Assembly (NCBI GenBank): GCA_028710135.1
Contig: JAQUSS010000018.1
Coordinates: 1-32,731 of the forward strand
DNA length: 32,731 nt
Source of the DNA: Gemmiger sp.
Lineage (GTDB): Bacteria > Bacillota > Clostridia > Oscillospirales > Ruminococcaceae
Direction: 5' to 3'
The notes beneath the pieces were generated by a model, which worked only from the letters and a program-made list of their open reading frames with translations, did not search any database and was not told where the DNA came from. Every line of letters starts with the position of its first letter. Position 1 is the first letter of the stretch. The position numbers and the translations under genes are program-made. Positions 1 through 32,731 of this stretch are shown here, piece by piece.

Positions 1-204
1 GCGGTAGCTCGATTCCCCGCTTTCCACCCGGCCACTATCAAACAGCGGGGCCGCAAACCCGGCTTCCCCGGCAATTTGCAGCCGGTAGGCCGGTTGGTAC
101 AGGTTGCGGCGGCTCCCCGCAAACTGCCACCCAAACAGCGGCAGCCCGCCAACCCCCACCGGCTCCTCCTGCCCGTCCATCCAAAGCTTTGTTATTTTCA
201 GCAT
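1..204 (-). CDS. alpha-L-rhamnosidase (GH78), N-terminal fragment
   Basis: This is the first 68 codons of a gene running off the left edge. It starts at ATG 204 behind a textbook AGGAGG, seven bases upstream. The translated piece reads MLKITKLWMDGQ, then PLFGWQF, a QPAYRLQIA stretch and LFDSGRVESGES. This is the N-terminal Fn3-like domain of bacterial alpha-L-rhamnosidases (Bac_rhamnosid_N), which carry W/P-x-F-x-W, QTAYQIxVA and WDSGRVES motifs. The family releases terminal rhamnose from pectin (rhamnogalacturonan) and plant glycosides. There is no signal peptide, so the enzyme is probably cytoplasmic and acts on imported oligosaccharides. The catalytic barrel lies outside the window, so function is inferred from this domain only. 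The gene follows the kinase/transketolase cassette in the same direction but has its own promoter-like sequences. Confidence 0.8.
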   Translation of the reverse strand, partial: MLKITKLWMDGQEEPVGVGGLPLFGWQFAGSRRNLYQPAYRLQIAGEAGFAAPLFDSGRVESGESSYR

Positions 205-297
205 AGCGTTCCTCCTGCCGGGGCACCCGGCCATATGCGTTCTGCTCTACCGTTCAAAAATCCAAGTGCTTGGCCGTCACCGGCCCGTAGCCCTGCA

Positions 298-326
298 ATT
301 GTATACAACAAACAGTCTAAAAGCAA
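298..326 (-). promoter_or_regulatory. second candidate promoter with TTGTATACAA palindrome
   Basis: Reading leftwards there is TTGCTT (321-326), a 17-base spacer and TACAAT (298-303). The -10 overlaps a perfect 10-bp palindrome, TTGTATACAA, at 299-308, a form typical of GntR-type operators. It would serve the GH78 gene starting at 204. Seen in sequence; function is inferred. Confidence 0.35.
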
Positions 327-372
327 CGCCATTGCCCACGCAAATGCCGTTTGCCTTTAGACAGTTTTCTTC

Positions 373-402
373 AGTATATCGCCGCATCGCGCGGCCTGTC
401 AA
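373..402 (-). promoter_or_regulatory. promoter of the GH78 gene
   Basis: Consensus -35 TTGACA (397-402), 18-base spacer and -10 TATACT (373-378) read toward the GH78 start at 204. The predicted leader is about 160 bases and contains the second promoter-like element and palindrome. It lies just past the kinase stop codon (412), so GH78 can be transcribed independently of the upstream cassette. Confidence 0.6.
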
Positions 403-411
403 ACCCATACT

Positions 412-1893
412 TCACCCATGCGTCAGCGCCTGGCGCACGGCTTGCTGCCAACCCTTGTAAAGGGTTTGCCGCCGGGGCTCCGGCATGGCGGGGGTGTAGT
501 GCTTGCGCTGCAGCCCGGTGTAACCGGCCGCCGGGTCGTACAACCCGCAGGCGCACCCGGCCGCGTAGGCCGCGCCAATGCCCGAAAGTTCCTGCAAATT
601 CGGCACAGCCACCGTCACCCCGGCAATGTCGCTTTGGAACTGCATCAGGTAGGCGTTGGCAGTGGGGCCGCCGTCCACCCGCAGCTCGCGGGCGGCAAGG
701 CCCGAATCCCGCGCCATGCAGCCCAGCAGGTCGGCTATTTGGTAGCCAATGCATTCCAGGCAAGCCTTCACAATCTCGGCCCGGCCGGTGGTGCGGGTCA
801 TGCCGGTCAACAGGGCCGTGGCCTCGCTGTCCCAATAGGGGGCACCCAACCCGGTAAAGGCGGGCACAAAATAGGTTTTATCGCCGGGGTCGGCGGCGCG
901 GGCCAGGGCTTCGCTCTCGCTGTCCGCCGCAATCAGGGCCACGTTTTTGTGTAGCCAGGTAATCACCGCGCCGGTGTAGTTGAGGTTCCCCTCCAGCACA
1001 TAATGTACCTGCCCGCCCAGCCCCCAGGCCAGGCTGGTAACCAGCCCGCCGCTGCTGTGGATGGCGCGGGTGCCGGTTTGCATCATCACGCTGGAGCCGG
1101 TGCCGTAGGTCGCCTTGATGCTGCCCGGCTCCCGGCAGTTTTGCCCCAGCAGCGCCGCGTGGGAATCCCCCAAAACGCCGCAGATGGGTATTGCCTTGCC
1201 CAGCCAGCCGCCCAGCGTGGTGGTGCCAAACACCGAATCCGACATACAAACCTCGGCCAGGCTCTCGGGCGGAACACCGTATAACCGGCAAAGCTCTGCA
1301 TCCCAGGTAAGCTTGTGGATGTTGTAAAGCTGTGTGCGGCTGGCGTTCGAATACTCGGTTTTAAACGCCCGTTCCTCCGTCAAGTGGAAAATCAGCCAGC
1401 TATCCATGGTGCCGCAGCAAAGGGTGCCGTTTTGGGCCGCCGCTGCCACCGCCGGAACATTTTGCAGCAGCCAAGCCAGCTTGGGTGCTGAAAAATAGGG
1501 CGAAAGTGCCAGCCCGGTTTTTTCGCGCACCAGCGCGGCGCTGCCGGCAAGCGTTTTGCAAAGCGCCGCCGCCCGGGCGCACTGCCATACCACGGCGTTG
1601 GCCAAGGGCTTACCGGTTTTTCGGTTCCACACCGCCACCGTTTCCCGCTGGTTGGAGATGCCCATCGCGGCAATCTCGTTTTTGTCAATGTTTGCCTTTT
1701 CGGCGGCCAACCGCACCACACGCAGGGTGTTTTGCAGTATCTCCTCCGGGTCGTGTTCAACCCAGCCCTGCGCGTTCACAATCTGCCGGTGGGGCAGGTC
1801 GGCCCGGGCCAGCAGCGCACCGTCACGGTCAAAAATCAGCGCCTTGGTGCCCTGGGTGCTTTGGTCCACCGAAAGGATGTACCGCCCGCTCAA
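412..1893 (-). CDS. FGGY-family carbohydrate kinase
   Basis: The 493-residue protein is an ATP-dependent sugar or polyol kinase of the FGGY family (glycerol kinase, xylulokinase, ribulokinase, apulose kinase). The N-terminal phosphate-1 motif is DQSTQGTKALIFD (about residues 10-22); GISNQRETVAVWNRKTGKP (about 78-96) is glycerol-kinase-like, and the C-terminal lobe has GLGAPYWD and RVDGGPTAN. Length is normal for the family. The start is TTG at 1893, overlapping the TGA of the upstream transketolase subunit by four bases (TTGA), which implies translational coupling; no in-frame ATG fits. As the last gene of an isomerase-transketolase-kinase cassette it probably phosphorylates the ketose made by the isomerase, giving the transketolase donor. 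True glycerol kinase activity is the alternative; substrate is not readable from sequence. Confidence 0.85.
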   Translation of the reverse strand: MSGRYILSVDQSTQGTKALIFDRDGALLARADLPHRQIVNAQGWVEHDPEEILQNTLRVVRLAAEKANIDKNEIAAMGISNQRETVAVWNRKTGKPLANAVVWQCARAAALCKTLAGSAALVREKTGLALSPYFSAPKLAWLLQNVPAVAAAAQNGTLCCGTMDSWLIFHLTEERAFKTEYSNASRTQLYNIHKLTWDAELCRLYGVPPESLAEVCMSDSVFGTTTLGGWLGKAIPICGVLGDSHAALLGQNCREPGSIKATYGTGSSVMMQTGTRAIHSSGGLVTSLAWGLGGQVHYVLEGNLNYTGAVITWLHKNVALIAADSESEALARAADPGDKTYFVPAFTGLGAPYWDSEATALLTGMTRTTGRAEIVKACLECIGYQIADLLGCMARDSGLAARELRVDGGPTANAYLMQFQSDIAGVTVAVPNLQELSGIGAAYAAGCACGLYDPAAGYTGLQRKHYTPAMPEPRRQTLYKGWQQAVRQALTHG

Positions 1894-2825
1894 TGTAAAA
1901 TCTGAACCGCCGTTTTGGCAATGCCAGCAGCGTCCAGCCCGTAATGCTTAAAAACTTCTTGGGAGGTTCCGGTGATCACCGGTGCATCCGGCAATGCCAA
2001 ATTTACCACCTTGCGGGGGCAGTTTGCGCCCACCACCTGGGCCACGGCAGCGCCCAGCCCGCCAAAGGGTGAGTGCTCCTCCACGGTAAGCACCACCTTT
2101 GCGCCCACCGCGGCCTGAATCACCGAGGCAGTATCCAGCGGCTTGATGCCATACACATCCAGCACCGTGGTGCCAATGCCCTGGTGCTTTAGCATCTCGG
2201 CGGCATCCAGGGCGGGGCGCACCATCTCGCCGCAGGCAAGTATCGCAATATCGCTGCCATGGCAAAGCCAGGTGGCCTTGTCCATGGTAAAGGGCACTGC
2301 CCCCTCGGCATACACATCCTCCACGGGGTTGCGCCCCACCCGCACATAGGCGGGCAGCGTGTCCTGCAGCAGGGCTTCCACCAGGCAGGCCGTCTGAAAG
2401 CGGTCGCTCGGCAGGTAAACCCGCATATTCGGTATGGCGCTCATGGCGGCAATGTCCTGCGCCGAATGGTGGCTCATCCCCAGCGCGCCGTAGCTGATGC
2501 CGCCCGAAATGCCGATCAGTTTCACGTTGGTGCCCGAGTAGGCGCAGTCCACCTTGGCCTGCTCGTAGCTGCGGGTCGTCAAAAAGCAGGCGGGCGAGGC
2601 CGCAAACGCTTTTTTGCCGCAGCGGGCCAGCCCGGCGGCCATCCCCACCAAATCCTGCTCCGCAATGCCCGCCTCCACAAATTGCGCGGGGAAGGCCTCG
2701 GCAAATTTCGTCAGGGAGGCACTCCCGCGGGAGTCGCTGCAAAGCACCACAAGGTCTTTATCCGTCTTGGCGTGCCGCATCAGCACATCGCAAATCATTT
2801 GGCGGTTTGGTATCTTGTTAGCCAT
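1890..2825 (-). CDS. transketolase C-terminal subunit (split transketolase)
   Basis: This 311-residue protein is the pyrimidine-binding plus C-terminal half of a two-subunit thiamine-diphosphate transketolase. Visible features are EAGIAEQDLVGMAAGLA (about 51-67), with the catalytic Glu56 that activates thiamine, the LPSDRFQT segment and the C-terminal EEHSPFGGLGAAVA region. ATG 2825 is chosen because AAGGAGG sits a suitable distance upstream and overlaps the end of the partner gene by eight bases; an extension to 2852 would bury it deep in that gene. Together with the N-subunit it transfers a two-carbon ketol unit. Split transketolases beside sugar kinases and isomerases often serve a dedicated sugar rather than the housekeeping pentose phosphate pathway; that part is inference. 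Confidence 0.9.
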   Translation of the reverse strand: MANKIPNRQMICDVLMRHAKTDKDLVVLCSDSRGSASLTKFAEAFPAQFVEAGIAEQDLVGMAAGLARCGKKAFAASPACFLTTRSYEQAKVDCAYSGTNVKLIGISGGISYGALGMSHHSAQDIAAMSAIPNMRVYLPSDRFQTACLVEALLQDTLPAYVRVGRNPVEDVYAEGAVPFTMDKATWLCHGSDIAILACGEMVRPALDAAEMLKHQGIGTTVLDVYGIKPLDTASVIQAAVGAKVVLTVEEHSPFGGLGAAVAQVVGANCPRKVVNLALPDAPVITGTSQEVFKHYGLDAAGIAKTAVQILH

Positions 2826-3654
2826 GCCGCTCCGCCTCCTTCCGGGCCGCAAAATCGGCCAAAATCTGTTCGTATTCCTCCTGGGTGGGCAGGTGGTGGT
2901 GCCAACCGGCCTTGTTCTCCATCACGCTGCTGCCGTAGCCCTTGGTGGTGTTGGCAATAATCACGGTCGGCTTGCCTTTATACTGCGCCGCCGCCGAAAA
3001 TGCCTCGTCCAGGGCCGTAAGGCTGTTGCCGTCCACGCTCAAAACATTCCACCCAAAGGCCGCCCAGCGCGCCTCCTGGCTGTCCTGCTTCATCACCTGC
3101 TCGGTCGGGCCGGAAATTTGCAGCCGGTTGCGGTCAACCACCGCGCAAAGGTTATCTAGGGCATAGTTGGCGCCCGCCATGGCGCCCTCCCACACCGAGC
3201 CCTCGGCCAGCTCGCCATCGCCCATCACCACATAGGTGCGGTAGGGGCGGCCATCCATCCGGGCGGCCAGGGCCATGCCCACGCCCACCGGCAGGCCGTG
3301 GCCCAAGCTGCCGGAGTTCATCTCGATGCCGGGCAGCTTGTTGTTGGGGTGGCCGATGTAGGGCGACCCAAAAGCGGAAAACCGCTTTTTAATATCCGCC
3401 AAATCCAAAAAGCCACAGGCGGCCAGCACCGCATAGTATGCCTCCATCGAATGCCCCTTGCTCAAAATAAAACGGTCGCGGTCGGGGTCGTCTACCCGCG
3501 CGGGCGTAATGTTCAAGTGCTTTTTATAAAGTACCAGCAGGGTGTTCAGCACGCTCATATCGCCGCCGATATGCCCCCCGCCGCCCGCCATAATGATGTC
3601 CACCACATCCCGGCGTAGCTCCCAGCTCAAAAGCGCAAGGTTTGTATTGTTCAT
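2818..3654 (-). CDS. transketolase N-terminal subunit (split transketolase)
   Basis: This 278-residue protein is the diphosphate-binding half of a split transketolase. The thiamine/Mg motif GDGELAEGSVWEGA followed by NYALDNLCAVVDRNRLQ is clear (about residues 145-180). Upstream are AGGGGHIGGDMS and LSKGHSMEAYYAVLA, both standard transketolase active-site segments with the conserved histidines. The start at 3654 lies two bases after the isomerase stop and leaves a normal-length subunit. The stop overlaps the next gene by eight bases, so the two subunits should be made in equal amounts. The active site forms only at the interface with the partner encoded at 1890-2825. Confidence 0.92.
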   Translation of the reverse strand: MNNTNLALLSWELRRDVVDIIMAGGGGHIGGDMSVLNTLLVLYKKHLNITPARVDDPDRDRFILSKGHSMEAYYAVLAACGFLDLADIKKRFSAFGSPYIGHPNNKLPGIEMNSGSLGHGLPVGVGMALAARMDGRPYRTYVVMGDGELAEGSVWEGAMAGANYALDNLCAVVDRNRLQISGPTEQVMKQDSQEARWAAFGWNVLSVDGNSLTALDEAFSAAAQYKGKPTVIIANTTKGYGSSVMENKAGWHHHLPTQEEYEQILADFAARKEAERHG

Positions 3655-3656
3655 GG

Positions 3657-5060
3657 TTATTCCCCCCGCAAGTAGGCCTTTACCTGCTCCTCAATCGGGT
3701 CGTAAAGGTCGGGCTTTACGCCGATATATTTGCAGGCTTCGTACAAAACGGGCACCACATCCCGGTGGATGCCCACGCAGTGGTGGATGTACGGCCCTTC
3801 CACCACCTTGGCCTCCAGCCGCTTGATATTTTCAACCTCCACCCAAAGGTAGGTGCCCATGCAGGTGGGGCCTTCCACCCCTTTGGCGTTGCCCAATAGC
3901 AGGCTGTACGCCCCGTTGTCGCCGTCAAAGCGGGCAAGGGTGATGTCCCCGGGCTTGGCCTCCGCCGTGATGGCCCCCGGGTAATCAAAGGCCAGCGGGT
4001 AGGTGATGACGGGCTTCTCTTTTGCCACCGAGATTGGCCAGGGGCCGCAGTGCTGTAGCAGCTCGCCGTTGGGCATATCGGGGTGGCGAATCGTCCAGTC
4101 CGCAAAGAAAGAACGGTTGGTGCCCATCCCGGCGGCTTCCACCATCAGCGCGGTGATGGCCCCGTGGATGTCCGTCTCGCAAACAATCGGGAAGCCCTCC
4201 TCGTTCAGCAGGCTGTTGGCCGCGCAGGGCATAATGCCAAGCTCGCTTTGCAGGGCGTTCCAGCACTGGATAGCCCCGGCCTGGCAGCCGTATTTCACCA
4301 GCAACCGCTTCATGGCCACCTTCAGGGCCGCCACATTGGCAAGCTGGGTGTCGTTCAGCTTTACCACCATCTGTTCTTTAATGTAAGCGATGGTATCCGC
4401 CACATCGGTGGTGCCATCGGCCATGGCCCGCTTCATTTCGGCGGTCAGCTCAGGCAGGGGCACGGGGGCCAGCTCAATGTGGAATTTTTCCAGCAGCTCG
4501 CCCTCGTTGCACATGGTGGTCAAAAAATCATACGGGCGGGGGCCAAGCTGCAAAATGCGCATATGGCGGAAGGTTTTTACCACATTGCACACCGCCAAAA
4601 AGTCTTGTAGGCCCCGCGCAAAAACCGGGTCGCTCAACCGGCAGTTGGTCAGGTAGGTAAAGGGCACGCCGTACCGGCGCAAAACCTTGCCGGTGGCAAA
4701 CAGGCCGCATTGGGTATCGCGCAGCCGCACGCCGTTGGGCTCGGGGCGCTCGTCCAGTGGGCCCCACAGCAGCACCGGCACGCCCAAATCCTGGGCAAGG
4801 CGGGCGCAAAGGTACTCGGTGCCAAAGTTGCAGTGGGCCAAAAACAGCCCCTGCACCTTTTCACGGCGGAATTTTTCAACAATCTTCAGCCGGTCTTCCT
4901 CGCTGTACAAAAGCCCCTCGCTGTTGATATCGTCGATATCCACAAAATCAACGCCAAGCTCCCGCATTTTGTCCGCCGTCAGGCCGCGGTATTTTATCGC
5001 ATCCGGCGCGCTAAAAATGCTGCGCCGGGTAGGCGCATAGCCTATTTTAATGGTTGCCAT
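3657..5060 (-). CDS. L-fucose/L-arabinose isomerase-family protein
   Basis: This 467-residue protein resembles the FucI/AraA-like aldose-ketose isomerase superfamily. It begins IKIGYAPTRRSIFSAPDA, continues with GLFLAHCNFGTEYLCARLAQDLGVPVLLWGP and carries acidic metal-ligand candidates in VCETDIHGAITALM (about residue 290) plus a late histidine segment, YIHHCVGIHRDVVP. True FucI is nearer 590 residues, so this is a shorter relative. It starts at 5060 after GGAGGAAAG and leads the cassette. By context it isomerises an aldose to the ketose that the neighbouring FGGY kinase phosphorylates. Candidates include D-arabinose, L-fucose-like sugars and D-apiose; the exact substrate cannot be read here. 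Confidence 0.75.
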   Translation of the reverse strand: MATIKIGYAPTRRSIFSAPDAIKYRGLTADKMRELGVDFVDIDDINSEGLLYSEEDRLKIVEKFRREKVQGLFLAHCNFGTEYLCARLAQDLGVPVLLWGPLDERPEPNGVRLRDTQCGLFATGKVLRRYGVPFTYLTNCRLSDPVFARGLQDFLAVCNVVKTFRHMRILQLGPRPYDFLTTMCNEGELLEKFHIELAPVPLPELTAEMKRAMADGTTDVADTIAYIKEQMVVKLNDTQLANVAALKVAMKRLLVKYGCQAGAIQCWNALQSELGIMPCAANSLLNEEGFPIVCETDIHGAITALMVEAAGMGTNRSFFADWTIRHPDMPNGELLQHCGPWPISVAKEKPVITYPLAFDYPGAITAEAKPGDITLARFDGDNGAYSLLLGNAKGVEGPTCMGTYLWVEVENIKRLEAKVVEGPYIHHCVGIHRDVVPVLYEACKYIGVKPDLYDPIEEQVKAYLRGE

Positions 5061-5307
5061 CTAACTTTCCTCCGATTCCATCGAGCCAGCGCTCATCACC
5101 TTTTTAGTTCATACCCAGTTTAGCACACAACCCCCCACCGTGCCCCTTCGGCAATCTTTTCACAAGAAATCTATCTACTTTTTTCAGTTTGCACCCCGTT
5201 ATTTTGGCGCTTCTGCATAGAAACAACCGGGCAATTCCAATATTTAATAAATAGTTAATTAAATTATCAATTGAATCTAGCACAATCTCGGCTAAATTTA
5301 TTTTGCA
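5061..5307. promoter_or_regulatory. AT-rich leader of the isomerase-transketolase-kinase cassette
   Basis: No gene is seen here. On the minus strand an extended -10 (TG-C-TAAACT, with TAAACT at 5117-5122) lies about 55 bases before the isomerase start and has no good -35. Farther upstream, 5238-5275 is strikingly AT-rich, with small palindromes TTAATTAA and TCAATTGA, and could hold activator or repressor sites. No match to the LacI or DeoR-type sites found elsewhere in the window was seen. Confidence 0.3.
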
Positions 5308-5355
5308 AAAACAGCGTCCCTCCCCCTGCCGTGGCAGGGGGAGGGACGCTGTTTT
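5308..5355 (-). terminator. strong hairpin terminator of the phosphonate operon
   Basis: Perfect 23-base arms (5308-5330 and 5333-5355) flank a two-base centre. The GC-rich stem is bounded by T4 on one side and A5 on the other, so it could act in both directions. It lies 21 bases after the last phosphonate permease gene and separates that operon from the isomerase cassette. Confidence 0.9.
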
Positions 5356-5376
5356 GGGCCATGCCCTTTTTATTTT

Positions 5377-6201
5377 TTAGCGAATACGTTTTTTAATCTG
5401 TACGAAAACACGCTCAATTCCATAGGCAATCAGGAATACCAGGAAAATTGCCACGCCCGCCGTGCCGTACTCGTAGCCCTGGATGCAGCTCGAAATAACA
5501 AAGCCAATGCCGCCCGCACCCACCATCCCCAGGATGGCACATTCGGAGAAATTAACCTCCAGGCGCATCCCAGTCCAGGCGATAATCTGCGCCAGAGTGG
5601 AGGGTAGCACCGCATTGAGGAAGATGCCCAGCCGCCCCACGCCGGTGGCCTCCAGCGCTTCCAGCGTTTCGTCGGGGATGCTCTCAAAGCTCTCGGCAAA
5701 CGATTTGGTAAAGAACGCCGTGGTGTGCACGCACAGCCCGGCGATGCCGGCGGAGGCACCCATGCCCAGGCAAACCATCATCAGCAGCACCCACACCGGG
5801 GTGGGTACCGCCCGCAGGAAGGTAAAGAAGGATTTGAGCAGGCGGGAAAACCAGCGCACACGGAAGATATTGTCGGCCGCCAGCATCCCGAACAGCAGCC
5901 CCAACACCAGGCTGTATAGGGTGGAGAGCACGGTGATGGAAAGTGTTTCCAGCAGCGCCTCACCGATAAGGTCCAGCCGGGACAAATCAAAATGCAGCAG
6001 CTTCCAAAAAATACTGCCAATATCGGGGATACGGGATGCCAGCCGCAGCCAATCGATTTGCAAAAAGAAAAGGCTCAACACCGTCAACCCGGCAACAACA
6101 CCCAAAAAGGCGGGCACGGCCCGGTTTTTTTCAAGGCAGTCGATCCGCAGCTTGCCGGCGCGGGTGCGGCGGGGCGCGGCGATACGTATGCCGTTGTTCA
6201 T
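5377..6201 (-). CDS. phnE: phosphonate-type ABC transporter permease (second PhnE)
   Basis: This 274-residue integral membrane protein of the binding-protein-dependent permease family forms half of the membrane channel. A hydrophobic segment near residues 30-50 is followed by about five more. The cytoplasmic coupling loop reads ESFESIPDETLEALEATGVGRLGIFLNAVLP (about 170-200), the EAA-type motif that contacts the ATPase, and GMVGAGGIGFVI follows. Its ATG overlaps the stop of the upstream permease by four bases (ATGA at 6198-6201), so the pair is translationally coupled. Two different PhnE subunits encoded side by side imply a heterodimeric channel, common in Bacillota phosphonate/phosphite transporters. 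It is the last gene of the operon, just before the strong terminator. Confidence 0.88.
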   Translation of the reverse strand: MNNGIRIAAPRRTRAGKLRIDCLEKNRAVPAFLGVVAGLTVLSLFFLQIDWLRLASRIPDIGSIFWKLLHFDLSRLDLIGEALLETLSITVLSTLYSLVLGLLFGMLAADNIFRVRWFSRLLKSFFTFLRAVPTPVWVLLMMVCLGMGASAGIAGLCVHTTAFFTKSFAESFESIPDETLEALEATGVGRLGIFLNAVLPSTLAQIIAWTGMRLEVNFSECAILGMVGAGGIGFVISSCIQGYEYGTAGVAIFLVFLIAYGIERVFVQIKKRIR

Positions 6202-6998
6202 TTTGCCAGCTCCCCTCTCAGGCGGCCCGTCACCAAATCCACCGCGATGACCATGGCGGCAATCAACAGGATGATGCTACAGGCCACGTTGTACCGAAAG
6301 CTCTTGATGTAGGAAAACAGCACCAGCCCCACACCGCCGCCACCCACCATCCCCACGATGGTGGAGGCGCGGATGTTGACCTCAATACAGTAGAGATACC
6401 AAGACAAAAACCCGCTCAGGCAGGAGGGTAACACGCCGTGCGCCACCCGCTGGGGGAAGCTTGCCCCCACGGCCTGCAAGCTCTCGATGCAATCCTGGGA
6501 GATATCCTCCATCGTTTCGGCAAAGGCGCGCACCATAAAGGCAAAGCTGGTGATGCACAGCGCCACAACCCCCACCCCCGTGCCGATGCCCAGGGAGGAA
6601 AATAGGATGAACGCCCACACCAGCGCGGGGATGTTGCGCAAAAACGCCGCAAACCCCCGGACAACCTTTGCCATTTTCGGGAAGGGCGATACACTCTCGC
6701 TGCCGAACAGCGATACGAAAAAGGCCAATATCGCCGCCGTGGTGGTGGCGGCAAGGGCCATTGCCACCGTGACAAAGATGCTGTTGATGATATTTTCCAC
6801 CTTGGCCGCCCCCGGGATGGCCGGCGGCAGGAAATCCTCGCGCAGAAAAGCCCAAAAGTTATCGGAATTTTGCACCAGCTCCAGCGGGCTGAACCGGGTA
6901 TAGGCGGTACACAGGGCAAACAGCACCACAATCACGCAGAAAAAGGCGCCATACATCCGCCGCTCAGACGGCGAAATTTGCGGAATACGCTTCTTCAT
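6198..6998 (-). CDS. phnE: phosphonate-type ABC transporter permease (first PhnE)
   Basis: This 266-residue permease has about six membrane segments. The first covers roughly residues 15-35 (FFCVIVVLFALCTAYTRF), and the coupling loop AETMEDISQDCIESLQAVGASFPQRVAHGVLP lies at about 160-190, followed by GMVGGGGVGLVLF. The start at 6998 has GGGAGG seven bases upstream and sits inside the 3' end of the ATPase gene, overlapping it by 35 bases. It pairs with the second PhnE. The N-terminal region is much like other PhnE proteins; nothing is missing. Confidence 0.88.
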   Translation of the reverse strand: MKKRIPQISPSERRMYGAFFCVIVVLFALCTAYTRFSPLELVQNSDNFWAFLREDFLPPAIPGAAKVENIINSIFVTVAMALAATTTAAILAFFVSLFGSESVSPFPKMAKVVRGFAAFLRNIPALVWAFILFSSLGIGTGVGVVALCITSFAFMVRAFAETMEDISQDCIESLQAVGASFPQRVAHGVLPSCLSGFLSWYLYCIEVNIRASTIVGMVGGGGVGLVLFSYIKSFRYNVACSIILLIAAMVIAVDLVTGRLRGELAK

Positions 6999-7773
6999 CG
7001 GCCTTCCCTCCCATCATCAAATTTTCGCGGGAGGTATTGTAGATTCGCTCAATCACCTCGTCCGTCAGCGCCTCGGGCGCGCCGTCAAACACGATGCTCC
7101 CCTTGGAAAGGCCGATGATGCGGGTGGAGTACTTGATGGCCACATCCACCTGATGCAGGTTGACAACACAAGCAATGCCCCGCTGCTTTGTCATCCCGCG
7201 CAGGATGTCCATAATCGTCTTGGCGCTGGAGGGGTCGAGCGAGGCAATGGGTTCATCACACAGCAGCAGCTTGGGGTCCTGCATGATGGCCCGGGCAATG
7301 CCCACCCGCTGCTTTTGCCCGCCCGATAAATCTCCAGCACGGTTGTAGCAAAAGCTGCCCAGCCCCAGTTCCTCCAGCAGCGCAATGGCCCGGGCTTTGT
7401 CCGCCTCGGTATACAGGCCAAAAATGCCCGCAGCGCCGCGCATATGGCCCAGGCGGCCATGCAGGGCATTTTGTAGCACCGACAGCCGGTAAACCAGGTT
7501 ATAGTTCTGAAAAATCATCCCCACCTTGCAGCGGGTGCTTCGCAAAGCGCGCCCCTTCTGGGCCGAAACATCCGCCCCATCCAGCAAAACCCGGCCGCTG
7601 CTGATGGGGATAAGCTGGTTGATGGCGCGCAGGAGGGTAGATTTCCCCGAGCCGGATGGCCCAATGACCGAGATAAATTCCCCCGGCTGGATGGAGAGGG
7701 ATATCCCCTGCAGTGCATGGACGCCATTGGGGTAATGCTTGGTTACTTGTTCAAAGGTCAAAATCGGTTCCAT
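6964..7773 (-). CDS. phnC: phosphonate ABC transporter ATPase (PhnC)
   Basis: This 269-residue ATP-binding subunit has Walker A GPSGSGKST (residues 38-46), signature LSGGQKQRVGIARA, Walker B KLLLCDEPIASLD and the switch histidine in VVNLHQVD. The overall pattern (FEQVTKHYPNGVHALQGISL at the N-terminus; YSTRIIGLSKGSIVFDG near the end) matches PhnC. ATG 7773 is chosen over an upstream in-frame start because AGGAGG lies seven bases before it. It hydrolyses ATP to drive import of the PhnD-bound ligand. It sits 30 bases after phnD and overlaps the first permease. Confidence 0.93.
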   Translation of the reverse strand: MEPILTFEQVTKHYPNGVHALQGISLSIQPGEFISVIGPSGSGKSTLLRAINQLIPISSGRVLLDGADVSAQKGRALRSTRCKVGMIFQNYNLVYRLSVLQNALHGRLGHMRGAAGIFGLYTEADKARAIALLEELGLGSFCYNRAGDLSGGQKQRVGIARAIMQDPKLLLCDEPIASLDPSSAKTIMDILRGMTKQRGIACVVNLHQVDVAIKYSTRIIGLSKGSIVFDGAPEALTDEVIERIYNTSRENLMMGGKADEEAYSANFAV

Positions 7774-7803
7774 GAAGTGCCTCCTGCGCATAAGCGCTGT
7801 TGT

Positions 7804-8745
7804 TTACTCCGCGTTAATAATCTGGTTCAGTTCAACAATCGGCTCGTAGTCGCTGATGTCGCAAGCCACAAAACGTGCGCCCTCCACCTTGATAACCTGG
7901 GTAAAATACGCCTCGTTGTCATAGCCGGTCAAAAAATCCGCCAGCTTGGCCTGCAAGCCGGCATCCACGCTGGTGCCAATCACCATGGCCTCTGCGGGGA
8001 TGGCGGCGGAGGTGTGGATAATTTTCACGTCCCCCTCCTTGGCATTGCCGTTGGCAATCTCCGAGGCAAGAATCTGGTCGGAGATGGGCGCTACATCCAC
8101 ATCCCCCTTGATAACGGCCTGCAAACCGGCCTGGTGCTTGCCGGAAAAGCTGACGGCCTCAAAAAAATCGCCGTTGGTGTGCAATTTGTCGCTGTTCAGC
8201 CCCTCCTGGGGGAAGGCCTTGATAATCTCGGAGGTGGGCACCAAATTGCCGGAGGTGGAATCCGGGTCCACAAACGCCATGGTCTTGCCCTGAATGTCCT
8301 CAATCGTGTTGATTTCCTCGTTGTCCGCCCGGGTAATCAGAACCGAATGGTAAACCGCCTGGCTTTTTTCACCGCCGGGGGCCTTCATCACAATGGGCGT
8401 AGCCTCGGCGCGTTCCACCGCCAGCGCCACGGCCAGGGGGCCCATGTAGGCCATATCGGCCTTGCCGGTGCGCAGTGCCTCAATGATGGCGTTGTAATCG
8501 GTGGCCTGAATCTCTTCAACCTCCATCCCCAGGGCTGCGCCCAAATCGCTGGCCAGCCCGTTGCGGGCATCGGCGCTCTGCTCGGTGGATTCGTTCGGGG
8601 CATAGGCGATGGTGAAGGTGGTTTTGGCGGCAGCGGTGCTGCCGGCCGTGCTGCCGGCGGCGGCAGCGTTGGCACCGCAACCGGCCAACAAGCTCAGGGA
8701 AAGTGCGGCCGCTAGCGCCAGGGGCAAATTTTTTTTCGTAACCAT
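7804..8745 (-). CDS. phnD: phosphonate/phosphite ABC transporter binding lipoprotein (PhnD)
   Basis: This 313-residue solute-binding protein is exported and lipid-anchored. The signal peptide ends in the lipobox LLAGC, followed by an Ala/Ser/Thr linker. The mature part matches the PhnD family: IAYAPNES near the start, YNAIIEALRTGKADMAYMGP, and the typical FVDPDSTSGNLVPTSEI segment. It captures the phosphonate outside the membrane and hands it to PhnE/PhnC. The start at 8745 follows AAAGGAGAT. It lies 29 bases after the dehydrogenase gene, so catabolic enzymes and transporter are in one transcript. Whether it prefers aminoethyl-, hydroxyethyl- or another phosphonate cannot be read. Confidence 0.92.
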   Translation of the reverse strand: MVTKKNLPLALAAALSLSLLAGCGANAAAAGSTAGSTAAAKTTFTIAYAPNESTEQSADARNGLASDLGAALGMEVEEIQATDYNAIIEALRTGKADMAYMGPLAVALAVERAEATPIVMKAPGGEKSQAVYHSVLITRADNEEINTIEDIQGKTMAFVDPDSTSGNLVPTSEIIKAFPQEGLNSDKLHTNGDFFEAVSFSGKHQAGLQAVIKGDVDVAPISDQILASEIANGNAKEGDVKIIHTSAAIPAEAMVIGTSVDAGLQAKLADFLTGYDNEAYFTQVIKVEGARFVACDISDYEPIVELNQIINAE

Positions 8746-8774
8746 TGTAATCTCCTTTTTCTACCTTGTTCTCT

Positions 8775-9902
8775 TTACAAAATTGCGTGCAAAATATCTT
8801 GAACGACCATTTCGGTCAGCTCAACAGGGTTGTTGTCCGCACGGCCCTTGGTGATGCCATGGGCCGCCAGCAAGGGGATATCCTCCTCCGCCACGCCCCA
8901 CGCCCGCAGCGTAACGGGGTGGCCCGCCGCCAGCAGGATGTCGGCCACCCGCCGCTGCACATCCGCCGGGCGCTGCACGCCAAAAGCTTCCAGCAGCGCC
9001 TGGCCATCCTGCACGGCGGGGTAATTGAGCGCCAGCACCGGGCCCAGCAGTAGGCTTACCGCCACGCCATGGGGGATGTGGCGGCGCATGGTCAGCGGGT
9101 AGGAGATGGAGTGGCAGCCGGTGGTGCGGGTGTTGCTGAACGCCAGCCCGGCCAGCATACTGCCCTTTGCCATCTGGTCGTGTGCCTCTCGGCTGGCCGG
9201 GTCCTTCAGCAACAAATCAATGTGGCCCATCACGGTGCGGATGGCTTTCAGCGCCAGCGCCCGGGATACCGTGTTGGTCGCCTTGGCCCAGTAGCTCTCG
9301 GTGGCGTGGGCCACTGCGTCCAACGCCGAGGATACTGCCAGCCCCAGCGGCATGGTGTCGGCCAGTTGGGGGTCTGCCAGCGCGGCAAAGGCGTAATTTT
9401 CGCTGGTATCCACCGAAAATTTCACGTCGTTGCAGGAATCCCAGATTGTTGCCCAGCAGGTCACCTCACTGCCGGTTCCCGCCGTGGTTGGCACCCCAAT
9501 CCAGCGGCAGGCGGGCGCGCCGTACCGCTTCTCTGCGATAAGCTGGCGCAGCTCCTCCTCCGAGGAGATGGCGCTGCCGTACAGGCAGCAAAGAGATTTT
9601 CCCACGTCCAAAACGCTGCCGCCCCCCACGGCGATGACAAGGCCCACCTCCAGCGCCCGGGTTTCCTGATACATGTGGTAAAGCTGCCCAAGCTCCGGGT
9701 TTGAAGCCCCAAACCGGCGAACCAACAACGTTTTATCCTTCTCCAGCAGTTCCCGTATCCCCTGCTTGGCCAAAACGCTCTCATCCCAAACCAGCAGCAG
9801 GGTCCGCTTGCCGGGTGCCGCCGCCTCCTGCGCCAGCCGGGGCAGCTCCGCCAGGCAGCCGTACCCCTGGTAGGCACGAACCGGGTTGTAGTAACGGTTC
9901 AT
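8775..9902 (-). CDS. iron-containing alcohol dehydrogenase, phosphonoacetaldehyde reductase-like
   Basis: This 375-residue group III (iron-dependent) alcohol dehydrogenase has the nucleotide site VIAVGGGSVLDVGKSL near residue 95, the TTAGTGSEVT loop near 140, and metal ligands in SALDAVAHATE (Asp and His), GCHSISYPL (His) and PHGVAVSLLL (His). These four ligands are all present. It overlaps the PhnX gene by four bases (ATGA at 9899-9902), so the two enzymes are tightly coupled. Family members in phosphonate pathways interconvert phosphonoacetaldehyde and 2-hydroxyethylphosphonate with NAD(P)H. In this catabolic setting it could oxidise imported 2-hydroxyethylphosphonate to feed PhnX, or reduce the acetaldehyde product to ethanol. 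Direction and substrate are inference. Confidence 0.85.
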   Translation of the reverse strand: MNRYYNPVRAYQGYGCLAELPRLAQEAAAPGKRTLLLVWDESVLAKQGIRELLEKDKTLLVRRFGASNPELGQLYHMYQETRALEVGLVIAVGGGSVLDVGKSLCCLYGSAISSEEELRQLIAEKRYGAPACRWIGVPTTAGTGSEVTCWATIWDSCNDVKFSVDTSENYAFAALADPQLADTMPLGLAVSSALDAVAHATESYWAKATNTVSRALALKAIRTVMGHIDLLLKDPASREAHDQMAKGSMLAGLAFSNTRTTGCHSISYPLTMRRHIPHGVAVSLLLGPVLALNYPAVQDGQALLEAFGVQRPADVQRRVADILLAAGHPVTLRAWGVAEEDIPLLAAHGITKGRADNNPVELTEMVVQDILHAIL

Positions 9903-10720
9903 TCCGCGCTTCCCCCTTCCACCAGCCGGGCATTCAACGCGTCAATCGCGGCGGGCAATTCCCAAATGCTGTCAATCACCAAATCCGCCCCCGCCGCAAA
10001 ATAGGCAGCCCTCGCCTTCTCCTTGCAGGTGCGCAGGGTCGCTTCATCGGCCTGCTCGTACTCCTGTAGCGAAAGCCCCATCAGGTTGGAGCCTACCAAA
10101 ACGCCCACGGCCCAGGCCCCGGCGTTCTTCCCTTCCCGGATGTCGGTGGTGGTGTCGCCCACCTTCACCACACAGGCAGGGGGGTAAACCCCAGCCCGGC
10201 GCATACACTCAAAAAGCATGAAGGGGGTGGGGCGGCTGTACCCGGTAATATCCGGTGTCACCACACAGTCGGGCGCATAGCCGCCCGCCGCCGCCACCGG
10301 CAGCACATACTGCATCATCTCCGAAGTGTAGCCGGTGGTGGAGCCAATCTTAATGCCCCGGCCCCGCAGCGCCGCCGCCGTTTCGGCCGCGCCGGGTATC
10401 ACCTCGCTGTGCTCCGCCACCACCTGGCGCAGGTTCTCCTCAAACTGGCGGTACACACACTCCACATCGTCCTCATTCCACGCTCTGCCCTTGGCCTCAA
10501 GCCAAAGCGCCCTGCCGTTTTCGGTGGAGAGCATGGTGCGTATGTGCGCCTTTTTCTCCATCCCCATGGGGGCGTTGATTTCCTCCCTGCTAAAATGCAA
10601 CCCAAATTGGGAGAAGGTGCGGTCAAATACCAGCATCGGTGCCTGCGAACCAAAATCCGTCATGGTTCCGGCCCAATCAAATACGGCAAGGCGAATCGTT
10701 TTATCCATTTTGTCTGTCAC
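9899..10720 (-). CDS. phnX: phosphonoacetaldehyde hydrolase (phosphonatase)
   Basis: This 273-residue HAD-superfamily enzyme cleaves the C-P bond of phosphonoacetaldehyde to acetaldehyde and phosphate. The evidence is strong: FDWAGTMTDFG has nucleophile Asp15 and the Ala replacing the usual second Asp, as in phosphonatase; APMGMEKKAHIRTM carries the Schiff-base lysine (Lys56) and His59; GIKIGSTTGYTSEMM, the SRPTPFM segment and KVGDTTTDIREGKNAGAWAVGV follow in family order. The start is GTG 10720 with AAAGGGTT close upstream, or ATG 10708. It is the first gene of the phosphonate operon, and a leader with three direct repeats precedes it. The usual partner PhnW (aminoethylphosphonate transaminase) is not in the window. 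Confidence 0.93.
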   Translation of the reverse strand: MTDKMDKTIRLAVFDWAGTMTDFGSQAPMLVFDRTFSQFGLHFSREEINAPMGMEKKAHIRTMLSTENGRALWLEAKGRAWNEDDVECVYRQFEENLRQVVAEHSEVIPGAAETAAALRGRGIKIGSTTGYTSEMMQYVLPVAAAGGYAPDCVVTPDITGYSRPTPFMLFECMRRAGVYPPACVVKVGDTTTDIREGKNAGAWAVGVLVGSNLMGLSLQEYEQADEATLRTCKEKARAAYFAAGADLVIDSIWELPAAIDALNARLVEGGSAE

Positions 10721-10729
10721 AACCCTTTC

Positions 10730-10773
10730 TTTTGCTGTTTATATGTTTTAATTTTGCTGCTTTTTGCTGTTTA
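10730..10773 (-). repeat. phased direct repeats, likely DeoR-type operators
   Basis: Three copies of a 12-base motif appear in one orientation: TTTTGCTGTTTA at 10730-10741, TTTTGCTGCTTT at 10752-10763 and TTTTGCTGTTTA at 10762-10773 (read on the plus strand). Starts are 22 and 10 bases apart, about two turns and one turn of the helix. DeoR-family repressors usually bind direct repeats. The array sits in the phnX leader, next to the DeoR gene. Confidence 0.6.
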
Positions 10774-10780
10774 CTCTCTT

Positions 10781-10809
10781 AGTATAATCCCGTATTTTTC
10801 TCTCTGCCA
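10781..10809 (-). promoter_or_regulatory. candidate promoter of the phosphonate operon
   Basis: Reading leftwards, -10 TATACT (10781-10786) is preceded by 17 bases and a weak -35 TGGCAG (10804-10809). The start of transcription would fall just before the direct repeats, so a bound repressor could block initiation or elongation. The -35 is poor, so confidence is limited. Confidence 0.35.
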
Positions 10810-10907
10810 CCAGGTTGCTGTGAATTATGCGTCAATTTATTGTAAATCCGCAAAGGTCGCCCCCCACCGCCAAGCCGGGGGCTGCCTTGGTGCGAAAGCA
10901 TACAAAA

Positions 10908-10939
10908 ACAGTGGCCGCCCGAAACCGGGCGGCCACTGT
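10908..10939 (-). terminator. terminator of the DeoR regulator gene
   Basis: Perfect 14-base arms (10908-10921 and 10926-10939) with an AAAC/GTTT loop are followed on the minus strand by T5. It lies 14 bases past the regulator's stop codon and insulates it from the phosphonate operon downstream. Confidence 0.9.
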
Positions 10940-10952
10940 CAAAAGGCGCACA

Positions 10953-11714
10953 TCATACAATCTTCATGCCGTTCGCGGCATATTTTTTTTTGGTTTCCTC
11001 CGAAACATTGTCATCCATCACCAAGATGTCCACCTGCGAAAAATCAAGAATCTGCTTTTTGGATCTTCTTCCCAGCTTGCTGGAATCCATCAGGGCAATC
11101 ACCTGTTTTGCCTGCCGGGCCAGCACTTGAATTACGCCGATTTCGGAAAATCGGAACTCCGTATACCCCATAACGGCATCCACCGCGTTGATGGATAAAA
11201 ACGCACAATCCGGGGTGTAGCGGGCAAACTCGCTCTCACAGGTATGGCCAAAGGTAGAGCGTTCCATCCCGTCCAGCTCGCCCCCCACCACAATGGTATG
11301 GATGGCGGGGTTCTGCATCAGCACAATGGCAGCGGCCAGGTTATTGGTCACCACCGTCAAGTCGGAAAATCGCTTGATAATCTCCTGTGCAAGCACCGTG
11401 TTGGTGGTGCCGGAGTTGAGGGCAATCACGCTGCCGGGCCGGATATAGCGCAGCGCCTTGACCGCGGCCTGCCGCTTCCCCTCAATATGAACAACCTCCC
11501 GCCCGCTAAAGTGGGAGATGGAGGTCATGGTTTCGGGCAGGCAGGCCCCACCCCGCACATATTTTGCCAGGCCCGATTGTTCCATGCTTTTCAAGTCCCG
11601 GCGCACGGTATCCAGCGAAACGCCCATCAATTCAGCAAGCTCCCCCACCTTAACATTGGCGCCCAGTTGGAGCTGCTGCAAAATAAATTCAACCCGTTCG
11701 GTATATAGCATCAT
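10953..11714 (-). CDS. DeoR/GlpR-family transcriptional regulator
   Basis: This 253-residue regulator has an N-terminal winged helix (ERVEFILQQLQLGANVKVGELAELMGVSLDTVRRDLKSMEQ... ending YVRGGA, residues about 6-57) and a C-terminal DeoR sensor fold: ALNSGTTNTVLAQEI, the LTVVTNN element and VVGGELDGMERSTFG. Sensors of this class normally bind phosphorylated sugars. Two adjacent ATGs follow AGGAGG; the second (11711), five bases away, has the better spacing. Its position upstream of the phosphonate operon, and the repeated TGCTGTTT element in both leaders, suggest it represses that operon and itself. Control of a phosphonatase operon by DeoR is not the common arrangement, so regulation of another target remains possible. 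Confidence 0.9.
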   Translation of the reverse strand: MMLYTERVEFILQQLQLGANVKVGELAELMGVSLDTVRRDLKSMEQSGLAKYVRGGACLPETMTSISHFSGREVVHIEGKRQAAVKALRYIRPGSVIALNSGTTNTVLAQEIIKRFSDLTVVTNNLAAAIVLMQNPAIHTIVVGGELDGMERSTFGHTCESEFARYTPDCAFLSINAVDAVMGYTEFRFSEIGVIQVLARQAKQVIALMDSSKLGRRSKKQILDFSQVDILVMDDNVSEETKKKYAANGMKIV

Positions 11715-11721
11715 GGCCTCC

Positions 11722-11729
11722 TGCTGTTT
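11722..11729 (-). promoter_or_regulatory. partial operator copy in the DeoR leader
   Basis: TGCTGTTT on the plus strand repeats the core of the phnX-leader direct repeats in the same orientation. It lies between the regulator's -10 and its ribosome site, as expected for autoregulation. An 8-base match is short, so this rests on position. Confidence 0.4.
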
Positions 11730-11741
11730 GGATTCTTTTCT

Positions 11742-11769
11742 ATTATACCAAAGCCCCAGCCAAAAACAA
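11742..11769 (-). promoter_or_regulatory. promoter of the DeoR gene
   Basis: On the minus strand, -35 TTGTTT (11764-11769), a 16-base spacer and a perfect -10 TATAAT (11742-11747) preceded by TGG (extended -10). It lies in the 84-base gap after the LacI gene, giving a leader of about 20-25 bases. Confidence 0.75.
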
Positions 11770-11798
11770 GCTTTCTGCCAAACCGCATCTGCGCCCCC

Positions 11799-12854
11799 TC
11801 ATTCGCACTTGGGCAGCGCCCGCAGGGTGGAGGATTCGCGGATAATCAGTTCGGTATCCAGCAGCGTTTTCTTGTTGGGGGCATCGGGCATCGTCATTTT
11901 TTCAAACAGGGCCTCGGCAGCCAAAAAGCCCAGTTGGGTGCGGGGCTGGCTCACCGTGCTGACCGAGGGAACCAAACACTTGGTCACATCCATATTATCA
12001 AACCCCACCAGCGCCACATCCTCCGGCACACGCAAACCGGCCAAATGGCAGGCCCGCAGCACCGAGATTGCGTACACATCCGAAGCGCAAAACACCGCAT
12101 CCGGCGGGTCCGGCAGGCTCAACAACTGCATCATCGCGGAAATCGAAAAATCAATAAGGATATCCGGCAGGCTGACCACATAGCTGGGGTCGTAGGGGAT
12201 GCCTGCATCGGTCAGCGCCATACAGTAGCCCTTCAAGCGGGTACGGGCGTACTGATACCGTATCGGCCCGTTTAAAAAAGCAACCTTGCGGCGGCCCAGC
12301 GAAATTAAATGCGAAACTGCGCTGCGGGCCGCACTGACGTTATCCACACTAATATAGGGGGTATCTACCTCCTGGTTATACTCCGAGCACTGCACCAACG
12401 GCACCGTTTCGTTCAAGCGGCGGCAGAGCGGTGTTTCCAACTGGTTCAACGTGATAAGCCCTGCAACCCGGTAGCGCTTGAGCAGCGAAACCATCGCATC
12501 CACCGATTCATTGTTGATGTGGGATTCGGTAATCATCATGGTATAGCCGCGCTGGCGGACACTGGCGTGGGCCCCCTGGATAACCTCCTCATAAAAAGGG
12601 TTGGAAAAGGAGGGGACATTGAGCAAAATCAGGCCGGAATCCCGCTCGGGCTCCGGTTCGTGGGTAGCAGGTGCCTCCGGCAGGGTGTAACCCAGTGCCT
12701 TTACAGCATCTAACACGCGGGCGCTCGTTTCTTCCTTAACGATGCCCCTGCAATTGAGTACGCGGGAAACCGTGGCCGGGGAAACCCCCGCTGTCGCTGC
12801 CACCGTGGCAACGGTAACCTTCTTCCCTTTGATACCCGCAACAGAATCAACCAT
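11799..12854 (-). CDS. LacI-family transcriptional repressor
   Basis: This 351-residue repressor has an N-terminal helix-turn-helix VTVATVAATAGVSPATVSRVLN (residues 13-34), a hinge region, and a periplasmic-binding-protein-like sensor domain with AGLITLNQLETP, HLISLGRRKVAFLNGP and the typical DVALVGFDNMDV segment near 280-291. The start at 12854 follows GAGG seven bases upstream. It is divergent from the long ABC/oxidoreductase operon, and three GAAA..TTTC palindromes in the shared 393-base gap are the expected operators. It most likely responds to the imported sugar-like ligand or an intermediate and controls both transcripts. Confidence 0.92.
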   Translation of the reverse strand: MVDSVAGIKGKKVTVATVAATAGVSPATVSRVLNCRGIVKEETSARVLDAVKALGYTLPEAPATHEPEPERDSGLILLNVPSFSNPFYEEVIQGAHASVRQRGYTMMITESHINNESVDAMVSLLKRYRVAGLITLNQLETPLCRRLNETVPLVQCSEYNQEVDTPYISVDNVSAARSAVSHLISLGRRKVAFLNGPIRYQYARTRLKGYCMALTDAGIPYDPSYVVSLPDILIDFSISAMMQLLSLPDPPDAVFCASDVYAISVLRACHLAGLRVPEDVALVGFDNMDVTKCLVPSVSTVSQPRTQLGFLAAEALFEKMTMPDAPNKKTLLDTELIIRESSTLRALPKCE

Positions 12855-12913
12855 AGTAATGCCTCATTTCCAAACTGGAACGGTTTGCGTTCCCTTTTAT
12901 TCTCTTGATTTCT

Positions 12914-12942
12914 ATTATAGAGGGTTTGTAATGAAAGCGCAA
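12914..12942 (-). promoter_or_regulatory. promoter of the LacI-family gene
   Basis: On the minus strand: -35 TTGCGC (12937-12942), 17-base spacer, -10 TATAAT (12914-12919). The first palindrome starts 10 bases upstream of the -35, so a bound repressor could affect its own promoter. Confidence 0.75.
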
Positions 12943-12952
12943 TAGCCGTTTC

Positions 12953-12966
12953 ATGAAAAGTTTCAT
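12953..12966. promoter_or_regulatory. LacI-type operator 1
   Basis: ATGAAA-AG-TTTCAT, a six-base-arm palindrome around a 2-base centre. It has the same half-site as the two other palindromes in this gap and is nearest to the repressor promoter. Confidence 0.55.
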
Positions 12967-12979
12967 AATTCTCTAAATT

Positions 12980-12995
12980 AATGAAATGTTTCATT
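12980..12995. promoter_or_regulatory. LacI-type operator 2
   Basis: AATGAAA-TG-TTTCATT, seven-base perfect arms. Starts of operators 1 and 2 are 27 bases apart; operator 3 lies about 160 bases away in the operon leader, a spacing that permits DNA looping by a tetramer. Confidence 0.6.
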
Positions 12996-13066
12996 GAAAA
13001 GCATGGTGGAAATAGATAACTATTTACCAATAAGTGTGTAAAAAATAGAGAATAGATGAAATTCTA

Positions 13067-13095
13067 TTGCTTCCTTCCCCTGAATGTGCTAATCT
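13067..13095 (+). promoter_or_regulatory. promoter of the ABC/oxidoreductase operon
   Basis: -35 TTGCTT (13067-13072), 17-base spacer, -10 TAATCT (13090-13095). The expected leader is about 145 bases and carries operator 3 roughly 40 bases after the start of transcription. Confidence 0.55.
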
Positions 13096-13141
13096 GTTTT
13101 CAGAAACAAACGCCGGATATCTGAAACAAAAGCAGCAAGGC

Positions 13142-13157
13142 AATGAAACGTTTCATT
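13142..13157. promoter_or_regulatory. LacI-type operator 3
   Basis: AATGAAACGTTTCATT is a perfect 16-base palindrome with a central CG, the hallmark of LacI-family sites. It lies downstream of the predicted operon promoter and could act as a roadblock. It is the best of the three copies. Confidence 0.75.
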
Positions 13158-13247
13158 TTTTTACTTCCTTTTGGTTGCGCAGCCATAACGGCTGTCCTAT
13201 AAACCGTAACCACAAAACAAAAACCGAATTTTAGGAGGAAACCAACC

Positions 13248-14297
13248 ATGAAAAAGCTTTCTCGTCGCCAGTTCCTGCGCACCGCCAGCGTCCTTATGGC
13301 CGCCACTGTATTAACGGCCTGCGGCGCTACCGCCACCAGCTCCAGCTCCGGCGCTTCCGTTGCCGCCTCCTCGGCGGCAACCTCCGACACCGCCACCGAT
13401 GTAAAGACGTACAAATTTGCATACGCCTACGCAAACATGGACGAAAACAATATGCGCACCCTAAAGGGCATCCAGATGTACGTTGACGAGCTGAACGCCA
13501 CCGGCAAATACGACATCGAATTCCTCTACACGGACGCACAATCTCAGGTTGACAAGCAGATTGCGGATGTGGAATCCCTGATTGCGCAGCAACCCGACCT
13601 AATTTTGATGAGCGCGGTGGATACCGTTGGCTCCATCCCCTGCCTGCAAGCCATCCATAACGCCGGCATCATCGCGGTGGATGACCGTGGCTGCGACACC
13701 GAATATAAAGATGTAAAGTTCACCGGTTTTGACGAGGATAACATTGGCCTTCGCCTGCAAGAGGCCGTTCGTACTTACCTGGAGCAGAACCCTGATATCA
13801 ACCTCAAAGCCGGCGGCATCTACGGCCTGGCCGCGCAATCCGAGCAGCTAAAGCGGGTGGATTATCTGAAGGCCCTGGCCGAGGAAATGCCCGACCGCCT
13901 GGAAATCATCGAAACCCAGTATTGTGATTGGTCCACCGACCGTGCAACCTCCACCGTGGAAGACTGGATGCAGCGCTACCCCGAAATGAACGCCATCTTC
14001 ACCGCCTCCGACGATATGGGCCTGGGTGCCTGCAATGCGCTTACCGCTTCCGGCCGCGAGGATGTTTTGGTCACCTCTGTTGACGGCACCCAAATCGGCC
14101 TCCAGCTGGCCACCGCCGCCGATCAGTACTTTATCACCATTGCCGCCAACCAGGAGGCCATCACCCGCCATCAGGTCGATTTCTTCATGGAGATGATTGA
14201 TGGCACCTACACCGAGCCCGAATACAAATGCCCGCCCGAGTGCTTTGCCATTGTCACCCCTGATAATGTAGCGACCGTGGATATGGGCTCCATCTAA
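13248..14297 (+). CDS. sugar ABC transporter binding lipoprotein (ribose/inositol type)
   Basis: This 349-residue solute-binding protein belongs to the periplasmic-binding-protein cluster that works with RbsA/RbsC-type importers. The N-terminus KKLSRRQFLRTASVL carries a twin-arginine-like motif (SRRQFL) and ends in a lipobox, LTACG, so it may be exported folded and then lipidated. A Ser/Ala linker follows. The mature domain has the sugar-binding pattern: FAYAYANMDENNMRTLKGIQ, DVESLIAQQPDLILMSAVD, DDRGCD and TASDDMGLGACNAL. The start follows AGGAGG. It is the first gene of the LacI-controlled operon and presumably defines the imported compound, which could be a pentose, cyclitol or glycoside. 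Confidence 0.9.
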   Translation: MKKLSRRQFLRTASVLMAATVLTACGATATSSSSGASVAASSAATSDTATDVKTYKFAYAYANMDENNMRTLKGIQMYVDELNATGKYDIEFLYTDAQSQVDKQIADVESLIAQQPDLILMSAVDTVGSIPCLQAIHNAGIIAVDDRGCDTEYKDVKFTGFDEDNIGLRLQEAVRTYLEQNPDINLKAGGIYGLAAQSEQLKRVDYLKALAEEMPDRLEIIETQYCDWSTDRATSTVEDWMQRYPEMNAIFTASDDMGLGACNALTASGREDVLVTSVDGTQIGLQLATAADQYFITIAANQEAITRHQVDFFMEMIDGTYTEPEYKCPPECFAIVTPDNVATVDMGSI

Positions 14298-14343
14298 AAA
14301 AGCAGGCATATCTTTGGCAAGCCCATAAATTGTTGCTCTGGCA

Positions 14344-14368
14344 GGGGGGCGGTGAAAGCCCGCCCCCC
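14344..14368 (+). terminator. intercistronic hairpin (attenuator or mRNA stabiliser)
   Basis: A nine-base GC stem (14344-14352 with 14360-14368) and a seven-base loop lie between the binding-protein and ATPase genes, followed only by a weak TCTCTTTAT tail. Such hairpins commonly keep binding-protein mRNA in excess over the transporter genes. It is probably not a full terminator, since the downstream genes lack a promoter I can see. Confidence 0.55.
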
Positions 14369-14447
14369 TCTCTTTATAAAGTGTGTGCCGTATCGCACAG
14401 TGCACGGCAGCGCAACGCCCGCACGGAAAAGAAAGGGATTGTACCGT

Positions 14448-15968
14448 ATGAGTGAAGAAGTAATTTTGAAAATGGAGGGCATCACCAAGCTGTTCCCCGG
14501 TGTACGCGCCTTAGATAAGGTGTCGCTGGAACTGCGCAAGGGCGAGGTACACGCCGTAATCGGTGAGAACGGTGCCGGGAAATCCACCCTCATGAAGGTT
14601 CTTTTGGGCATTTACCATGCCGATGAAGGTTCCATCACCTATAAAGGTAAAAAGGTTCAGTTCAGCAGCCCGCTAAACGCTTTAAGCGCCGGCATCGCCA
14701 TGATTCACCAGGAAATCAGCTTGGTGCCCACCATGGATGTGGCCGAAAACATCTGGCTGGGCCGCGAAAAGCTGACCATGAAAAACGGAATGATCAACCG
14801 GGAAAACCGTTTTAAAATGACCGCAGAGATTTTCAAAAAGCTAAACATTGATTTGGATCCCCGTGCCATGGTACGGGACCTTTCGGTGGCCAATATGCAG
14901 ATGGTTGAGCTAGCCCGCGCGGCTTCCTACAATGCGGATATCATCATCATGGACGAACCCACCTCCGCACTGGCCAACGAGGAAATCCAAACCCTGTACC
15001 GCATCGTTCACGACCTGCAGGCGGCAGGCAAGTCCATCATCTTTATCTCCCATAAGCTGGAGGAAATTTTCGATATCTGCGACCGGGTTTCCATCTACCG
15101 CGACGGCCACTATGTAGATACCCGCAACTGCAACGAGCTAACGCAGGAAGAACTCGTCACCATGATTGTTGGCCGCGAGATTACACAGCAGTTCCCCAAG
15201 CAGGAATCCAAAATCGGGGATGTCGTGCTGGAAGTAAAAAATTTCAACAGCCTGGGCGTGTTCCAAGATATCAATTTTACGGTGCGCAAGGGCGAGATAC
15301 TGGGCATCAGCGGGCTGGTAGGTGCAGGCCGCACCGAAATCATGCGCGCGCTGTTCGGTGCCGACCCACGGGATACCGGCGAGGTATACCTGGATGGCAA
15401 AGAGATTCGCATCCACAACGTACAGGACGCGCTGAACGCCGGTATCTCGATGTTAACAGAGGACCGTATGCGTTCCGGTTCCATCTATACCATGTCGGTC
15501 AAGGGCAACACCACCATCGCTTCCTTCCGCAATTTCTGTAGCAAGGGCCTTGGCGTCATCAACAGCAAAAAAGAAAACGAGGCCTTTGAAAAATCCCGCC
15601 ACACGCTAGAGGTAAAGTGTGCCTCAGAAAACCAGCTTATCAAAGACCTTTCCGGCGGTAACCAGCAAAAGGTTTTGATTGGCCGTTGGCTGATGACCAA
15701 CCCCCGGGTGCTGATTGTGGATGAGCCCACCCGCGGCATTGATGTGGGCTCAAAATCAGAGATTCACCGCCTGATCAGCCAGTTGGCCTGCCAAGGGATG
15801 GCCGTCATCATGATTTCTTCCGAGATGGCAGAGATTATGGGTATGAGCGACCGCATCCTGGTGGTACGCCACGGGAAAATTGTTTATGAATGCGACCGCA
15901 AGGATGCCACGCAGGAAACCCTGATCACCCACGCCTTTGGCGCGCAAAAAACAAAAAAGGACGCATAA
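14448..15968 (+). CDS. sugar ABC transporter ATPase, two-domain (RbsA/MglA type)
   Basis: This 506-residue protein is a tandem ATPase. Domain 1 has Walker A GENGAGKST near residues 38-46, signature LSVANMQMVELARA and Walker B IIIMDEPTSAL. Domain 2 has a degenerate Walker A, GLVGAGRTE, signature LSGGNQQKV and Walker B VLIVDEPTRGID, the usual RbsA/MglA asymmetry. ATG 14448 is used because AAAGGGA precedes it and MSEEVILKMEGITKLFPGVRAL is the family's normal N-terminus; an in-frame extension to 14352 would run through the intercistronic hairpin. It energises uptake with the permease at 16004. Confidence 0.95.
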   Translation: MSEEVILKMEGITKLFPGVRALDKVSLELRKGEVHAVIGENGAGKSTLMKVLLGIYHADEGSITYKGKKVQFSSPLNALSAGIAMIHQEISLVPTMDVAENIWLGREKLTMKNGMINRENRFKMTAEIFKKLNIDLDPRAMVRDLSVANMQMVELARAASYNADIIIMDEPTSALANEEIQTLYRIVHDLQAAGKSIIFISHKLEEIFDICDRVSIYRDGHYVDTRNCNELTQEELVTMIVGREITQQFPKQESKIGDVVLEVKNFNSLGVFQDINFTVRKGEILGISGLVGAGRTEIMRALFGADPRDTGEVYLDGKEIRIHNVQDALNAGISMLTEDRMRSGSIYTMSVKGNTTIASFRNFCSKGLGVINSKKENEAFEKSRHTLEVKCASENQLIKDLSGGNQQKVLIGRWLMTNPRVLIVDEPTRGIDVGSKSEIHRLISQLACQGMAVIMISSEMAEIMGMSDRILVVRHGKIVYECDRKDATQETLITHAFGAQKTKKDA

Positions 15969-16003
15969 CTGTATTGCTTGCAGATAGAAAGGAAGCCCGA
16001 AAA

Positions 16004-17005
16004 ATGGTGACACGTAATAAACGCAAAAATTTCTTTGATGCCCCCTTCGGAAAGTTCCTCATGAACAACAAGGCCTTTGCCATCCTGATTGTGATGGCGT
16101 TGATCGTGGCCAGTATGTCCGATGTATTTCTTACCCCCTCCAACCTGCTCAACCTGATTCGCCAGGTGGCCTACAGTGTTACGCTGGCAGCCGGCTACAC
16201 CCTGTTGCTTAGCTCCGGCAACATCGATCTTTCCATCGGCTGTATGGTTGGCCTGGTGGGCGTGGCAATGGGCAAAATGCTGGTATCGGGGGTTCCCATC
16301 CCGCTGGCCATTTTTGCTGCCATTATTTTTGGCGCACTGCTGGGTACGCTGAACGCGCTGGTCGTCAACCTGTTTGGCCTTCCCCCTTTTATCGTCACGC
16401 TGGCCTCCATGTCCGTATTCAAGGGTGTAACCTATATCTGGACCAAAATGGTGCCCATCTCCAACCTGCCCAAGGCCTTCACCGCCATTGGGCAGGAGTA
16501 CACCTTTGGCATCCCCAACCAGGTGTACATCATGTTCATCATGGTGATCATCATGGGCTTTATCCTCTACAAAACCAAGTTTGGCCGCTACGCTTTGGCA
16601 ATGGGTGGCAACCGTGAAGCCACCCGCCTGGCCGGCATCAACGTGGACCGTATGAACGTGGCCGTCTATGCCACCATGGGTGTGTATGTGGCCATTGCCG
16701 CCATGATGCTTACCGCCCGCTCCGCCTCCGCGCAGGTTTCCGCCGGGCAAAACACGGAAATGGATGCCATTGCAGCCGTTGTCGTGGGCGGCACGCCCAT
16801 GTCCGGTGGCTCCGCCAACATTGTGGGTACCGTATTCGGCTGCCTGATTGTAGGCGTAATCAACAACGGGTTGAACCTGATGGGCGTTGATGCCAACTGG
16901 CAATTGGTGGCCAAGGGCATCATGATCTTGTTCGCCATCATGTTGGATGTCATCTCCAGCAAAATTGCAAACAATATGTCGAAAAAGAGAATGGCCAACG
17001 GCTGA
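16004..17005 (+). CDS. sugar ABC transporter permease (RbsC type)
   Basis: This 333-residue inner-membrane permease of the RbsC/BPD_transp_2 family has about eight to ten hydrophobic segments. Typical motifs are LLSSGNIDLSIGCMVGLVG (about 66-85) and YALAMGGNREATRLAGINVDR (about 192-212), then AVVVGGTPMSGGSANIVGT (about 259-277). ATG 16004 is preceded by AAAGGAAG and starts a short basic N-terminus; an earlier in-frame start would overlap the ATPase gene by 79 bases. With the upstream genes it completes one importer. Confidence 0.94.
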   Translation: MVTRNKRKNFFDAPFGKFLMNNKAFAILIVMALIVASMSDVFLTPSNLLNLIRQVAYSVTLAAGYTLLLSSGNIDLSIGCMVGLVGVAMGKMLVSGVPIPLAIFAAIIFGALLGTLNALVVNLFGLPPFIVTLASMSVFKGVTYIWTKMVPISNLPKAFTAIGQEYTFGIPNQVYIMFIMVIIMGFILYKTKFGRYALAMGGNREATRLAGINVDRMNVAVYATMGVYVAIAAMMLTARSASAQVSAGQNTEMDAIAAVVVGGTPMSGGSANIVGTVFGCLIVGVINNGLNLMGVDANWQLVAKGIMILFAIMLDVISSKIANNMSKKRMANG

Positions 17006-17037
17006 TTGGCCCCCAGGCTAGAACGGGAGAATCGATT

Positions 17038-18189
17038 GTGAAGAAAAGAAAAGTAGCCGTCATTGCCACAGGCTTTACCGGCCAGCAACACACCGAGGCC
17101 ATCCGCCGCATACCCGGCAACGAGGTTGCTGCATTGGTAGACCCCCACGTGGCCGCGTTGAAGGCCAAGGGCCAGGCCCTGGGTGTGGAAGCGCTATATA
17201 CCGATTATAAACGGATGATTGACGAGATCCGCCCAGATGTCATTCACAACTGCACCCCCAACGGGATGCATTACGAAATCAACAAATATGCGCTGGAGCG
17301 TGGCATCCATGTTTATTGCGAGAAGCCATTGGCCCTCACGGTGGCACAGGGTGAGGAGCTTGCCCACTTAGCCGCGCAGAACCATCTGGCCGCGGGGGTA
17401 AACTTCAATTACCGCAACAATGCCATGGTGCAGGAAATGCGCGCGCGTGTGGCCAGCGGCGCGGTTGGGCGGGTCTTTCATGTAACGGGCCAATACCTGC
17501 AAGATTGGATGATGCTGGATACCGATTACAATTGGCGCCTTACCGCCGATATGGGCGGTGCCTCCCGCACCATTGCAGATATCGGCAGCCACTGGTTCGA
17601 TACGGCCCAGTGCGCCATGGGGCAGAATATTGTGGCTGTGCGCGCCCAAACGCTGACGGTTCACCCCTTCCGCAAAAAGCCAGCCCAGGAGGTTGAAACC
17701 TTTGCCAAAGCACAGAAGAGCAACTACACGCTTGTTCCCATTAATACCGAGGATGCCGCATTCCTGCTGGTTCGCTTTGCGGATGGCACCCTGGGCAGCG
17801 TAACCCTTTCCCAAGTGAGCGGCGGCCACCTGAACGATTTCCGCCTTGAGATAGCGGGCGAAAAATGCGCCCTGGAATGGCAGCAGGAGCGGTGCGATAC
17901 CCTGACGGTAGGCACGCGAGAATTTGGCATCCAGACCCTTCGCACGGCCCCCGGCAGCATGACCGGCGATGCCAACCGCTACACCTGCCTGCCCGGTGGC
18001 CACCCCGACGGTTGGGCCGATGCCCTAAAAAATGCAGTATCCGAATTTTACACCTCCATCGAAAACGGTACCTTTGCCCAAACCGGCATGACCTATGCCA
18101 CCTTTGCGGACGGAGCCCGGATTATGAAGCTGGTGGATGCCTGTATGCAAAGTGCAAAATCCGGCGAGTGGGCCGAAGTGAGAGAATAA
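17038..18189 (+). CDS. Gfo/Idh/MocA-family NAD(P)-dependent dehydrogenase 1
   Basis: This 383-residue oxidoreductase starts at GTG 17038 after GGGAG. It has the Rossmann segment VAVIATGFTGQQH, catalytic CEKPLAL (Glu95-Lys96-Pro97) and the substrate-site DIGSHWFDTAQ (Asp181, His185). The YLQDWMMLDTDYNWR segment (about 153-167) is the pattern I associate with Gfo/Idh/MocA members acting on glycosides or keto-sugars rather than simple inositols. Family members oxidise a sugar ring hydroxyl, often at C3, or reverse this. It is first of the catabolic genes after the importer and overlaps nothing; the next gene begins 14 bases on. Substrate is unknown; an inositol dehydrogenase role is an alternative. 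Confidence 0.9.
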   Translation: MKKRKVAVIATGFTGQQHTEAIRRIPGNEVAALVDPHVAALKAKGQALGVEALYTDYKRMIDEIRPDVIHNCTPNGMHYEINKYALERGIHVYCEKPLALTVAQGEELAHLAAQNHLAAGVNFNYRNNAMVQEMRARVASGAVGRVFHVTGQYLQDWMMLDTDYNWRLTADMGGASRTIADIGSHWFDTAQCAMGQNIVAVRAQTLTVHPFRKKPAQEVETFAKAQKSNYTLVPINTEDAAFLLVRFADGTLGSVTLSQVSGGHLNDFRLEIAGEKCALEWQQERCDTLTVGTREFGIQTLRTAPGSMTGDANRYTCLPGGHPDGWADALKNAVSEFYTSIENGTFAQTGMTYATFADGARIMKLVDACMQSAKSGEWAEVRE

Positions 18190-18203
18190 AAGGAGAGGTT
18201 TTC

Positions 18204-19166
18204 ATGAAACTTGGTGTAATTACCGTCCCCCTGTACGGGATGGAGCTGGCAAGCTGCCTGGCCTACCTGAAAGGGTTGGGGGTACAAACCGTGGAGCTAG
18301 GTTGCGGCGGCAACCCCGGCACCGGGCATTGTGACGCAAAGGCCCTGCTTGCCGATGCAGGCAAGCTAAAGGCTTTCCGGGATACCATCCGCGCTTCCGG
18401 CATCGGCATCAGTGCCTTCTCCTGCCATGGCAACGGAGTGCACCCCAACCAAGCCACCGCCGCCAAGGACAATGAGGACCTGCAAAACGCGATCCGCCTT
18501 GCGGCGGAAATGGAGGTTGGGGTAGTCAATACCTTCTCCGGCTGCCCCGGTGACAGTGCCGCTTCCCAGCATCCCAACTGGGTCACCTGTGCTTGGCCCG
18601 ATGAATATCAGACCGTTTTAGACTACCAGTGGAACGATGTACTGCTGCCCTACTGGCGCAAGAATGCCGATTTTGCCAAGGCGCACGGCGTAAAGGTCGC
18701 CTTCGAGATGCACCCCGGCTTCTGTGTTTACAACACCGAAACCATGCTGCGCATCAACCGGGAAATCGGCAATTCTTTAGGTGCAAACTTTGATCCCAGC
18801 CATCTGGTGTGGCAGGGCATGGACCCGGTAGCGGCCATCCGGGAATTGAGCGGCATCATCTACAATGTCCATGCGAAAGACTGCCGTGTAGATTCCCTCA
18901 ACACCGCCCGCATCGGCGTGCTGGATACCAAGCACTATGGTGACGAGCTGCACCGCGCCTGGATTTTCCGCACCGTGGGTTATGGCCACGATACCCAGTA
19001 TTGGAAGGACATTGTTTCGGCGTTGCGCCTGGCGGGTTTTGACGGTACCATGGCCATTGAGCACGAGGATAGCCTAATGTCGGTGCGGGAAGGGTTGGAA
19101 AAGGCCATCCGCTTTATGAAGGATGTTTTAATCTACGAAAAGCCCGCCGAAATGTGGTGGGCCTAA
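18204..19166 (+). CDS. sugar phosphate isomerase/epimerase-like TIM-barrel protein 1
   Basis: This 320-residue TIM-barrel protein belongs to the xylose-isomerase-like (AP-endonuclease family 2) superfamily. The probable divalent-metal ligands are Glu168 (AFEMHPGF), Asp197 (FDPSH), His223 (VHAKD) and Glu286 (AIEHED). A VNTFSGCPGD segment sits near residue 108. ATG 18204 follows AGGAG and is the natural N-terminus, MKLGVITVPLYG; an upstream extension would run through the dehydrogenase in another frame. Members of this superfamily paired with Gfo/Idh/MocA enzymes isomerise, epimerise, dehydrate or cleave 3-keto-glycosides. Which reaction is done here cannot be read; its 320 residues make it longer than the second TIM-barrel in the operon. 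Confidence 0.88.
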   Translation: MKLGVITVPLYGMELASCLAYLKGLGVQTVELGCGGNPGTGHCDAKALLADAGKLKAFRDTIRASGIGISAFSCHGNGVHPNQATAAKDNEDLQNAIRLAAEMEVGVVNTFSGCPGDSAASQHPNWVTCAWPDEYQTVLDYQWNDVLLPYWRKNADFAKAHGVKVAFEMHPGFCVYNTETMLRINREIGNSLGANFDPSHLVWQGMDPVAAIRELSGIIYNVHAKDCRVDSLNTARIGVLDTKHYGDELHRAWIFRTVGYGHDTQYWKDIVSALRLAGFDGTMAIEHEDSLMSVREGLEKAIRFMKDVLIYEKPAEMWWA

Positions 19167-19185
19167 GGAAAGGAAGGCAAAACCC

Positions 19186-19659
19186 ATGAAATTTGTAGAG
19201 ATTGGCCATATTGCCCTGCGTGCAAAGGATCCGGCAAATTTTGAAAAGTTTTACACCGAGGTGCTGGAACTACCCAAGGCGTTTGATTTAACAACAAGCG
19301 CGGGCAAGGTTTGGATTCGCTATTACCAACTGCCCAGCGGCCAGTTTGTCGAGGTTTTCCCCGGGGATGCGCTGCCCGGCTTTGACGCGAAGGACAACCA
19401 CTATACCGGCGAGAACCGCAAATGCAATCGCTCCCATTTCCATGCCTGCTTTGAGGTGGATGCCCGCCACGAGGCCTACCGCGATATGGCAAAAAAGGGC
19501 GTTGCCATCAGCCATGCCACCAACGATTCCGTTGGTATGTGCGGAAGCTGGTGTTCCTTCATTACCGACCCGGAGGGCAACGAGTGGGAGCTGATGGAGT
19601 TTTCACCGGTCAGCCGCCAGTTGGGCGACCAACTGGATAACATGAGCTACAACGGCTAA
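19186..19659 (+). CDS. VOC-family protein 1
   Basis: This 157-residue protein of the vicinal oxygen chelate (glyoxalase/fosfomycin-resistance/dioxygenase) superfamily has two paired beta-alpha-beta-beta-beta modules. The likely metal ligands are complete: His8 (GHIALRA), Glu56 (FVEVFPG), His86 (HACFEV) and Glu135 (DPEGNEWELME). VOC enzymes hold a divalent metal and act on enediolate-type intermediates in isomerisation, epimerisation, lyase or glutathione reactions. In an anaerobe and in this operon an isomerase or lyase role on a keto-sugar is more plausible than ring-cleaving dioxygenase. AAGGAAGG precedes the start. Confidence 0.85.
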   Translation: MKFVEIGHIALRAKDPANFEKFYTEVLELPKAFDLTTSAGKVWIRYYQLPSGQFVEVFPGDALPGFDAKDNHYTGENRKCNRSHFHACFEVDARHEAYRDMAKKGVAISHATNDSVGMCGSWCSFITDPEGNEWELMEFSPVSRQLGDQLDNMSYNG

Positions 19660-19670
19660 GGAGGAGAACC

Positions 19671-20201
19671 ATGCTGAATTATTTGAAGGGCCTGACCCAT
19701 GTAACCTTTACCTGCAAAAATTTCCCTGCCATGCGCGCCTTTTACCGGGATACACTGGGCTTGAAGGAGGTTTTTGCTCTGCCGTACAACGAGGCCATCC
19801 TCCAAGGTTTTGTGGAAACCGGCTATGCGGTAGACGGCCTAAAACCCGGTGAGATTTGGATTGTTTATCTGGAGGTTGCGCCGCGCCAGTTTGTGGAACT
19901 TTTCAATCTTCCCTATCACGGCGAAAACGACACCCAAAACGAGGGCTTCCACCACTTCTGCCTGCGGGTGGAGGATATTGTGGCGGCCGCGCGGGAGCTG
20001 GAAGCCAAGGGGGTGCCTTTATATAACGGCCCCCGTTGGTTGAATGCCCCCTTCACCAGCCCCTACCCCGAAAATCCCATCGCAGAAGGCTGCCAGGGTC
20101 AGTGTGGCTCTCTCGCCTTCTATATTCAGGATCCAGAAGGAAACGAAATTGAAATCATGCAGTACACCACCGATTCTCTTCAGGTAAAATGCCGCGTATA
20201 A
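19671..20201 (+). CDS. VOC-family protein 2
   Basis: This 176-residue second VOC protein begins 12 bases after the first. The metal site looks intact: His10 (LTHVTFTC), Glu76 (FVELFNLP), His95 (HHFCLRV) and Glu151 (DPEGNEIEIMQY). It shares the pattern of VOC protein 1 but has an insertion with the SPYPENPIAEGCQGQCG segment before the last strand, so the two are not recent duplicates. Close packing and good AGGAG spacing suggest co-translation. Substrate unknown; as a separate subunit it could form a heterodimer with VOC 1. Confidence 0.85.
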   Translation: MLNYLKGLTHVTFTCKNFPAMRAFYRDTLGLKEVFALPYNEAILQGFVETGYAVDGLKPGEIWIVYLEVAPRQFVELFNLPYHGENDTQNEGFHHFCLRVEDIVAAARELEAKGVPLYNGPRWLNAPFTSPYPENPIAEGCQGQCGSLAFYIQDPEGNEIEIMQYTTDSLQVKCRV

Positions 20202-20214
20202 AGGAGAAAACGCC

Positions 20215-20988
20215 ATGAAATTTGGTTATCAGCTTTACTCTGCCCGGGCCCTGTGCAGCAATCGGGCCGGGTTGGTAGATACAATTGAAAAAATTGCAGC
20301 CATGGGCTATGATGGGGTAGAATTCTTTCAGTACGAGGGTATCCCCGCCACTGAACTGAAGGCACTGCTTGCCGGGCTGGGGCTCGAAGGTTTTAACGCG
20401 CACGTACAGCTTGAACGCTGGGAGGCTGATCCTGAAGGCGAGGCACGCTATGCCGCCGAGGCGGGCATCCCCTGCATGACCATCCCCTGGCTTGCACCGG
20501 CCCTGCGCACCGCCCAGGGTTTGGCGCGGGTTCGCCAGTTGGTACCCCAGCTGCTGGCCCAATGTCGGGCGTACGGTGTGCAGCTTCTCTATCATAACCA
20601 CGATTTTGAATTTGCGCCCGGCACCACCGGCCGCTATATGTTGGATGATATTCTGGCAGCCGACCCTGCCCTCGGCCTGGAACTGGATACCTTTTGGGCC
20701 CTTTATGCCGGGGTTTCCCCAACGTCCTACATGGAAAGCCACCAAAACCGGCTCAAACTGATTCATGTCAAAGATTACTGCAAGCTGGATGGCGGGCCCG
20801 TAAACGAAGGGCGGGAATCCCCCACCTTCTGTGCCATCGGCACCGGGAAGATGGATAACGCCCCCATCCTTGCCCAGGCCCAAAAAATCGGCGTAGCGTG
20901 GGCCTGCGTTGAGCAGGATAATAGCCGCATTCCCGTGTTGGAAGCCGCAAAGCTATCCATCGATAGCCTGCGGGCGGCAGTAAAATAA
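20215..20988 (+). CDS. sugar phosphate isomerase/epimerase-like TIM-barrel protein 2 (YcjR-like)
   Basis: This 257-residue TIM-barrel protein starts after AAAGGAG at 20215. It shows the pattern of the shorter isomerase/epimerase subfamily: QLYSARAL at the start, YHNHDFEF (126-133), LELDTFWALYAG (155-166), LIHVKDY (182-188), a GTGKMD turn, and CVEQD (231-235). Glu, Asp, His and Glu from these segments probably bind a metal. E. coli YcjR, of similar size and subfamily, epimerises a 3-keto-glycoside at C4; others act on inosose. It works beside the Gfo/Idh/MocA enzymes, which would produce and consume the keto group. The assignment to the YcjR branch is by motif memory only. Confidence 0.85.
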   Translation: MKFGYQLYSARALCSNRAGLVDTIEKIAAMGYDGVEFFQYEGIPATELKALLAGLGLEGFNAHVQLERWEADPEGEARYAAEAGIPCMTIPWLAPALRTAQGLARVRQLVPQLLAQCRAYGVQLLYHNHDFEFAPGTTGRYMLDDILAADPALGLELDTFWALYAGVSPTSYMESHQNRLKLIHVKDYCKLDGGPVNEGRESPTFCAIGTGKMDNAPILAQAQKIGVAWACVEQDNSRIPVLEAAKLSIDSLRAAVK

Positions 20989-21026
20989 AAAGCAGCAAAC
21001 GCCGCATAAAGAAAGGACGAAAGCAA

Positions 21027-21500
21027 ATGGCAACCATGAAAAACCCGTTGGATCTAAAAGGGTTCATTCAAATCGCAATCCTTGTTGAGGATATTGATAA
21101 GGCCCGCCACGAATGGGCTGACATTTTGGGTGTCCCCGTGCCGGAAATCATCGAGCAGCCCAAACCGGCAGGCAGCAACCCCGGCCTAACCTATCGTGGC
21201 CGGGAAACAAGCTACGGCCTCAAGCTGGCCGTGATACAAGCGCCGCAGGGCTTTATCATCGAACTGCACCAGGTAACCGATGATGGGGACAGTACCTTCA
21301 AGGAGTTTGTGCAAAAGCATGGCTACGGCGTGCATCACCTGGGGTTCCAGGTGGGGGATCGCCGGGATGCTGTGGTGCGCGAGCTGGAAGAGCGTGGCTA
21401 CCCGCTACGCACCGTGGGCATCTACCCAGATGGCAGCTGGACCATTGCCGACACAGAGGACACGTTGGGCGTAAATTTGAACATTAAGCCCCATATGTAA
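21027..21500 (+). CDS. VOC-family protein 3, with altered metal site
   Basis: This 157-residue VOC protein resembles the methylmalonyl-CoA epimerase branch in length and in the order FIQIAILVEDIDKARHEWAD, FIIELHQ and YGVHHLGFQV. Two of the four usual ligand positions are changed: Gln15 stands where the first His is expected and Asn152 where the last Glu is expected; Glu79 and His104 remain. It may bind metal weakly, use other residues, or be a non-catalytic partner. AAAGGA precedes the start, and it lies 38 bases after the second TIM-barrel gene, the largest gap between catabolic genes here. Confidence 0.82.
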   Translation: MATMKNPLDLKGFIQIAILVEDIDKARHEWADILGVPVPEIIEQPKPAGSNPGLTYRGRETSYGLKLAVIQAPQGFIIELHQVTDDGDSTFKEFVQKHGYGVHHLGFQVGDRRDAVVRELEERGYPLRTVGIYPDGSWTIADTEDTLGVNLNIKPHM

Positions 21501-21514
21501 AATAGGAGGAACTT

Positions 21515-22402
21515 ATGGCAGGGAAATATAGCGATTACTGCAAAAACCGTGCACAGCACTGCACCATCCATACCTATGATTTGGAAACCGGCACCGTTAC
21601 CGATTTAATTCATTTTGATACAGCCGTGGAAGCTCCCAACTGGACCAAAGATGGGAAATACCTGATTTATAACAGCATGGGCAAGCTGTGGCGGTTGGAT
21701 TTGGCCACCAAGGCAATCACCGCCATCCCCACCGGCATGGTAGATACCTGCAATAACGACCATGTTCTTGCCCCGGATGGCAGTGGCATCGCCTGTTCCA
21801 GCGGGCAAAATGACGATGAAACCTCCAACATCTATCTGGTAGATTATGCCACCGGCACCGCCAAGCGGGTGGTCTCCGAAAACTTAAGCTACCTGCATGG
21901 TTGGTCCCCGGATGGGAAAACGCTGGCATTTTGCGCCGGGCGGGCCTACCAGGGCCGGTTGGAATGGGATATCTATACGGTTCCGGTGGAGGGCGGCCCC
22001 GAAACCAGGCTGACAAATGCCCCCGGCCTGAACGACGGCCCGGAGTATTCCCCCGATGGCAAAAAAATCTGGTTCAACTCGGTACGCACCGGCCTGATGC
22101 AGGCCTATGTGATGAATGCCGATGGCAGTGCACAGACCCAAATGACCTTTGATGAGGATATGAACACTTGGTTCCCCCATATTTCGCCGGATAATACCAA
22201 GGTCGTTTACATTGCCTACCATAAGGGCGACCTGGAACCGGGCCAACACCTGCCGGATTTGAATGTAGAAATCCGCATGATTCCCGCCGCGGGTGGCACC
22301 CCCAAAACGCTGGTCAAGCTGTTCGGCGGGCAGGGCAGCATGAATGTAAACAGTTGGTCGCCGGATAGCAAACAGTTCGCTTTTGTCAGTTACCACCGGT
22401 AA
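21515..22402 (+). CDS. cytoplasmic TolB-like beta-propeller protein
   Basis: This 295-residue protein has about six PD40/TolB-like repeats, each with a W/x-S-P-D-G/S-K core: NWTKDGKYLIYN, HVLAPDGSGIACS, HGWSPDGKTLAFC, EYSPDGKKIWFNS, HISPDNTKVVYIA and SWSPDSKQFAFVS. It lacks a signal peptide and starts after AGGAGGAACTT, so it stays in the cytoplasm, unlike TolB. The NDGPEYSPDGK and KLFGGQGSMNV segments are recognisable from a family of unknown function found beside plant-glycan and oxidoreductase genes. Propellers of this class can be lyases, hydrolases or lactonases, or scaffolds. Its place between the third VOC gene and the second dehydrogenase suggests an enzymatic step on an intermediate. 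Confidence 0.82.
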   Translation: MAGKYSDYCKNRAQHCTIHTYDLETGTVTDLIHFDTAVEAPNWTKDGKYLIYNSMGKLWRLDLATKAITAIPTGMVDTCNNDHVLAPDGSGIACSSGQNDDETSNIYLVDYATGTAKRVVSENLSYLHGWSPDGKTLAFCAGRAYQGRLEWDIYTVPVEGGPETRLTNAPGLNDGPEYSPDGKKIWFNSVRTGLMQAYVMNADGSAQTQMTFDEDMNTWFPHISPDNTKVVYIAYHKGDLEPGQHLPDLNVEIRMIPAAGGTPKTLVKLFGGQGSMNVNSWSPDSKQFAFVSYHR

Positions 22403-22433
22403 CGCTCTTGCCCGGCAAGGAGGAGATAGCCCC

Positions 22434-23438
22434 ATGAAAAAAGTCAAACTTGGCCTATGTGGCACCGGCCTATGCGCCCGGCTTTTCCATCAACCCGCCC
22501 TGGCCCAAATGGCAAGCCACTTTGAAATTACCGCCATTTGCAGCGGCAAGGAAGAAAACTGTGCCCACTACGCCGCGCTGGGGGGCTGGCAAGCCACCTA
22601 CTACACCGATTGGCGGCAGCTGGTGGCAGACCCAGAGGTGGAGGCCATCCTCAGTTCCTACCCTTATTTTCTTTCGGAAGCGCTGATTCAAGCGTGTGTG
22701 CAGCGGGGCAAGCATATTTTGGTGGAAAAGCCGCTGTGTGATAGCTGCGCCGCCGCCAACACACTGGCACAGCTGGATACCCGCGGCACCGTGGTTGGCG
22801 TAGCCGAAAATTGGCTCTACCTCCCCGCCGTACACACAATTCGCGCCCTCCTCGCCTCCGGTGAGATTGGCAGCCTGCGTTCCGTTTATCTATTCTCCAT
22901 GTATGAAATGGAGCTAGGAAGCGAATATCTTGCCCAAAGCACCTGGCGCAAAACCGCCAAGGGCGGTATGATTCTTGATAGGGCCATCCACACCATCGCT
23001 CTCGAACACGCCATTGTCGGCCCTGTAGCCGAAGCCTGTGGCCTTCGCCAAAGCGTTCGCCCGGTTCTGGGGGAAAGTGATACCCTGTACACCGTATTCC
23101 GCCATAGCAACGGGGTTGTTGGCAGCCTGAACGTCTGTGCCTCGGCTGCCGGCCTTGAAACTGACCACACCATTGCCTTCATTGGCACCGAGGGCACCCT
23201 CAAGGTGGGGGGCTTCGTCAACGAGGTGACCATTCACGGCAAAGAGGGAGAGCGCACCCTCTCCATCGATAATGGGGATAACGGTTACCTGGCCGAGCTG
23301 CAAGATTTTTACACCGCCATCACCACCGGCAGCGAGATGGTCAGTTCCCTGCGCCGAGCCGTCATGGATTTGAACACTGCGCTTGCGCCGCTGGAAAGCC
23401 CCGGCCAATGGCTTACGCTGCCAAGCTACGCGCCATAG
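22434..23438 (+). CDS. Gfo/Idh/MocA-family NAD(P)-dependent dehydrogenase 2
   Basis: This 334-residue oxidoreductase starts at ATG 22434 after AAGGAGGAG; a start 51 bases earlier would overlap the propeller gene and ignore that site. The Rossmann segment is KLGLCGTGLCARLFH, the catalytic motif HILVEKPLCDS (Glu98-Lys99-Pro100), and the Asp/His pair is in MILDRAIHTIALEH (Asp182, His186). It is shorter than dehydrogenase 1 and lacks the DWMMLDTDYNWR signature, so it is not a duplicate. Two such enzymes in one operon fit an oxidation at the beginning and a reduction at the end of a keto-sugar route. Confidence 0.9.
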   Translation: MKKVKLGLCGTGLCARLFHQPALAQMASHFEITAICSGKEENCAHYAALGGWQATYYTDWRQLVADPEVEAILSSYPYFLSEALIQACVQRGKHILVEKPLCDSCAAANTLAQLDTRGTVVGVAENWLYLPAVHTIRALLASGEIGSLRSVYLFSMYEMELGSEYLAQSTWRKTAKGGMILDRAIHTIALEHAIVGPVAEACGLRQSVRPVLGESDTLYTVFRHSNGVVGSLNVCASAAGLETDHTIAFIGTEGTLKVGGFVNEVTIHGKEGERTLSIDNGDNGYLAELQDFYTAITTGSEMVSSLRRAVMDLNTALAPLESPGQWLTLPSYAP

Positions 23439-23474
23439 CGCGCATCTTCACCCTATCGAAACGGAGGAACCCCG

Positions 23475-23765
23475 ATGAAGCATGATCAAACCATAAAGGC
23501 TGCGCTGTGGGTGGCGGCAGGCGGATACCTGCTGTACACCGCGTGGCAGCTGTTCTGTGGTGCCGCGGCACCGGGGGGCCTTCTGCTGGTAGCGGCGGTT
23601 GGTTTTGGCATCGGCGGCGCGGTGATTTTGGTAGTGGGGCTGCGCCGGATGCAGCGGGTGGCCACGGCCCAGCGGGCGGCCCCGCAAGCGGAGGACAGCC
23701 CCGAAGGAAAACCGGAGGGCAGCCCCGAGAATAGCCTCAAGGCAAGCCCCGGTGAGCGTGAATAA
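23475..23765 (+). CDS. small two-helix membrane protein of unknown function
   Basis: This 96-residue protein starts after GGAGG and has two hydrophobic segments, ALWVAAGGYLLYTAWQLFCG (about residues 10-29) and LLLVAAVGFGIGGAVILVVG (about 36-55). A charged RRMQR stop and a hydrophilic, Pro/Glu/Ser-rich tail follow. It lies 36 bases after dehydrogenase 2 and before the operon's terminator, so it is probably co-transcribed. I do not recognise the family. The tail has a roughly repeating EGKPEGSPEN pattern. It may be a general small membrane gene unrelated to the pathway. Confidence 0.7.
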   Translation: MKHDQTIKAALWVAAGGYLLYTAWQLFCGAAAPGGLLLVAAVGFGIGGAVILVVGLRRMQRVATAQRAAPQAEDSPEGKPEGSPENSLKASPGERE

Positions 23766-23824
23766 AACGCCCCCCTTTAAATCCACCATGCGCCTTCCTT
23801 TTGCTGCGCGGCAGCGCACCCATC

Positions 23825-23872
23825 AAAAATCCCGGCGGGCATCGTTTGTTTTCGATGCCCGCCGGGATTTTT
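23825..23872 (+). terminator. terminator at the end of the long operon
   Basis: Perfect 20-base arms (23825-23844 and 23853-23872) enclose an eight-base loop; the arms begin with A5 and end with T5, so it can work in both directions. It is placed between the convergent small membrane gene and the SstT-like gene and probably serves both. Confidence 0.93.
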
Positions 23873-23884
23873 AATAATAAAAGC

Positions 23885-25126
23885 TTACTTTTTCAGCTCG
23901 CCTATTTTAAAGCTGCGTCCTTCGCGAATCCAGTCCTTATATTCGGCAGTGGCGGCAAACATCACGTCACCGGCCGAGTTGATGGCGGTTTCAAAGGAAT
24001 CCTGCACAACGCCGATGATGAACCCGATGCCCACCACCTGCATGGCGATATCATTGGGGATACCAAAGCTGGCACAGGCCAGCGGAATCAGCAGCAGGGA
24101 ACCACCAGCTACGCCGGAAGCACCGCAGGCGGCCACGGTGGCCAGCAGCGAAAGCAGCAGCGCCGTGGGGATATCCACCACAACGCCCAGCGTGTGGGCG
24201 GCGGCCAAAGTCATCACGGTGATGGTGATGGCGGCGCCGTCCATGTTGATGGTGGCACCCAGCGGAATGGAAACCGAGTACATATCTTTATCCAGGCCCA
24301 GGCGCTCGCACAAAGACATATTGATGGGGATGTTGGCAGCGGAGCTGCGGGTAAAGAAAGCGGTTACGCCACTTTCGCGCAGGCAGCGGAACACCAGCGG
24401 ATAGGGGTTGCGGCGCAGGAAGATAAAGGCAATCAGCGGGTCAACCACCAAGGCAACCACCAGCATACAGCCCACCAAAACCAACAGCAGCTTGCCGTAG
24501 GAGGTGAAAATATTCAGCCCGTTCTCCGAGATGGAGGTGTAAATCAAGCCCATGATGCCGAAGGGCGCCAGATTGATGATCCATTTTACAGCGGTGGAAA
24601 CCGCGTTTGAAATATCCTGCAAGGCGGTGTGGGTGCCCTGCGATGCCCCGCGCAGCGCCAGCCCCAGCACCAGCGCCCATGCCAGAATGCCAATGTAGTT
24701 GGCGTTCATCAGCGAGGCAACCGGGTTGGCCACAATGTTTTGCAGCAGGTTCTGAAACACCTCTACAATGCCGCTGGGCGCCGCCTGGGCAATATCCTCA
24801 ACGCCGGTAAACTGCAACGTAACCGGGAACAAAAAGCTGGCAACCACAGCGGCCACGGCGGCCAGCAGGGTACTGAGCATATACAGCACAATCACCGTGC
24901 CAAACTTTTTGCCCAGCCCCATGTGTGCCTGAGAAATCGAGCTGATAACCAGCACAAACACCAGAATGGGCGCGATGGATTTGAGCGCGCCTACAAACAG
25001 GGTGCCCAGCATCCCTACCCATGCCATGCCCGGCAGCAGCAGCGCCAGCACAATGCCCACCACAAGGCCAGCCGCAATCCGCAAAATCAGGCTGAGATCC
25101 ATCCATTTTTTTACAACTGCTTTCAA
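23885..25126 (-). CDS. sstT: serine/threonine:Na+ symporter (SstT-like, DAACS family)
   Basis: This 413-residue membrane protein matches the sodium:dicarboxylate/amino-acid symporter family. The [20 protein letters not shown] segment (about residue 283) and [11 protein letters not shown] (about 319) are the substrate and ion sites; these and the length (E. coli SstT has 414 residues) point to SstT, which imports serine and threonine. About eight or more hydrophobic segments and two re-entrant loops are expected. The start is TTG at 25126, seven bases after GGAGG; it gives a normal [17 protein letters not shown]-terminus. An ATG at 25240 would add 38 residues with no parallel in the family. 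It converges on the long operon and shares its terminator. Confidence 0.9.
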
Positions 25127-25559
25127 AATAATTCCTCCACCCCGCACCGCTCTTGATGCCGCAGCGGCGCAGTCTATTTTCGCCATTCCATTTGGCTGTA
25201 TTTCAGAATAAACCCAAACGAGAAAAATGTCTACCTTCATAATACAGTTTTGTAAAAAACACGGCTTTTTGGCAGAATATGTACGCTGACGAGGGACATT
25301 TTATGCACGCTGCCCAATAAAAATAACAGCGAACAACCAAACGCGGCGCTTTTCTCGTTATCTCGCACAAACCGGGGCAAGGTAGCTTGTCATATAAAAA
25401 TACAACGGTGCTTTTGGTAGTTTTTGCTTTCCAAACCGCCTCTTGAACCACAAAACAGTCCATGGCTTTGCGAGCCATGAAACGAGAAATGCCCCACTTT
25501 TCCTACATGAATACCCTACGCAAAACATAAGGCTTCGGAAAAGCAGAGCATTTATTTAG
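25127..25559. other. non-coding gap upstream of sstT, with a short direct repeat
   Basis: No convincing gene is seen. TATGTACGCTG (25278-25288) and TATGCACGCTG (25302-25312) are direct repeats 24 bases apart in the probable sstT promoter region. A small hairpin (CATGGCT..AGCCATG) lies at 25461-25479. On the minus strand a TATTAT -10 lies near 25240, but no good -35 was found. I saw no T-box specifier or antiterminator consensus. Confidence 0.4.
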
Positions 25560-25591
25560 AAAAAAATGGGGGGCCGACCGAAGCCAGCCCC
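25560..25591 (-). terminator. terminator of the Abi-like gene
   Basis: On the minus strand the 22-base hairpin (25570-25591) closes on a C(TTCG)G tetraloop, with nine mostly GC pairs, and T7 follows (25560-25566). It lies 11 bases past the gene's stop. Confidence 0.9.
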
Positions 25592-25601
25592 TTGAAAGTT
25601 G

Positions 25602-26561
25602 TTACAACTTTTGTTCTACATAACCAGTATATGCTTTCTCGTATAGAAAGTCAACAATTTTTTTCGCGAATTTGTAACTTGATACCAGTGTAGCATTGGC
25701 TAAAAAGTAGTCCTTGTTTCGAGGAAGCATAGTATCAAAGAATTTCTTTAGCTTTCGATATGTATACTGCCGCGTTTTCAGCGAGGTGCCGGTCTTGTCA
25801 AAGAGAAACAGTGATGCTACAAAATCATGAATCACAGGGTTTGACAGTTTCGATACTTTCGATTTTGACCTTTTCAAAGATGGAATTTGTGAAACATAGC
25901 TGTCTACCTGATTGGAAACCCTGAATGTGCGAGAGTAAGGCCGCTGCAAGCTGTTGAGAAGGCAGTTGTTATGAGCAGCTGCGTTCCTCAACCATTTTGT
26001 GGGCAACAGCAGGTTGCACAGCTTACTGTTCCATCCACCATTGTTTTTACTGTATAAGCGATAGAGGTTGATAAACTGCCCGAACGATAGAACCTCTATG
26101 GCGTTCCAAACGGCATACCCCTCTTGCTCCATCTTTCCTACGAGGTCTTTGCAATAGGAAACCTTCCCTTTGTTGACAATATCGGTTTTCACGCTCGGGT
26201 ATTCAGCGAAGTATTGTGCCATGAGAGAGTAGCCATCCTCCTTGGGGTTTTGGCTAATGTCTGCCATAAGGCCAACCTTGAGGAAGTGCTCAATATCCTG
26301 CGTGAGTGCTACAATCTGCTTGCGCAAAAAAGCATCTAAGGTTGAAAGCTCCTTCAAATAGGCAAAATCCAAGTCATGATATTTTTCAGAATCTTTTTCC
26401 TTTTGGAAATCCTTTGCGAATGCTTTTGCCTTGAAAAAATAGGTGCTTTCGCGCAGGAACTGCTCGGCCTCTGCTTCAGAACAGATTTCAAATTTAATCC
26501 CGCAGTGGTCGCGCATATAGGCGATTTGTTCTTTTACAGTCAGTTTTTCTTTTCGTGGCAT
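25602..26561 (-). CDS. Abi_2 (AbiD/AbiF-type) abortive-infection protein
   Basis: This 319-residue protein matches the Abi_2 family of phage-resistance proteins found singly in many Bacillota. Typical features are LTVKEQIAYMRDHCGIKF at the start, AFLRKQIVALTQDIEHFLKV (about 77-96) and the R-x4-H motif RNAAAH (Arg182, His187), which is the HEPN ribonuclease-like signature, followed by NCLLN. The start is ATG 26561 after AAGGGGAT; the in-frame extension to 26681 would include the promoter. Its base composition is clearly more AT-rich than the neighbours, its promoter and terminator are self-contained, and it sits next to a tRNA gene: all suggest horizontal transfer. It probably acts alone by halting translation or growth of infected cells; the trigger is unknown. 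Confidence 0.88.
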   Translation of the reverse strand: MPRKEKLTVKEQIAYMRDHCGIKFEICSEAEAEQFLRESTYFFKAKAFAKDFQKEKDSEKYHDLDFAYLKELSTLDAFLRKQIVALTQDIEHFLKVGLMADISQNPKEDGYSLMAQYFAEYPSVKTDIVNKGKVSYCKDLVGKMEQEGYAVWNAIEVLSFGQFINLYRLYSKNNGGWNSKLCNLLLPTKWLRNAAAHNNCLLNSLQRPYSRTFRVSNQVDSYVSQIPSLKRSKSKVSKLSNPVIHDFVASLFLFDKTGTSLKTRQYTYRKLKKFFDTMLPRNKDYFLANATLVSSYKFAKKIVDFLYEKAYTGYVEQKL

Positions 26562-26594
26562 TTTATCCCCTTGTTTCGATAAAAAAGTTGCTTT

Positions 26595-26623
26595 ATTATA
26601 CCATGATTTCAAGCATAAAACAA
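26595..26623 (-). promoter_or_regulatory. promoter of the Abi-like gene
   Basis: On the minus strand: -35 TTGTTT (26618-26623), 17-base spacer, extended -10 TGG-TATAAT (TATAAT at 26595-26600). The leader is about 27 bases and holds the AAGGGGAT ribosome site. Confidence 0.8.
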
Positions 26624-26967
26624 TCAAGATGGTATGCTTATTAGAAATAGAAATTTTTATCCAGCCGCCTATAGCCATCACCGGAAACGATTATTCTGTC
26701 ATCCCCAAGCCATGCAAGGCCTGCCGGTTTCGCGAGTGGCCTACCCTTTTCGCTTTGTCTGCTTTGAGCAATGGTCGATTATCCCCTATCATTTTGGAAA
26801 AACAGTCCTGTGGTTCTGTATCGCCACACCCACGGATAATTTTGTATGCAAAATTACCGAGCATAGCTTTGCGCGCAGCACGCCGGAGGTGACCTCCAAA
26901 ATCGTGCTTTTGGTTGTAAAAACTCCCGCCACCCCGCAAATCCTTCACAGAAAAGGTCAAGAAAGCG
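26624..26967. other. gap between the Abi-like gene and the tRNA terminator
   Basis: The region has open frames on both strands but none with a ribosome site or a recognisable protein, and one plus-strand frame runs on through the tRNA. It may be a decayed fragment of an element that inserted at the tRNA 3' side; I saw no clear attachment-site repeat. Confidence 0.35.
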
Positions 26968-27010
26968 AAAAAAGAACGTTGCCGCAATTTTCATTGCGGC
27001 AACGTTCTTT
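26968..27010 (-). terminator. tRNA terminator
   Basis: Perfect 17-base arms (26971-26987 and 26994-27010) with a six-base loop begin one base after the tRNA CCA end. On the minus strand T6 follows (26968-26973). Confidence 0.93.
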
Positions 27011-27011
27011 T

Positions 27012-27088
27012 TGGTGGGCCATCCAGGACTTGAACCCGGGACCAAGCGGTTATGAGCCGCCGGCTCTAACCAACTGAGCTAATGGCCC
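27012..27088 (-). tRNA. tRNA with CAU anticodon, probably tRNA-Ile2 (or elongator Met)
   Basis: The 77-base cloverleaf reads 5' from 27088: acceptor stem GGGCCAT paired with ATGGCCC, D arm GCTC..GAGC, anticodon stem and loop CTCATAA (anticodon CAU), T arm with TTCAAGT, discriminator A and an encoded CCA (27012-27014). A CAU tRNA can be initiator, elongator Met or Ile2 with a lysidine-modified C. The CTCATAA loop followed by CCGCTTGGTC resembles Ile2 tRNAs, which decode AUA after TilS modification. It is not an initiator, because the acceptor stem is fully paired and the anticodon stem lacks the three G:C pairs typical of initiators. Confidence 0.93.
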
Positions 27089-27108
27089 TTACTCAATCAG
27101 CAATGGCT

Positions 27109-27137
27109 ATTATAGCAGATTTTTTGCCGGTTGCCAA
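27109..27137 (-). promoter_or_regulatory. tRNA promoter
   Basis: On the minus strand: -35 TTGGCA (27132-27137), 17-base spacer, -10 TATAAT (27109-27114). It starts transcription about 14 bases before the mature tRNA end. Confidence 0.88.
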
Positions 27138-27236
27138 CCATTTTTTGCGGTTTCAGGCTTCTTTTTCGTGTTTTTTAAGCCCCGCCGCTCAATTTTTTGC
27201 CTGCCGCCGCATAGGTTGTACCCTGGGGGTGGTTCG

Positions 27237-28947
27237 ATGCCGCAGCACCAAAAACATAGCGCACAAAAGGGGCGCTGGCCCGGGCTTGCACCGGCCTGCC
27301 TTGCCCACGTCCGGTTTGCGCCCTGCCTTGCGCGCCCCCACCTTACGTGGCCCCGGCCGCCCCGCGCCCACCTTCTCCACGCCAAGGTCACCCGCCGCGC
27401 GTCTGCCTGCGCCCGCTCGCTTTTCTACGCCCTTATTTTGGCCTGCCTGCTTGCCCTTCTGCTTGCCTTCTCCGGCTGCGGGGGGCGGGGGGCTGGCGGG
27501 GGCAGTCGCCCCTCCCTCACGGCATCCGGCGGCGGGCAGGCAGGGGGCGATACCCCCGGCCCCCTGGCCCCCCCCAAATTCCAGCGAAGCTACCGGCCTT
27601 CCCAATCCCACCGGCTTTCCCAGCCCCATCGGCTCTGCCGGTTCCACGGCTTCGCCCCCTACATCCAGCGCCCCCAACGCCGACCCTTTCCCTGCATCTT
27701 CTGAACCTGCCGCCTCCTCCGATTCCCCCAGTTCCCCCGCCTCTTCCACTGCCTCTGCTTTCCCCAAATCCGCCACCTCCCCCCCGCCCCCCGCTTCGCA
27801 AAAATCCACCGCAGAACCCGCCTCCCCCCCTCCCCCCGCCCTAACCTACCGGGCGGTTTGGCTGTCCTATCTGGAGCTGGCCGAGGCCGATTATTCCTCC
27901 GCGGCGGCATTTTCGGCCTGGGCCCGGGGGGTTATGGCCAACTGCGCGGCGCTAGGGGCCAACACCGTGCTGGTGCAGGTGCGCCCGTTTGGGGATGCCC
28001 TTTACCCCAGCGCCCTGTTCCCCTTCAGCCACCTTTGCACCGGCACCCAAGGGGCCAGCCCGGGGTTTGACCCCCTGGCCCTTCTGCTTGCCGCCGCGCA
28101 GGGGCAGAGCCTTGCGGTGGAGGCCTGGGTCAACCCCTACCGCCTAGCCGCCGGGGGCATCCCGGCCGGTTACGCCGCCACCAGCCCGGCCACCACCCAT
28201 CCCGAATGGGTAAAAACCACCGCCGATGGCCAATACCTTGACCCCGCCCTGCCCGCCGTGCGGGAATATATTGCCGCCGGCCTAGCCGAGCTTTGCGAAA
28301 ATTACCCCCTTGCCGGCATCCAGTTTGACGATTATTTTTACCCCACCACCGCCACCGGCTTTGATAGCACCGCCTACGCCGCCTACTGCCAGGCCACCGC
28401 CGCCCCCCTGCCGCTGGATGCTTGGCGGCGAGAAAATGTGAACGCCCTGGTTCGCGTTTGCTGGCAAACCGTGCACCGGTACCCCGGGGTGCGGTTTGGC
28501 ATCTCGCCCCAGGGCAACCCCGATAACAACTACGCCGTGCAGTACAGTGATGCCGCCCTCTGGCTTTCCACCCCCGGCTACCTGGATTATTTGCTCCCCC
28601 AGCTTTATTGGGGGCAGCAGTACGGCGGCGGCACGGCACGCTTTGCCCTACAAAACATTGCCGCCACCTGGCTGGCGCTGCCCCGCGCGGCGGGGGTATC
28701 GCTCTATTTTGGGCTGGGGGCCTTCCGCATCGGGGTGGGGGATGGCGGCGGCGCTGCCAGCCTTGCCGAATGGCAGAGCGGCCAGGCCCTGGCCGGGCAG
28801 GTGCGCTGGCTGGCAAACGCCGGGCCAGGCTGCGCGGGCGTGGCAATTTACCGCTATGGCTCGCTGTTTGGGGGCGGCGAATGGGGGGCGCTGGCCGCGC
28901 AGGAACAAAAAAATCTCGCCCTGGCATGGGGCTGCCCACAATTTTGA
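27237..28947 (+). CDS. GHL10/YngK-like glycoside hydrolase lipoprotein, apparently frameshifted
   Basis: The catalytic part (about 27840-28947) is a family-10-like hydrolase (DUF187/GHL10, as B. subtilis YngK): AVWLSYLEL, ANTVLVQVRPFGDALYPS, VEAWVNPYRL, IQFDDYFYP with the probable catalytic Asp pair, GISPQGN and LPQLYWGQQY. It is preceded by a Ser/Pro/Thr/Ala linker, as in surface lipoproteins. No signal peptide precedes it in that frame. One appears in the frame one base earlier: FYALILACLLALLLAFSGCGG (split: hydrophobic core 27423-27473, lipobox Cys at 27477). The two frames join cleanly if one C is removed from the C8 tract at 27568-27575. Start is taken as ATG 27237 behind GGGGGTGG; the 60-residue N-region before the hydrophobic core is odd. 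The enzyme probably trims polysaccharide or cell-wall glycans outside the cell, if expressed. Confidence 0.75.
27568..27575 (+). repeat. C8 homopolymer tract at the frame junction
   Basis: Eight consecutive C bases lie where the signal-peptide frame ends and the linker/catalytic frame begins. With seven C the reading is LAPPNSSEATGLPNP, a smooth linker. Two G6 tracts (27480-27485, 27487-27492) are further slippage-prone sites. Slippage or a base-call error are both possible. Confidence 0.55.
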
Positions 28948-28948
28948 C

Positions 28949-28977
28949 TTGTAGCAGGGCGGCAAATCGTTTATAAT
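28949..28977 (+). promoter_or_regulatory. promoter of the small lipoprotein gene
   Basis: -35 TTGTAG (28949-28954), 17-base spacer, -10 TATAAT (28972-28977), starting right after the stop of the glycosidase gene. The leader is about 95 bases. Confidence 0.78.
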
Positions 28978-28986
28978 ATAGAAGTA

Positions 28987-29013
28987 CGCTTGCCCCGGCC
29001 CGCCGGGCAAGCG
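28987..29013 (+). other. hairpin at the 5' end of the lipoprotein mRNA
   Basis: Nine-base arms (28987-28995 and 29005-29013) begin within a few bases of the predicted transcription start. There is no T tract after it, so it is more likely a 5' stabilising structure than a terminator. Confidence 0.55.
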
Positions 29014-29080
29014 CCGAAAAATAATTTCTGCGGTGCCGCCCCACGGCTGCGCCCATAAAACCCCGGAGGTAAATGAAGGT

Positions 29081-29686
29081 ATGAAAAACAAAAAGCGCTG
29101 GCTGGCAGCCCTATTGGTCGTGGCGTTGGCTTTCTCCCTGGCAGGGTGCAACTTCCGCGAGGTTGCCAGCGACCTGATTATTAAGGTGATGGGCGTTGAC
29201 GAAAGCGACACGGAGGAACCCTCGAACGATATCTACGCCCCGGCGGGCGGCTCCGTCACCTTCCCCGAGGGGATGGATACCGCCTCCCGTTTTGTCACCA
29301 CCCTGCAAGATGGCAACCTGTATATTGCCTTCAACGGCATTGCCAACCGCAGCACCGGGTATTTTACCCCGGCCGGCGATAGCGTTACCATCTCCAGCTA
29401 TGCCTCCACCGATTCCCCCACACTTACCGAGTATAAAGCGGCCCTGTGGCAGCTTTCGGACGATGAAACCTCCACCCAATATGTGCCCGGCACCACCGTC
29501 TACTTTACCACCAGCACCGACCAATCCTGCTACACCTACACCGTCAGCGGGCTGGATGTCGGCAAGCGGTACAAGGTGGTTGTCAGCTACGATTCCGGCA
29601 AATACTATGTTTCGGGCGGTATGCAGGTGCAGGGCGTTGGGGGCGATGCCCTGAAGGACGTGGAAGGGCAGGAAGGCGAGGCTTAA
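29081..29686 (+). CDS. lipoprotein of unknown function
   Basis: This 201-residue exported lipoprotein has a signal peptide NKKRWLAALLVVALAFSLAGC with lipobox LAGC (cysteine at about residue 23). After a short acidic linker, the rest is rich in Thr, Ser, Tyr and Gly with alternating beta-strand character (SVTFPEGMDTASRFV, NLYIAFNGIAN, TYTVSGLDVGKRYKVVVSYDSG), suggesting an immunoglobulin- or Fn3-like beta sandwich. I do not recognise a family. The start is chosen for GGAGGT ten bases upstream; a tiny three-codon frame (ATG at 29073, stop TGA overlapping the start at 29081) precedes it. It has its own promoter and a hairpin downstream, and is likely a surface protein. Confidence 0.8.
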   Translation: MKNKKRWLAALLVVALAFSLAGCNFREVASDLIIKVMGVDESDTEEPSNDIYAPAGGSVTFPEGMDTASRFVTTLQDGNLYIAFNGIANRSTGYFTPAGDSVTISSYASTDSPTLTEYKAALWQLSDDETSTQYVPGTTVYFTTSTDQSCYTYTVSGLDVGKRYKVVVSYDSGKYYVSGGMQVQGVGGDALKDVEGQEGEA

Positions 29687-29820
29687 CCGCCGTCGCCGGC
29701 ACGGGCACACAGGCCCCCGGCCCACCGGCCACCAAGGCCGCCAAAGCTGCCAAAATGCCGCCCAAAGCACTATGGGCGAAAATGCGGGCCGCTATGGCCC
29801 CGCCACCGCAAAACCATCCC

Positions 29821-29850
29821 CAAACCCCGGCGCACCCGCGCCGGGGTTTG
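29821..29850 (+). terminator. hairpin after the lipoprotein gene
   Basis: Perfect 13-base arms (29821-29833, 29838-29850) with an ACCC loop. The downstream CTATGATTTTT tail is a weak U tract, so it may be leaky and allow some read-through to the transporter gene 31 bases on. Confidence 0.7.
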
Positions 29851-29881
29851 CTATGATTTTTGGATAGAGGAGCGTTAAATT

Positions 29882-30841
29882 TTGAAACCGAACACCAAGC
29901 AACTGCGCAACACCCTGCTGCTAATGCTGGCGGCCTTTATTTGGGGCACCGCCTTTGTGGCCCAAAGCGTGGGCAGCGGCTACGTTGGCCCCTACACCTT
30001 TTTGGCAAGCCGAAGCTGGCTGGCCTGCCTGTTTTTGGCCGGGGTAATGGCCGTGCAGGGGCGGCTGAACAAATACCGCCACGCCACCCCCACCGTGCCT
30101 TTTCGCCGCCGCACCCTGCTGGTGGGCGGCGGGCTGTGCGGGGCCATGCTGTTTGCGGCAAGCGCCGCCCAGCAGATGGCCATGAGCAGCACCACCGCCG
30201 CCAAGGCCAGCTTTTTAACCGCCTTGTATGTGGTGCTGGTGCCGGTGGCCGGGGTGTTTACCGGGCGGCGGCCCGGCTTGCGCATTTGGCTTTGCGTGGC
30301 GGCCAGCGTGGTGGGGCTGTACCTGCTTTGCATGGCCGGGCAGGGCAGTATCCGCCTATCCGGGGCCGAATGGCTGCTTTTGTTGGGTGCCTTTTTGTTC
30401 TGCCTGCAAATTTTGCTGGTGGGGCACTACAGCCCCCAGTTGGACGGCGTAAAATTAAGCTTTATCCAGTTTTTAACCACCGCCATCCTATCCACCCTGG
30501 CCATGTTTTTGTTGGAGCAACCCACCCTGGCCCAGCTGGCCGGGGCGGCGGTATCCATTGCCTACTGCGGCATTTTTTCAAGTGGTGTGGCCTACACCCT
30601 GCAAATTGTGGGCCAAAAAGGGTTGGACCCCGCCATTGCCAGCCTTGCCATGTGCCTGGAAAGTGTGTTTGGCGCGCTGGCCGGCTGGGTGATTTTGGGC
30701 CAAACGCTAACCCCCGTTGAGCTGGCCGGCTGCCTGTTGATGTTTGCCGCCATTGTGGCTGCCCAGCTGCCCGATAAACCCCAAAAAGCCGATAGCCAGG
30801 CCCCTGGGGCAGAACGTGCCAATTGTCAAGATACAAAATAG
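29882..30841 (+). CDS. EamA/DMT-superfamily transporter
   Basis: This 319-residue membrane protein has about ten hydrophobic helices in two repeated EamA halves; the first has WGTAFVAQSVGSGYVGPYTF and the second GIFSSGVAYTLQIVGQKGLDPAIASLAMCLE followed by VFGALAGWVILGQTLTPVELAGCLLM. The family exports or takes up metabolites such as amino acids, nucleotide precursors or purines; substrate is unknown. The start is TTG 29882 with GAGGAG nine bases upstream. The C-terminal 25 residues are hydrophilic. No other genes are transcribed with it clearly. Confidence 0.9.
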   Translation: MKPNTKQLRNTLLLMLAAFIWGTAFVAQSVGSGYVGPYTFLASRSWLACLFLAGVMAVQGRLNKYRHATPTVPFRRRTLLVGGGLCGAMLFAASAAQQMAMSSTTAAKASFLTALYVVLVPVAGVFTGRRPGLRIWLCVAASVVGLYLLCMAGQGSIRLSGAEWLLLLGAFLFCLQILLVGHYSPQLDGVKLSFIQFLTTAILSTLAMFLLEQPTLAQLAGAAVSIAYCGIFSSGVAYTLQIVGQKGLDPAIASLAMCLESVFGALAGWVILGQTLTPVELAGCLLMFAAIVAAQLPDKPQKADSQAPGAERANCQDTK

Positions 30842-30866
30842 ATAGCCTTTGTGGGAAAAAGTTGTC

Positions 30867-30905
30867 ATTTTGCCACTTGTTTTATGGCGGCATCCATGGC
30901 AAAAT
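30867..30905. repeat. 9-bp inverted repeat upstream of the 59-residue gene
   Basis: ATTTTGCCA (30867-30875) and TGGCAAAAT (30897-30905) are perfect arms 21 bases apart, between the transporter stop and the small gene. It could be an RNA hairpin at the end of the transporter message or a regulator site; the -10-like CAAAAT lies in the right arm with TTGTTT 17 bases upstream. Confidence 0.4.
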
Positions 30906-30961
30906 AGAAGTAATCCGCGTTTTGAACAGGATGAAAACCCACGTAAGGGAGGTTGTGAAGG

Positions 30962-31141
30962 ATGAACGGCATCTTTGTACAGACAGAATACCACGGTAGG
31001 CTGATACGCAAAATTGTTTGCGGCAGCGAGGTACGCTGGTTTATCGGCTCCAATTGTGCGGTAACCTACGCCACCATGGCCGAGTGCGAACAAATGATTG
31101 ACCATGCCCTGCAACCCAAGCAGGCTGCGCTTTCTCTATAA
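30962..31141 (+). CDS. small protein of unknown function (59 residues)
   Basis: The gene starts at ATG 30962 with a strong GGGAGG eight bases upstream and ends at TAA 31139-31141. The protein begins MNGIFVQTEYHGRLIRKIVC and continues EVRWFIGSNCAVTYATMAE; it has three cysteines, no membrane segment, and a short C-terminal tail. I do not recognise it. A good ribosome site, a preceding possible promoter and a dedicated long terminator make it a real gene rather than chance. Its size and the Cys/Trp content leave open a small metal- or nucleic-acid-binding protein, but nothing shows this. Confidence 0.65.
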   Translation: MNGIFVQTEYHGRLIRKIVCGSEVRWFIGSNCAVTYATMAECEQMIDHALQPKQAALSL

Positions 31142-31163
31142 CCATAACGAACTAGATACAAAC

Positions 31164-31244
31164 CGCGCCGGGGCCGTTGCCGTCCACAGTCTACCTTTCG
31201 TGTAGAAGGACGCTTGCAACAGCCCCGGCGCGTATTATTTTTTT
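31164..31244 (+). terminator. large structured terminator of the small gene
   Basis: An unusually long hairpin: outer 11-base perfect arms (31164-31174 and 31222-31232), then GTTGC/GCAAC, CGTCC/GGACG and CTAC/GTAG closing a 7-base apex. A T-rich tail (TATTATTTTTTT, 31233-31244) follows. Confidence 0.85.
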
Positions 31245-31329
31245 GGGTGGTGCAGGCGTTGCCGCCCGCTTTTTTGGCAGCAGGGGCGCTTGGCCGTTAA
31301 GGCATTTGGCAGCAACCCCCTACCGCTAT

Positions 31330-31375
31330 TTTTAATGTTTTTTATTGCTTTGCAATAAAAAACAACGCATTAAAA
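31330..31375. terminator. AT-rich hairpin between convergent genes
   Basis: Inner 11-base perfect arms (31338-31348, 31352-31362) with a TTT loop, and outer 8-base arms (31330-31337, 31368-31375) separated by a five-base bulge. It lies in the gap between the small gene and the flippase and may be a second, bidirectional terminator. Confidence 0.55.
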
Positions 31376-31421
31376 TTCGCCACGCCCCTCGCCGCTGCGC
31401 GGCAACCGGGGCGGATGGCTA

Positions 31422-31446
31422 AAAAAATAGCCACCGGCTATTTTTT
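31422..31446 (-). terminator. terminator of the flippase gene
   Basis: Eleven-base arms (31422-31432 and 31436-31446) around an ACC loop, with A6 and T6 at the ends. The right arm ends on the first base of the stop-codon triplet, so termination begins immediately at the end of the gene. Confidence 0.8.
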
Positions 31447-32731
31447 CACGCCTTTTTCCGCTTAAAAAACCGGCCCAGCAGCAGGTTGGCCATGCTGCCC
31501 ACGGCCTGGCGGTCGTAAAAGATAACCCCCGCCGTAAGCAGCGCATTCCAGAAAAATGCCCCCGGCATCCCCAGGTACAAAATGGCAATCTCAGCCAAAA
31601 TCAGCCCCAGGTTCACCAGCAGGCGGGTGGGGTTAAAATCAATTTCCAGCAGCCCGCGGGTGGAGTAGGCGCGCAGCACAAACACCAGCAGCAGCGCCAA
31701 AAAGCTTGCCGGGGCCACGCCAATTGGCCCCACCCACAGGATGAACAGGTAGTTGAGCACCAAATTGACAACCGCCCCCGCCAGCATGGTGTACAGCGAA
31801 CCGGTAGAGCGCTTGAACACCACGTACACACTGTTTAAAAACAGGTTCATGCAGGTGCAAAGGGAGCCAAGGGTCAAGAAGGGCACAAACTGCCAGGCAT
31901 CGTAAAAATCGTGCTTAAAGGCCAGCATCAGGGGCTGGCAAAGCCAAATGATGCCCGCCGCGCAGCAAAACATAACGCAGGCATACACCCGGAACACCCG
32001 CGAGAAAAATGCGGCGCGGTTTTCCTCCTCGGTCACGGCCGAAAGCTGCCAGGCCTCATAAAAAATTTGGCCCAGCGTGCTGACGATGGAGGGGAAAAAG
32101 TACCCGGTGTTCAGCAGCCCCACCCAGGCGTTGCCGCTGCGCCCGCCGTAGCCATCGCACATACCCCGCACAAAAAACAAATCGGACGCATTGATGACCC
32201 AAAAGCTGATGGATGCCGGTATCATCGGCACACAGTAGCGCAGCATCTCCCGCCACAGGCGGGCGCTAAACTTTTTGGGGTTCAGGTAGGGCCAGCACCG
32301 CCCTGCCAAAAACACAAACACGGTGGAGATGGCATCGCTGGTGATGATGGCCAAAATGTAGCCCACCGCCCCCAACTGCAACACGTTAATGTATAAAATA
32401 TACCCGCCAAACAGGGTGGCACTGGTTAAAATGCCATCGATGGCCACCAACCGGTTGATCATCCGGGCGCGCACAAATTGGGTGCAGAGGGTGCGCAGGC
32501 AGCTCATCAGCACACAAAAATACACCAGCACAATATACCCGGCCACATCCGGTATCAGCCGTACCAGCGGCCAAGCCAGCAGCATTAAAAAGAAGCCCAG
32601 CAAAATGGTTACCAGGCCGTTGGTAAACACCGCACTGCGGTCGGGCTTTTTATCCATCCCAAACCGAATAATCGCAAAGCTGACCCCCAAGCTTACCACC
32701 GGGATTAGCAGGTTCGATATCTGAGAAATCA
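31446..32731 (-). CDS. polysaccharide flippase (Wzx-like, MOP superfamily), N-terminus off the window
   Basis: The frame is open to the right edge: 428 codons including stop, starting beyond 32731 with ISQISNLLIPVVSLGVSFAIIRF. This matches the second helix region of Wzx-like oligosaccharide-lipid flippases. About 12 hydrophobic segments follow, with the family's LFFVRGMCD, VGLLNTGYFFPSIVSTLGQIFYEAW and FLNSVYVVFKRSTGSLYTMLAGAVVNLVLNYLFI stretches. The family turns lipid-linked sugar units across the membrane for capsule or cell-wall polysaccharide. The upstream genes of the cluster, probably glycosyltransferases, are outside the window. The C-terminus ends in RFFKRKKA, a basic cytoplasmic tail. 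Confidence 0.88.
   Translation of the reverse strand, partial: ISQISNLLIPVVSLGVSFAIIRFGMDKKPDRSAVFTNGLVTILLGFFLMLLAWPLVRLIPDVAGYIVLVYFCVLMSCLRTLCTQFVRARMINRLVAIDGILTSATLFGGYILYINVLQLGAVGYILAIITSDAISTVFVFLAGRCWPYLNPKKFSARLWREMLRYCVPMIPASISFWVINASDLFFVRGMCDGYGGRSGNAWVGLLNTGYFFPSIVSTLGQIFYEAWQLSAVTEEENRAAFFSRVFRVYACVMFCCAAGIIWLCQPLMLAFKHDFYDAWQFVPFLTLGSLCTCMNLFLNSVYVVFKRSTGSLYTMLAGAVVNLVLNYLFILWVGPIGVAPASFLALLLVFVLRAYSTRGLLEIDFNPTRLLVNLGLILAEIAILYLGMPGAFFWNALLTAGVIFYDRQAVGSMANLLLGRFFKRKKA

What the first reader, a model, noticed from the sequence alone, without database searches (positions are those of the whole stretch)
13248..23438. Unusual oxidative sugar/glycoside operon with three VOC proteins and a cytosolic propeller
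After a ribose-type importer the operon has two non-duplicate Gfo/Idh/MocA dehydrogenases, two TIM-barrel isomerase/epimerase proteins, three VOC proteins and a TolB-like propeller, and no glycoside hydrolase, kinase or aldolase. Gfo/Idh/MocA plus TIM-barrel pairs are known to oxidise glycosides at C3, then epimerise or beta-eliminate the 3-keto intermediate and re-reduce the product (E. coli ycj genes; C-glycoside and alternative glycan-cleavage pathways). The three VOC proteins and the propeller are not part of those sets as I know them, so they may supply new steps on keto-sugar enediolates. An inositol/cyclitol route is the main alternative.
Basis: partly seen in the sequence, partly recalled or inferred. 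Interest (0 to 1): 0.75.

Follow-up and report, generated by a model that had tools for sequence, protein, structure and literature searches.

The report
Keto-glycoside operon with extra proteins
A bacterium carries one tightly packed operon that probably cleaves imported sugar conjugates by oxidising, eliminating, hydrating and reducing them instead of hydrolysing them, and it adds three small metal-site proteins and a propeller protein whose roles in this chemistry are not known.

Summary
In detail: one operon (13248-23438) behind a divergent LacI gene, with importer, two Gfo/Idh/MocA dehydrogenases, two TIM barrels, three VOC proteins and a TolB-like propeller. The core belongs to a described kind. 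The short TIM barrel is closest in the PDB to the O-glycoside beta-eliminase AtOGE (8BVK, E 9e-20), with its metal and base residues conserved. The long one matches 2-hydroxy-3-keto-glucal hydratase (8RO4, E 9e-9). GFO1 is levoglucosan-dehydrogenase-like. This is the oxidise-eliminate-hydrate-reduce set of PMC7676230 and PMC10628242. VOC3 and the propeller recur as a pair: adjacent in 4 of 6 intact loci found through VOC3 (window included), with GFO1 in the cluster in 5 of 6. VOC3's subfamily has Asn where relatives have the last metal-ligand Glu. An Arthrobacter plasmid joins the propeller to two TIM and three Gfo genes. Against a dedicated role: in an unnamed Bacillota family the propeller stood without Gfo, TIM, VOC, ThuA or DUF1080 genes in 25 of 40 stretches. 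Substrate and the VOC/propeller reactions are unproven. New variant of a known kind.

The parts
11799..12854 (-). LacI-family regulator, divergent
   Evidence: NCBIfam LacI-type models, none over its cut-off, so ligand unknown
12953..13156 (.). three palindromic operator-like sites (12953-12966, 12981-12994, 13143-13156)
   Evidence: 3 in window, none elsewhere in the genome held at up to 1 mismatch
13248..14297 (+). sugar-type substrate-binding protein
   Evidence: PF13407 111.6 bits
14448..15968 (+). double ABC ATPase
   Evidence: PF00005, two stretches
16004..17005 (+). ABC permease
   Evidence: sequence and position; not scanned against Pfam
17038..18189 (+). GFO1, levoglucosan-dehydrogenase-like Gfo/Idh/MocA protein
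   Evidence: E95 K96 P97 and D181/H185 invariant in 6 of 6
18204..19166 (+). TIM1, hydratase-like TIM barrel
   Evidence: 2ZDS E 4e-20 and 8RO4 E 9e-9; E168 D197 H223 E286 invariant in 3 of 3
19186..19659 (+). VOC1
   Evidence: PF00903; H8 E56 H86 E135 invariant in 5 of 5 sequences
19671..20201 (+). VOC2, paralogue of VOC1
   Evidence: PF00903; same four columns
20215..20988 (+). TIM2, O-glycoside beta-eliminase-like TIM barrel
   Evidence: 8BVK E 9e-20; residues checked
21027..21500 (+). VOC3, methylmalonyl-CoA-epimerase-like VOC with N152
   Evidence: PF13669; 3GM5 92 bits with profile A1
21515..22402 (+). PROP, cytosolic TolB-like propeller of the 2OJH family
   Evidence: 2OJH 304 bits with profile A2; H83 H128 H222 H245 identical in 15 of 15
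22434..23438 (+). GFO2, second Gfo/Idh/MocA protein
   Evidence: 1ZH8 113 bits

Best explanation
The operon imports a glycoside and cleaves it without hydrolysis. Inferred steps: a Gfo enzyme (most likely GFO1) oxidises C3 of the sugar with NAD+; TIM2, an AtOGE-type metal enzyme, beta-eliminates the aglycone to give a 2-hydroxy-3-keto-glycal; TIM1, an AtHYD/LgdB2-type enzyme, hydrates it to a 3-keto-hexose; the other Gfo enzyme reduces that to a free hexose, recycling NADH. VOC1 and VOC2 have complete glyoxalase-I-type metal sites and probably move a proton on an alpha-hydroxyketone or enediol of this pathway (epimerising or tautomerising the 3-keto sugar), so that sugars other than glucose, or the reactive keto-glycal, can be handled. 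VOC3 and PROP are a separate two-gene module that acts together on a keto-sugar or keto-glycoside. Shown here: gene content, family placement, conserved residues, recurring neighbourhoods. Inferred: every reaction, the substrate, and which Gfo acts first.
For: TIM2 best PDB match 8BVK (E 9.3e-20) with H127, H129, E156, D158, H184, E233 aligned to AtOGE H132, H134, E161, D163, H189, E233 (roles from passages of PMC10628242). TIM1 to 8RO4 hydratase. GFO1 profile to 6A3F, 217 bits, which I recall as levoglucosan dehydrogenase. LacI, SBP, ATPase and permease genes with two Gfo and two TIM genes are also the content of the B. smithii lgd locus (passages of PMC7676230). Metabacillus has LacI-SBP-ATPase-permease-GFO1(42%)-TIM1(51%), LacI there on the same strand. 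Gfo-TIM2-like-ThuA-TIM1-like-Gfo in Listeria. TIM2-like-Gfo-Gfo-TIM1-like-PROP-Gfo in Arthrobacter StoSoilB13. VOC3-like, TIM2-like, VOC1/2-like in a row in Agrobacterium larrymoorei; VOC3-like, TIM2-like, one other gene, PROP in Qingshengfaniella. Gfo, VOC3-like (34%), TIM-like in a row in G003, a genome of the same genus (L011). VOC3-PROP adjacency and VOC3-GFO1 linkage.
Against: The relation to the characterised enzymes is distant, and no NCBIfam cut-off is met (levoglucosan dehydrogenase 158 of 650 bits). GFO1 relatives also lie in a Pantoea cluster beside a GMC oxidoreductase and C-glycoside-type genes, where the Gfo would more likely be the reductase, so the order of GFO1/GFO2 is open. 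No VOC gene was found in the Arthrobacter (window proteins as queries) or Listeria stretches or annotated in the Metabacillus one. PROP lacks such neighbours in 25 of 40 stretches of an unnamed Bacillota family. VOC1/VOC2 relatives in G051, G143 and G438 are not beside homologues of the pathway genes, except two Gfo genes in one of the two G438 loci.
Confidence: 0.62

Rival explanations
1. Cyclitol/inosose catabolism: the Gfo enzymes are inositol dehydrogenases and the TIM barrels are inosose dehydratase/isomerases.
For: iolG (111.6 and 75.6 bits) and iolE (39.7 and 31.4 bits) models are matched at significant E-values.
Against: All four are far below the curated cut-offs of 355 and 290 bits; TIM1 and TIM2 match glycoside-pathway enzymes in the PDB; no IolD over cut-off in the genome, best 226 of 715 bits, though the genome is 88% complete. 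GFO1 and GFO2 also match a scyllo-inositol dehydrogenase structure, more weakly than their best hits.
Confidence: 0.12
2. An anhydrosugar (levoglucosan-type) operon proper, GFO1 being the dehydrogenase LgdA.
For: Levoglucosan dehydrogenase is the best NCBIfam match of GFO1, and 6A3F its second PDB match; same transporter genes and two-TIM two-Gfo content as the lgd locus.
Against: 158 of 650 bits; the terms VOC, glyoxalase and TolB occur 0 times in the main text of the levoglucosan neighbourhood paper PMC10066097.
Confidence: 0.12
3. The VOC proteins serve the aglycone or detoxify reactive dicarbonyls made by the pathway (glyoxalase-like), rather than the sugar path itself.
For: VOC1/VOC2 have H-E-H-E positions and their profile matches methylmalonyl-CoA epimerase and glyoxalase I structures.
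Against: Glyoxalase I cut-off not met (23.9 and 30.3 of 120 bits); a VOC3-like, TIM2-like, VOC1/2-like row recurs in Agrobacterium larrymoorei, which suggests a tie to the eliminase-type protein.
Confidence: 0.2
4. The propeller is a hitch-hiking gene of general function with no part in this pathway.
For: 25 of 40 PROP stretches of an unnamed Bacillota family have none of the five families within 6 kb; Gfo alone is 5 of 40 against 1 of 20 controls, not significant. No such neighbour in the Parabacteroides, Spirosoma, S. meliloti and Streptomyces records.
Against: Gfo or TIM within two genes on the same strand in 7 of 16 plasmid records viewed, of 25 with a match (no control set for plasmids); any of five families 15 of 40 against 2 of 20 control stretches, one-sided Fisher P 0.023; beside VOC3 in eight loci, four of them found through PROP.
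Confidence: 0.25

Closest known systems
Agrobacterium tumefaciens GlycDH-AtOGE-AtHYD-Gfo operon (PMC10628242)
   Same: two oxidoreductases and two TIM barrels; TIM2 matches AtOGE, TIM1 matches the hydratase entry 8RO4
   Different: extra VOC1-3 and propeller; distant sequence relation
Bacillus smithii levoglucosan lgdA-B1-B2-C locus (PMC7676230)
   Same: LacI, SBP, ATPase and permease genes with two Gfo and two TIM genes; TIM sizes 257 and 320 aa are near the ~275 and ~325 given in PMC10066097
   Different: levoglucosan dehydrogenase cut-off not met; VOC and propeller added
Listeria Gfo-TIM-ThuA-TIM-Gfo cluster (L051)
   Same: TIM2-like 31%, TIM1-like 45%, two Gfo genes
   Different: ThuA, no VOC or propeller seen; I know of no assigned function
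2OJH family (Atu1656), unknown function
   Same: nearly full-length match, 304 bits
   Different: none known; the names 2OJH and Atu1656 gave one unrelated paper in the library
Methylmalonyl-CoA epimerase and glyoxalase I (VOC superfamily)
   Same: family; VOC1/2 keep the four ligand positions
   Different: cut-offs not met; VOC3 has Asn at the last ligand column

Membership tests
Oxidise-eliminate-hydrate-reduce four-enzyme glycoside pathway | two oxidoreductases and two PF01261 TIM barrels in one operon with an importer | tested here: met
Oxidise-eliminate-hydrate-reduce four-enzyme glycoside pathway | one TIM barrel with the beta-eliminase metal/base residues | tested here: met
   alignment to 8BVK, positions checked; roles
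Oxidise-eliminate-hydrate-reduce four-enzyme glycoside pathway | second TIM barrel related to the hydratase | tested here: met
   E 9e-9 to 8RO4; its match to 2ZDS, of unknown function, is stronger (E 4e-20)
Oxidise-eliminate-hydrate-reduce four-enzyme glycoside pathway | activity: 3-keto-glycoside cleaved to 2-hydroxy-3-keto-glycal, then hexose | not testable with these tools
   needs purified enzymes
Levoglucosan dehydrogenase (NF052479) | equivalog cut-off 650 bits | tested here: not met
   158.5 bits
C-glycoside deglycosidase (CGD alpha/beta) | small beta subunit (DUF6379, recalled) beside the TIM subunit | tested here: not met
   no such domain in the 10 of 11 operon proteins scanned
Inositol catabolism (iolG, iolE, iolD) | equivalog cut-offs | tested here: not met
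Tol-Pal TolB | cut-off 343 bits of TIGR02800; export to the periplasm | tested here: not met
   121 bits; no export signal seen by eye
Glyoxalase I (TIGR00068) | cut-off 120 bits | tested here: not met
   VOC1 23.9, VOC2 30.3 bits
Methylmalonyl-CoA epimerase (TIGR03081) | cut-off 115 bits and four metal ligands | tested here: not met
   VOC3 36.3 bits; N152 at the last ligand column
2OJH propeller family | full-length sequence match | tested here: met
   304 bits, profile positions 13-292 of 294

The most novel reading that the evidence does not exclude
VOC3 and the 2OJH-type propeller together form a new two-protein enzyme of keto-sugar metabolism, in which a VOC protein that has traded its last metal ligand for Asn and a propeller with a set of invariant His, Asp, Asn and Gln residues process a 3-keto-glycoside; VOC1/VOC2 add an epimerase step. 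This would give a first function to a structural-genomics orphan spread over at least four phyla.
Probability: 0.3. Interest if true: 0.68.

Novelty: new variant of a known kind. Interest (0 to 1): 0.5.

Why it matters
Non-hydrolytic cleavage of glycosides through 3-keto intermediates is a recent addition to carbohydrate chemistry, and it acts on bonds such as C-glycosides that ordinary glycosidases do not cut (from the papers' abstracts and general knowledge). This operon ties two unassigned protein groups, a VOC subfamily and the 2OJH propeller family, to that chemistry by neighbourhood, and gives a compact, testable set of eight proteins. If the pair proves catalytic, a widespread orphan family gets a function.

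Tried and rejected
Inositol route: considered and lowered. Defence link: not seen for the operon; an AbiD-like gene lies outside it. Search for the same operon in close kin: VOC3 matched in 3 of 61 genomes at E<=0.001, the window's own included. Class-wide, own genome included: VOC2 in 2 of 391 at 1e-12, PROP in 3 of 391 at 1e-40. Phylum-wide, own genome included: VOC3 in 7 of 299 at 1e-25, PROP in 2 of 398 at 1e-60. Of the six other VOC3 genomes I fetched 5; their VOC is 31-35% identical and no window Gfo/TIM homologue was detected there at 1e-3. L016 and the VOC hit L038 gave no pathway neighbours with window proteins as queries. Plasmid search with VOC3: no match at 1e-8.

Rows dropped before the VOC3 counts: places of 29-35% identity (in G003, G051, two in G000, six genomes, and second VOC genes in L069, L070, L086, L105 and elsewhere) were taken as outside the subfamily; the L008 match, a 56-residue stretch of the subfamily in no long frame and without PROP or GFO1 homologues on its contig, was left out as broken. 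With L008 the counts would be 4 of 7 and 5 of 7.

Papers: 2OJH/Atu1656 gave one unrelated paper; a search with VOC-family and keto-sugar words gave 10 papers seen as a listing, none of whose titles or abstract starts tie VOC proteins to this chemistry.
Full report
What is there. The window holds one operon of eleven genes on the + strand, 13248-23438, with a divergent LacI gene at 11799-12854. Starts were chosen by eye from upstream sequence; from the ATPase on, the gaps are 11-38 bases. The gap between LacI and the binding protein carries an exact ATGAAACGTTTCAT and two copies with one mismatch; 0 of 100 shuffles of the window gave three, and no further copy at up to one mismatch is in the 2.8 Mb genome held. 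The LacI protein therefore probably governs this operon alone. G+C of the operon is 0.547 against 0.596 and 0.597 left and right. Of 61 genomes searched (the window's own and 60 relatives) 3 have any VOC3 match, the nearest other at 49%. This fits an accessory, perhaps acquired, operon.

The core four enzymes. TIM2 (257 aa) finds in the PDB first 8BVK, E 9.3e-20, then five further entries named as sugar isomerase or xylose-isomerase-like proteins. 8BVK is AtOGE, the O-glycoside beta-eliminase; passages of PMC10628242 give its metal residues His132, Asp163, His189, weakly Glu233, an alternative site with His132, His66, Glu39 and Glu161, and the catalytic His134. The printed alignment pairs window H127, H129, E156, D158, H184 and E233 with H132, H134, E161, D163, H189 and E233. 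TIM1 (320 aa) matches 2ZDS (unknown function, E 3.6e-20) and 8RO4, named 2-hydroxy-3-keto-glucal hydratase (E 9.2e-9); its likely metal residues E168, D197, H223 and E286 are invariant in three homologues. A profile of GFO1 and five homologues matches 4H3V (222 bits) and 6A3F (217 bits) (that 6A3F is levoglucosan dehydrogenase is recalled, the listing says putative dehydrogenase). GFO2 matches 1ZH8 (113 bits) and, among named entries, 1,5-anhydrofructose reductase, scyllo-inositol dehydrogenase and a glucuronide-3-dehydrogenase. This is the content of the pathways described as oxidation, elimination, hydration and reduction in B. smithii (PMC7676230, abstract and passages) and A. tumefaciens (PMC10628242, abstract and passages). 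No NCBIfam cut-off is met by any of the eight enzymes, so the operon is a distant member, not a known operon re-found.

Independent neighbourhoods of the core. Metabacillus dongyingensis has LacI, SBP, ATPase, permease, GFO1 (42%) and TIM1 (51%) in the same order, LacI on the same strand. Listeria monocytogenes has Gfo, TIM2-like (31%), ThuA, TIM1-like (45%), Gfo. Pantoea piersonii has a GFO1-like gene (41%) and a TIM gene in a cluster with xylose-isomerase-like and DUF6379 genes, a GMC oxidoreductase and glucokinase; that TIM plus DUF6379 is the C-glycoside enzyme is recalled. There the Gfo would be the reductase, so which Gfo acts first here is open.

VOC proteins. VOC1 and VOC2 are diverged paralogues (27%). 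With three Rhizobiaceae relatives, the columns H8, E56, H86 and E135 are invariant in 5 of 5, the pattern of the glyoxalase I metal site (assignment recalled). VOC3 is a different branch, nearest to 3GM5, then far behind to other VOC structures including methylmalonyl-CoA epimerases. In 6 of 6 sequences of its own subfamily the column of the last ligand Glu is Asn (N152), while 4 of 4 outgroup relatives keep Glu; four further sequences carry the same GVNLNIK motif. In A. larrymoorei a VOC3-like, a TIM2-like and a VOC1/2-like gene lie in a row behind a sugar importer; in Qingshengfaniella a VOC3-like and a TIM2-like gene, then a mandelate-racemase-type gene, then PROP lie in a row, with a VOC1/2-like gene about 5 kb away. 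These are 22-28% identical to the window proteins. In G003, of the window's genus, a Gfo, a VOC3-like (34%) and a TIM-like gene stand in a row (L011; the last named by eye). So a link between VOC proteins and TIM barrels recurs, loosely.

VOC3 and PROP as a pair. Intact subfamily loci found through VOC3 itself: window, L007, L009, L069, L070, L071. PROP is adjacent in 4 of 6 (window, L007, L009 divergently, L071), and a GFO1 homologue is in the same cluster in 5 of 6, all but L009. The five others are 48-65% identical to VOC3, so this is not one recent copy. Hits below 36% and the broken L008 fragment were dropped; with L008 the counts are 4 and 5 of 7. In the family of G468, an unnamed Bacillota family with large genomes, PROP occurs in 66 of 295 genomes, 68 places. 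I fetched 40 of the 68 places with 6 kb on each side, and 20 control stretches 1-2 Mb off in the same contigs. VOC3 at 61-64% identity sits directly beside PROP in 4 of 40; these four were found through PROP.

PROP. It matches 2OJH, a protein of unknown function (Atu1656), over nearly its whole length (304 bits). In 15 homologues from four phyla E39, N42, N53, N80, N81, D82, H83, H128, D174, Q196, H222, H245, Q273 and N277 are identical in at least 14, which looks like a binding or active site; no model was available to show that they meet. Of the 25 plasmid records with PROP I viewed 16. Gfo or TIM lies within two genes on the same strand in 7 of 16: L021, L023, L025, L030, L075, L081 and, by my own reading of an unannotated record, L079. 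There is no control for this plasmid count, and the plasmid gene tables are incomplete. L079 (Arthrobacter StoSoilB13) has two permease-like frames (by eye), TIM2-like, Gfo, Gfo, TIM1-like, PROP, Gfo and a HbpS-like gene in one row. L030 and L075 have DUF1080, Gfo and PROP in a row; a relative of that DUF1080 in L017 scores as 3-keto-disaccharide hydrolase in Pfam (68.9 bits) and lies about 4 kb from PROP with a ThuA-like gene.

Results against. Of the 40 stretches from the G468 family 25 have none of Gfo, TIM, VOC, ThuA or DUF1080 within 6 kb. 15 of 40 have one or more against 2 of 20 controls (one-sided Fisher P 0.023); VOC alone 9 of 40 against 1 of 20 (P 0.08), Gfo alone 5 of 40 against 1 of 20 (P 0.34) (profiles built from my own small sets, so single labels may be wrong). 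This is mild enrichment, not obligate linkage. PROP has no such neighbour in four of the plasmid records viewed. The full VOC-VOC-TIM-VOC-propeller order was seen in no other locus examined. Two of the four VOC3 loci in the G736 family lack PROP. No VOC gene was found in L079 or the Listeria stretch with window proteins as queries, and none is annotated in the Metabacillus stretch. Thus the VOC and propeller genes are recurrent partners of this chemistry, not fixed members of it.

Literature. Main texts searched by term: vicinal oxygen, glyoxalase and propeller occur 0 times in PMC10628242; VOC, glyoxalase and TolB 0 times in PMC10066097; VOC and glyoxalase 0 times in PMC8563793; VOC, glyoxalase, vicinal oxygen and TolB 0 times in PMC12724307; glyoxalase, vicinal oxygen, propeller and PD40 0 times in PMC9007349. 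PMC7676230 was not searched for these words. The library lacks most subscription papers, so a description elsewhere cannot be excluded.

Verdict. Observation confirmed. The core is a new distant member of a described pathway kind. The added VOC proteins and propeller make it a new variant, with one recurring pair, VOC3-PROP, worth biochemical work. Substrate, reaction order and the roles of four of the eight proteins remain open.

Noticed in passing
window 25602-26681: An AbiD-like abortive-infection protein (64.9 bits) in a low-G+C stretch, near a tRNA-Met gene.
   Followed up: no
L012 8098-9119: The same genome has a second tandem pair of VOC genes (about 32% to VOC3) after importer-like genes, with a Gfo gene about 5 kb downstream.
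   Followed up: partly
L020, L023, L030, L075, L076, L079: A small HbpS-like/heme-degrading-domain gene lies within two genes of the propeller in these 6 of 16 plasmid records viewed; its role is unexplained.
   Followed up: no
   Followed up: no
L008 7885-8052: A Bacteroidaceae contig holds a 56-residue stretch 70% identical to the end of VOC3 in no long reading frame, perhaps a gene remnant or an assembly error.
   Followed up: partly
L026 8826-20841: The Metabacillus locus carries five TIM-barrel isomerase genes, two Gfo genes and an ABM-domain gene in one row.
   Followed up: partly
window 27082-28947: A GHL10 glycosyl-hydrolase-like protein (153.7 bits) lies downstream, outside the operon.
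   Followed up: no
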